Source: Microthyrium microscopicum
Lineage: Eukaryota; Ascomycota; Dothideomycetes; Microthyriales; Microthyriaceae
DNA: 64,000 nucleotides
Direction of reading: 5' to 3'
Assembly (NCBI GenBank): GCA_010405405.1
Contig: MU004245.1
Location: forward strand, 375,256 to 439,255
Part shown: one piece after another, positions 1 through 64,000 of the stretch
Layout of the letters: every line of letters begins with the position of its first letter
Position numbering within the stretch: position 1 is the stretch's first letter
Program-made: the position numbers and the translations under genes
The notes under the pieces: model-generated
Seen by the model: the letters and a program-made list of their open reading frames with translations, nothing else
Told to the model about the DNA's origin: nothing
Database searches by the model: none

Positions 1-2139
1 ATCTGAAAGGATTGATGGGGCCTTGGATGTATGGTGAAACAGACCGAAAGCGAAGACGACTCAATCATACCCAATTGAAGAGGCATCGTTCGTCAGCAAG
101 CAGACCAGACAATGATTTGCCAGGTACCGAGAATGTGGACGGTGCTGATAGCAGTGGATGGCACGGTGCCTTTCAGAAGATTGTAGAGATAGCAAAGACC
201 GACTTTCCTCTTGTTGCGGATGCTATAGATCAATGGAATGGCCCAGAGGACCTCGATTTGGGTGGCTACGTCGATTCCATCTCTTCAGATGACCAGGAAC
301 TTGCACAGAGCTACATACAAACTGCATTTGCCAGCATATATGCGTCAGAACTGGGAAGCAAACAGGCTGCTGCCATTGCTTGGAGAATTCTGGGCCGAAT
401 AGGTGCCCTAATGGACATTCACGACGAACTTCCAGACTTGGAAGACCAGGCAGAACAGCTATCTGGTCTCACGGATCCGAAGTTAGAGATCAAGGAATTA
501 CCAAATGCTATACTAGATCCCGAATCACTCTTGCGAAAGGACCATCCCCTGACCGCAGTATCTAAGAACAACCTACTCAGTGCACAGTACTTCATACTGT
601 CTACATTTCTCCTCATGCACTACGGACAATCTTTATCAGTGATTGGAACTGTGAAATGCAAGTTCCATTTGGATAAGGAGGAACAATCAATCATGTTTCA
701 GAAGCTCCTCCATCACCTTGCGACTACCTCAAATCGATCCGACTCAGAATGGATGGAGACCAGAAGGAGGCTGCTCTGGTTATGGGGATGGGGATCAGAG
801 ATCACAGACTCAGAGACTGGAAATGGAATATTTGGCAAAGCTAGTCGCAAAACCATCGAGAAAGACATCCTAGAGGCACTGGTGCAATCGGGAAGCTACT
901 CGACGGTCACCAACTTATACATCAAAGGCAGCGAAAAGTTCCTACTACCAGAAGAAGCTGAGCAAGTCATAGCCTCCACTGCTCTTCATTACTACGACAA
1001 CGCCAGCAACGGCAACCGGCACCGCGGCACCATGAAGAAAGCATCCGACATCATCGCCGCCTTTGCCAAATACTACCCCAAATCCACCACATTCCCACGC
1101 TTGCAGGCCCTCCTCGCTGCCACCCACGCCATGTCTTCCTACTCTCTCACACTCCAACACGGCGTTCCCTTCCAGCCCGTCAACATCCGCGTCTCCTCAG
1201 ACCCTCTCTCCCTTATTGAGAAAATCCTCTCCCAAAATCCAGGCTCCTACGCCAAAGCCACCGACCTCGTATCCATCGGCACCAATCTCATCGCCGCAGG
1301 CCTCACTGCCAGCGCAGATGATCCACCAATCTCCAAAGCGAGCCTCGAAACCCGGCAATCTGCCGCCCAGCGTCGCGTCATCGGCATGGCTATCGAAGCC
1401 GCGCTAGCCGAAGACGACTTTGAAACAGCATACAGCTACGTAGTCAACCGTCTCGATACTTCCTCCGCTACCATGCATGCGCCAACCACGAGCTCAGACG
1501 ACGATGACATTGCATGGCGCGCTGCATTAGCTGCTGGGAAACACAAGTCCAACTCATCTGCAGCACCGAATACGCGCCGTCTCGAGCAGCGCATGGATCT
1601 GCTTTCCCAAGCTCTCCTCCTCGCACCACCATCCGCCCTTCCTGAAATCTTGTCTGCCTGGCGTCGTTGCGAAGAAGAGATGAGCGCTGTTCTTGCTGCG
1701 GAAGCTGCCACGGAAGCGGAGTTGGACGAAGGACTTGTGCCGGGCGCGTACATAGAAAGTGCAGCGCCCGTACAGGCCCGGCGGGAAGTCGGAAGAGGCG
1801 CAAACGAGGAGGCGCCAATGGGACTATTTGACGTTGCACGTGGAGCAGCGGGCGCGTTCGCAAAGAGCGCGTTTCCATTGCGCGGTGGGCAGGGAACACA
1901 GCCGGTGCAAGTGGTGGATACGGTGGGAAGTGATGGCGAGATGGGCAGTGATGATGGAATGGGACGTGTTAGACGACGAGATATGGTTGCTAGTGCGGTG
2001 AGTGGTGGAGCGAGTGCTGTCACGGGTGGTATCGCCAGCGGGTTGGGTTGGGTGCTTGGTAAGTCGAATACTGAATGTTCCTGGTCACAACTAACATGAT
2101 ATAGGAGCAACGCCTGTGCAGAATCCGCCCAGACAGTAG
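1..2139 (+). CDS. sec39: Sec39-domain protein (Dsl1/NBAS tethering complex), 5' partial
   Basis: This is the 3' part of a Sec39-like gene. The frame is open to the left window edge, so the true start lies outside. Exons are 3..2058 and 2105..2139. The 46-nt intron has a GTAAGT donor, a ctaac branch site and an atag acceptor; without splicing the frame would run to 2099. About 696 residues are visible. The body is an alpha-helical, solenoid-like protein with the YYDNASNGN and MKKASDIIAAF segments and the C-terminal FDVARGAAGAFAKSAFPLRG segment that I recognise from fungal Sec39 proteins. In yeast Sec39 is part of the Dsl1 complex at the ER, which tethers COPI vesicles for Golgi-to-ER retrieval. 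It converges on the BBP gene, with only about 207 bp between the two stops. Family assignment is from remembered conservation, not a search. Confidence 0.88.
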
Positions 2140-2346
2140 TGTTGAGAGTTGAATGAAGCACATGAGCAATATCTAGCAATCAGAACCTTTTTTTTTTACT
2201 AAAACCCGGAATCACTAAGTCCTATAAAATTACATGAATTGAAAACAGTCAGTCAGTACTCAATATTTTGGTCGCATGGGCAAGTGCATGGATCCATTCG
2301 CCTGTTCGTCAGTAACCTTTCCCTTACTTCTATCCTCGGTTTCATT

Positions 2347-4404
2347 CTATGCACCGGGTGGTGGAGGTGGTGGTACGTCGCCGCCAGGGGGCTTGATGTT
2401 ATTAGTTGAGGTCATGACACGGACTTTGTAGAGGAAACTTACCGGTGGTGGAGGTGCATCAGCAGGTGGTGGTGGAGGTGCACCCGCTGCATAACCCTGA
2501 GGCATGCCACCAGGTGCAGCAGCCGCAGCAGCGGCGTACTGAGCATACTGAGCAGCATAAGCGGCATAGTCATAGTTTCCATATGCACTTGCCGCAGCGG
2601 CTGGTTGCTGCCATGAAGCAGCACCGCCAGCTGGTGCAGCTTGTTGATTTCCATATCCGCCATAACCACCAGCACCAGCACCACCGCCATAGCTATCGTT
2701 GTTGTTGCCACGATTACCCGCAGCCCAAGGAGCAGCGCCGGAACCGCTGTCACGATCCTCACGAGGACGAGACCATGGGGCAGCTGCACCAGTTGGGCCA
2801 CGCTGCCATGGAGGAAGACTCGAATCACCTCCCGCGCCGGCAGAGCCACCATTGTCGTAGCCACCAGGTCCAGCTTCGAGGCGGGCCACTGGAGCGCCAC
2901 CGCCTCCAAGCTCTTGCATGAGAGACTCGTATTCGCGGTCGACAGCATCACCAATCTTGCCAGCAACAGGCCGAGGAGCACCAGGCGCGCCACGCTCTTC
3001 ATTACGCCAATTGGCACCACGTTGACGATCTGGACAATCTCGGGCCATATGCCCAGCGTTTCCACATACTCGACAAATGATACCTGCAGTGAAGTTACGT
3101 TGCTCAGGACAATCATACTTGCGATGTCCAATTTGACCACCTGTTATCATTAGCTTGTTGTATTTATATCCAAAGCCTGCAACTTACAGTTTTGACACGC
3201 TTGGTTCTCGTCGTCACGGAGGGTACCGTTCAGAGTGGCTAATTCGCGAAGCTGGTTACGCTTAAGCTCATTTTGTCCCTCTGGAATGGATGCCGCCTGA
3301 GTTTTGTTAGTACATGCGCGAGGATGAGCCAGATGTGACTTACTGTCTCGATGATCTTATTGATCAGCTTCTTGGCCTTGTTGACTTTTTCTTCGGTATC
3401 GGCCATGATCAAACAATGAAGGTCTTCTTCCTGGTTGCTAGTGTGAGCAGCGTCAGAACGGCCTTTGCCTTCCTTGACAGAGCCTTTGCCTCGAATGGCG
3501 ATTTTGGCGCCAGATTCTCCTTCCATCTTCTTCAAAGTATTACCACGAGGTCCAATAAGTAATCCAACTGTTAGTAGCAAAAAAAGCCAAAGATTAGTAG
3601 TGTTCATGAAATAAGAGCATTGACGGTTAGTGATAGGAATAGACTCTGGATCGCAAATAGACGAGTCCAGAGGGGGAGATAGGATAAGAATATGCGCTCA
3701 AGGGTTAGAGACTGAGGGTTAGCAATCATACTGAAGTTAATTTCCGGATAGTCATTGACCGGCACGTAGACTTTCTCTTGAGTCTTGGTGGGACGTCTAT
3801 AGTCAGACGGTGGGTGATAGTTAGGGATTGTCTTCATGGCTTTTTCGATGAGCTTATGACGCTCATCTTCCAGGCGTTTACGATAACGGGATTCACGAGT
3901 ATTGACACGGCGACCCTGGTTGTCGTACTGTGGAGGCGGCGAAGGAGAACTAGAAATTGTGAGCTAGATTGTTGTTGAAGGAGGGCAGAAGGACTTACCG
4001 ATCACCGTCAGCTGGGACAACATCGTTGATCCGCAGCTTCTGGCTAATCTCCTCAATACGCAGATGCAGAGTATAGGCCTCAAGCTGTTCGTTGGTCATG
4101 TTTGCCATGATGGCTGTGGGTAGACCCATCAACCCAGCAGCCTTGTTCTCCTGAGCATCACCCCATCTGTTTCGCTTTTTGCGCTTCTTCGTGCCGTCGG
4201 GATTCAGTTCTAGTTCACAATTAGCATCATTCAGGAGTATGCACAAGTCTAAAACTTACCTGCGATGGGACTACGTCCTCGCTTCTGGCTTGTCTCTTGG
4301 TAGACTGGTGCTGCGGGTTCAGGACCATCATCGTCGCCAAACCGTCGGCGACTACCGAGCGGAATGTTATTCGAGCCAGTCACGCCTTGATTACGCCAGG
4401 CCAT
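2347..4404 (-). CDS. msl5: Branchpoint-bridging protein (BBP/SF1/Msl5)
   Basis: Seven exons in transcription order: 4404..4260, 4209..3999, 3949..3732, 3567..3344, 3296..3188, 3140..2443, 2391..2347, giving 549 residues. Domain order is that of SF1/BBP. A basic RKKRNRW motif (probable U2AF-homology ligand) and the helix-hairpin region lie around residues 50-115. A KH-QUA2 domain with [14 protein letters not shown] and [13 protein letters not shown] covers about 170-265. Two CX2CX4HX4C zinc knuckles lie at 300-313 and 325-338, followed by a Gly/Ala/Pro-rich tail ending in a proline run. The protein recognises the branchpoint sequence during early spliceosome assembly in the nucleus. The last intron (2442-2392) is 51 nt with no in-frame stop, so its retention would simply add 17 residues. 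All exon phases join cleanly, which supports the model. Confidence 0.95.
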
Positions 4405-4944
4405 GTTCGCGGTGTTTGAAGGAAAAAGAAGTATTAAAGGTGGAGGAGGTTTGTGGAAGATTAAGGAATTTATTTGTTCGAGTCGCGAGGTAAAGTAATG
4501 TTGCGCAGCTCAGTGAAAGTGGTGGCGCTAGGGTTACCGTCCCAGGGTTAATAGGCACCTTTTGGACTTCCTGCCTATTTAGGTAATGCGGGTGAGCCAT
4601 GTCATAGATTGTCTATTTTTCCATGTACAACCAGGTCGAAATGAACTTCTTGTCACTTATCAGCGTAACAGTAGGTCGTCTCAAAGCAGCAGAATGAAAT
4701 TTAGCCTTCCAATTTAGTCTTATCAAAAAGTAACCAACGCGAAAACTATGCTGTCTAAGTTATGCGATATGCAAGGTATTTCCCACCAGGCCGTAGCCAA
4801 CGCCACAAAATGCATTTAAATGCTACGACGCATTCTTCTCGAACATCATCAAAATTTGCGCCAGTGCGATGCGGAAATCAATGCAACCAATAGTAACATG
4901 GGTATGAGCGGCAATGATAAAGCAGCCGTTCGTATCTAGAAGAC
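4405..4944. other. Intergenic: BBP upstream region and atg2 3' end
   Basis: About 540 bp between the BBP start and the atg2 stop, both on the minus strand. It should hold the BBP promoter and 5' UTR and the atg2 3' UTR. I see no convincing ORF, RNA gene or repeat here. Confidence 0.6.
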
Positions 4945-7900
4945 TCATTTATATTTCTGTAAGTGATGTTAGCATTTTGTTCAACATCATGAAAGTGCGA
5001 TATCTTACGTCTTCGAGTCGCCTTCGACTCTGGCCATCCAAAGAGTTACCTACGCCTAGAAGCGCGGTACCTGTTGCGCGTAAAGTTCCGATTGCTGGTT
5101 TCAGTACGACTGCCGGCGCACTACGCCGTATCGCACCAACCAAATCTCCTGCACTTTCGCTCTCACGAATGTCCGTACCGACAGCGATTATGGCATCGCG
5201 CGCAGACATCAGATCCCGTTCCAGATGTCGAGCTGCATTTCGTAGACCCGAGGCCACAGTAAGCGGTTGATTGGCGTATGAGGATACAGCCCGCGACGCT
5301 GGACGGCGACCGGGAGAAGAGGAGAGGTAGCCATCATCGTCTTCGTGCGGATTTTCAGCAGGAGAAAGCATTGTTTCAGCACCTTGAAGAATGTTGCCGG
5401 TTCCAATTGCAACACGAGCGCCTAGTCGAGCCAATTCGCTAGTGGTTGTTTTGGCGAAAGCCAGGGCACCCTTTCTAATGCTGCGGATCAGGCGGCCGTC
5501 CTTCTGATATTCAGTCATGGGGATGAACACGAGGTTTCTAACCCCTGCGCCCACATTGACAATAGGACGAAATGGAGCAAGGCCTTGCAACACTGTGGGA
5601 AGCTGGTTGCGAGTAACATCGTTAACCCAGAGATCGTTGAGAACAGTATGCATGTTGTCAAAGCCAGAGATTCCATAGACAAGAAGCCGCTTGAGCATGA
5701 TATCAGCCCCATCCAGAATGACAAAGTTCATGAACTCTTTGGTGCGGCCAGATCGTAGACCTGCATAATCTACCTTCTTTGGCTTGTAATCGAGCTTGAT
5801 TGGAACCGCTCGGATTTCGATACGCTGAATAAAGGGTGGATTGGCAGGTCGACCAGTTGGTTCTCGGGAACTATCTTTGAATTCGAAGAATCGAGTGATG
5901 AAGTCCAGAGTGTCTTGATCAACATGGAGTCGAAGCGGAAGCACCGTTGCTCGTATGACCATTTCCGTTGCAGAAAGTTCTACCTTGGGTTTGACATTTT
6001 GTATCTCAATGTGAAACATTGGCTTTCCAGATGGTCTTGGGCCAGCATCGTGCATGTAGGTAATGAACTTTCTCCAAGTGGACGTAGGTACGTGATCAAA
6101 TATCTCCAGATTTCCAACCTTGACGTTGATGGAGCTTTGTGTCTCCACAACACTAGGAGGAAGAACCAATACGTCGACGGCAAGTTCGCGCACTTCGATA
6201 CTGACTTTGTGACGCTTACTTCGATCAAGCTTTAGACTTCGACTCCGCTTTCGTCTCAGATCAGGTCGAGTTGTAGAGTGAGAGGTTACAGTGGTAGTGG
6301 TACCCGTTTCCGAACCCAGGTCATCCATCTCTCGGTTGATGCGACGTCGAAGATCATGTTCATCTTTGTTGTTTGGAACAGCAATCCAGATGGATTGAAA
6401 AAGAAAGTCGCCAATCTCTGATTCTTCGTCGTCCACGTCAACCGAATGTCTTTGTCGCTCTGATCGTCGCTGTGCCGCACGAGCCTGGACATCTTCGACA
6501 GCTCGAGTAATTGTCTGTCTAGTTTTGTCCCAATCATACCCATCAAACATATTGAACATCAAAGTCTTGACTCGGAGCTCCAGCTTGAAAGGACAATCCC
6601 GTGTTGTGAGTCCAGGAATCATTCCATACCGATTTGTGGCGGATGTCCAGCCATGAATAGACTGGGGGGAGTATACTTGGTCTGCGTGGCCATCAATTCG
6701 CTCTAGAGGCGCGCCAGAGGGAGAATGGCGAAAGGTTAGAGAAGCCCTTGAGGAAAATGGTGGTCCAGATGGAATGGGTCGTTCTTGCGCCCGTTCTGAT
6801 TGTGCCACTGAATGTGTGTCAAACGATTCCATGGACTCTTCCATATCACTATCCATTGTGTCTCTATCACCAGCATCGTAAATGCTTCCAATCATTTCGT
6901 AACCATCGGACTCATCAGCAAGCAGGTCCTCATCATCATTCAAGTCGGTTATGTTCGTGGGGCTAGAAGGCTCTGCCTGCTCATAGGCCATTCCAGAGAA
7001 AGCAGAGATCAGATCTTCCGCGGGCATGGGATCAGTATAGTAGGCCATATCCTTTGAAGGGGGCGAGGGCGGGTTAAGACCATCCAGGATTTGGATCAGG
7101 GTCTGCGTTGAGTCTGCGCAAGTTTCCAGGACAAATAGCTCACTATTTATGGAGACGGTGACTGTCGACTTCTCGTTGGGTCCAGAGTCAGCTTGCACAA
7201 GAATGCTTGTAGCGTTCAAAGCACCAAGAGACCGATAACCTTGTCGTGAAAGATCAGTAATGGTCGGGCTTGTTATTTGTATAGACCTTGACCGAGGTGT
7301 TGGCTCAATCTCGAGGTCTAGTAACGCAGAGTCATCGATGGCATGCAGTGAAGCTCTTCGAATTTCCAATAATCCCTTCATAGGTGATTCGGATGATGCA
7401 TTGGCACTGAACTGTGCACTGCTGAGTAAAAGAATTCCTCGAGCAGGCTCTCCAGTTGGATTCAGACCAATAGCGCAATCCCGAATCAAGACTTTGACAT
7501 ACATCGGCTTTGGACGCGGTGATGTTGAATCCGACAAGTTTGATGTTTGTCTAGAAGGTGCCATAGGGGGAAATTGTGCTGTAGCTACAGACATCATACT
7601 AGCAGCCAAATCCTGGGAGCTCGCATCATCTGGCGCATCCATAAAGGCCATGAGAGTGGAAACTTTGTACTCGAGGCCAACATTGAAAAGTTTGACTTTG
7701 ATGGTAGGCTCCATTTCATCACCAATGATTTTGCCCATTAACATGGGAAGATGATCATCGAATGGCAATGGGACTACTTCCCCGACCATGACATCTTCAC
7801 CCTTGGATACCTGAATTGAACCAAGCTGGAAAGCAAGAAGAGCGGGTACTCCAACATGTGCCAGTCGAGCATTAGCAAGTTCAGCCGTTAATTTGCCCAC

Positions 7901-10900
7901 TCGGGAGTTGACACGAACGTTCGACTTGAGCTTGAGAATCGATACGAGTGTCAGAATTCCCGGTCGGTCATCCTCTGGAAGATACTTGGTGACGTTCGAG
8001 AGCTTAGATAATTCATCGCCAAGAGCCTGGAGTTTAGGGAGCGCCTCAAGGTCAGAAAGTTGAAAATCGATATCTTCCAGCGTAGCCCGAATGACAGAAC
8101 CTTTCTTGCGTTGACGAACTAGAGTATCCACTAAGATGTCATCTTCATCCTCATAAGGATCTCTGCTTGGTACTAGCAGCGACAATAGAGCAGTGATATC
8201 TTCTTCTTCTGGGGCGAACAAGAAATCGACCTTGGTGTTGAGAACAGTAATGGCCACTGGAGGTCGACGAGTTGATGGTGGATCCATAATTGGTCCTCGC
8301 ACTTTGATACGAGCGAGCGCAACGCTGATACCATTCGGTTGTAGATCCGCTTGTATAGAACTACTATGCAATGAGATACCACAGACTTTACCTTTAATAT
8401 CGACGTTCATACCGTCAAGCATCACAATAGCCTTGATTGGGAGAGTGTTTTGTGGTGTAGCTGTCGTGTCTGATGCCTCCAGTCGTTTGACCTGTGCCTT
8501 GGGCTTCGGACTCGGGGCACCCGCGAGCATGGTACTGTTCGAGGCCATTGAGCTGCTCAGATCAAGGACTCCACTTAGACCTCCATAGCACTCCAGTCTC
8601 TCGTCAATCTTTTGCATGTTCACAGATATTTGTAGTGGAGCTGTAAAAATGTGGACCTCCTGGCCTTTGCTTCGACTACGAATGTATTTTAACTCAATGT
8701 CAAAGGCTGGCGGCTCAGGTAAAACTCGAGAAGAAGTAGTATTTGGTGGTATACCAAACTTGACAATGTCCTGTCCGGGAATTCCAAGAGTGAAACGACC
8801 AATGTTTGCCCCAGCGACCACAAAGAAGCCGGTTTTTCGTATCTGAACCTCAGCGTCTAGTATAGTAAGCAGGACCAAGGCGTCTGATGTTGCATCCAGA
8901 TTGTGAGGCTCCGGTATTGACGTAAGATGCTCACGGACTCCAAGTTTAACTTGTTTAAACTGAACTGATAAGGAGAGAGAGGATTCTGAAGCTTTCTCAG
9001 CTGAGGATTGGGCGTGAAAGTCTCGGGATGTATCCGGGGCAGGTTCTGGAGGAGTAAGTACTCGCTGGGCCAGTACAAGAAGTAAACGAACAGCCGAAAG
9101 ATCCATTTGACCTTGTAGACAGCCTACTATCACATTAATGTCGTTGTCTGGTTGAATTGGTGAGTTCGAAGCTGAAGGCGCTTCATCGGACGGCGACTTT
9201 AAGGGGTCCTTCACTATCTGTGGCTTCTTTTCGCTTCGTCTATAATTTTGTCCATCATGGAAAGCGCCAGGCATTGCCGCAAAATAACTATCTTCCGAAT
9301 AGGCTTCCGAATCAGCCTCCGAAGCCGCATCGTCGGAAGTCTCGCTTTCGGCGTTTTCATCCACATTTCCAGCCCATGGAATCATTATCATAATTTCATC
9401 TAAGCTGAATAATGTTTTTGTTTCGAGGGATGTTGCTGGAGCGGGGAACTGCTTTGCGACAGGAGTATGCGCACCCGAGCCTAACTCAGTCGAGTCTGTT
9501 AGCTGTTTCTCCGATGCCTCGTCATCTGGTACAGGAGCATTTGCCGGTGAACGTGGTGTCGGAGTCTGGCATGTGGAATCGTCATCCTGTGAGGGGATAA
9601 CTGGGGGCTCAGATCGAGAGTGGCCGCTGAATTCTGTGTTGTCAACTGAGAGACTCGGTCTGCCAGCCTGAAATGTCTCGTCGCCGTGTGAGCCAGGTCT
9701 TGATAGGCTACTCATAGCACTTTCAAACATCATGCTTTCGGCTTCGTCGTGAGTGAAGAATTTCGATTCAGACATTTCATCCGGCTCACTCTGGCTTGAA
9801 TCGCTGCCCGAGCTGGGGGGCTCATCATCCTCAGCAAACGGAGCGGATCCCGGTATTTGTTGCGAGTCTCCCAAAAAACCCAACCCGAGACTCGATTGAG
9901 TTTGTGTCATCGGGTTGTATTCCACTTCTCGTTGATCTATACGTTCACTGTGTACTGAGGCCGACATGTGAGATGCATTTAGTCCAGAGACGGCCATGCG
10001 CAAAGGGAATTGCTCCGATTGTTTGAGGAACGACGATTGGCCTGAGCTCTGATGAGATTTCTTTCGACTACGTTTGGATTCTGCTCGAGGCCCACCGGGT
10101 TCAGAGATCATCATGGATTGAGCCATGTCACCCTCATCGTCAGATGCGTCAGCGAATCTATCGCTCTCATCCACAGGCATATGTTGAACAGCGTGATTGT
10201 GGTCCGAAAAACTCATAAGATCCTCAGGAACGTCGTCATCGGGCTCTACTGTGTAATGTTGCAATCCCAGCATTTGCGACTCTGAGACTGAACCCTGCAT
10301 CATTGAAGCCATCATAGATGGTGCCATAGGAAATTCATCAGAGTCAGAGGACTCGGGATGGGATCGAGTTGAGTATCTTGACATTTCGGGGCTTGCCTGG
10401 CTTTGTGGAGGACTTGAAATCGCGGACGAGTGGCTATTAACTCGCGACAAGGTTGCGAAAAATGCTTGGTTCGTTGTCAAGTCCGCCCGGATGCCACGAA
10501 ATACGGCGCGTCGCTTGTTCTTCTGCTTGGAGACCAAGCTCTGGGCCCGCTCAGGGTCGTGCCGCCGTGAAGTTATTCCAAGGACATCAACTTCATGGAC
10601 ATGAAAGCCGATTGAAGCTTCCAGGTCTTCTTGTATCTGCAAATGTGCAGGAATTTCATGCGCGGGAACATCGAACTCGATTACAAACGCGACTTTTTGA
10701 ATGGTGACCTGCAAGCGATCCACTATACCCTTCAAATAACCAGCTATCCAGTTAGGCAAGCTTATTTCTACGCCGGTTCCTTCGCCGGGCTCATCACCGT
10801 ATTGCAGATCGGAGTCCTCGAGGTTAGTGGCTGGCTGTTCTTGTATTGCTTCCTCTAGTTTGCGTAGCTCTGCCTCCGGCAATTCTGCCAGAACATTCTT

Positions 10901-11357
10901 TGCGACTTCCTTGGTCGATGGCAGATGTTGGCCATCTTCGTTTGTAGCTTCGGGCTCGTGTCCTTCTGTGGGAGATCGACTGGACCGGATACAGATCTCG
11001 ACTCCATTTACTTCAATCTGTATGCCACTCGCGAAGATATTGGCTGGTATCGTGACTCGAAGGGTTTTTATTCGACCTTTGGTAGGTATGAGGGAGTCTG
11101 GGAGGCCGGCGAGCTTGGAGATTTTCTACATGGAGTCAGCAGTTGTCCACTATCAGATGTTCCAAGCTTACATGAACATGTAAGCCGACATCTTGAAGCT
11201 CTATAGAGCTTTGTATGCCCCATTCAATCTTGAGTTGGTCTAACTTCAAGCTGTCGGTATCCAAAATCTCTAGTTGCGACAAGGCCAGAAGAAGAACTCG
11301 CTCTTGGAGTGAAGAAGGGAGAAGTTTGGAGGCAAATGAAGGGATCCATGACGCCAT
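4945..11357 (-). CDS. atg2: Autophagy-related protein 2 (Atg2)
   Basis: Three exons: 11357..11172, 11125..5009 and 4956..4945, giving 2104 residues, the usual length for filamentous fungi. The first exon encodes the chorein-type N-terminus (MASWIPSFASKLLPSSLQER) that forms the mouth of the lipid-transfer groove. The second is one 6.1-kb exon. The tiny third exon adds only KYK and a stop after a GTAAGA donor, giving the family's RRRLEDKYK ending; unspliced read-through would give a different tail. Around residues 1760-1900 lies the conserved C-terminal ATG2 region, including FITRFFEFKD. Long Ser/Asp/Glu-rich disordered stretches fill about 300-720. Atg2 works with Atg18 and Atg9 at ER-phagophore contacts to deliver phospholipid for autophagosome growth. 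No damage is seen. Confidence 0.95.
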
Positions 11358-12239
11358 ATTTGTTGCTTGTGAATTGGCTCGGCCTCGCGCAGGCAGTTGC
11401 AGCGGATGGTTATGAGCAGTTTTGATTATCGGTGTCCATGGGAGAGGCGGTCGTCGCGCGGCGGACTAAGGTTTATGAGGGAAACGGGTAGTGCAGTAGG
11501 CGGCTCGCAGCAAAGCGATGTAGGTTAGAGCTACGTCGATACTACTGCTTATCGGTTATTTGGACATATGCGTTTGCGTGGGATAATTAGATCCTAGATT
11601 TACACAGTGAAGGCAACCGGGACCAGATCAGATGTGAGGACGACTAGGTAGTATGCGCTAGGCGTGGGCACAAGCAGCGGGGCTTAAGGTGATGTTTGGA
11701 TGGTGGCGAGGATAAGGCGTTGTATAGAGCATGCCAGAGTGCAGGTTGTGTAGGTGAAGAGGTTCGGGGATGAAGCGGAGGAAGGAAGAATATTAGGCGG
11801 GGGATTGTTAGCGGTTGAAGTTGCTAAGGGTACCGGTTGTGGATGTCTACTCTACAGTGTACCAGTCTATCGCCAGAAATGTCTTGGAGTGACGAGCAAA
11901 CTCCCACATCCCAGGCACGCGGGCTGATCACTGGGCTCATGCGCCACTTTTCACCATGTCACGTTTATTTTCAACTCCGTTTCTATCTTTATCTTCTCAC
12001 TTTCAGCTTTCTCATTTGATTAACTGTTCAGACTTATTGTGAACAAGCTTGAGGAAGAAGGTTTGTTTGGACACCGCTACTCTGATAGTTGCGGTAAGAA
12101 TCAAGAGCTGTCCATTCTCGGTTGTCGCGTGCCGCCAGACATCGACTCTCACTCACAAACACTTGATAAGAAAGAGCTTACCCCAGATTGCTGGATCTTT
12201 AATGGTTCACTATGCTCAACTACGGAAGCATGATAGCCA
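11358..12239. other. Intergenic: atg2 upstream region
   Basis: About 880 bp between the atg2 start and the 3' end of the hydrolase gene. It should contain the atg2 promoter. Short open frames on the plus strand (for example 11837-12019) lack any recognisable domain or clean gene structure. I see no RNA gene or repeat. Confidence 0.5.
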
Positions 12240-13318
12240 TCAATCTTGCCCTAGAAGGAACCGGAAGCCAGATACAGTCTCGCGCATCCGCTCCTTGCTC
12301 ATCTCCAAATCTGGATACGGTGCCCAAAAACAATGCGGCCATCCTGAATACATATGCAACCTAGTCGAAACTCCGCATTCCTGCCGCAAACCCGCTCATA
12401 GATCAAATTATCGTCGCGAGTTGGATCTAATCCACACACCTGGAAGAACGCGGGCGGCAACCCCAAATGTCCCTGCTTGACTTCCCCAGGTCCATCCTCC
12501 GGATGATGTTGATCAAAAGAGTATGCTAGCGGCGAGTCTGGGTCTTGCGCGCGCGCTTTGGACACCACATCCATAAACTTGCGATCTAGCACTGGAGCAT
12601 TCTTGTTTTGTTCCCAGGACAAGTAAAGTGGCTGATACTTGAATGGCACCTTGTCAGGCGAGATATACGAGCCGCAAGAGAGGAATTGACCAGTCAATGG
12701 AGGAGATAGCTGGTTGTCTCTGGCGAGATGGGCCAACACCGATGCAAGTTCCGCGCCAGCAGAAGTTCCGCCCACGATGAAGCCAAGTTTGGGGTTTGTA
12801 TCCTGAGTAAAGAGTGGTTTTTTCGGATCATGGGGTCTCTGGCTCTCTGCTGCAAGGTATTTGAGGACTTCCCAGGCACTATTGATGCCTCCAGGAAATG
12901 GGTGCTCGGGTGCTAGCTTGTATGAAGGCAGTACAACTGTGACTGAAAGCTTGGTGACCAACTGCCGCGCTAGGTCGAGTTCAAATTCTGGAAATCCTAG
13001 GCAATGGCCTCCGCCGTGGTACAAAACAACTAAAGGAGTTGGACCAGAGCTCTCAATGGGTTGACAAATGATGACTCGAGACTGGAAGCTGTCATCTACG
13101 GGGATGATATGCTCCCTTTCAATGATAGTCTCCGGTCTGGTGCTAGCAAAGGTTTGTTGTCTCGCTGGTAGAGACGCTTCTATGGCCTTCTTGAAGATTG
13201 TGATATCGTTGTCATACTCTGGCGGTGGTGTGTCTTGTAGGAATTTGGTAAACGCTTGGTCCGCAATGCCGGTTGCTAAAATGTCCTGAAAGGTCGCAGG
13301 TGGTGTTGAGAAAGCCAT
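12240..13318 (-). CDS. Alpha/beta hydrolase (fold-3, HSL-like esterase) with apparent frameshift
   Basis: A single-exon gene starting MAFSTPPATF. The oxyanion-hole motif YHGGGHCLG lies near residue 100, the nucleophile elbow GGTSAG near 184 and the acid-region motif GLDPTRDD near 296. The frame read from the start ends at 12299 with an atypical tail. In the next frame the sequence carries the expected end of the family, including RLHMYSGWPHCFW with the catalytic histidine, and stops at 12240. One missing T in the run at 12388-12390 would account for the shift. Either the gene has lost its catalytic end or the run is miscalled. No plausible intron bridges the gap, because the only GT-AG pair there spans about 31 nt. 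Substrate unknown; family members hydrolyse acyl esters. Confidence 0.75.
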
Positions 13319-14279
13319 TGTTTCTGGAACGAACTAACTTGGGACTAAAATATCGTCTGAAATGGCTAGTGAAGATTGCTTTGATGCGAGCACTCGACCA
13401 CTTATATATGCTCTCTCTGCGCCAAATCACTCACCTCATGCGCAGAGGATTATGATCGTTGACCATTTTGAGCTGACAGGTATCACAGAAATGGCCGTTA
13501 CTTCCGAGCCTAGGGTCTGCGGAATCTGTATCCAATTCGTCAAAGAACCTGGTAAACTCTTGTGGTGGGTGATACTGAGGGGATTTCGAATGCAAGATGC
13601 TTACGAAAGCTTCCAACGCCTTTTGAGCCATGATGAATCATTTTATATTGTCGGATTCTTTGCGTTACCGCTCTTTTTGTGTTTGCGCCATTCTCCTATT
13701 TCGATCTACCCTTTTTTCCATTTCATATGAGAAGACTGTTAGTACTGCAAAGATGAGTGAAACGTATGACTCTGATTATTTGTTTAGCGTAGTCGATTCT
13801 ACTCTATTCTACTCTACGTCGGGCTTCGTGGTGGTGGACAACATTGCAAAGGATCAGTTTGAGTTTTATTAGCGCATCCTTAGCATTTATTTACCCGCCT
13901 ATACCTTTATTGCTATCTAGATCCTACTATGACCAGCACTGTGTGCGTCGAGATTGATGTTGGAAACAAACCGGGCTGTGAAATTGAGTTGGTGAGTTTG
14001 ACGCAGCCCGCGTTTGCATCTGACCGGTCTAAATCTTACACTCTATGTTCATCATCCTCCGCACCTTTCAAACGTCTCGTTACACCTGTCACTTCGAACC
14101 TGCAGCGTACTTATTCGGGACTTATGACCAACAGATTCTATAAAGTTATTCAAGAGCAGAGCTTCAGGAGTCAAGGAGAGTGCTAGTAGTCGAAAACAAC
14201 TCTATATCTGGCCGGCGAACCCTTACAGACCCCGGCTATTGATCATATTGAATCAGATATCGCATCTGCTATCTCAACA
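13319..14279. other. Intergenic between hydrolase and NACHT gene
   Basis: About 960 bp holding the divergent upstream regions of the hydrolase (minus) and the NACHT gene (plus). A 66-residue minus-strand open frame at 13431-13631 has no recognisable domain. A short TCTAC/TCTAT-rich stretch lies near 13794-13818. Nothing else is supported. Confidence 0.45.
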
Positions 14280-16985
14280 ATGGAAGTAGTACGTGCGGTA
14301 GACTCTACGTACAGGATAGTCCGATATGTCAACACCGCTGCGGGGTTCTTATGGGCGTCTCAGACTTTGTCGAAACCAGACCATCAAGGAAATGACCAGG
14401 ATGAGGAATTCTCAAGGTGGATGAAGGCTTTAATCGCGAGCAGTAAAGAAGCTGAATTTCGAGTATCAGAGGGAGTCAGCCTGCTCTCAGAAGATGATCA
14501 GGTTCTCCTTCGTATCAGCAAGCAATGCGAAGAATTGACTTCTGAGCTCTTGAAATCGTCCACGCCGTCAAAATCAGGGTTGGAGAACAACAATGCGACA
14601 TCTCCAGCGGAAGTAGAGCAATTTCGGCAGAAGATCGAGTCAATAAAGGAAGATCTCAACCAGCATCTTGCACCACTTCAATGGTCTGCCACCACTCAAA
14701 CAATACGTGAGCTTGCAGCCAAAAACGGCCGACTTGGGGCTGGTCGAGAGGTGGCCATCAACGCTTTATCATCCTGTCTCAGCAACTCTTTCCAAAGGCT
14801 GAAGACTGGGAAGGTCAACTATGAGCAGAGTCTGGCTATCTGGAACGAAATACATGCCGCAATGCAACTGGCTGAACACTACTTGAAAGAGCAAGCTGTT
14901 CTGACCGAACTGCAATTCTGGACGATGAATCGTCGTCAAGAACTCATCTCAAAAGAGCATGAGAATACCTTCGAGTGGGTCTTGTCTTTGGCAGACCGAG
15001 ACGAGTCTGCACAGCCAGCGTCTAATTTCGTTCAATGGCTCAAATCCGATGAACCTGTGTATTGGATATCTGGCAAACCTGGCTCTGGAAAGTCGACGCT
15101 CATGAAATTCATCGCAGACAATTCCAAAACAAAAGATGCTTTAAAGCATTGGGCAGCGAACGATAGATTGATCATTGCAAGTTTCTATTTCTGGAGCTCG
15201 GCCAAAGATCCGCTTCAGAAATCCAATACGGGACTTTTGCGATCAATTCTCTTTCAAATACTTCGACAGTGTCCTGAGCTAATCGAAGCGGCTTTCTCAG
15301 AAAGATGGCTAGAGAGCCAAACGATTGGTTCACTCCAAGAAGCTAATACTGCGGACCTAATGGGTGCCTACGATCGCATCTCTGGCCTTCTTTCAAGTTT
15401 GAAAGTGAAATTTTGCTTCTTTATCGATGGCCTGGACGAGTATGAAGGCGACACCGCAGACATCATCCACCTGGTTGAATTGTTGAGCAAGACTCCGAAT
15501 CTCAAGACTTGTATTTCCAGTCGACAATGGGCCGAGTTTGAGACTAAATATGGCGGCAACAATCCATGGAAGTTGTATGTCCACCAACTGACAAAAGCCG
15601 ACATGACAAATTACGTGGAGGATCTATTAATGAAGAATGACAGCATCGCAAAACTTAGAGCGACGGATAGCAAAGAAGAATTTGGCCACTTGGTAGCACG
15701 CATCGTTGAGGCTGCGGAAGGTGTTTTCCTATGGGTATTTCTCGTCGTTCGTGCTCTGATCGAAGGGCTATCAGAAAATGATCGGATCTCTGATCTGAAG
15801 CAACGACTGGGCGCTATTCCAAGCGATCTAGATCACTATTTCGAAAATATGCTATTAGGAATTGAAGCGCGACATCAACAGCAGACTGCTCAACTGTTCT
15901 TGGTGACACTTCAAGGAGTAGAAAAGCTTCCTTTGATATGCTACTGGAATCTTCTCAATGCCGAATTTCTAACACTTAAGGGGGTAAATAAAGGTCATCT
16001 CTCAAAAGATCTGGCAGCGGAACGATTGCAAGAAATGGCCACACGGCTCAACACTCACTGCAAAGGCCTGCTCAAAGCACATAACATCGAGCAAAATCCT
16101 TTCAATCATCTCAAGGAGCATAATTGGCTCTTTGATTTTCGAGTCGACTTCTTACATAGAACCGTTGCAGACTTTCTGCGAACAGCTGACATGCAGCATT
16201 TGCTGGAGAAATGGTCCGGACCGGATTTCAATGCCGATATGGAAATATCGAAAGCATGTCTATACGATATCAAAGTCACTCCTTCGAAGCATATCATGTT
16301 CAGAGAGCCGTCTAGAATTCCGTCGATTGTCCACCTAGTTCTGTCGCACGCAAAGCTCCTAGAGCACTCGGGGCGGCAGGACATGCAATCTGGTCTAGTA
16401 GACGAGCTCTTGTCTATAATGAAGGCACACAACGACTCGTTAGAAAACCTTCAAACCATGCTGCTCGGACCTGGAAACTACTGGGTCTTCGAATCGAGCA
16501 TCAATCTAGCCTTGCTGTATCTTTGCGTTTCGTACGGTTTGGGAGACTACGTCAACCAGGCCCTCGACAGTGGAAAGTTTCCATTCCCAGAGCCACCCTA
16601 TAGTCTTCTCTCCGCCTGCATTACCTGGGATCCGCGCGTTCGAGCTGGCAGATTTACTTTGAATCTCGAAACAGTTCAATTGCTTCTACGGCGAGGACTT
16701 GATCCCAACAAGCCTTGGGGTGATCGCGGCTTCTCATTCTGGCAGCAGCTCTTGACTACGACTTACAGCGGGTATCTGAAAGGGAATCTGACTGAAGTCG
16801 ACATTGACGCCATCAAATGTGCGATAGATCATGGTGCCAACCTGCAGGCTTCTTTGGAAGTCTTTGGTGGCCGTCGAATCGAGAGCGCTAAAGCTGTGGA
16901 TGTCTTAGAAAAGATGCTTCCGCGGGAACAATTTCTTGCTTTATCTCTTTCTGATGCGAGCCCCATGAGTCACCATAGCACTTGA
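14280..16985 (+). CDS. NACHT-domain STAND protein (fungal NLR-like)
   Basis: Intronless, 901 residues. The N-terminal ~200 residues are helical and resemble the N-terminal signalling domains of fungal STAND proteins (for example LLSEDDQVLLRISKQCEELT). A NACHT NTPase follows: Walker A GKPGSGKST near residue 264, Walker B FFIDGLDEYEGD near 379, and a sensor-like CISSRQW near 410. The later segment FRVDFLHRTVADFL near 620 is typical of the helical region after NACHT in these proteins (DUF7791-like). The end (LLLRRGLDPN, AIDHGANLQ) recalls one or two degenerate ankyrin units rather than a full repeat array. Fungal NACHT proteins act in self/non-self recognition and programmed cell death, but the ligand cannot be told here. 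The start was chosen as the first ATG of the long open frame. Confidence 0.88.
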   Translation: MEVVRAVDSTYRIVRYVNTAAGFLWASQTLSKPDHQGNDQDEEFSRWMKALIASSKEAEFRVSEGVSLLSEDDQVLLRISKQCEELTSELLKSSTPSKSGLENNNATSPAEVEQFRQKIESIKEDLNQHLAPLQWSATTQTIRELAAKNGRLGAGREVAINALSSCLSNSFQRLKTGKVNYEQSLAIWNEIHAAMQLAEHYLKEQAVLTELQFWTMNRRQELISKEHENTFEWVLSLADRDESAQPASNFVQWLKSDEPVYWISGKPGSGKSTLMKFIADNSKTKDALKHWAANDRLIIASFYFWSSAKDPLQKSNTGLLRSILFQILRQCPELIEAAFSERWLESQTIGSLQEANTADLMGAYDRISGLLSSLKVKFCFFIDGLDEYEGDTADIIHLVELLSKTPNLKTCISSRQWAEFETKYGGNNPWKLYVHQLTKADMTNYVEDLLMKNDSIAKLRATDSKEEFGHLVARIVEAAEGVFLWVFLVVRALIEGLSENDRISDLKQRLGAIPSDLDHYFENMLLGIEARHQQQTAQLFLVTLQGVEKLPLICYWNLLNAEFLTLKGVNKGHLSKDLAAERLQEMATRLNTHCKGLLKAHNIEQNPFNHLKEHNWLFDFRVDFLHRTVADFLRTADMQHLLEKWSGPDFNADMEISKACLYDIKVTPSKHIMFREPSRIPSIVHLVLSHAKLLEHSGRQDMQSGLVDELLSIMKAHNDSLENLQTMLLGPGNYWVFESSINLALLYLCVSYGLGDYVNQALDSGKFPFPEPPYSLLSACITWDPRVRAGRFTLNLETVQLLLRRGLDPNKPWGDRGFSFWQQLLTTTYSGYLKGNLTEVDIDAIKCAIDHGANLQASLEVFGGRRIESAKAVDVLEKMLPREQFLALSLSDASPMSHHST

Positions 16986-17209
16986 TTATACATCGCCTAC
17001 TCAAAAAAGAAAACGATGTACTTGCAGGCATATATCCTGTATGTAATGAGCAGAATTGGGTATCTACAAATATGTCCTGTCCTCCATACAATGATTGAAG
17101 TTTGGACACTGATCCATTAGATCTTAGCGAATAGACATTATGGTTTTTGTTTTCTGGTCTGCAATCCTTGGTGGCCGAGAAGCCAATTTATCCTACTCCT
17201 TTCGAACAC

Positions 17210-18628
17210 TTAGTTTGCAGAATAGAGACTGTGACCGGAAAACAGCTTTGTCGGAATGACTAGAACACCTCCTACCAGACAAACAACTCCAGAAAAGATG
17301 GAGACTTGTTTAATTCCGTGGTATTTCAATTCCATGGCGCCAGCACTAGGAGGTCCAATAAGCGTTGCAATGGACATGAGAGCCATACCCATGCCCATGT
17401 ACGTTCCAATGTTTCGGGCGTCCTTGGGAACCGAGATCAGAGCAACTGATGCACCAGAGATGATGGCACCAGAGCAGAAACCGAAAACGAGTGTGAACAC
17501 AATGATAGCAGCATTACTATGAACGGCCGACCAGCAAAGTATGAGGATTCCTGTGCTTATGCCGGCAACGAAGAGCATGTTGAGTCGACCAAGTTTATCA
17601 GCCAGTATGCCGGGAATAACACGGCCAGGGAAGGAGGCAGCGTTGAGAATGGCGACTAGATAGAACGCAAGGTCATCGCTCATTCCTTGGGAAATGGCAT
17701 AGGTTGGGATGAAGAATATAGGAGTGAACATGCCCATATACATGAAGAATCCGGAAAGAATAAGAAAATCGTACCCAGGTTCTTTGAATGCTCTAGGAAG
17801 GAAGAAGTTGGATTTGCGCGGTGGCAGACGAGCCTTGATGACAAAGACGGCGGGTGTAATAAGGGCGAGGACGATGAACCCAATTATCCGGACCGCCCAT
17901 CCGAATGAAAGATGTGGGTTGTGCAGCATCTTATTAAGAGCGATTGGCAGCACTACTCCTCCAATCGAGGATCCAGCGATTGCCAGTCCCATCGCAGCTC
18001 CACGTTTCTTGTTGAAGTAATGGCCAACTACAGCCATGGCTGGTGACATCGTCATACCGCATGAGACTCCTCCGAGAACACCCTGTGCTAGAATGAACTG
18101 CCAGTATTCTTTACATATGCTGGTCATCATGATTGAGAGGACATATAAGAATGCGGCGGGACGAATGACCTGATATATCTAGATTAGATGCTGGAGGGAA
18201 ACATAATTTACGATGTTCTTACCTGCTCGCCATACCGGTCGAATAGTGGCCCGCCGATTAGCGACGAAGCAAAGATGAAGAACGCTTGCAATGATCCAAT
18301 CCATGCGATATCTGAAGGACTGGTATCTTTCAGTTGATTGAGTGAATAATATGTTTGATATACACTAATCATGGTTAGGAGCTATCCAAACTCATAGCAA
18401 CAACATAACATACCCGAATGAATTAACATATCCAAGAGTGCAGAAGATGGCAGCTGAAGTGCCAAAAGCAACAGACCAAGCTCTTGTTCCTCCTTCGGGA
18501 AAGTCTTGATTAATGGCGCCGACCGCGGGCACAACAGTCTTCTCGACATCCGTTTGACTGTTCACGGATTCTGGATGATCGGTTGTAGTTCCATAGTCTA
18601 AAGACTTTCGATCCGACTCCAAAGCCAT
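17210..18628 (-). CDS. MFS transporter, monocarboxylate-permease type
   Basis: Three exons: 18628..18414, 18364..18223 and 18169..17210, giving 438 residues; phases join exactly. After a 45-residue cytosolic N-terminus comes the family start FPEGGTRAWSVAFG, then FGVYQTYYSLNQLKDTSPSD, a typical loop of fungal monocarboxylate-permease-like MFS proteins. The hallmark FDRYGEQ loop joins TM2 and TM3, and DKLGRLN lies at the second repeat. About 12 hydrophobic segments can be counted. The likely role is proton-coupled transport of small carboxylates or related solutes across the plasma membrane; substrate unknown. It has no obvious operon-like partner, though the neighbouring decayed Zn2Cys6 regulator might once have controlled it (speculation). 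Confidence 0.88.
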
Positions 18629-19693
18629 TGCAAGTTTCCGATTGGGCGGTTAATATCGCTGTGAGCCCGTGCTGTAGCTGTCAAATGTAAACAAGCTCCA
18701 GAGCTCTGAGGCTGAAGATTTGGGTTTAGGGAGAGCAAGAAGTTGGATCTGGAGATTACAGGAAAGCACGATTTCCAACAAACTTGGCATCGTCAACCTT
18801 TATATTTCAAAATAACAGGAGCCAGGCTCGGGGGTAACGGCTTCTAGCTAAACGCCACCATCATCTTGGGCTGAAGCCTAGCTGCTGAATGCATCTCGCG
18901 ACAGCCTGGACTTTCCGCGGGCTCGAAGAATAGCAACAAGGAATCTCTACAATTTTGCTACTTGGCATTGAACATGATCCGCGAATCGTTTCCAAGAACA
19001 ATCGAAAGTTCGAAACACATTTGATCGGAATTCCATCTTCAAAATTGAGTCAGAAAGGCCCAACGTTCATCCGGTAACCTGTGGAAAAGGGGAGGATGTT
19101 AAGGTCATTGAGCTTTTTTATAGAGCTCGGCGCCGAAAAGCCGAGCAGGATCCGCGGAATCCCCTACTGCTCCGCACATAATCGAGTCTTTCACACTCAA
19201 CATCAAGGATGTAGCGTTTGGAATCTGCAGGACTCTGCATTGAAGATTGAAATGCCTGTCAAATCCAGCCAACCCAATAGTTATTATTCAGCCTGGCCTT
19301 CTTTGTTCTTTGTCGCGCATCTCACAGGTTCAGCAGGGGTCGTGAAGCTATTCATGTCATCCAATTGAAATATTCTATATCGGCTCCGAACCACCCGCCC
19401 ATGTCTTCAAGACTTGCGATTTCATCCACGAACTACAAATGATCAGTGATGCAGTTCCAGCTGTGTTTTGTAGTTAAGAGTAAGTGATACGCCACCATGC
19501 TCTCAGGATAGTTCCTTGTGTGAGTCGGCCTTGACCTATTCCTGTTGGTGGTACTATTAGTAGTTTCAAAAGAATTGTGGTTGTACAATCTGGAAGTATT
19601 TTCGGCATTGGTTGCGAAAGCACATCGTAGCAGTACTTCGTATTGAAGACTCCTTTCAACTGCCTCCGATATAGCCGGGCCGACAGGCACTTG
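18629..19693. other. Intergenic: MFS promoter side
   Basis: About 1.06 kb between the MFS start and the relic regulator. It holds the MFS 5' region. Small open frames at 19081-19368 and 19433-19690 show no recognisable domain or gene structure. I see no repeat or RNA gene. Confidence 0.45.
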
Positions 19694-20950
19694 TCATTTC
19701 AGTGCCTCTAGTTTGGCAAGCAGAGCCCAGAAGAAAACGTAGCCTTTGACATTGGTGTCCTCATTTTTTAGTCGAACATTGAGTAAGTCTGTGAAGCTGG
19801 CTAAAGCATCGGAAAGTTGACTTCGAGATATGGTACTTGTATCCAATCCGGGTAACTCGTCATCTTTCTCAAGTTGGAAAACACATTCATTAGCTAATAT
19901 GCAGATAGCTTCCAGTGGAACACTGCGAAAGATCCCACCGCATACCCGTCTTAGTCCATCATAATCTTCAGACCCCAAGCCGTCCGTTGTTGAGAGAATC
20001 ACAACAGAAGCATCGAGAGATATCTTTCCGGAAAAATAATAAGTGGGATCCGTCTTCGCTTTCAAAATGCATATGCATAATGAAGTGCAAGAAGAAATCG
20101 AAAGATGAACAGCTCCACAATCCTCTTTTGGAGTGCTGGGTTTTATCTGGGCACTTGTTGAATTGCTGGAATTGAACCGCGTTAGTACTACAGGAAGAAT
20201 AGCAGGCTTTCTGACATCTGAAGAAGTTGACCATAACGAAAAGCGGCAGTCTCAAAAGTCATTAGCATAACGGGCGATCTCCAGTCTGACTCGCAGAGAG
20301 CTCATAAGCATAATCTGTAGTGAAGCTTGTGTAAAGAATTCTGGTGGCTTGATTGCGACGAGATCGGCTTCATCAGTTCCTGACTCCTGGGAGCCATCGA
20401 CGTTCAAGGGAGGCTTGTGATGGAACTCGTGATCAAACGACGGTCACCTGAATCGACACTGGACTGAAGATTGATTTCGAGAATAGTAGCCCATGTTTGC
20501 CTCTGGAGTTGGATATCTCGAAATGAGAACCGGGGGCCTCCGTACATTTCGGTATCTATATAAAGCCCCATGTGTATGGCCGAACGAAGCAGAGATCCTG
20601 CGGAGAGCCAAACTAGATCAGCATCGTCGTGTTGACTTGTTTGGCAACAAGAAGAAGGCTATGTATTTGAAGAGCGTCGAGTTCAAGCGAAACTTCTGCA
20701 CAGGAACAGCTAGCCAAAAATTGGTAACAAGTATCCTACAACACATTAATGTCTTTGTAATAGAGCGACGAATTCATACCATCCATTGCAAAGTAGAAAG
20801 TCTGTGGCCTAGAATTTGCGTCCACATCTGACTGCCAGACCACGCCAAAGCTGGACTCCTCCGCCTACGAATTGTTACCTTGCTCATAGCGCAAAACAAA
20901 GATATCAACCCATTCTTCAGATCAAGGAGATAGAAATCGACTAGATCGTG
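19694..20950 (-). pseudogene. Relic of a Zn2Cys6 transcription factor (C-terminal regulatory half)
   Basis: Minus-strand sequence carries, in order but in different frames, blocks of the middle-homology region of a Zn2Cys6 regulator family. The most upstream block resembles LQIHSLLLVAKQVN. Next come LLRSAIHMGLYIDTEMYGG and WATILEINLQSSVDSG, then KPPEFFTQASLQ with VRLEIARYANDF, then KTDPTYYFSGKISLD. The last, intact 123-residue frame (20065..19694) contains GGIFRSVPLEAI and EDTNVKGYVFFW. At least three frame changes break the reading. Some breaks could be introns (a GTAGTACTAAC...CCAG interval lies near 20180), but one block ends in a stop just before the next frame takes over. The DNA-binding N-terminus is missing: the homology stops a few bases before the TA-rich element at 20962. 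Most likely a gene truncated by repeat insertion or deletion and then decayed. Confidence 0.72.
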
Positions 20951-20961
20951 GAGGATTTAGG

Positions 20962-20987
20962 TACCGTAGCGCGCGAGGGGGAGTAAA
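20962..20987 (+). repeat. Left terminal inverted repeat
   Basis: The first 26 bases of the TIR element. The outer 10 bases match the right end perfectly in inverse orientation, and about 10 of the next 16 also match. Confidence 0.6.
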
Positions 20988-21353
20988 TAAAATGTACTAG
21001 TAATAATAGTATTATGCTTTTTAGGTAAAAAATGTATGTTTTTAAGAGAGGTATAAACGATGCTACTTTCTTAGAAAAGATACTTGTTTTAGAAAACCTA
21101 TATTTTTAGTTTAAAAAAGAATTTTTTATAAAAACTATGTTTTAGCTATTTTTTTACTATGTTATAGTAATAAAGAGAAGTAAAAAAAATTATAAGGTAA
21201 AGTAATAGCTACCTTAGGAGGATTCTATAAAGAATTTAGAATTAAGTTTTTTTTATAAATTAGGATTTAAACTACTAAAGAGGCTAGATTAATACGCTAC
21301 GGCTTAGTTAGGCGAGGTAGAATTACGACTATATTTTATTAGGAGTTTTATAA

Positions 21354-21564
21354 TATTACGGATCTCTGCTAGATTACTGTCCTATAGGATTACGGGCTAC
21401 CCCTCTATAGACCCTGTAACGTTATAGTTACGTGCCTGTACGCACGGACCACCAGAGTGCCTATTTATATTTTCGCTACAAAGCTTCCTAGCTAGATTCC
21501 TCATCGTAGATCTTATAATTATAATAAGTCCTTACTACACCCCCGTAGCTCTCGCTCCCTAATA
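21354..21564 (+). repeat. 5' LTR of the short LTR element
   Basis: A 211-bp direct repeat, about 91% identical to 22341-22551, preceded by the target duplication tataa. Confidence 0.88.
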
Positions 21565-22340
21565 CTATCTACGACCCTTAAATTTTAATTCTAGGAGCTC
21601 TAAAGAGCTTCTAGCCATTAATTTAAGTAGGCTTTAAAGCGCGCGCGCGCGCAGACCGTACGGCGCGCTGCCACTCTACTATAATAACGTAAAAATCGCT
21701 ATTTAACGCATGGATTACTAACGGGCTCCTACTTACGTGCAGCCCTACTAGAGCTTTACATTACGATAGATTAACGTAGATAATGCGTTAAAAACACGCT
21801 AAGACTACAGAGTTAATCTCTAAGGGAAGGAGCGCTACTGTACTAAAAAGTAATAGAACTAGACCTAATGTAGAAGTATAACAATAAGATTAAGATCCTA
21901 CGAAGCAGATTCAATAGTAAGACTAACGCGCGATTCGAACGCGCTACTAACACATGTATTAGCGCACGTATTATATTGTGGCCTAAGCGCAGCTTACTAT
22001 ACTAAAAACAATATACTAGACGCGTGACCCGCGCTAAGAACTAAGAACATTCGGAACTAGCGACTGCCTAAAACGGAGACGGTAAGGGGCCTAAGTACAG
22101 GAAAAGCTAAAAGACAATAAACCGGCAAGCAGCAGCTGCTACTTTGGGAAGGAACGAAGCAAAAGAAGTAAGAACGGCTTTGTTGTGACTAGATCTTTGC
22201 GCCTACATAGATAACAAACAAGACTAAGAAGGAGGGGTTTTTGCCCTATGGTTTCCCCTCCTAAAGCAATGGAATTCGACGAGATGGAATACTTAGGAGC
22301 AGTTTTAGTTCAGGAGCACTAATTTTAAAGGGAGGAGTAT

Positions 22341-22551
22341 TGTTACGGATCTCCGCTGGATTACCGTCCTACAGGATTAAGGGCTACCCCTCCATGGACC
22401 CTGTGACGTTATAGTCACGTGCCTGTACGCACGGACCACCAGAGTGCCTATTTATATTCTTGCTGCAGAGCTTCCTAGCTAGATTCCTCGTCGTAGATCT
22501 TATAATTATAATAAGTCCTTACTACACTCCTATAGCTCTCGCTCCCTAATA
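22341..22551 (+). repeat. 3' LTR of the short LTR element
   Basis: A 211-bp direct repeat paired with 21354-21564. It keeps the TGTTAC start and is followed by tataa. Confidence 0.88.
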
Positions 22552-22783
22552 TATAATAATAAAGTATAAATTACTAAGCTTATGTATATAGCCCCCAATC
22601 TATTTAGCTCTTATACTTTATCCTTTTATTCTTGCTAATATCCTATCGTACCTTCTTTATCTTTAGTTATAATTACTTTTATTTATAGAACATAAGGTCT
22701 ACTCAAGACATTATCTTCTAGAGAAGAATAGACTTCTAAAAAGACTTTAAAAGATTATATAGTTTCATTAAAATATTAAGTCC

Positions 22784-22809
22784 TTTACTTCCTCCTCCAC
22801 GCTACGGTA
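22784..22809 (-). repeat. Right terminal inverted repeat
   Basis: Inverse complement partner of 20962-20987. Ordinary base composition resumes immediately after it. Confidence 0.6.
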
Positions 22810-23266
22810 GTTGATGCCGCCGCTAGTTGACGTTCAGGGGACGGGGCTATAGGTGGATGAAAGGGGGCTATCTTAAGCTAGCGTCACTCATTGTGGTTGC
22901 CATGCGACTTTTATGTTGGGGAAAGTGCAGTTGGTGTTGATCCATCTGTCGACTCCACTTCCCACATCTCTACGCTGTACATCGAATTGCTCCCTCTGGA
23001 CTATATCATATCTCCCAGTCTATCAGTCTCCTCGGTTGCTTGTTCTTATACTTTGACTCTTCTAGTCTCCCAGAAGATATACAGCTCCAATCACCCCGCT
23101 AGGTGCAATTGATACCTTAACTCCTTCTTTGTTTACACTCAGGCATGCTACATTCCACCTAATCAGCAAGTCAGATGGACAAGCTAACATCAATAATAGC
23201 TCCCACAGCCTCACGTCTCCGTCGAGCTCCCATCATGACCTCGTTTCTCACAACTATGTTCGTAAA
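22810..23266. other. Intergenic: mob1 upstream region
   Basis: About 460 bp between the TA-rich island and the mob1 start, presumably holding the mob1 promoter and 5' UTR. An open frame upstream and in phase with mob1 (from 23129) has no ATG. I looked for the missing Zn2Cys6 cluster of the relic regulator here on the minus strand and did not see it. Confidence 0.5.
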
Positions 23267-24356
23267 ATGGCTTCATTACCATCCTCTCCAGCCCAGCACG
23301 CACCCTCCTTCATAACTCCCCCAAGAATCCTCAAACCCGTCTTCTCGCCTGTAGAGTCCTCCTCTTGCACCCATCTGCCTTCTGCTGCCGAATTGCGCAA
23401 TTCGCCTGTCATGGCTACTCCGCGAACTCCAATTGCCCAGCAATCGCCATTGCAGCGCATGTTTCGAGGCGTTCTACAGAGCAGTCCGCTATTCTACAAT
23501 CTCTTCGCTTCCCCATCCACACCACCGCAAGGAGAGACCCATGATTATTCTAACGCAACTCAACACAGCAATGCACGCTCGCGAGCTCCTTTCAAACCCC
23601 AAAAAGCGGGGCGCGGAACTTCAAGCTGGCAGCTCAAAGAATTCGCTGAAGCTACGTTGGGTAGTGGGAGTCTAAGAAAAGCTGTCAAACTTCCAGAAGG
23701 CGAGGATGAGAATGAATGGCTGGCAGTAAACGGTATGGCCGCGCTCTAGGCGTACATTTCATACAACTACTGACCTCAGGCAGTGGTTGACTTTTATAAC
23801 CACATCAATCTGCTATATGGCGCAATCACTGAATTCTGCTCGCCAAAAACCTGCCCGGAAATGAAAGCAACCAACGAGTAAGAACCAAATTTAGGTTTTG
23901 GTGATTTGTCGCTTATCATGAATAGGTTCGAATACCTGTGGCAAGATAACGAAAACTACAAAAAGCCTACGAAAATGTCAGCACCGGAATATGTTGAACA
24001 CCTGATGGGATGGGTTCAAAGCAACATTGACAACGAGCAAATGTTCCCCAGTCGCATTGGTCAGTGACTCCTTACGCTTTCAGTGACAATGACTGATATA
24101 AAAAATTCTAGGCGTTCCATTTCCGCGCAACTTCCGACCTCTGATCCTGCAGATGTTCAAGCGTCTTTACCGGGTTTACGCTCATATCTACTGCCATCAC
24201 TACGAAATCGTCATCGAGCTCAACTTGGAGCCACATCTCAATACTTGCTTCAAGCACTACGTTCTATTTGTAGATGAGCACAAATTGGCCCAAGGCAGTC
24301 GGGATTTCTGGGGACCACTTGGTGATTTGGTTGATAGCATGCTGAAGAGCGAGTGA
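23267..24356 (+). CDS. mob1: Mob1/phocein family kinase activator
   Basis: Four exons: 23267..23732, 23784..23877, 23926..24059 and 24112..24356, giving 312 residues; all phases join. The start is the first in-frame ATG ([10 protein letters not shown]); the frame stays open upstream but without ATG. About 120 residues of Ser/Pro-rich, presumably disordered extension precede the Mob core. The core runs from [20 protein letters not shown] through [11 protein letters not shown] to [10 protein letters not shown] and [11 protein letters not shown], with the zinc-binding Cys/His set in place. Mob1 binds and activates Dbf2/NDR-type kinases in the mitotic-exit/septation pathway at spindle poles and septa. 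The gene looks intact, although a RIP-affected repeat island begins less than 0.5 kb upstream. Confidence 0.94.
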
Positions 24357-25025
24357 TTAGTCGAATCACCAGATGTGACATGAATGATGAGGTCTCGGGA
24401 TATTATGACTGGAAATTGAGTTTCATTATGCTCACTTCAGATTCTGGATCAAGCTGGAACTCAACAACATTGGCAGCCCGGACTACACAACCTGCTTTGG
24501 TATCTAAATGCTGGCTAAGCTGGTGTTTTACTCGACCTTGACCCCGGGTGTTATGGGTATGATGGAGCTGCAGGGATGACTTAAATCATCTCTGGACGGA
24601 ACGAGGCAACATAGCCGCGGTCAAAGCTGACATGATTGAATACGATAACGGTGCAGTGTATGATTATATAGGTTGACGAAGCATATCTAGGTTTTAAAAA
24701 TGCGATGATCACGAAGCTACAATGCTACAAGGCTTGCAAATCTAGTGAAGCGACATTATCGAACCACCAAGAATTAACTCAGGCATTATTTTGCGAAGCA
24801 GAATACCATTCGCATGAACCAGGTCTGATTGTAGACTATTGAATTTATATGGCAGGTTATGGCGAATTCCCAACCTTGCTTGGCTAAATCCTTCCGTTGT
24901 TTACGAGTCAAGGTACCCGGTTTGTACAATCCTTATGGACGATATAAGAGAGGCTGAGCCACCATAAGTAGGATTGAACGACAAGACCCTACAAACACCA
25001 TACACCTATTTCATGGTTGTACACA
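24357..25025. other. Intergenic between mob1 and the DUF3176 gene
   Basis: About 670 bp. A 62-residue open frame at 24353-24541 is not recognisable. I see no repeat or RNA gene. The right part should hold the promoter of the DUF3176 gene. Confidence 0.45.
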
Positions 25026-27097
25026 ATGGATGAGGAACTTGACGGAGAACTTAAGCACAACCCAATTTCTGGCAATAAAAAAGGCATTGTCCAGCGCCAT
25101 TCATTTGTGGAGAGCACTGGTGCAATAATTTCGCTCACAGAGTTTTTTAAAAGAAGAAGAGAGGCCTGAGGGACAACAAAGAACGCTTTGGTCTATTCTT
25201 CAACCATGGCGCGCGGAAATAGGATTCATCCTATCGGCATGTAGTCTGTTGATTGGTGTTGCTGCTGTGCTCTTCGCGAAGAACAATCACCAGCAGATAC
25301 ACCTTCTAGGACGCATTAACTTGAGTACTGTGGTGGCTCTTCTATCAACTGTCATAAGGGCATTAATCGTTGCTGTAGTTGAGCAAGGTATATTGACTCC
25401 CCTCATTTATCGCGCTGCCTTGCTCACACAACGCCAGTCATCAGTCAGCTCAAATGGAACTCCTACCAAAGGCAGCGACCACTAGAACAATTGCTTTTAC
25501 ATGATCGCGCAAGTCGAGGGCCTTGGGGGTCATTGATTCTGCTCTTCAAGATAAGAAACTTGTGAGTTATAGTAGCACCGAAACAAAGAAGATATTGACT
25601 CATTCTTCCAGTTCCATTGTGCAAATAGCTTGTGTAGTCACAATTTTGTCTCTCGCTATCACTCCGTTCTCTCAGCAGGCTATTTACACCGACAAATGTG
25701 AGAGACCAGCAAAAGGGCCTCGACCAACCATCAGAGTCGCAAAATCGGTACCACCTTCGGCCTCCCAAAACACATACGCTTTGTCTAAAGGAACCATCAT
25801 GTCGAGCTTGATTGATCTTCAACAAACCAGACCTTCATTTCTCAACAATTGTACCTCTGGCTCCTGCTACTTCCAAGCGAACTCTAACAACATAACTCAT
25901 TCCTCGTTGGGTATGTGTTCAGCCTGTCGCGAAATCACGAACAGTATCCAAGAAAATGCCTCCCAAAACCTTGTACTACCGAACAACCTGACTGTATACG
26001 CCACCAATCATCTCACTAACATGACTGTTGGCGAAATGGATTGGTTTTATACCAAAGCGGACGAAGAAGTGAAACGATTGATCCCAAGTGCGTTGAATTG
26101 GACAATATTGACACAAACTACCGAGGGCTGTCATATATCAGCTCCGGAACTTCCTTTACAGTGTGATAGTAATGGCCAAGAGCTGTCTTCAAAATGGAAC
26201 AAACAGAACTTCATGGCAGCAGCCTGTTTCCTCTATCCCTGCACTAAGCACTACTACGGTGTAGTTGAAAATGGCAGATTGAACGAGGTGACTATATCCA
26301 GCGAACCTTTGCTACAACGGCCACTCAACTCCTTTTCGTCCTATGAACCATTGTTTCTGCGTCACTTCATCGGCGCTAACTGCTCCTGTATGGTCAATGG
26401 TACTCGACGAGATCTGACGTTACTGCCTACAAAACTCAAAGATAGCAGCGAGCCAGGTATATTAGTGGAATTGGAAGGTCAATGGTGGAATCTGAGCGAG
26501 GACTGTATCAACAGCGTCAATACCGAGTTTGTGAGCAATCTCTGGGGTTGGTTGAGCTACAATCTTCAAGGCTATTGCTCGGCCAATTCACTGCTAAACA
26601 GCACTTTCGAAAACATTGCTTCGCCAGACTCAGATGTCGTTTGCAACGGATTAGACGGAGGCCCAGATCACTGGTGGTTGACCAACATATACGGTCAAGG
26701 AAATGTCACCTTGAATCACCTTGCCAGAGTATTCGAGGGCATTGCGAATGCTATTACCGATGCAATGCGACAGTCTGCTAGTATGGAAGCTGGGTCGCAG
26801 GCGAATGTGTATGGCTTCATGACAGAGACTGTCATCTGCACTCATTTCCGATGGCGTTGGATGCTATTTCCAGCTTGTCTACTCCTACTTGCAGTAATAT
26901 CACTAGCTTGTACGATGGCATGTACGAGACAACCAATCTGGAAGGATTCTCTATTGCCGCTATTAACTCTTTCCCCGGCCTCTTCGACTCTAGAAGATAT
27001 GAAGACAAAATCGCAGGGCCTCACTGCAATAATTGAGAGAAATGGAGGACGTTGGGAATTCGTAGTCAATGTTGATACCCAAGAGGACACTCGATGA
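25026..27097 (+). CDS. DUF3176-family fungal membrane protein, apparent 5' frameshift
   Basis: A conserved fungal membrane family of unknown function. The best start is ATG 25026 (MDEELDGELKHNP). The frame from it stops soon after a T6 run at 25143-25148; the next frame continues directly with WSILQPWRAEIGFILSACSL, and one T fewer would join them. Introns are 25388..25437 and 25562..25611. Between and after them come the family blocks VVEQVISQLKWNSYQRQRPL, RASRGPWGSLILLFK and SIVQIACVVTILSLAITPF. Two TM segments lie near the N-terminus, a third follows after ~70 residues, then a large N-glycosylatable lumenal region rich in Asn-X-Ser/Thr and Cys, then a final TM (WMLFPACLLLLAVISLAC) and a short tail. 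The frameshift may be genuine or an assembly error. The 3' exon (25612-27097) is fully open. Confidence 0.8.
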
Positions 27098-27283
27098 ATA
27101 TAAAAGTCCAAGCAAATTTTCGTACATTCAAAGTGGGACGCAGGTAGCCCGACTCATATTTGGACCACCACGACCTGCATGATGCAGCTATCTCTATCAA
27201 TGTAGATCTTTCTTTCTTTTTCGGCTGAGTAGCTTCAAGCTCTCTGTGCAAGAATAGAATACATTATATCCCCGCAGTATTGC

Positions 27284-27297
27284 TACATGTCTTCCTA
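27284..27297 (+). repeat. Left target-site duplication of the LINE
   Basis: The 14 bases TACATGTCTTCCTA match 42687-42700 at 13 of 14 positions. They abut the (TTTG)n tail of the minus-strand LINE, as expected after target-primed insertion. Confidence 0.7.
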
Positions 27298-27318
27298 GTT
27301 TGTTTGTTTGTTTGTTTG
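27298..27318 (-). repeat. (CAAA)n 3' tail of the LINE
   Basis: Five GTTT units on the plus strand, that is CAAA units on the minus strand. The position at the 3' limit of the LINE and next to its target duplication suggests this is its tail. Confidence 0.65.
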
Positions 27319-29936
27319 GATTTAGCCTTGACTAGTTCCACCGTTACATAGTAGATACTGGCACATGTTATGCTAATACAGCTACCTCTACAACAGCTAT
27401 TTAATATATAAGATTTTGGCCCCAACCGTTAATGTCTATGTCTAACTCCAAGATTCCCAAAATGTCTAAGTTATTACGTAAGCAAGACTTAGTAGAAGAT
27501 ATATCCTAATTTAAGATACTACTAAATATAGGTCTTAAAAAAAGCCTAAAAGATAATAACGCCCCTAAATCTAAAAAGATAATATCCTTAATACCCTAAA
27601 AGATAATAATAAATACTAAATATGCTTAAGGTATAATAAGTCTTAAGTACTACTAGATTTAAGGTTATAGCCTTTCTTTTAATAAAAAAGTAAATATATA
27701 AACGCCTTCTAGCTATTTTATTAGTTTTTTCTCTTATCTTCTCTGTTATCCTTTCTTCTCCTTAATCCTCTTATAGTTCTTAGCCTCTTATTATCTCTTT
27801 ATATATATAATAATCTATTAAGTTATTATAGAATTGTTATAAGAAGTTTAAAGTAGAAAAGGCTCTCTAAAATTTAGCAATTTAGCTTTATATTTAAATT
27901 CCTCTATTATTCTATAAGGCTCTAGCCTATAAAGATAGTTCTTTTTAAGTAGTTCTAATTTTTAATAGCCTTAAGTACTCTAAAAAGATTATTAGGTAAG
28001 TAAGAATATTAACTCTCTAAGAACGTACTTAATTACCTAAGTTTTTTATTAAAGATAAAGCTTTTGCTTCTTTTCTTTCCTTTCTATAATAATTTCCCTT
28101 TCTTTAATCTTAAGTATAACTCTTACTTTAATCTTTTATTTTTTTATATACCTTATATCTTAAATAGCGTCTATTTTAATAATAAAGACTATAATAAGTT
28201 ATACCTTTATAAAATCTACTAGTAGTTTATTATAACTTACTACTTTACTTATATTAATTTATATTTAAAGTTATAGTATGTTAAAACCTAAGTAAATATA
28301 GAGAATATAATAAACTATCTAATTAATATAAATATTATAATATTAATAAAAAGTATTATCTACTACGCTAATCTTAAAAAAATAGTCTTTTAATTCTATA
28401 TAACCTAACTTTAGTCTAAAAAGTATTTTAATAACTCTAATATCTATTCTAAAGTAGAAATCTAATTTATAATAGTTAACTTATTTAATAAGAGTATATA
28501 GTTTATAACTATATTTACCCTTAGTCTACTCCTTCTACTAAGTATTATTTAAAACTCTTTTAATAAATATTTTAAGATAAGTAGTACTCTTTAATTTAAC
28601 TAATAAATTAAGGTAATTAATAAACCCTTCCTTAATACCTTACTTAATAAGCAAGTTAATATAATTATTACCTTTAATATTCTTATACCTAAGTATTTAA
28701 TAAATATAAATTAGTCTAGTAATTTACTTATAGGCCTTATAGAATATATATATAAACTATTAGGCTATCTTTACGTTAAGATTATATAAAAAAAAGTATA
28801 CTCTCTAATTATTAATCTAAATATAAGTAAAAGTAAAATCTTATAAACCTACGTCTACTTAATCTCTTAAGGCTTAGGCTACTATAAAGGCCTTAATATT
28901 ATATACTAAAGTATGCTATAGTAAGCTAAAATACTACTACTTTTTAGTTAGTATATTAATCTAATAATTTCCTTATTTTAAAGTATAATCCTTAAGTATA
29001 GGATTTTAGTAAAAAAAGGTAGCCCTAACCTTACCCTTAATATTTAAGCTATTAATAAAATAGTAAATATAATCTAAAGTATCTTAAAAAGTCTATAAAT
29101 AGAACCTCTTAGCCTTAAGGTCGCTATAAATAAGATTAAAAATAGGCATACTTTACTAAGGCTTATAAATAAATAAAGAGAGCTTTAATAAACCCTAAAA
29201 ATTAATACCTAAATATAAGGCTTAAAGCTAGAAAACGAGAAGGCGAAATAATAACTAATATAAGGCTTACTATAAAGCTTACCTTATTAATAGCTTACGT
29301 ACTTTAACTAAAAACTTTTTAAGGGCGTGTTTCTTTTAAATAATATAAAATACTACTAATTAAAAGATTTCTAAGATCCTTTATTAAACTAGGAGGAGGC
29401 CTAATTTAACGTTATATATTACTCTTATAATATTAATTTAGCCTCTACTAATAACTAATACTAAGTCTCTTTAAATCGTTTGTAGGGTAGCTACTACTTC
29501 CTTCTAATATTCTTAAATAAAATATTTATATAGAAATATTAATAATATTATAAATTTATAAATTTACCTTAAAGCTATTAAATTAGCTCTATACTTTTTT
29601 AATTTTATAAAGTAACGTAAAATTATAAGGGCCGCGTTAGCCTTTTCTTTCCTTATTACTATATATTTAGCCTAATTTAGATAATTATCTAAATAAACCT
29701 TTAAAATCTTATAAAAGTCTATAAGAAGAATATTAACTTTATTATTATACTTTAAAAAAAAAGACTTTACCTTAAAAATAATAGCGTAAGTCTATAGTTA
29801 TACTAAATAAAAGAGTAAAAACTTCTCTAATATAAACTATAATCTATAAAAAGTAATCTATTAGTAGTTAAAGGTAAGTTCCTTCTAAAGAAACTACTTC
29901 TAATAACTAGTTATTTTACCTACTATAGCTATAATA

Positions 29937-30163
29937 TGTGACGAGCTGCGGAACTCAGAGCGAGCAGATAATTAGATTGTATTCTAGAATCTACGAACGG
30001 GAGAGAGAGAGAAGAAGATCTAGAAGAGCTGCAGATCTACGAGGGATGTAAGTCCGCTTAGCAGATCCTCAGACGCGCTAACCTCCTTAGGTCTAACGCG
30101 TGATCTTGTAATAAGATCTCTCTTACAATACCGCTATAAAGTCTATAAAAAGGAATTATCACA
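29937..30163 (-). repeat. 3' LTR of the Gypsy element
   Basis: A 227-bp direct repeat, about 89% identical to 37364-37590, preceded by the target duplication taata. Confidence 0.92.
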
Positions 30164-30220
30164 CGACCCCCTCCTTCAGCATAGCTCTCCGGGCTATAAA
30201 TTACTAATTATAACTGCTTT

Positions 30221-30286
30221 CCTAATCTATTCTATTCCAATCCGGTCCAGTCTAGTCTAGTCTAGTTCAGTCTAATCCAATCTAAC
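30221..30286. repeat. Pentamer tandem tract (CTAGT-type) inside the Gypsy element
   Basis: About thirteen 5-bp units related to CTAGT/CTAAT lie some 60 bp inside the 3' LTR. Units differ mainly by transitions, so an originally purer array seems to have been altered by RIP. Confidence 0.65.
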
Positions 30287-33200
30287 AAACTTTTGGTAAT
30301 AAATAATATTTCGATCCTTCTATAGTACAACACTAACCTTACTAGTCGTTTAGAGCATCTCGACCTCCGGTCTGTTAAGGTAACTGTTAAGAAGCATTAA
30401 CGAACCCTAAGATATTTTTAGAATACTCCGGTTCTCAAGTTCTAGTAGTCTAGTAGTTAGTGATCCTATTAGTATAGGGGAATTAGTAGTATAATTATTT
30501 ACTCCTCTTAATCAATAAGAACGCTGTTAGAGTCATAATTAACACCGTCGCTAGTAGGCTCTAGTATTAGTGGTATCTAGGTGGGATATAGGCTTAGCTT
30601 GTTGGGGTGCCAAGCGTGAAACTTAGTAATAAGCTCTGGCGCGTTCTTAGCAGCTGTTTAATCATACCATTTAGCTTTATCGTAACTAGTATACTTGATC
30701 TCGTATTATAGCTTTTTATATTAACCGGCGAAGCGACTGTTAACGATAGCGTTAACAAACTATTCGTTGTTGTTTATGATTTCTCTAATGACTACTAGTA
30801 GTGGATTAGTATGCCTAAGTAACTTAGCGTCGTCTATAATATAATAAAGGACCTAAGCGTGGAAGATATTATATATCTTTATAAAAGAGAAGAGATTGAG
30901 TTTATAGGTGACGGCATTAATTTTCTTAATTATATGGAAGGGACCTATATTCTTATCATCTAGAGTCTTTAAGGGATGTGAAGTAAGGTAATTTCGTGTA
31001 TCTAAGCGAACCTAGTTATCTAATAATAGGTCTAGAGCCGCGTGGTGATAGCGGTTGGCGTATTCTGCTTACTAAGCTTAGGCTTAGATTAATTGCTTTA
31101 TTAAGTAATTGTATATCTCGGCGTGACCTTTCTATATCGTATTTATATTAATAGTATCCTTATTAGCAGCTATAAAGGCATTTGTAGGTTTTGGGAGGCG
31201 ATGTAAGGACTCGAGGCCTAAATAAAAGTTAAATCCGTTTTAAGCTTTAAAGAGTATAACTCCTATGGTGGCGTTTATGGCAGAATTGACTATAAATTTA
31301 GCAAAGGGCAGAAGAGCTACTTAGTTATCTTAATCTTAGTTAATAAACGCGCGTAAGAACTACTTGAGTGTGGTGACTGAGATTTCTGTTATGCCGTTAA
31401 TTTTAGGGTGAAATGCTGTATTAAGACGAAGTATTATATTTACGCGTTTATATAAGCGCTTTTAAAACGCGGAGATAAATTAGCTACTGTGATTTGAAAG
31501 AATTATTAATAGTTAGCTAACGAGCTTCCACACGTGGTTAATGAAGGCTAGTACTATTAAGTCTATAGATAGGTCTAGTAATAGGATGAAACGTTAGGTC
31601 TATGTATATTAGTCAACGACTACTATAACGTATTAATAAATTACACCTTAGTATAAATAGTGAGGTAGTAAGATGGCAAAGTTGATAAAGATATCTAATT
31701 ATATACGCTTAAGGAGAGGGAATTGACGTAAGAAGCCTTACTTCTTTTAGTGAACGGGTTTAGTAAACACGTATTTGTAGCCTTTAACAAAGCTCTTAAC
31801 GTCCTACAATATCTTAGGCTATTAGTAATCTTCTTATAGGTAGTAGTAAGTTGTTACTGTTCCACTATAGCCTATAGCTTTATAGCTATACGCGCTTTAT
31901 ATAGCGCGATGCTGAAGCTTATCTTAAGGGATAAAGATCCGATTATAGTAGAGGATTATCTTATCAGCAGCTACTATGTAGTCTTTAAGCTCGATTTGTT
32001 CTCGTTTTGGAGTGCTAAAGGGTAAGAAGAGCTAGTAGTCGGTCTTGGTATAATAAATAGCGATCATTGTTTTATTGTGCTCCGTTACGTTTATAATATC
32101 CTATAGGAATTAGTCGCTATTAAAATTTAGGAATAGGTTATCTCCTAAGGGATTAAGTAGCTCACCCTTAGGCGTCTCGTTGTTACTAAGAGACTCTCTT
32201 ATAAGATTAAGTAGCTTACCTATAGGATTAGAAATATCTAATTCATCTTAAGTAATGGTAGCTAAGTATAGTATTAAGAGGCGGGCGAATTTAATAAGCA
32301 ATATAGCTAGCTTTATTGCGTGTTCCGTATTAAATTAGTATAGGAATAATAAAAGTCAGACTTATTAAGAGACGTAAGGGTTATCGTCACTTTGTAGAAT
32401 ATTTTATAACTGACGGGTGAGGGTATTTACCTTTCCATTAGCCGTACTTAGGCGGTACTTTATTTTGAAGTGAAACTGGGAGAGGAACTTAGCTTATTTA
32501 GCTTATTGTTAAGAGAGACGTTTTGTTATTATAAACGTCTAAAGGTTATAGTAATTAAAGAATACTTGAATAGGGTCGATGGAGCTAAATAGCTTTGGTT
32601 TCTACTCTTTAAATGCGCGAACGATAGCTAGAAGCTCTTTATCGTAAATGTCATAATTATATTCTATTAAAGTCATCTTTTTCGAGAGATACGCGACTAG
32701 ATAAAGTTTCTTATCGTTACCTTTTTAAGAGAGGACCGCGGCATAAACCCAATCCGAGGCGTCTGTCTCTAGCTATATTTCTTTTGTATAATTAAAGTGA
32801 CGTAATATCTTAGCGGATGTGAAGTCTTGCTTTAGCTTCTCGAACGCACGTTCCTTTGGCTCATTAAGGTTTTAAGGGAAGATTACCATAGCGTCCTTCT
32901 TTATAAGTGCTATTAGCGGTGCTGTAGTCTTTAAATATTTAAGAATAAATCAATAGTAGAAGTTGGCAAAGCTAAGGAAAGCTTAAATGTCTTTTATTAA
33001 AGAGGGATGTTGCTAATTAACTACGCTTTAAACCTTTTTTAAGTCTATCTCGATGCCTTTAGTAGTAATAATCAGGCTGAGGTATTTAATCCGTTAAGTA
33101 TTAAATTCACACTTCTGGATATCTAAGTACAATTCTACTTTACCTATTACTTTTAGAACTAAGTGGGTATAAGCGGTGTAGCCAGCTTTAGTATTACTAA

Positions 33201-36200
33201 AGACTAACAGATCGTCTATATAGCCTATAACGAAGTTATTTAGGTAATCGATTAGAATATAATTAAGATAAGCTTAGAAGGTCCTTAGGGCTTTGGTGAG
33301 GCTAAAGGGCATAACTTTAAATTCGTATAACTTATAACGAGTTAGGAATGCGGTTTTATATTCGTCGTTAGGTTTAATGCGGATATGTGTGAAGGCGGCG
33401 ATAATGTCGAATTTAGAGAAGTATTTTGCATAATAGATATAAGTAAGTGTTTTTAATAGCTACAAAGGAACATTACGATTCTTTTATATAATCTTATTGA
33501 GTCTATAATAATTAATATAAACTTAAATTCCTTCTTCTAGCTTATATACATATAATATTAATACGGCGTAATGTGATTTACTAGCTTAAACTTAATTTTG
33601 ACTAAGTATTTAATTAACGTATTATTTAATAACAAGGGATTCTTAATAACCTAAGCTATTATAGTGGCGTTTAGGGATCGTAGCGTCCAAAATAATATTA
33701 ATAGAGTAATCTTATTTACCACAGTATGGTGCGAGTTTATTACCCAATTTTGGGTCGAAGACGTCTATATAATGGTGATATTTCTTTAGTAGGTGTTTAA
33801 GAATCTCGTCTCGTGAGAGAGGAGGCTTATTATACTTCTCTCGTTATTTTTTAAAATCCTTAGGTAAGATTTTGCTTAAGTTGATAGCAACGTCTTCCTT
33901 TAGTATAGGATCTAGGTCTAGAGGTTTCTTTTCCTTTTTATCTTTAAAGTCGTCAGGCCAGATTTCGTTAAATTGCCAGCCTTATTCTAGTAACTTAACG
34001 AAGGCAGTAGTACTAACCATAGTGACGTTTTTAAAGCGAGGGTCTGTCAGATTAACTGAGCGGCCTTTACAATCCATTAAGATTAGGCGGCCTATTAATA
34101 AGCAGTATATAAGGTAGTGGTCTAAGTTGAAGTAGATTTGCTTCTTGCCTCCTTTAAAAGTAACCTCGTGGAGGTCGATCTAAGGGTTGCTAAGGATAAG
34201 ATTATAGCTAGCGACGTTTATAATAAAGTAGCAGATTTATTCGATATGCCTTCCTAAACGGACGTTAACTATAGCGGCTTTATCGACTTTCGTGATAGCC
34301 TTACCGTTAGCTAATTGTATGATTTAGGGGGCGGAGAGATCAATAGTAGGGATCCTGTGTTGTTTAATAAAGTTAAGATGAATGATTCCCATCGCTCCAC
34401 TGTTAATGTTTATAAGGATGTTAATTTTCGAGTAGTAGCCTTATTTTAGAAAGAATACGGTACTAGAGGTGGTCCATTAGTCACTTACTATAGGTATGGC
34501 GACTACTTCTTAAGGACGGAAATCGTATGCCATAGAGGCGAGGGATATCTTAATGACAGCTAGTTTAGTGTCGTCGAATATGATAGGCTTTAAAAATGAC
34601 GCTCGTTAAAAATCGCCTTCTAGGCGCTAAATAGTCTTATCGACCTTATATTGAATTTATTCTTTAAAGAGAACTGGCTCAGGATTAGGTTCCTCCTTCT
34701 TCCGTCGTTGATTATGCGCTTCTTGCTTATTTAGCTCCTTTGCGCGTTTCTGTAGAGGAGCTTTCAGTTTTCCACATCATTATCGTAATCGTACTTATTA
34801 TAATTATCCTCTATAGTTGGGGACTGAGGAGATTAAATAGTAATTCAATCGTAGATAGCGGTAAACTTTATAATAATAGCGGTGACCTTCAGTTAGATTT
34901 TGGTATCTAAAAGGGCGTCTTAATCTTTATATAGTGTTGAGTTATGCCAATAGCTATGGCCCTTTTCTTTATACTTTATGTAACGGTTGTTAGCCTTTAA
35001 GGCATTATAGATGTTTAAAGAGCGGTTAAACTTTAATTTCCATCCGCTACCCTCAGCTACTAGACGATTGTTATTATCGTAGCTTTGTGGATTGGTAAAA
35101 AAAACGTATTTAATATAACGAGTAATAGTATATAAGCTCTTAAGGAAGTTGGTAAATGTTTTCGATTTTATGAAGAGCACTCTTTTTACGAACTTTAGGA
35201 GTAGAAGGGAACGTATTTTGATAATCTTATCTTAATTACTAAGCTTGGCTTCTCGTAAGTTCTTTAAGAAGCGGGCTAAGAATTGTTTAAGCTTCTTAGT
35301 AGGCTTCATCATAGCTTCCTAACTTTTAAGCTAGGTTTTAGCGGTGATATAACCATCTTTAATACCATACTCACGGTTTAAATTAAACTATATCTCTATT
35401 ACGGATAAATATAGGTTAGTTAACTTATGGTCACTTCGTTTGTCGATAGTACTAAACGCTTAATCCTCTGTCGCTCCTTAGACGACTTAAATCTTAAAGG
35501 TTTTTGTAAGATAGACTTATGCGTTGTTATTAAGGTAATTTAATACTTTGCCTTTCTAAGCGCGATACTTCTACTTATCCTTTCTTAAGAAGAGTGAAGG
35601 CTTATCGCCCTATACTTTAAAAAGAGAGGCGCTACCAACCAAGTTAAGGTTAGAGAAGGAAGTAGTTCAACGCAAGTTTAGTACCCTTAAAGGTATATTT
35701 AGGTTAGGTTAATCTATGTCTCGAGCTAAGGAGGTCTAGCGAAATAGATCATTATCTACTAACTTATCGCGATCAAGATAGGGATTAGTCGCCTTAATAG
35801 CTAAGGGTTTCTTTTAGAGAGCGTTAATCTAAACTTAAAGGATGGTAGCTTTGTCTACCTTCTCTTATAGAGCCTTATAGTATTTACCAATCTTGTCAAC
35901 GTGGGTAGCAAGTGCTTCCTTAAGCAGATCGTTATTATATTATAGTTCTTGTGCCTTCTAGCGGGTGGTTACTACTTCCTTAAAGATAATAGTATTGTCT
36001 TAAATTTACGCTTTAAGGTAAGTAATCTACTTTACGCGTTTATCGTTAGTTTTAGCTAAGTCTTATATCTCTTCTTAAGCTTCTAAAGCTTCTTTCTAGA
36101 GAGTATAGATTAAATTTATATTGCGAGCGTTTATATTTTATTTAATTTTAAAGAGGTAGGCTATGGTTTGAGAGGCCGATAATGAGGCGTAGAGCTATAT

Positions 36201-37363
36201 AATTAAGTTGTCTAGTGTAATTTCTCCTTTTAATAGACGTTCCAAGTCCGCACTCGATTTGATTAAGTAGTAAGAGTGATAGCGGAGGTCTAATTACTTT
36301 TCTTTACGACGGAGGTATACTCTTATATCTTTTAGCTCGTCGCCTTCTTTACTAGGCATCTTTTGTACTTAAGTAGCTTAGAAGATCAGAAGGTTCTTAT
36401 TGACGGTTAGAGTGACTAGTCGATTAAGGTCTGTTACTATAGGGTAGTAAAATATTAATACGGGTAATACTTTAAGGCCTTCAACTTACTAGCGTAGTTC
36501 CATTAGCTATTCGTGTATTCTAAAAGAAAGTCTAGTGTTATTATTAGGTTGGAAAGGAGCTGGTAACCGGTTATCTCTTATGTTCATTTAGTTTAATAAA
36601 GTTATTCGACTAGCATTTTAAGGGGCGTCTTCTGACGCTTTAGTCTCTTTACTTTTACGGCCTCGTTCTAATAGATAATTATCTTCTAACTCGTCTTTAT
36701 CTTCTAATAACGCTCTTAAGTTTAGTTTTAGCGGTTTTAATAGTCTTAAGACGCTCTTTACCGAATCTATTACTTTCTAGGTAGTATCCGGTTATACTAG
36801 ATCCTAAGTGTTGGGTCCGCTTTAATACTTGGCACGTATAGCGGAGGGGCGACGCGATAGAGATAGGTAACGCGAGCGTATGGGAGATAAAAATAAGTAC
36901 CGATTATTAGGCTAAGTACGAGTAATTAAAGACGGCGAGCGGGCTATATAACCATTAACTTAAGTCTATTAGTTAAGAGCCTTATTAGCTATAGTTATAA
37001 ATAATGAAGAAGGGTACTAGGAGGGAACGCTTATTTATTTGGTGTGTTTTAATAGTAAATGTGTTAAGTATAATTACGGATATTTAGTAGTAGTATAGAA
37101 GATAAACTTTAGTGTTCTGTAGAACTAAGGATGAGGGGTAATTAACGCTTAGACCGTTAATAGGTCAAAGAGTGTTAGGGAATCCTAACGCTTTAATTGG
37201 ACAAGGGGTTAGTGGAGCTAATAGATTTGGTGAATCTATGAAGGATCTTTAATAGGATTTAAGATCACGCGTGCGGAATATTGATCTATACAGGCGCTTC
37301 TTTGGAAGTAAATTCTAGGGTGCGCGGTGTAAGCGCGCGGGTGGTTGAAAGGTTCGTAGATTA

Positions 37364-37590
37364 TGTGACGAGCTGCGGAACTTAGAGCGAGTAGATAATC
37401 AGATTGTATTTTAGAATCTACAAACGGGAGAGAGAGAGAAGAAGATTTAGAAGAGCTGTAGATCTGTGAGGGATGTAAGTCCGCTCGGCAGATCCTTGGG
37501 CGCGCTAACCCCCTTGGGTCTAGCGCGTGATCTTGTAACAAGATCTCTCTTACAACACCGCTGTGAAGCCTGTGAAGAGGAATTATCACA
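37364..37590 (-). repeat. 5' LTR of the Gypsy element
   Basis: A 227-bp direct repeat paired with 29937-30163, followed by taata. It is less TA-shifted than its partner. Confidence 0.92.
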
Positions 37591-40500
37591 TAATATTATT
37601 AATCTATATAATTTTACTATTAATACTAATTTCTTCTCTCTCTGCTCTATATTCTTATTTAATAACTAAATTGGCGTTAAATAAGATATATAATAATAAT
37701 AATAAAGGTAAGCCTTATAAAATACTAATACTTATATTTTATATTTCTATATAATAATTTAGGGTCTTAAGTTAAGCCTTATACTTAATTAAGAACTTAA
37801 AGATTTAACTTACCTAAATACTTCTTAGCTTACGCCTATGTAGATTATAAATTATATAGATATATAAGATGTAGTTAAAGGCTTTACTAATATTTAAAAA
37901 TAAGATTATCGTAGTAAATCCTTAATCCTAAGCTAGGTAGATATTCTTAATTAAATAATATAATATTTTATCTATACTCTAAGCCTTTTATCCCCTAAAA
38001 TAACTACGTAGCAAAATATCGTAAGTATTAAAAATATAATATAGCCTTGTAGCTATATATAATTCTATAAGCTTCCTAATTATATTTAGTAAGGTAATTA
38101 AGTAATAAGATTTTACTTATTTTAAATTATTCTTAATATTTTTTACTAGCTTATAAAGCGCGATAATAGTCACTTCTTTAAAGTACTAAGGATAATATTC
38201 TAAGTATATAAAAGCGTTAAATAAGCCTATATACGCTTATAAAAAAGAAACTCTAACTATATTAATATATCTATCTTTGTAGAAGAATACCTTTTTAAGA
38301 GCTTCTATAGCTACTCTATCTAACTTATATACTTTACTAGACTTTATATTCTTTACTGCTTAATATACTTTCTACTCTATAAAATTATAAAATTTAATAG
38401 GCTTAGAGTATCTTAATTCTAAGTAATTAATAATATCCTCTAAGTCTATAGTAAGTAGTAGTAAAAAAAATTTTACTAAAAGAACTCTACTTTTATTCTC
38501 TAGTATAATAGTAAAGCTATTACTATTTCTAAGTTAAATAATCTTAAAGGGATCTTTCCCTTTAACGTACTTTTTTAATAAACTTAATAGTTTCTAAGCA
38601 GAGACTTAATCCTTTAATAGCTTAGTAAATACTAGTTCTTATAATAGGTTCCTCTATTATTTTATAGTTTATTAACTCTAGTTCTTTAACTAGATTTAGC
38701 GCGCTTTCTAAGCTTTTTTTTAAAGATTCTTATAATAGCAGTTTTACTTTACTTTTTATAGTATTTATCTCTAATTATTAAGTACTATAATTATCTTAAG
38801 GAATATTTAATTATATTTTCCTCTAAAAAAGTATATCCTTAAAGGTAGAGTAGCTTTCTTAGTTACTTCTTAAATTACGTAAACTATATATAAGGTATAA
38901 TTATCTAAAGCTTTGCGTAAGTTTAGATTAACTAGCTTATTAAGATAGTCCTTAATATAACTCTAAAAGGCTTCCTTATTATACTTATTCTATTTTACTT
39001 ATAATATTTAATATTTACTTCTAATACTAATTTTAAGGATTATATATAATAGCTAATAGTTACTTACTACTTATAAAGCGTAATTATAAGAAAGGAAGTA
39101 TTAAAATCCCTAAGCCTAAAGTTATACTAATACTAGCAAAAAGTCTATTATAAAACTCCTCTAATTCTAGCGAGGTAAAATCTAAATCTTTATACTAACT
39201 AAGCTAAAATTAACTAATCTAAGAGAGAATATAAGATTAAGAACTAAGATATAGTATTAGCCTTAGGTGCCTATACTACTCTATAAGTTATAATAAATAT
39301 TAAAGTCTTTAACTATGTACGTAAGTCTCTATAGTACGTTAAGAAAGGCTTAGTAGACTACTAGTAGAATGTCTACTTCTTTTTAGCTAGCGTCTAGCGT
39401 ATCTTAATATATATTAGCAAAGTATACTAGATATTACTAAGTATTAATCTTTATTAAATACTAGTCTTTCTTATTATAAAGAATTTTCTAGTTCTTAATA
39501 TAGAGGTTATGGCTAATATACGTAGCTACTCTTAGTATAGGTATATAATTAGACTATACTAAGTAGTATCCCTTAAATGCCATAGTATAAGGAGCTACTC
39601 TATATTTATTAACCCATGGTTCCTAGATAGTAATTATATTAAACTTAAGTAGCTTGTTAGTTACTATAAAGTTCTTAAGCTATTGCTAGTTTAGGTAGGT
39701 CTTATTAGCATTATATTAAAGGATATTAAGACTAGAACTCTAGACGACTATAGGAGAGTTTACTAGAAGAGGTATATTTATCTAAGAAAGAACTTCATTA
39801 TACTAAGATATAATAATGCTTAGCGTAGGTAATAAAGACTACTACGTTGCTAAAGGTAACGCTACTTATAAGGATAGAGTCTAGAATAATGAGTCTATAC
39901 TTAGTTATTTAGGTGCTTAGTTAATTAGTAGACTTTACTTACCTTTTTACTAAGCTCTACTAAGGCTTTATCTTCTTTACTTGTTATATTCTTATTACTA
40001 TCTAAGGAGGGTTTATCTAGGTCCTAATTACTAAGTTCTATAGGTAGTGCTATTAACTTAATTAGACTAGCGTAAAAGACTATAACCTTATAGTCCTTCT
40101 TAGCCTTCTCGTTTTTAATACTCTTATAGATAACTTTAGCTTCGTAAATAGTAAGGGACTTAGCTTAAGCCTATTCTTCTTTCTTTGCTAACCTAGCTTC
40201 TTTCTCTTCTACTAGACGATCTACCTTTTCTTAGTTAAGAGCTTCTTAATCTATTATCTTCTACGTCTTTATACGTTTATAACGTTTATTATTCTTACTT
40301 AAGTTAATACCTTTAGGTTCTTTACGTTTTAAAGTAGTAGACTAGATTTCATTAGAGTATAGTAAGGTTAGTATATATAGTACTTATTCTAGCTAGGTTG
40401 GTTAGATCTTTCTTAGGCGTCCTAGTCTATATTTCTAAGAATTACTAGCATTATTAGATTTATCTAAGGTAGATGCCCCTTTGCTTTTCTTTTTATAATT

Positions 40501-42686
40501 ACTATTTACTCTGTTAGCATTAGAGTTAGTTACCTTTCTCTTATTCTTTTTACTACTTATAGATTTAGAGTTACTAGATAAGGAATTCTTATAGATTTAA
40601 GGGTTTTTTAGACTTAGATATTTAGTAAAGAGGAATACCTTACGTGCTATAATCTTTTTTACTTCTTAATTAAGTTTGTAGAGCTTAGCTCTATTAACTT
40701 TAATTTAGGTAGTAGTAAAAATAACTAGGTCCTAGTCCTTTTATTCTTAGTCTTAGCTTAACGTAATATTATATCTATTACTTAGTAGCGTATAAGTTTA
40801 AGACGCGTTATTTATATTTTCCTTTCTTTTTATAAACGTATAGTCTTTAGCGTTTTTTAATAAAGAAGAATTTTTATCTTCTTCGTCTATTAGCTTATTA
40901 GCAAGTTTAGTCTTACTCTTAGACTATACTTTAGTAATTTAAAGTATTAATGTTGCCTATTAGTTAGTTTAGAGGTTTAGTAGACGCTCTAAGTCTTCTA
41001 GATTCTCTTATATACTACTTAAGTTCCTACGTATTAGCTAAAATAAGGTATTATTATCTAGATACTTATAAGGCTTATTCTTAACTCTTTTTGCTAAAGC
41101 TTTAATTGCCTTAATTTTCTTTATATAAGTATTATTATTAGACTAATAGATAATAAAGTTGTATATTATATATAAAGTAACTTTATAGGTATATACTTAT
41201 ATATTATAGTTACTTATATACTTATTATATATAGTTAGGCGCTAGTAATAAAGTCTATAGTAATAGAATTATTAGTAGTTATAGTATATCTTAGCTTTAA
41301 AGTTATTAATATAGAATTTAGCTCTTTTAGGAGCTCTCTAAACTTAGAATGTACCTTTAAGTATATAGTTAATATTTAAGGGGTTACTAAAGGCTATAAT
41401 TATAGAAGAATAAGGTTTATCTTTTTTCTTTATATTTAGCTAACGTAACTAGTAGACGTAATTAAAGGAGTCTATGTAAGGATTTTATTTAAAGATAGAA
41501 GTAGTAATTACGGTAAGGTCCCTAAGGACCTTATCTAGTTAATTAAGGAAGATATTATAGATAATAACGAAATAGATTTATATATTAAACTTAGCTCTTT
41601 TAAATACTAGTAGCTAGAGGTATTATGTTCTATTAGCTCTTGCTAAGTCTATAAAGGTATTAAACTTAAGTTTAATGTTGCCTTTATGTTTTTAAGTAAC
41701 TATATAAAGGCTAATAAGGTCTTAGTTAACCTTTATAAGCTTTTTATAAACTAAGTCGTAGAGGAAGCCTTATCTAGAAGTCTCTCTATATTTATTAGCG
41801 TTAGATAATTTTATAAATTTAAGGGTTATAAGAGGATTAACCCTCTTCTTACTATTAGATTAGTAAAGGCTATAGAAGGGTTTATTAGTATTTATTAGTT
41901 ATTATTCTAGGGGTCTAATACTAGCTACTTATATAGTGAGTTAATTAACTTAGTTTAAGATATTATTAAGCTTTTACTTATTACATAGCATTATTTAGAG
42001 GAATTTATATTGCTTATTCTTATGCTATTAAATTTTAGTTTATAAGAGTATATTAAACTCTTAGTAAAGTTTATTTAAGGTATGTAGTTTAGCATTATTA
42101 GTAAAGAAGAGTTTAGCTATTTTAGTAATTCTAATCACATTATTAATTATGCTACTAGTTTTATTAAAAGAGGGTTTAGCACTAGATGCTATGATTATTT
42201 ATCTAGTTGCTATTACTTAAGACTTAAAAGCTCTAAGGTAGTTTATTATTTCTATATCTATAGTATTATTAGGCTATGCTTTTACTCTTTAGTCTTAATC
42301 TTTACTTTACTAGCTAGGCTAGGGGGTAGAGTTTAAGATAGAGATTATTTTAACTTATTTAGCTATTTATTACTTAAATAATATGCTTATTTTAAGTATT
42401 AGATAGAGTATAGCTCTTCTTTTAAGGATATAAAGATAAATATAGAGTATATAGGTATAAGTTAAGTTATTATAATAGGGAAATTAGGGGATTTTGGGGA
42501 AAGGTATATACTTATAACCTTCTAAGGACGCGTCTAGATAAATAACGCGTAATATCTTAATAGCGCCTTAAGTTTTTAAAAATTAGAGAACGTAGAGAGT
42601 GATAGCTTAGTTAGCTAGATCTTTTAATGCAATAAAGTATTTGAGATTTTAAAAATTTGGATGATGTGTAGAATGTTGTTTTTTCA

Positions 42687-42700
42687 TATATGTCTTCCTA
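42687..42700 (+). repeat. Right target-site duplication of the LINE
   Basis: TATATGTCTTCCTA, differing from the left copy by one C-to-T change in a CA context. Confidence 0.7.
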
Positions 42701-42810
42701 AGTTGGGTTGCGATCTGTACTTCCAAGGTACAAGTATATCATTGAATTTGATCTCCAGTCCACACGCGTGATAATTTATCCTCTCACTCTCAGTCCTTCG
42801 GAAAGCTCCA

Positions 42811-44293
42811 ATGGCTACCTTCTTAGACCTTGAAACGACAATTTACGCTGGAGAGCCAGAGGACCATTGCTTTCCTGTTGTCGATGACAATATTGCCCAG
42901 GTCAGTTAGAGCTTGGGCTTTTAGGTAGCATTCTGAAGACTCACTAGATATTGAGGGCGAGACCAGTGAAGCACCAAACGGCTCCAGTAAATACAGGATA
43001 AAGCAATCTGTGGAAGACTCGATCGATTCAGTCTCCAGCGAGAAGACTGAAGCGGGCGAACGTACATATGCGGAATTCCGGAAAGGAAGTACGTGGTTTA
43101 AGTTTTGCTTGACAATTATGAATTTTTACCTCAACTGAAGTTAACGCCTAGTCTAGAATACCCCTTGCCAAATGATCTTGTAAGTCAATTGCTCATGCAG
43201 CTGGACTTCAAGAACTAACCATCATGTTGAATAGAAAGAACAACAAAGACTCAGTTTGTGTCAACCTTTTACACTTCAAGCCATTGTTATTGAATAAGAA
43301 CAGATCTTCAGCACGAGCTATTTCGAATTACTCTCGAAGGAAGAATGTTCCTTGCACCCATAACAAACCCCTCGAGTGCTCTTGATGTTGCTGCAGGTCT
43401 GTTTCTCCTCTATCAGCTCAATGTTTGCATATGGCATATCCAACCATAGTAGCTGACTCTCACTAGGTACCGGAGTTTGGGCGATCGAATTTGGTAAATA
43501 CTCTACTGAAGTGATTCTCCATAGCAATCATGAGTTGACGTGCCATTCCAGCAAATCTCTTTCCATCAACACAAGTTCTTGGAACCGATTTGAGCGCCAT
43601 TCAACCCAAAGAGTACTTCAACGCTACCGATCAATCCCGTCAGAACACTGACCTTTTCAGACTTCCTAAAAACTGCCACTTCGAACTCCACGATGCCGAA
43701 GAAGACTGGAACTTCCCCGAGAAGTTCGACTATATTCACGGCCGCGCCCTTCTATCCTGCTTCACCGACCCAGCCGCTGTCCTGAAACGTGCTTACGATT
43801 CCCTTACCCCCGGCGGCTATCTCGAGCTTCACGATGGCAAATTTCCCTTCCAATATATTGGTGAGCCGCCCAAGGACTCAGCGATGTACAAATGGAACGA
43901 GACAGTCATGGCAGGTGCAGCTAAAGCTGGGCGACCATGGACAGGTACTCCAAATTATAAACGGTGGATGGAGGAGCTTGGCTTTGAAGATGTGGTGGAA
44001 AAGCTGTATTACTGGCCGACAAGTGGTTGGGCAAAGGGAGAGTATTATAAGGCGTTGGCAGCGTATTGGCAGGTGAACTTGGTGGGTGGCTTGGAAGGGA
44101 TTAGTATGAAAGTTATGACGGGCTTAGGGTGGAAGGAGGATGATGTGAGAATTTTCTTAGAGGAGGTCAGGAAGGATGTTAAGGATACGTCTATTCATGC
44201 ATATTTGCAGATGTAAGTTCTTTTGATATGTTTGTTGTTTGGAGACACTAATTATATTTTAGTCATGTTGTATACGGCAGGAAACCAAGTTAA
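42811..44293 (+). CDS. Class I SAM-dependent methyltransferase (LaeA/TAM-like)
   Basis: Eight-exon model: 42811..42900, 42929..43088, 43157..43179, 43235..43253, 43304..43396, 43467..43493, 43552..44212, 44263..44293; 367 residues with every phase consistent. The acidic N-terminus leads to KYPLPNDL, KEQQRLNLQHELF and FLAPI. The SAM-binding motif I is split over three exons (DVAAGTGVWAIEFA, where DVGTGTG is usual). Then come GTDLSAIQP, FELHDAEEDWNF, YIHGRALLSCF and PGGYLELHDG. It ends HVVYGRKPS. Fungal members include LaeA-like regulators and small-molecule methyltransferases; the substrate is unknown. Intron 1 as drawn is only 28 nt. An alternative donor at 42880 gives 49 nt in the same phase. 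It begins about 110 bp from the repeat block. Confidence 0.83.
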
Positions 44294-44701
44294 ATATCCG
44301 TTGCATAGAATGCACCTGGGCAAAGTACAGGAAGTTTTTAAGAGATTCGATAAAACGATGAGGCGATCTTTTCGAAGAACCGGATTGGTGAGTCAATATG
44401 GAATGAGCCTAGAAGCATGGTGATATGCTTAGGAGTATAAGTGCTATGATCTGGAGTACTACTCTAAATCTGAGTGATTTCATTTGTGTAGAGAAACCAG
44501 GACGCAAGGCAGACTCCAGAATGATAAAAACACGCAGCATGAATCGCTCTTAATTAGACCCGGGGTCAGCCCGGTTACTGCAGTGAATCAATTGAATCCA
44601 ACAAAAGACCCAAGTAGATTACATGTAAAGTAGGTAGTCCACTTTGCAGGAAGTCTACCTAAATCCTTCAATCCTCACACACCAGACATTCAGAAGAAAC
44701 C
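44294..44701. other. Intergenic between methyltransferase and HET gene
   Basis: About 400 bp holding the methyltransferase 3' region and the HET gene promoter. No repeat, RNA gene or convincing ORF seen. Confidence 0.5.
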
Positions 44702-46963
44702 ATGAGCTCTCCAAAGCTTAATAGCGCTCTACAATCAACGCCCAGTTCACTGTCCAGCTTACCTATTGGTAGCTCCATTTGCCAAAACTGCTCAAATCTG
44801 GACGCTCAACAAGCTCTTCGTTACTCAAAAAAGGTAGCTTTCACCGTCCCTCAGGCAGTTGGATCATCAATACCCACGGAAGTGGTCCTCAATGTATCGA
44901 ATTACGCAGAATACAAACAATCACGCGACGCAGGCTGCAAATTTTGCAAACTGATCTGTAGCGCATGTCGCTTATTCAAACTGGACTCAAAGGACCATTA
45001 TTTGAGCATCAGCTTGAGGAGCGACAGAGCCCCTTTGATTGCGTGTCAATTCCAGGGGTTTGAAAAGATTCAGAGATGCTTCATTTTTGGGGCAAAGCCC
45101 AGCGAGTGGATCTGCAATGTGTTCCCACCCATGGACATACTACCGGCGCGACCTGCATCTGACGAATCATTCGACTTCTTGAAGAGTCAACTGAACGAGT
45201 GTGTACGTCAGCATCCGGAATGTACGAACAGAGAAGAATCGAGAGCCCCTAAAAGGCTTCTTTACGTGGGATCAATAGATGAACCTCCCCACCTGTTGAG
45301 ATCAGATTCGCATTCTCGGAAGCGATATGCTGCGCTCAGCTATTGCTGGGGTGGAGATCAAGCACTCAAGCTTACGAAACATACAGAGAAGGCCCTGAGT
45401 AACTCTATATCTTGGGATGATCTTCCTGTTCTACTCCGAGATGCGATTGTGGTTTGTCGGAGACTGCAGATTGACTACCTGTGGATAGATTCGCTATGTA
45501 TTACGCAAGGTGATGACGAAAGAGAGGAATGGAGAAATGAAGCTGTACATATGGCTGATATATACGGCAATGCTTTCGTGACTCTATTCTCAGCATCTTG
45601 TTCTAGCCCTCGAGAGTCATTCTTGCAGTTTGAGGGAGACTTTACTAGAAAGACTTTGGTGCTCGAGCGGGACGCATCTGGGGCACCGATGACGGGTATG
45701 TTTTCAGTGGTGGTCCAGACTTCCTATGGCAGACCCTGTAACACGATAGTGACTAACGATATCTTAGTGGCTCGTCGAAGTCATCCCAAGGGTTTGCATA
45801 CAAATATTCATTCTGAAAATAGTTTGGATCCACTGGAAGAGCGAGCTTGGGCGTTTCAAGAATTCCATCTCTCTCCGCGAGTAATTGCTTACACATCGAA
45901 CGAGATACAGTGGCATTGTCAAAGGCTAAACGCTTGTGAGCCTGGCTGTGCTGAGACAGTTTTCGAAACGGTCTCCATACAAGAATATGATGACGAGAAT
46001 AGGATGTTTTTGAGAAATCATTTGGCCCTCACTGCGCAAACACTTGATACCACCGAATTGTTCAGAATGTGGCATAGGCTAGTGGAGCGATACTCAAAGT
46101 GTCAGTTGACCTTTCCTGGCGATAGACTGGTCGCTTTGGCTGGTCTAACATCAAAATTTCACAGTCGGTCGAAATCAGAATACATCGCTGGTTTATGGAA
46201 AGACAATCTCATCGAGGACTTATTATGGGAGAACCATTTTTCGAATATGCCTAGGCCGGTGCTGCAGCAATATATCGCGCCAACGTTTTGCTGGCCTTCC
46301 GTACAGACCTCAGTTTTGTTCCAAAGGAAGTATAGAATGAAGTCCTATGTGACAATCGAAGCCATAGAATGTTTCCAGAGGACAGCAGGATCTGACAATG
46401 AAGTGTTTGGCGAAATCACAGGAGGATATCTGAGAGTAACCGGGCACCTTTTTCGTGCGATCTTGGAGCTGGAGCAGAAGCCAGAATCGACTGGTAGGAG
46501 CCATCAAGTGCGAATAGACATCCCAGAGTCTCCCTTCTCTGGGAAAAGAATGTATATGACCACAGACGCAGACTTGGAGAACACGAAGGTAGTCGTGGAT
46601 TCTGGAGAAATGATAGCCACGGCCAGACGCCGCGGCGTAGCTACCACCTCGAACGAGGATTTCTTGCCGTGCGAGGTGTGGTGTCTAAGGCTAGCAGGCG
46701 GTAAAGAACTAGATGATGATCAAGATCTCGGTCTTGACAATGTTACCCAGGAATTCCACTTGTTGCTTGTGGCCTCATCCACCGGAAAAGGCTGTTACGA
46801 GAGAATTGGCACGGCCCGTCATGGGTTTATGGATACCTGGGAAGCTCAATTCGCAGAGATTAAGGCGAAGCCGACTTCACACCATACTCTGTTCTCCGTG
46901 GATCGTGCAGGGCTGAGAGAATACCTGGCAACATATCCCAAGACAACGGTCACAATATTGTAA
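44702..46963 (+). CDS. Heterokaryon-incompatibility (HET) domain protein
   Basis: Intronless, 753 residues. A Cys-rich N-terminus (CQNC near 28; CKFCKLIC near 80) is usual for these proteins and may bind metal. The HET domain starts with RYAALSYCWGG near residue 208. It continues with LPVLLRDAIVVCRRL and YLWIDSLCI, and closes with ERAWAFQEFHLSPRVIAY near 380. The C-terminal 350 residues are less conserved (FPGDRLVALAGL near 470). HET proteins trigger cell death when incompatible hyphae fuse and are thought to have TIR-like folds. No NACHT or other partner domain is fused here. Start chosen at the first ATG; the upstream sequence closes with stops. Confidence 0.92.
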   Translation: MSSPKLNSALQSTPSSLSSLPIGSSICQNCSNLDAQQALRYSKKVAFTVPQAVGSSIPTEVVLNVSNYAEYKQSRDAGCKFCKLICSACRLFKLDSKDHYLSISLRSDRAPLIACQFQGFEKIQRCFIFGAKPSEWICNVFPPMDILPARPASDESFDFLKSQLNECVRQHPECTNREESRAPKRLLYVGSIDEPPHLLRSDSHSRKRYAALSYCWGGDQALKLTKHTEKALSNSISWDDLPVLLRDAIVVCRRLQIDYLWIDSLCITQGDDEREEWRNEAVHMADIYGNAFVTLFSASCSSPRESFLQFEGDFTRKTLVLERDASGAPMTGMFSVVVQTSYGRPCNTIVTNDILVARRSHPKGLHTNIHSENSLDPLEERAWAFQEFHLSPRVIAYTSNEIQWHCQRLNACEPGCAETVFETVSIQEYDDENRMFLRNHLALTAQTLDTTELFRMWHRLVERYSKCQLTFPGDRLVALAGLTSKFHSRSKSEYIAGLWKDNLIEDLLWENHFSNMPRPVLQQYIAPTFCWPSVQTSVLFQRKYRMKSYVTIEAIECFQRTAGSDNEVFGEITGGYLRVTGHLFRAILELEQKPESTGRSHQVRIDIPESPFSGKRMYMTTDADLENTKVVVDSGEMIATARRRGVATTSNEDFLPCEVWCLRLAGGKELDDDQDLGLDNVTQEFHLLLVASSTGKGCYERIGTARHGFMDTWEAQFAEIKAKPTSHHTLFSVDRAGLREYLATYPKTTVTIL

Positions 46964-49553
46964 GGAGCGCGGTTGACTGCCTGAGCCAATGCAATGGGCT
47001 TGATGACAATCCTGGTACCATAACTCTCCAGGCGCTCGTCCGATAGACAAAATGCCTGGCGTGCTCCCATCAGCTTTGCTGGCTCCGGTCTGCTGCTACA
47101 ATCCATTATCAAAAGCTTGGGTCCCTAGTAGCGGTGTTCAACTTTCAACGATTTGGGCACTGTGATAGGAGAAACAGCATCATTCGTTAGAGGCCCTGAT
47201 GGCAGCCATCGTCGCTGACAGTAGCATGCCATTCAATCTGTCGACTCGTCTGGCCTCTGGCGCAAGTAATAGGTCGAGTCGTGGCCAGGAACTTCGTGAT
47301 AGAATTCAAAAAAACAGTCATTATCTTCGGTGCAGGGCGCTCTAGCTCAAACTTCAAGCCCGAGACATTCCACGAGCTATCACGCTGAAGAGGAGTGGGT
47401 GGATGAACAGATACTGCAAACAACAGACCGTTGCTGCAAAATTCGCATCATCCTTCCCATCTACAAAAGAACTCACCAGCATCCAATCACCTCGTCCATA
47501 CGCGCCCAACAACATGACCATCCACAGCTCTTACGTTTCGCCAACTGGTTACTGCATGATGCATCATCACACGGCGAAGTGACCCCAGAATGTGGCGCAC
47601 TTCAACGCCCAGCCTAAGCGAAGTCTACAAAGCCAGCACTCTCACCACCAAGCAAGCATATCATGGGGTACAATCATGGCGCAACGAGGGGTATGATGTA
47701 TGAAAATTTGTTGTTATGGCATGATATCATCCAGATATGCATTTGCACCGCCACAGATGCAGTTGAGTCGGCGCGTCCGATTGGGCAATTGGCGCTGTAT
47801 CGGAAGCTGCACTGGAGCCGCAACCACGTTTTTTCCCATCGGATACAATTCCGGGATTGTGGAGAAGCTGAGCTCGCGTGCTGGTTGCTTTTGCTGTAGA
47901 TACCTTTTTAGCGAGTGTTTAATTGGCTTTATGATGTGATTCTCGTGGTGTTGATGCAGGAACTGTAGGTGTTAGGTGACGGCAATGGGAGCTGTATTTG
48001 GTAGGGCTGAGGATGTATGCGGGTATTGGGATTGTCTTGGTTTTCGCAGAACAGGAAAGAACTGAAGATGAAGAGTTGCGATCCATATGTTACTACTGGA
48101 TAATCCTGAAACTTTTGAGTTTGTCGTTGACTTTAATTGTTGTAGTTGCTCAAGTCATTCTCCCGATTCTCCAAGAAATCGATCGGGATTGAAGGATAAA
48201 ACCCGGAGATTAGACATCAAAAGGCCCGTGCGCAATATCAGATCAGATAATTTGTTGTGTGGGGGTCGGACCCTCCCGAGCTTTTGATGCAGAAGAGTTT
48301 TCACTCAAAGCATCATGAATGGAACATGGACGTTAGGAAGCATCATTATATGCAGAGTCAAGGCGATGCCGAAATTGAGAGATAGCCTCTGCCTGCTCTG
48401 TAGTCGCAAGAACTGCAGATTTGGTCACTGTTGCGATTGATTTAGAGTATAGCACGAAGTAGTAAAGTACATTGTACGTCCTACATAGTATGTATAAGTA
48501 TGTATTACAATGTTAGAATCTACAGACAACTACTAATAAAAAATGCAGTGATTGTATGAATTCTGTACTACTTCAGAAATACTCGTAGCCTTGTTCTAAC
48601 TCAAGCTTTATTGATACATACACATGCTTTTGAGCACCACACTTGTGTATAAACTTAGCCAAGAGATATTACAATTAAATCGTCATTTGATAGATCTTGT
48701 ACATGGAACCCCAGAAAAATGACACTTGAATCTGCATGAGTTGAAGCACCGCCACATATGCATGTCGGCGGAAAAGTGTCAAGCCTCACAACAACAGATC
48801 AGATCTCACCTGCACATTTTGATGTTGTTCCCAGCCACTAAACCTCATTCGCCCAATATAGTCGCAGAAAACCGTGATGGATCTTTATCCGACCTCTCCT
48901 TTGGCCGTTTCGTTGGTGTTGACAAGCTTCTTGCCTCTCCCTATATCAGGCCGGCCATCCGTCTGCTTCAAATCGCGTCCATTAGAGCAGCATACCAATG
49001 CGCTTCGATTCTTCACAACAATAATGCATTCAGCTCTTGTCATCAACATCGAAATATACGGGTGATTTGTCACCACGGCTTGCTGTCATCGGCTATTTTT
49101 ACAACATACACTGACCGGAGGACCTTCCTTCACTACTACCCCGCGTTTGCTGTTGCTACATACTTTTGCAGCTGGCAGGCCGCACAGTTAACTGCATCTC
49201 GCTCTTTCAGTCACTATTCGTGAACCTGTCTGCTTGAAATTGGTGCTAACCGAACGCTTGACATTCTGGGTCAAGGGACTTACCGGCAGCAACTGGCCCA
49301 CCTGCTTAACTTCAAGCTTTTTAGTAGCTTTTTGGAACCAGACCTCCATCCATCGCGCGCGGCTCTCACCCAGCCTAGCATACCTCGACCCACAAATCAT
49401 CTCTCTCGCAACCGCAACCGCCCTACCTAGACTGCCGCCTTCCTCCATCCTACTACTCCGCCAAATTTCGGGCAATCTCTTGGCTTATAGCTTTCTACTT
49501 TTCTTCTCCAGAATCGTACCCTCGCAATCCACCGCTTCACCTTCATCTTATCC
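46964..49553. other. Long intergenic stretch, no supported gene
   Basis: About 2.6 kb of ordinary base composition. Many short open frames occur on both strands (47187-47423 minus, 47663-47899 plus, 48726-49223 plus), but none shows a domain, intron pattern or start context I can defend. The last ~300 bp are C/T-rich and likely form the 5' UTR and promoter of the metacaspase gene. Confidence 0.45.
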
Positions 49554-51460
49554 ATGTCTTACTTTCCCGGCCAGCAAGGCTATCACGGCGGTGGACAACC
49601 GCCCCCAAACGGCGGATGGCAGCAACAACCACCACAGGGCTACCCGCCTCAAGGAGGCTATCCGTAAGCTTCCATACATGCCCATGTAACAACAACATCC
49701 TTTGCTAACCTAAATCTTTTCTCTAGTCCTCAAGGCTATTCGCAACCTCCTCCTCAACCCTATTACGGCAACGCCCCTCCTGCTCCTCAATACGGTGGTT
49801 ATCAACAGGTCCGACATTCGTACGACATCATACACACATTCGCTAACGTCCTTGAAGGGTCCTCCTCAACCTCAGTACGGTGGTCATTCTCCCCGCCCTT
49901 ATCCTAGTCCTGGTCCAGGTATTTATTCTTAATCTCCCAGTATGTCTAAAAGAAAACATCCTCATAGAAGTTTGCAGCCCTCCCTTCAGCACAGCACAAT
50001 GCTTATGTACAAGGAAATCATAATGCGCCCCCTCCCCCACCAAACAACGCCGTATCGTTCGGTCATGGCGCGCCGAGCGACTACAAATTCCAGTATTCCA
50101 ATTGTTCGGGTCGACGGAAAGCACTTCTTATCGGTATCAACTACTTTGGTCAGCGTGGTCAACTTCGCGGATGTATAAACGATGTCAAAAATATGAGCGG
50201 ATATCTTAACAGTCACTTTGGATACAAGAGAGAGGACATGGTACTCCTCACCGATGATCAACAGAATCCAATGAGTCAACCTACCAAAGCCAACATCCTT
50301 CGTGCCATGCACTGGCTGGTCAAAGATGCTCGACCAAACGATTCGCTCTTCTTCCACTATTCTGGTAAGGCTTCTAACAAATGGCAAAGCCACAGCTCTA
50401 ACTGTATTAGGTCACGGTGGTCAAACACCCGATCTAGATGGCGACGAAGAGGATGGTTATGATGAAGTCATCTACCCTGTGGATTTTAGAACAAATGGAC
50501 ACATTGTCGATGACGAAATGCATAAAATCATGTAGGCAAAAGCCTCGGTCTCTAAATGATCTTGCTAATCGAATTTTTAGGGTCCAAGGTCTTCAACCTG
50601 GTGTAAGGTTGACAGCAATTTTCGATTCCTGTCACTCTGGATCTGCGCTCGATCTGCCATACATCTACTCCACACAAGGCATGCTCAAAGAGCCAAACTT
50701 GGCGAAAGAAGCCGGACAAGGTCTGCTTGGTATCGTATCTTCCTATGCTCGTGGAGATTTGGCCGGAATGGCTACCAGCGCTTTCGGTTTGGCCAAGAAG
50801 GCTTTCAAAGGCGACGATGTGTATCAAAAGAACCTCCGAACAAAAACTTCTCCCGCAGATGTTATCATGTGGAGTGGCAGCAAAGACTCCCAGACCTCGT
50901 ATGTTTTCCCTGATAATCAACCCTTTCTCCCGGTGACCAGTGCGGAGGAGATGAATTTGCTCTGGCGGAATCAATATGCGCTTCAAAGAACAGCCTTCTG
51001 AACGCATATTTGATGCTTTACGGCTTCACGATTTATGATATAAAGTTCATGTACTATAGCAATTGAGTTTATACCTGCCTTGAAGGCGAATGATTTGGCT
51101 AGCAATCCTGCAGCCAGCATTCGTCTTCAGGGCAATGAGGCACGTTGGGTCTACTGGTCCAAGACGACTCACGACTGACTTCTTTCGAATTTCTGCTAAC
51201 TTTTCAACAGAGCTGATGCCTCTATTGCTGGTCAAGCTACGGGTGCCATGTCTTGGGCTTTCATTAATGCATTGAAAAAGAACCCACAGCAGAGTTATGT
51301 TCAGCTACTCAACAGCATCCGCACCGAACTTGAGGGCAAATATGACCAAAAACCACAGCTCAGCTGCAGTCATCCTCTTGGTAGGCGTTCTCATAAATTG
51401 TTTTCAGCTAGAGTAGGCAGCTAACAACGTGCAGATACCAACCTCCTTTATGTCATGTAA
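49554..51460 (+). CDS. MCA1: Metacaspase (type I, peptidase C14 family)
   Basis: Eight exons: 49554..49663, 49727..49808, 49858..49918, 49990..50364, 50411..50531, 50581..50898, 51211..51380, 51435..51460; 420 residues with consistent phases. The N-terminal ~120 residues form a Gln/Pro/Gly/Tyr-rich prodomain. The caspase fold follows: [10 protein letters not shown], catalytic His211 in FHYSGHGGQ and catalytic Cys267 in DSCHSG, then [23 protein letters not shown] and the closing DTNLLYVM. It is a calcium-dependent cysteine protease cleaving after Arg/Lys, linked to stress, ageing and protein quality control. Intron 6 (50899-51210) is 312 nt, far longer than the others. Read-through into it stays open for 34 residues to 51001 and would remove the end of the protease domain. 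Confidence 0.93.
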
Positions 51461-51939
51461 ACGCCCGTCTAGACATCTTTACGACAGTTTATGCAAAGAT
51501 GGAAGAAACCAGATAACGATCTCGTTGTACATATACCCTCGGTCGCTCTCCACAATGAACGTCGTGTTCTCCTTTGGGTGGCGTTCAGGATCAGGTTCGT
51601 GGTATGGGAGGATTAATCATTATGCACCTAGGTTTTGGGATTGTTCATTCAGGCATCATGTTCGCTCCTCATGCGGCTAAAACACTTCTCATTGCTTAAA
51701 ACTATATTTTGCAACATGCGCATTGCTATTGCAGATGGTTTAGCAATTACATCTATATCCTAATACCCGCTGGCAGAGTTTGATGAGAGGTGATTGTTTC
51801 TATTCAGTGATATGCTAATGTTACAGAATGCCACTTCTACTTGTCCATCAATTATGCGAGGCAGTGGCTTCCAATGAAGGGAGTCTATCAGTCCGCAGAC
51901 GTGCCTGGAATCAGTGTCTTCTATTGTCTCCGGTTCGCA
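51461..51939. other. Intergenic between convergent metacaspase and MFS genes
   Basis: About 480 bp between two converging stops. It should hold both 3' UTRs. A short open frame at 51429-51680 overlaps the metacaspase end and is not convincing. Confidence 0.5.
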
Positions 51940-53379
51940 TCAAGCTCTCCATCTTGGCGCTCTAAGATCTACAGATTCAATCCTCACCCATAAGACAGCA
52001 ACGGCCGCACCCGCCATAAGAGTACCAACCATAGTGCTCAGCTTCTCATACCCCATCGACGCAGATCCAGGTCCATCACGCAACAATGCACCTGCCGTCG
52101 GCGTCCCAATCAAGCTTCCAAATCCTCTCAACATATACAGCACCCCATTGACGCTCGAAAAGTTCTGTACTCCAAAGAGCTCTACCAATGCAATGGGAAA
52201 CAGTGAAATGTAGGCGCCAGCGAAGATGCCGTACGTGATAGCAAACATTGCAAACAGGATTCTGGCCTTTTCCTCGCCTGCGGTCAGTGTCGAAGGCAAC
52301 CACAATCCCAGCGCCGTCACCGCACTAAGCACCGTACAAAATGCCAACGTATTCAACCGTCCAAACCGATCCGCCAAATGTCCAATCACGACCTTTCCCA
52401 CCGCACTCGCCGCATTGCTCATCGCAATGAAATTCGCCCCTGATGCCGCACTATACCCCAACACACGCGAATAAGCACTAAAGAAGTAAATCGGCGTATA
52501 ATACGCCGCCGCCTGCAACACACACCCCAACGCCTGCGCCGCAAACTTACGACTCCTCACAAGATGCCAATTCACCAACGGAATCCTCATCCTCCTTAGG
52601 CCAGTCCGCCCCGCAAGTTCAACTCTATTCCGCTGCAGCGTAGCAGCATCCCACTTCATCGCAAAACTAGCGCCCGCAATCAACACAAAGCCCACACCAG
52701 CCAGCACCCTTAACCCATTTCGAAAGCCAAAACTATCGTTCATCAGCCGTATAACCGGCGCCCAAAACACACCACCCACCCCCGTCCCCGCCAAAACCAC
52801 ACCCATCGCTAACCCCCGCCGCTGGTCAAACCAGCCCGGCGCAACAGTCACGGCGGGTATATAAGCCGCACACGTACCAATACCCAACAACACGCCCTGC
52901 GTGACCAAGAAGCCCGTCAAACTAGTCGCATAGCTGGCAAGCAATAGACCTAGCGCAAAGAGAAATGCGCCAAGCAGCGTGATAGTTCGCGGACTAAACG
53001 CCTTGCAGCCAGCGGCCGCGAGGGGCGCGAACATGGTCATTAGGGACACGCCTAAGGTGCCGATGAGGTCGATGGTGGCGGGAGAGGCATTGGCGAATGG
53101 TGATGGGTTGGATGGGGTGGAGGTGTCGGCGAGGGATTGGTAGAGTTCTTGGTAGACGCCAAAGGCAAAGTTTATGCCGCAGCCGGTGAAGGTTAGGGTG
53201 AATGAGGCTGCGACTATGAGGATTGAGTTTAGTTTTGGGGAGGGTTGGATTGCTGGGAGGATCGAGTGGATTGGTTGGGACCTTGCTCTTTCTATGTCGG
53301 TTGGGGGAGGTTGTGATGGGTAGGGTGATAGTTGGATTTCGTGATGGCTTGTTGTTTGGGTTATGGTGGTTGTCGCCAT
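51940..53379 (-). CDS. MFS transporter, monocarboxylate-permease type (intronless)
   Basis: A single exon, 479 residues. A Pro/Ser-rich cytosolic N-terminus of about 50 residues precedes 12 hydrophobic segments. Landmarks are FTGCGINFAFGVYQELYQSL in TM1, the GWFDQRRGLAMGVVLAGTG loop between TM4 and TM5, and the second-repeat HLADRFGRLN motif. The long central loop (AATLQRNRVELAGRTGLRR) is basic. It belongs to the same broad group as the transporter at 17.2-18.6 kb but has no introns and higher GC, especially at third positions, so it is not a recent copy. Substrate unknown; plasma membrane likely. Confidence 0.9.
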   Translation of the reverse strand: MATTTITQTTSHHEIQLSPYPSQPPPTDIERARSQPIHSILPAIQPSPKLNSILIVAASFTLTFTGCGINFAFGVYQELYQSLADTSTPSNPSPFANASPATIDLIGTLGVSLMTMFAPLAAAGCKAFSPRTITLLGAFLFALGLLLASYATSLTGFLVTQGVLLGIGTCAAYIPAVTVAPGWFDQRRGLAMGVVLAGTGVGGVFWAPVIRLMNDSFGFRNGLRVLAGVGFVLIAGASFAMKWDAATLQRNRVELAGRTGLRRMRIPLVNWHLVRSRKFAAQALGCVLQAAAYYTPIYFFSAYSRVLGYSAASGANFIAMSNAASAVGKVVIGHLADRFGRLNTLAFCTVLSAVTALGLWLPSTLTAGEEKARILFAMFAITYGIFAGAYISLFPIALVELFGVQNFSSVNGVLYMLRGFGSLIGTPTAGALLRDGPGSASMGYEKLSTMVGTLMAGAAVAVLWVRIESVDLRAPRWRA

Positions 53380-54179
53380 TTTGGTTTTGAGTTTGATCTT
53401 TTCTTGGTATGGACCGACGTTTACAGTTCTATGTAGTAATTGTGGGACTGGCTTTCTAAGTAGTAAGTTTTATACCTTCAAATGGCACTTGATCTACGGA
53501 AAGTTAGTCATAGTCGGTTAAGTATTACCCGGCTTGATCCGAAGCAATAGAAATGTAAGAGGGGAAGTTAGGAACAAGTGGAGCTCCAAAAGTCAACACC
53601 ATCTTTCCAACTTCACGATACACTCTGTTTACTCTCCCAACAATGCATCTTCAGCATAAGGCTACCCAGCCGGACTTGACACTTGTGGCTCAAGCTTCAG
53701 GTCCAAATTGCAACTCTAAATATAGCATCTTCAGGCCTGACGATCAGAGCGTAAGCAGCCAATGACGTTGCCGTTGCTGTCATCTTTGAAAGGGACTTCA
53801 GTTCCCCTTTCGACGAGTTATGAAACCTTTGTTCAAGAATAGTTCTAGAAAGAGTAGAACATATCTATGGACTTCATAGTTCATACTGATAATCATTAAT
53901 CTTCCCAGAATGTAGAAGATTCGGGCCGCACCAGTTTTTCGGCGCAATTGCCTCTTCCAGGGTCTATAACTTTATATCGGATTTCACATATTACACAGCC
54001 CTTTGATCATTTCAATTCACCAAAGCACTGGCCTGAAATCGGCAGTGTATCTTATTTGTCCCGATATCTCAGATCACCGAGACTGGAAGATTTTATTCAA
54101 ATATAACCGACGTATTTGCACCGACACTCGCTCTCTCTACGTCCTATCCAATAAATCTCCTATAAGCGCCCACTACACC
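53380..54179. other. Intergenic: divergent promoters of MFS and SGNH genes
   Basis: About 800 bp between the two start codons. It should carry both promoters. The frame of the SGNH gene is open upstream to 54003, but the signal peptide fixes the start at 54180. No repeat or RNA gene seen. Confidence 0.5.
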
Positions 54180-54899
54180 ATGAAGATGGGCTTCCGGACC
54201 CTCTCCCTCCTCGGTCTTCACCTTCTCTCCACCAGCGCCCTCCAAATCGCCAACATAGGCTCCTCCTACGCCGCCGGCCCCGGCATCCCTTCAAACCCAG
54301 GCAATTATGCCCACATCCTCGCATCGCGCCTCAATGCCTCCCTCGCCGACATTGCAGTCTCCGGCTCCACGCTCTCCGGCATTGCCCCACAAATCGCAAA
54401 GATCCCCACCACTTCTGACATAGTCCTCATAACATCCGGCGGCAACGATCTCAACTATGTCGGCAGTCTATCCATGGACAGCAACGCATCCAACCTAAGC
54501 GAAACTCAACTCGCAGACAGATACGCCAACGTCCTCTCCAAGATAAACGCACGCGCGCCAAAAGCCACTATCTATGTAGCAGAGTACTTGACGATACTAG
54601 GGCCGGATGCGCAGGCTGGTGCCGCGACGTTTAGTGCGAGTAGATTGAAATATCACCAAGGAACGTTTGATACGCTGGAGAAAGCGACGGCGGCTGCTGC
54701 GGCGAAGAGTAAGGCGTTTGCGGTGTTGGTGCCTGTGTCGAAGGCGAGTGAGGGCCATGGATTGGGATCGAGTGTGCCGTGGGCGAATGGACGGAGTGTT
54801 CCGGCTGGGGCGGGTGGAGTGGCGTGGCATCCTAATACGGCGGGGATGAAGGCTGTTGCGGAGATGATTTATGGGAAGGTTAAGGAGCGTTCTTCGTAG
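54180..54899 (+). CDS. Secreted SGNH/GDSL-type hydrolase
   Basis: A single exon, 239 residues. The start at 54180 (MKMGFRTLSLLGL) gives a clean signal peptide with likely cleavage after about residue 20 (STSALQ). SGNH blocks are in order: block I ANIGSSYAAGPGI with the nucleophile serine, block III SGGNDLNY with Gly and Asn of the oxyanion hole, and block V WHPNTAGM with the catalytic histidine. The whole is shorter than many family members but complete. Likely an extracellular esterase or lipase; substrate unknown. The 5' half is C-rich and the 3' half G-rich at third positions, a composition switch within one gene. Confidence 0.88.
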   Translation: MKMGFRTLSLLGLHLLSTSALQIANIGSSYAAGPGIPSNPGNYAHILASRLNASLADIAVSGSTLSGIAPQIAKIPTTSDIVLITSGGNDLNYVGSLSMDSNASNLSETQLADRYANVLSKINARAPKATIYVAEYLTILGPDAQAGAATFSASRLKYHQGTFDTLEKATAAAAAKSKAFAVLVPVSKASEGHGLGSSVPWANGRSVPAGAGGVAWHPNTAGMKAVAEMIYGKVKERSS

Positions 54900-55490
54900 A
54901 CTTGGTTTAGCCGAGTTGTCATTTTGTACAAGACGGTGTAGCTATCAGCCAATTGTAATTGGGATTATATGTAGATCCCTCCTGTAAGATTCATAATCAA
55001 ACAACTTTTTCAAAGACAGGTTGAAGGGAGGAGTACTGCCCGGCAAGGCGTGAAGAATCAATCAACAGAAACTGCTCTATATCTGCGCATACTGTACTTC
55101 CATACACGATGCCTACTCAGTGGTCTCTCGCTCACTGGTATCGTCAAAATGCTCTCCATCTATATGCTTCACTTTCAAGAGTGCGCATATTTGACCTGTG
55201 ATCCGGCGATTTCAATCACTGAAGCTAGAGAACGGTCACTGCGGATTAGCTCGACTACGCAGTCACTAGTCCGCACATATTCTATTCCAACGATTGGAAC
55301 AGTCACTTCCCTTCGTCTATTTCATGATGAATACGGCGCGAAGCATCTTTTGAGTGACAGAAATCATAGTAACTCGTGGTAGAATTTCTTCGATATCATG
55401 TAGTTGTAATTCATAGCTGGATTGTGCCTGCAAACCACATCAAACTGTCTCTCAAACAAACACATATATGTCTCGTTATTTGTCTTCCCT
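54900..55490. other. Intergenic upstream of the tandem pair
   Basis: About 590 bp. An unrecognised 110-residue open frame lies at 55050-55382 and shows no similarity to the neighbouring pair. The rest should hold the promoter of the first pair member. Confidence 0.45.
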
Positions 55491-56087
55491 ATGACGGACC
55501 CAAAATACTGTTCCTATGAAGTACTGAGTTGTGACTGTGCCAAATTCAGGTATGCGCGCCACGATGAGACAAAACCAGATGCATGGATGCTGTACAGTTA
55601 CCGATACCCGCAAATCAAGAGACAACATATCAAAGGACGAGATGTTGATATCTTGATGGTCAGTAGAAGATGCTATTCGCAAGGGAAAAGTCACATCGAA
55701 AACAACGTTATGAGCAAACAGAGACGTCGGACTGAAGACATTGACTTACGAGACGCTGCTATTCTGGGCTCATTTCTTTCTTTGATGCAGGACACTTCTG
55801 CAATCAAAAGACCAAAAGATGATACAGTGGTTATTGAGGCTGGCGCTGGTATCCAGGACACACACTATCCCTTGGGGTTTGACGAGGATTATTTCAACGA
55901 TACTCAATTGATTATCGGTTGTGTGAGCACGGTATGTTTTCTGGCTACACCTGCTTAGAATATTGGAAACCTAACGAAGAGAAAGTATGTCAATAGAAAA
56001 TTCAATCTACACTCAGGCTCGGGGGACCAAACCATTGTTCAGATGTGGAAGGATGAACATCCTAGAGAAGCTAAATCTTCAAGATGA
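55491..56087 (+). CDS. Unrecognised protein, tandem-pair member A
   Basis: Two exons, 55491..55931 (441 nt) and 55986..56087, giving 180 residues. The 54-nt intron was placed by comparison with member B: both second exons begin TAT GT and both end in a W-K/T-x-x-x-P-R-x-A tail (QMWKDEHPREA here). The in-frame ATG at 55491 (MTDPKYCSYEVL) matches the start of B. Shared landmarks are YEVLSCDCAKF, SRRCYSQGKSH, GSFLSLMQDTSAI and DTHYPLGFDEDYFND. There is no signal peptide and no TM segment, so it is probably soluble and intracellular. The paired CDC cysteines and the conserved Cys-x4-H spacing are suggestive only. I do not know this family and assign no function. Confidence 0.72.
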
Positions 56088-56415
56088 TCAAACGGATTAT
56101 TTTCATCACTAAGGTTGAATGTGTTGATTGTAGGTTTGCCTGATCGTCAATTGACCAAAGTTCGCTAATTCACATATTGCCGTTCAAACGAATGGATCAA
56201 TCGCTTCAAACCCAACTGCGATTATGCTGTGAAGTAATTCCATTGATAAGTAGTATATAGAACTACGAGATCTGTCTCTATATTCCTCAATATCATGCTA
56301 CAGATATCCAAAGCCGGACTTTGTTCATATCCAATCACCAAATCACCACTTCCGAGGAGTTCTTATTTCGAGATTGCTTCTGAGCCGCCGGATATCTTCC
56401 AGATATTTTGGTATC

Positions 56416-56996
56416 ATGGGTCAGGTTCATGCTGGCTACTGCTACTACGAAGTGCTGAAGTGCGATTGTGTCAAGTTTATGAAAGCACATCCACGTCCTG
56501 GATCGAAATCCGACAGCTGGCTGTCTTACCACTACGAATTGCCTGAGATCAAACCGCTAGAAAACATGGCAATAGAAGATACCAATTTCTTGATTATCAG
56601 CAGAACGTGCAAAATGCAGGGCCGCAACCATGTGAATGACAGGATCTCGAGGATCAAGGCGGTTGAGCACTGCAATGCAGAAGACAACGCTGCACTGGGC
56701 GCTTTTCTTGGTCTGATGCAATACACCTCTGCGATTAGGAAAGGTCATACACCGTTGATCAAAGCTGGCCACAAAGTTCAAGAGACACACTACCCCTTTG
56801 GATTCGATAAAGACTACTTCGAGGACACATTTGTGATGCTGAACTGCCTACATACAGTACGTTTCGTGTCTATACAGCGAAGTCACTCTCTTTACTAATG
56901 AATGTCAAGTATGTGCCAGCAAGTATGGATCCAAACCCTGATAGCAAGACTATCTTGGATAAATGGACGGAAATGTATCCTAGAAAGGCACCATGA
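56416..56996 (+). CDS. Unrecognised protein, tandem-pair member B
   Basis: Two exons, 56416..56856 (441 nt, exactly as in member A) and 56910..56996, giving 175 residues. The 53-nt intron is in the same position and phase as in A. Start chosen at ATG 56416 (MGQVHAGYCYYEVL); the upstream extension of the frame has no ATG. Conserved with A: YYEVLKCDCVKF, SRTCKMQGRNH, GAFLGLMQYTSAI, ETHYPFGFDKDYFED and the end DKWTEMYPRKAP. The middle (residues 25-50 and 85-100) diverges, so the duplication is old or under changing selection. Soluble, no signal peptide. Function unknown. The 328 bp between A's stop and B's start probably holds B's own promoter. Confidence 0.74.
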
Positions 56997-58654
56997 AGGT
57001 CGGTACTATTCTTCTACTGATCGCCAGTCGCACATCTGTTCAGAAATTAGACTTAATGATTCTTGGATAATTCTCATATGCAATTAAAGGTATTCGCGAG
57101 ATTTAAGATACTTGTTGAAATGGTTGAGCTTCAATCATATGAGGCTCTGGTTAGGCAAAGTTAATGCAATGGAGATTTTAGTTCTAAAATTTTCTCTGAT
57201 AATCAAGCGATCATTGAGATAAATTTGGTCAGGCGTACATGCGAAGAAAAGAACTGTCATTGATACTACCTTGAAGATGATGTAAGTATCAGATTCTTCC
57301 CAAGATAAACCGAATGTCTAGCTCGAGGTAGACCCATGTGATGATCAAGGGGTCATACATCGAAAAGAGTTTCTTCCCATCCTAAAGTGGCTGGTGATAA
57401 GGCTGTCCCATCCGTTTTTGGTCAACCTACTAGCATAGCCTTGTCAATATATGATCATGTATACCTCTACCAAGACAGGCATACCCTACATAGTTCACAA
57501 GATCCGCTAGGAAACCAGCCTTCCTTCCTACTCGTATCTCTGAGGGATGTAACATCCTGGTCTGCATATAGTGAACAGTGAAGGATGCGGTTCTTCTCAG
57601 CCTAAAAGCATACTTTTGCGGAGTGTTTGAACGCACGTTTTCCCCTCGTGTATGTTGAATGTTCAATGATAGGCTATTTGACATCATCGAGGTTCTCTTC
57701 CTTCTTCCTATCGCAAATATCTTCTGGCCCATCGCAAGACCATCCGATGTTGTTTCTAAATTGATATTTGTTCCCCATAACCAGGTTCTCAAACGGTCAT
57801 CAACTGCTGACCAGTCTTTCGGAGTTGTCTCCTTCTATATTCTATTGTTTCCCCGCAGTTCCGCAACTGCGGTGTAGGTCAAAGGTTCACGTAGTTTGTA
57901 TTGAATGGCTACAGGGCTGACAGGCCCGACACTACCGGAAAAATGTGACGGTCTCAAATGACTATGTTACGACTCGTTGCAACAGTTACTTCGCGTATCA
58001 CTATGGACCAGCCTCTTCAATTACTTCTCAAATTCCAGAATTGAATATTGTTCATTGTTTAGTCGGATTCAACATAGATTGTATCTCAAGTTTTATGTTT
58101 ATATGATATTGTGTATACATGTGAAAGGGCACTCCATTCTTTCATCACTGTTCGTCTGGATATGCCTGTACCGGCCCTTGCAGAGATTCCGAGCCATGTG
58201 CTAACATCCTATTTCCTGGAGTCGCTGTATGTGCCTCCCAATACCAAGCTTTGATCTACCAGATCTACCCATGGTCAAAACTCATCCTGCAAATCCTTGT
58301 TCCTGAAAATAGTGGCACAGCCATTGGAGGAATGGACAACTGCCCGTTATAGCTAGCACAGCCAAAAGAAACTGTCGAATAAGCTTCAGTCATACTCGCA
58401 CACGCATCAGACTGTCGCTGACTTGGAAGCTCATGCCCTTGGAGCAGGAAAAGAGGAGTCGTCACTGCTTTTCTTCACCTTGTAACCTAGTTGTAGTACA
58501 CAATTCAAGTTTAGATCTCTTGGAAGATCCTCCATGGCCAGATCGAGTTTCATGTGCGGCGCTGTTATCAGATATTAAGGTCCGGGAAGCCCAAAACCTT
58601 TTCATTAATCATAGCATCAATTTAATATACAACCATACAGCAATCGAGTTTACA
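56997..58654. other. Intergenic, no supported gene
   Basis: About 1.66 kb. I looked for a third copy of the tandem family and for exons of the downstream esterase and found neither. Open frames such as 57430-57792 (minus) show no recognisable features. The right end is the esterase promoter. Confidence 0.45.
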
Positions 58655-60632
58655 ATGAAAGACTTCAGGGGACTATTGCTTAGCGCCATAATTGGCTTGA
58701 CGACTGCCGCTCCTACCCCATCACATTCTGGTATGTACCTCCAGGATAATATATTGCGTTAATTTCATTCTAATGGTTGATAGCTCGGTCTAGAAATGTA
58801 ACAATAGATCATGCTACAGGCCTTCCAATAGTCGACCTTGGATACCAATTACACAGAGCTTTAGTTTTCAACGTAAGTAAATACCTCGCCTACCAGGAGG
58901 AAGACATTTACTGAACTATACGCAGGAGACAGGAGATTACTATAACTTCACCAACATCAGATACGCGGCATCACCAACAGGCGACTTGCGATTTAGAGAG
59001 CCACAATCTCCAAGAGTAAACAGAACACACATCGACGATGGACATATTGAGCGCGTCTGCCCTCAAAGTTATCCTCTTTGGGAAGATACGTCAACAGAAT
59101 TCGTAATCAAATACCTCTCTGGCGGATATGCCAACGAAACGTCGGCTGCACGCTCGAAAAGACAAGCGCCGCCACTACATTCAAGAGAAACCGAAGATTG
59201 CTTATTCCTAGATATTGCTGTTCCAAAACCGGTTTTTGAAAACGCTGGCAACGATGATGGCGTTCCTGTTTTAGGTAAGTTTTTGAATCTTTGCATCTGA
59301 ATTTGTACTTACAAAGTGTTCTAGTATGGATCTTTGGTGGTGGTTACATTGGAGGAGACAAGTCAGGATCTACCAGTGGAAGCCCCGCTGGTATGCTGAA
59401 GAGAGCCGACAACGGTATCATATACGTTGCTATCAATTATCGCCTTGGTGCTTTCGGATGGTTGGGTGGAGAGACCTATGAAAACAGTGATGGAGTACCC
59501 AATCTGGGATTCTATGACCAGAGATTTGCACTCCAATGGGTTCAAGATCACATCGCCGGTATGTCAGACGTTTCCTGTAGTTGTATTTGAGACTAATCAG
59601 TGTACAGAATTCGGTGGGGACCCTGATAGAGTCACTGTCATGGGTGAATCTTCTGGAGCAAGCGGTATCTTGCACCAAATCACCGCATTTGGTGGCGATG
59701 CGGACACCTTGTTCTCTCAAGCAATCGTTCAATCGCCCGGTTTTCTCCCAATGGTGCAACCTCAAAAACTCGAAGACAACTTACAAACTTTCCTCAACCT
59801 GTCCGGCGTCTCAAGCATAGAAGAAGCTCGCAAGCTTCCTTCAGAAAAGCTCGTTGCAGCCAACTTCCAAATGGTTACATATTCATCATATGGTAGCTTC
59901 ACCTTTGGCCCAACCATTGACCACAACTTCGTGCAGACCCTACCAGCATTGGCCTTGAAGAATGGTGACTTTGATGACGATATCAGACTGCTGATCGGCC
60001 ACAACTCTGACGAAGGTCTAATATTCGCAAGCGCAAGCACAGTCAACGCCTCTGTATTCCCCATCAATGTCGTGGCGTCCGCTCCTACTCTATCCCAAGA
60101 AGACCTGGACTTTATCGACAACAAGCTATATCCTGCCGTATTCGATGGCTCAGCCGGCTGGCCAGACGACGTGATGCGCTCCGCCACCTTTGCCGCTGAC
60201 ATCGGCTTTCTCTGCAACGCCTACGCGCTAGGCAAGTACACCAAGGACGCATACATGTACGAGTTTGGCGTCTACCCAGCTCTCCACGGCACCGATATTC
60301 AATACACTTTCTACAACGGTCCTAGTACTCCTGGCAGTAATGCTGGTGCGACACCGACCAATTCAACATTAGCCAAGCGAGGGGTCAAAGAAATGACTAC
60401 GTACAACAAAGCCGCTGTCTCACTACAAGAGTGGATCACTTCATTCGCAATGACCGGCAAGCCATCCACGAGCCATCCTGAAGTGGCATTTCCATTATAT
60501 GGTGGCGACCAAAAGATCCTCAAGCTGGTAGACGATCAATCTGCGCCGGTGACGGCGAAAGACGACATTGTGGCGGACAGGTGTAATGCTTGGATAGATC
60601 GACTCTTTCCGGCATTGATCAAAGATCTTTGA
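58655..60632 (+). CDS. Secreted type-B carboxylesterase/lipase
   Basis: Five exons: 58655..58730, 58784..58872, 58926..59274, 59325..59558 and 59608..60632, giving 590 residues; phases agree throughout. A signal peptide is at the start (MKDFRGLLLSAIIGLTTAAP). Domain landmarks are NIRYAASPTGDLRF, EDCLFLDI, the oxyanion loop FGGGYIGGD, the nucleophile GESSGASG with Ser264, an acidic HNSDEG near residue 384 and His in HGTDIQYTF near 475. This is the full Ser-Glu/Asp-His set of the carboxylesterase/cholinesterase family. It probably hydrolyses esters or lipids outside the cell. The acceptor of exon 2 is the TAG at 58781-58783; the nearer CTAG would bring an immediate stop. Confidence 0.92.
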
Positions 60633-60873
60633 ATGCATTGATGATGGCGTTGGGACTAGGCATAGCGTTTTTTGAGATAACCATTTTAGCGAGCATATTT
60701 AACATATCATATATTAATCTTTAATTATACACTTCGCGCGTCTGTTTCCATATTTCATATCGTGTTATACAGCTTGCGGTCGTTCTCTGGGGATAGTCAG
60801 TACAATCACTTTGCGAAACTATAACGAAAAGAATTGACCAGGAAAAGTGCCCACCATTATTTTCTGCAATCAT

Positions 60874-61185
60874 TTACATGATCGTACACTGTATCTCAAA
60901 GCCACCGCCGAACAGAGCAGAAGGTCCTGCGCCAATCCTGATCCCGCTACTCTGCCCAAGAATCATCCTTGTCTGGCCTATGTCGTATGCTCCGCGCAGA
61001 TCACAGAATGGGCATATATGATTGTCTGGAACCTCGATTGTGCGAAATTTGCCATATCCAAATGTCACTGCCTGGTCTTGGAACATGGGGCAATTCATCA
61101 AGTTGTGGCCGTAGGCGCAAGGTTGTTGAAGCTGAAGCCATTGATGATTGCAGCTTTTCCGCTTAATTATGTATGCGTGGCACAT
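60874..61185 (-). CDS. Small Cys-rich protein ending in a CaaX-like motif
   Basis: A single exon, 103 residues, starting MCHAYIIKRKSCNHQW. Cysteines occur in spaced groups (C2, C12, C22, C32, then CPFC and a final C), and histidines near them (CNHQW, CAYGH) could make a zinc site. I recall short fungal proteins of this general kind (MCH-start, CPWHDL-like middle), but no function. The last four residues are CTIM. That fits a CaaX box of the type usually farnesylated when X is Met, so membrane anchoring is possible. The order Cys-rich body plus CaaX end argues for a real gene over chance. It lies 3' to 3' with the esterase, about 240 bp away. Confidence 0.6.
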   Translation of the reverse strand: MCHAYIIKRKSCNHQWLQLQQPCAYGHNLMNCPMFQDQAVTFGYGKFRTIEVPDNHICPFCDLRGAYDIGQTRMILGQSSGIRIGAGPSALFGGGFEIQCTIM

Positions 61186-61478
61186 GGCATACCGTGGATC
61201 GCAGTATAGATACTAGAGTGTCCAATAAGCAGGTAATTCGGAACGAGAGTAAAGTTTACGCACCGGTTTGTAGTAGGGGTAAGCATACTGAGGGGCCAGA
61301 ACTGCCCATTGCCCCGGTGTATACGACATTTTATCTTCTGAATATGTTGATGGTGACTGCACGCAGGCGGTGATTTGGCGATGCCTTCAATGATTCCTCT
61401 TGATGGTGATAGTGATAGTGATGGTGATGCAAACGCGGGGCCTTGCCTAAAGATTCTAGCGCTGTTGAGAGTTGGTCA

Positions 61479-61981
61479 TCACTGGGAGCCACTTCCTTCT
61501 CCCGGTGTATTCTGCTCCCCGTCTTTCTTCAGGCTATTCATAAGCTCGTATAATTGTCCGAGTTGCTCATCTGCAAATATCAGTAGTCGAACAAAGCAAC
61601 AAAGGAGTATGCAACTTACCGCTCATTTTATCCAGCTTTTGCTTATCTAGTTTGCCTTCCTTCCAGGCGTCTCCTTCAATTTGCTGAGCATACGTTTGCC
61701 ATTCGCTCAAGAAACCAATCTACATCATCAGCAACGAATCTTTAGGACATTGGCATTCAATCGCGTACTATATGTGCTGGATTGTCCACAGTCCTGTGGG
61801 CCCGGAACTCCGATTTGACATACAGATCACCCAACACTCTATGATCGTTTGGAAGCTTTCGATGTGCCCGTAAAATTCGACGATAAAGAGGAATGGCAGG
61901 AAGGAGCGCGGCAGGGCGGGAGTGCAAAAGGCTGTTGGCTGAAGAGTCCGTAGACGCTAATAGCCGTTGAATGACTCTCAT
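61479..61981 (-). CDS. sdh7: Succinate dehydrogenase assembly factor 3 (SDHAF3/Acn9/Sdh7)
   Basis: Three exons: 61981..61769, 61719..61620 and 61570..61479, giving 134 residues. An N-terminal stretch rich in Arg, Ser and Leu ([12 protein letters not shown]) suits a mitochondrial presequence. The LYR-motif region reads [13 protein letters not shown], followed by [12 protein letters not shown]. Then come [12 protein letters not shown] and [16 protein letters not shown], the diagnostic Acn9 end. The protein works in the mitochondrial matrix to mature the iron-sulfur subunit of complex II. The start at 61981 was preferred over an in-frame ATG at 62008. It is divergent from mtq2, with about 324 bp between the start codons. 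Confidence 0.92.
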
Positions 61982-62305
61982 AATGAGTTTAGGGATATAG
62001 TAAATCAAAAGCTGGCAGTATATATATCAATTATGCATCGCAAGAAGCTCGACAGCTTGTATTATAAAAAAAAGTGTAGCCTCGGATCCTCGGATGGATG
62101 ACGCGCGCATAAATTGCAAACATTGAAATGAGGCTCTGCGGCACACGGCATGCCGATCCTGCCATCTCGGTCCGTGGCTATTTTTACTACACCCGTCGAT
62201 TCCAGAATCCTCTTCTTCCAAGCTTTATCCCGTCCTTCTATTCCTTCTGCTGAACGACTATAGACTGAGCCTCGCAAGCAAGCGAATCTATCCACCTTCG
62301 AAGAA

Positions 62306-63094
62306 ATGCTCCCAACCCCATCAACTTCGCATGTGTCGTTTGACAATGTATACGAGCCTTCAGAGGATTCATTCTTACTCCTTGATACCTTGTCAAGCGC
62401 GTCTGAAGTCGAGTTCTTGAAGACGCGTTTTCCCAAGAATGAAGCTGTACCTGTTATCGCAGAGGTAGGAGTTGGCTCTGGTGTCGTGCTGGCCTTCGCA
62501 AACGCGCACGCTACTGAAATATTTGGCAAACCTCATGTGCTTACTCTGGCCATCGACATCAATCGCCACGCTTGCGAAGCGACTCGCCAGACAGTAGAGA
62601 AAGCCAGCACTGACCTTGCTGGGTCACAAGTATCAGTGGGAACATTTCTGGGCTCGATACAAGCAGATCTTGGTTCTGCTATGCGAAGCGGCGTAGTCGA
62701 CGTGCTCATCTTCAATCCACCATACGTGCCTTCTGAGGAGTCTCTCGCTGACTTGCGTGATGTTGCACTATCAGAGCCTCAATTCAAAGCCTCGTCAAGT
62801 GCCAAATTTGAGCGTGATTCAAAACTCTTGGCTCTATCATACGCTGGCGGCGCAGATGGCATGGAAACGACAAACATACTACTCTCAGACCTCCCACGGA
62901 TTTTGAATGAACGCCGTGGGGTCGCTTATATTCTACTCTGTGCACAAAACAAGCCTGCTGCTGTCATGGAATATATCAAGAGCTGGCATGCCAACTGGAA
63001 CGTCGAAGTAGTAGGCCACAGTGGTAAGACAGCAGGCTGGGAAGTACTTCAGGTTCTTCGAGTATGGCCAGACAATCTTCCTCACTCAAAATAG
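62306..63094 (+). CDS. mtq2: eRF1 glutamine N5-methyltransferase catalytic subunit (Mtq2/HemK2)
   Basis: A single exon, 262 residues. The N-terminus MLPTPSTSHVSFDNVYEPSE is the family start, with YEPSEDSFLLLDTL typical of HemK2/Mtq2. The SAM-binding motif is AEVGVGSGVVLAFA, and the catalytic NPPYVP motif, which binds the substrate glutamine, is near residue 136. Mtq2 with Trm112 methylates the GGQ glutamine of the release factor eRF1 and so tunes translation termination. There is a small insertion between the motifs (SDLAGSQVSVGTF region), as in other fungi. Intact. Confidence 0.94.
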   Translation: MLPTPSTSHVSFDNVYEPSEDSFLLLDTLSSASEVEFLKTRFPKNEAVPVIAEVGVGSGVVLAFANAHATEIFGKPHVLTLAIDINRHACEATRQTVEKASTDLAGSQVSVGTFLGSIQADLGSAMRSGVVDVLIFNPPYVPSEESLADLRDVALSEPQFKASSSAKFERDSKLLALSYAGGADGMETTNILLSDLPRILNERRGVAYILLCAQNKPAAVMEYIKSWHANWNVEVVGHSGKTAGWEVLQVLRVWPDNLPHSK

Positions 63095-63745
63095 CATGTG
63101 GGAATTGGGCTTTAGAGTCCTAGAAGTTGGAGATACTGTTGCCGTTGTGTCGGGATGAATATGCCACTTGTTCTCAGACCAGCTGGGCCTTCAAAGTGCA
63201 AAGCCGCGGGGAATTGTTATGCGCATGAACTGCTCGACGAGCCCGAACAGGGTCCTGCCGCGATGGGTTCAAAGACGATCTCATTGAATATGAGCAGTAA
63301 CGCTGAAATGAATTGTGCAACGGAAGTAGCACAAGAATCTTGAGCTACCAATCATACGCTTGTCAACGAGTCGGCAAAATATATGACGCGCTCCCTTCAG
63401 CCTCGTTGACTCCCAGACGCTACGCTCTCCATCAGTATCGATCCGAGCCATCAGACGACAAAAACTGCAATCCAGTATGAAACGTAGTACCTCATCTTTA
63501 CTGCTCTTTCCGTCCGGAACTGTTCGTCTTCAGTTACGAGTAACCTTGATGAACCCTAAATCCAACTGGCAAACCGCTACCTTGTTGTTGATAGTATAGT
63601 ACCAATGAGCCGTTGCTGACGATGACTACAAGCAATCAGTGGCACGTTCTCTCCTACCCGTATATCCAGTATCATCCATACAGCTTTGCTCCTATGGCCA
63701 TGGGCAATGATCGCCGAATCGAGCGTCTCTACAGACTGTTATATG
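63095..63745. other. Intergenic between mtq2 and the small secreted gene
   Basis: About 650 bp between two converging genes. A 62-residue open frame at 63155-63343 lacks recognisable features. I saw no tRNA or repeat. Confidence 0.45.
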
Positions 63746-63985
63746 CTAGTCAGTTTGAGAGCTTCCAAATTGAACGATGCCATCCATACCAACTATTTCG
63801 CACAGTCCATCGGGAAGATACATTCGATTGTCTGGTGGACAGTTGCAGCAGTTATCATCGCAGAAATGGTATGCGTCACAACTACCATCTGCTAGTCGAG
63901 GGCAGCAATCATCTTCGTCTCCAATCTGGCCCACGACCACGTTTAGTAGAAGGCCGAAAATGGATAATAGAGGTTGAAGGTGCAT
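63746..63985 (-). CDS. Small secreted cysteine-rich protein (effector-like)
   Basis: A single exon, 79 residues, complete within the window by a few bases. A short signal peptide (MHLQPLLSIFGLLLNVVVG) is followed by an acidic, Cys-rich body: CC, SC, FC, CCNC and a last C near residue 62, eight cysteines in total. This could give four disulfide bonds. The 17-residue C-terminal end (VGMDGIVQFGSSQTD) is cysteine-free. Small size, signal peptide and even cysteine number fit fungal secreted effectors or antimicrobial-like peptides, but I recognise no family. An unseen intron could change the end. The promoter lies outside the window. Confidence 0.6.
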   Translation of the reverse strand: MHLQPLLSIFGLLLNVVVGQIGDEDDCCPRLADGSCDAYHFCDDNCCNCPPDNRMYLPDGLCEIVGMDGIVQFGSSQTD

Positions 63986-64000
63986 GATATCGAATATAAA

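Follow-up and report, generated by a model that had tools for sequence, protein, structure and literature searches.

A tandem pair of spliced paralogous genes without recognised relatives in Microthyrium microscopicum

The window, by which we denote the whole stretch of 64,000 nt of Microthyrium microscopicum (Dothideomycetes, Microthyriales) DNA that was analysed, corresponds to positions 375256-439255 of a contig of 634,672 bases and contains two adjacent genes on the forward strand, each with two exons and one short intron. The features are as follows, in positions of the window.

55491..55931, + strand: gene 1, exon 1 (147 codons), the start of BT63DRAFT_461269
55932..55985, + strand: gene 1, intron (54 nt, phase 0, GT..AG, CTAAC)
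55986..56087, + strand: gene 1, exon 2, stop codon included (alignment and codon analysis)
56416..56856, + strand: gene 2, exon 1 (147 codons)
56857..56909, + strand: gene 2, intron (53 nt, phase 0, GT..AG, CTAAT)
56910..56996, + strand: gene 2, exon 2, stop codon included (alignment and codon analysis)

The two genes are separated by 328 nt, and their products have 180 (gene 1) and 175 (gene 2) residues, corresponding to 20-21 kDa. Each intron has one branch-point-like word, namely CTAAC in gene 1 and CTAAT in gene 2. An earlier note on this DNA had described the pair by these coordinates, by introns of 53-54 nt in the same phase, by second exons starting with Tyr-Val and ending in W....PR.A, and by four common motif blocks (YEVL.CDC.KF, SR.C..QG..H, G.FL.LMQ.TSAI and THYP.GFD.DYF), all of which we located in the sequence. 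It had also emphasized that both first exons are exactly 441 nt long. The lengths are indeed equal, but length is not strictly conserved, since within this exon each copy has four codons that face gaps in the other and the differences cancel; the equality is therefore partly a coincidence. We regard the gene anatomy given here as very probably correct. The spliced translation of gene 1 agrees with the deposited protein BT63DRAFT_461269 at every residue, which means that the depositors had called the same intron. For gene 2, a search of a collection of 5.8 billion proteins did not find a deposited counterpart, using as query either gene 2 alone or a profile of the two proteins. This suggests that gene 2 is unannotated or was modelled with a very different length.

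The global alignment of the two proteins has 72 identical residues among 171 aligned (42% protein identity) and a score of 336.5, compared to -35.9 +/- 13.1 with a maximum of 24 for 500 shuffles of gene 2. Identity at codon positions 1, 2, and 3 amounts to 95, 116, and 69 of 171 (56, 68, and 40%), respectively, where 27, 28, and 25% would be expected from composition. The divergence previously seen in the middle segments is also present, with only 1 of the 13 aligned residues in alignment columns 76-90 being identical. Gene 2 has six cysteines, which include counterparts of all five in gene 1, and the genes have in common both tryptophans of gene 1, 7 of its 10 tyrosines, and 2 of its 6 histidines. 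If the 72 identical columns were placed at random among the 171, the chance of all five cysteines being conserved would be 1.2%, a figure that is not overwhelming and that a structural core would give as well.

We then estimated selection between gene 1 and gene 2 by maximum likelihood, using a purpose-written codon model (GY94, F3x4). The resulting dN/dS is 0.32, with dN of 0.59 and dS of 1.8. The value of 1 is rejected (2dlnL 22.1). Among the fixed values tried, 0.2, 0.3, and 0.5 are no more than 1.92 log units away from the best, and those of 0.15 or less are farther off. By the NG86 method, dS is saturated. A ratio near 1 had been named beforehand as one of the outcomes that would count against both genes being real and selected. 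The ratio observed, the retention of five cysteines out of five, and the agreement of the gene 1 splice with that of the deposited protein all favor the claim. The missing deposited protein for gene 2 would fit a reading of the pair as pseudogenes or chance open frames, which we consider extremely unlikely in view of the alignment, the codon-position pattern, the shared intron, and dN/dS, as well as the deposition of gene 1 with the same splice. The observation made in the earlier note is accordingly confirmed and its interpretation is supported.

GC3 of the two genes (0.44 and 0.54) lies inside the range of 0.44-0.65 of the eight other open frames compared. Neither gene has a RIP signature, the composite RIP index being -0.67 and -0.72. 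Between the copies, transitions are 34 versus 38 for A/G and 31 versus 21 for T/C, with T in slight excess in gene 1. These results do not support RIP as what made the copies diverge, although the test is weak at such age.

Outside the exons, similarity of the two introns does not exceed that of plain shuffles (score of 13 versus 11.9 +/- 2.1), and neither does that of the downstream DNA of the two genes (19 versus 18.6 +/- 2.1). When positions 54900-57400 were compared to the window by blastn at E up to 0.1, the sole report was an exon match of 41 bases with E of 0.011. The plain reading of the sequence is that the pair results from a local tandem duplication of one gene, with both copies intact and each interrupted once, by introns that agree in position and phase. 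The duplication is old and both copies have been kept, because dS is saturated by NG86, introns and downstream DNA have no similarity beyond plain shuffles, and selection is purifying. No third copy was found at a significant E in the genome of 36.9 Mb and 20 contigs, where the best candidates, three per search, were scored. One weak match on contig C18 (E of 0.148, 24%) was taken as chance; judged by eye, its open frame looks both charged and coiled-coil-like.

With E allowed up to 10, no credible match came from Pfam, NCBIfam, PHROGs, PADLOC, or PDB sequences, where the queries for PDB were gene 2 and then the two-sequence profile. A clear family hit, also named beforehand as counting against the pair, thus did not occur in these collections. 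This agrees with the statement in the earlier note that no known family matches, with the qualification that distant relatives could escape the protein search. In the protein collection, 0 of 3 candidates scored for the gene 2 query and 1 of 178 for the profile of both genes, the latter being gene 1 itself. As a control, the adjoining GDSL lipase gene was used as query on the same collection and returned 214 proteins including itself. The 120 matches listed include Eremomyces, Venturia, and Tothia; hence, the collection does contain fungi. The protein search is seeded on 5-residue words and the two paralogues have no such word in common, so that relatives equally distant could be missed. Pattern scans of DNA, each with two short peptides, matched 24 stretches in prokaryote genomes and 58 in viral contigs, and none of these was confirmed. 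Residues 31-90 of gene 2 have a weak local likeness to DUF4459 (PF14673), which we attribute to chance: its 13.3 bits (E of 0.081) are far below the curated cut-off of 27, and gene 1 has no match. Matches to protein A46 (E of 0.57 and 0.3) and nitric oxide dioxygenase (E of 1.2) are not credible either. In the literature covered by our searches, we did not see a description of the gene pair. At the search sensitivity reached, these results suggest a family restricted to the Microthyrium lineage.

Two alternatives concern the origin and relatives of the pair and are compatible with the explanation that we prefer below. The pair may belong to a known fungal family from which it has diverged very far, having homologues below search sensitivity. 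Neither paralogue would find the other in a protein search given the lack of a common 5-residue word, and the scans with DNA patterns covered the prokaryote and viral collections only; the failure of all the family and structure collections above to give a credible match even at E up to 10 argues in the other direction. We hold such a distant kinship to be a serious but tentative possibility. The gene could instead have arisen de novo, or as a taxon-restricted gene, within Microthyriales and then been duplicated; in favor of this, no homologue was found beyond the pair, where the search with the GDSL neighbor returned 214 proteins including itself. The conserved motifs, the cysteines, and a dN/dS of 0.32 over a long divergence look like an established folded protein, and age and origin are unreadable without outgroups; such an origin seems unlikely to us.

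As for the proteins themselves, the highest mean hydropathy over 19 residues is 0.66 for gene 1 and 0.63 for gene 2, and the first 19 residues have means of -0.15 and 0.28, respectively. As measured by hydropathy only, both proteins lack membrane segments and their N-termini are not hydrophobic, and we infer for this reason that the products would be small soluble intracellular proteins. Many fungal effectors are small, cysteine-containing, arranged in tandem, and without known relatives, and the pair has all of these properties. Nevertheless, a secreted effector-like or toxin-like pair is very unlikely: there is no hydrophobic N-terminal stretch in either protein by hydropathy, five cysteines in the 180 residues of gene 1 and six in the 175 of gene 2 do not make a cysteine-rich protein, and selection is purifying on average, not diversifying. 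We also ran AlphaFold2 on exon 1 of gene 2 together with exon 1 of gene 1, and on full gene 1 together with exon 1 of gene 2. With mean pLDDT values of 35.0 and 29.0, respectively, both models are unusable and too poor for a fold search.

The pair lies at 430.7-432.3 kb of a contig of 634.7 kb, and the nearer contig end is about 200 kb away. Its setting in the window is as follows.

14280-16985, + strand: NLR-like protein with NPHP3_N/NACHT and DUF7791 domains, left of the pair
28001-42000: AT-rich block with a strong RIP signature, left of the pair (GC of 0.22-0.36 per 2 kb, composite RIP index of 0.95-1.80)
44702-46963, + strand: open reading frame of a HET-domain gene, left of the pair
about 49968-51001, + strand: metacaspase, in pieces that look like exons, between the HET gene and the pair
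left of the pair: MFS transporter and GDSL lipase
right of the pair: carboxylesterase

Judging from its composition and RIP index, the AT-rich block at 28001-42000 is likely RIP-mutated transposon DNA. The 3' open frame of the metacaspase matches Metacaspase-1 structures with E of 9.3e-27, and its 5' part is the best Peptidase_C14 match of the genome, which has 4 such matches at 3 places. Three recognised genes (metacaspase, MFS transporter, and GDSL lipase) stand between the HET gene and the pair, and unrecognised ones are possible. Genome-wide, there are 153 HET matches, a count in which pieces of genes are included, a few of them with internal stops, and for which 150 of 180 candidates were scored; the number of genes may thus be lower because of the pieces or higher because of the unscored candidates. 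Chance would place a HET match within 9.6 kb in about 8% of cases, and we therefore treat the HET association as a weak lead only.

This setting invites comparison with Neurospora, for which 670 lineage-specific genes have been reported (PMC10684091). The same paper describes lineage-specific genes of Neurospora crassa as clustered with HET-domain genes and located near telomeres, and states that knockouts of 367 lineage-specific genes yielded only three with a sexual-development phenotype (PMC10684091). It counts 69 HET-domain genes in Neurospora crassa (PMC10684091), compared to the 153 matches, pieces included, in Microthyrium microscopicum. The pair resembles the Neurospora crassa genes in having no recognisable domain, adjoining paralogues, and a HET gene within a few genes (PMC10684091). 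Paralogue clustering is seen in the two copies 328 nt apart with no other copy found, and a HET gene does occur within about five genes, at a chance of about 8%. The location at chromosome ends described for the Neurospora clusters is not shared, in that about 200 kb separate the pair from the nearer contig end, where contig ends are not equated with telomeres. In a HET-rich genome, nearness of the pair to HET is not clearly beyond chance, and the likeness to the Neurospora clusters is one of domain content and setting.

What the analysis establishes is that the two genes exist, that they are related, and that purifying selection acts on them; we infer the remainder of our proposal. The conserved C-x-C, C, H, H, and C residues would form either a fold core or a metal site, probably for zinc, while the divergent middle segment would give each copy its own partner. 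Each protein would accordingly consist of a Cys/His core, which may bind zinc, and of a recognition segment that diverges between the copies. Expression would be conditional, as in hyphal communication, self-recognition, or sexual development, and the genes would be dispensable in ordinary growth. That the products are intracellular metal- or thiol-dependent proteins is, from the conserved residues, plausible although somewhat short of probable, and we would place our explanation as a whole at the same tentative level. Of the possible roles, we find a HET-linked one the likeliest, by analogy with other fungal lineage-specific genes near HET genes, yet it is doubtful. The most far-reaching version is most unlikely; it would make the pair a new family of Microthyriales only, having a fold that is new as well and a metal site of conserved Cys and His, the two diverged copies being a matched pair in self-recognition or the control of cell death, beside the HET gene and the metacaspase.

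Fungi commonly carry genes that fit no known family, as the 670 lineage-specific genes of Neurospora (PMC10684091) also indicate, and lineage-restricted pairs of this kind are nothing unusual; interest in the pair is therefore modest until its fold or its function becomes known. Should either be found, a new family would be added; for now the pair is one of many relative-less fungal genes. It is nonetheless a small and clean case of a spliced tandem pair without recognised relatives that persists under purifying selection, and it does so some 13 kb from the RIP-mutated stretch.

The DNA preceding the two genes contains a pair of similar blocks.

55274..55309, + strand: block preceding the start of gene 1 by 181 nt, similar to the block before gene 2
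56171..56207, + strand: block preceding the start of gene 2 by 208 nt, similar to the block before gene 1

The blocks, of 36-37 nt, have a local score of 32 compared to 18.7 +/- 2.2 for 200 plain shuffles, and 1 of 3000 dinucleotide shuffles reached this score. Against 153 real 400-base segments of the window, the upstream stretch of gene 2 had a best score of 31, while that of gene 1 had one score of 220, from a segment overlapping the query itself, and a next best of 31. No other site of the genome is within two mismatches of the block, the two known sites matching by construction. The block was not among the reports of the above blastn comparison of 54900-57400. DNA searches of the genome with 491 and 101 bases around the gene 1 block matched only themselves; as they missed the gene 2 block, they are too insensitive to count. 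A coding exon was considered and set aside, because the two blocks do not stay in one frame across a gap of one base and we saw no third-position bias (three frames, by eye). The block is for this reason left as what may be a shared promoter or control element, with support that is modest and mixed. Closer to gene 1, a short upstream reading frame at 55468-55494 on the + strand ends in a TGA stop codon that overlaps the ATG of gene 1, and it possibly affects translation of gene 1.
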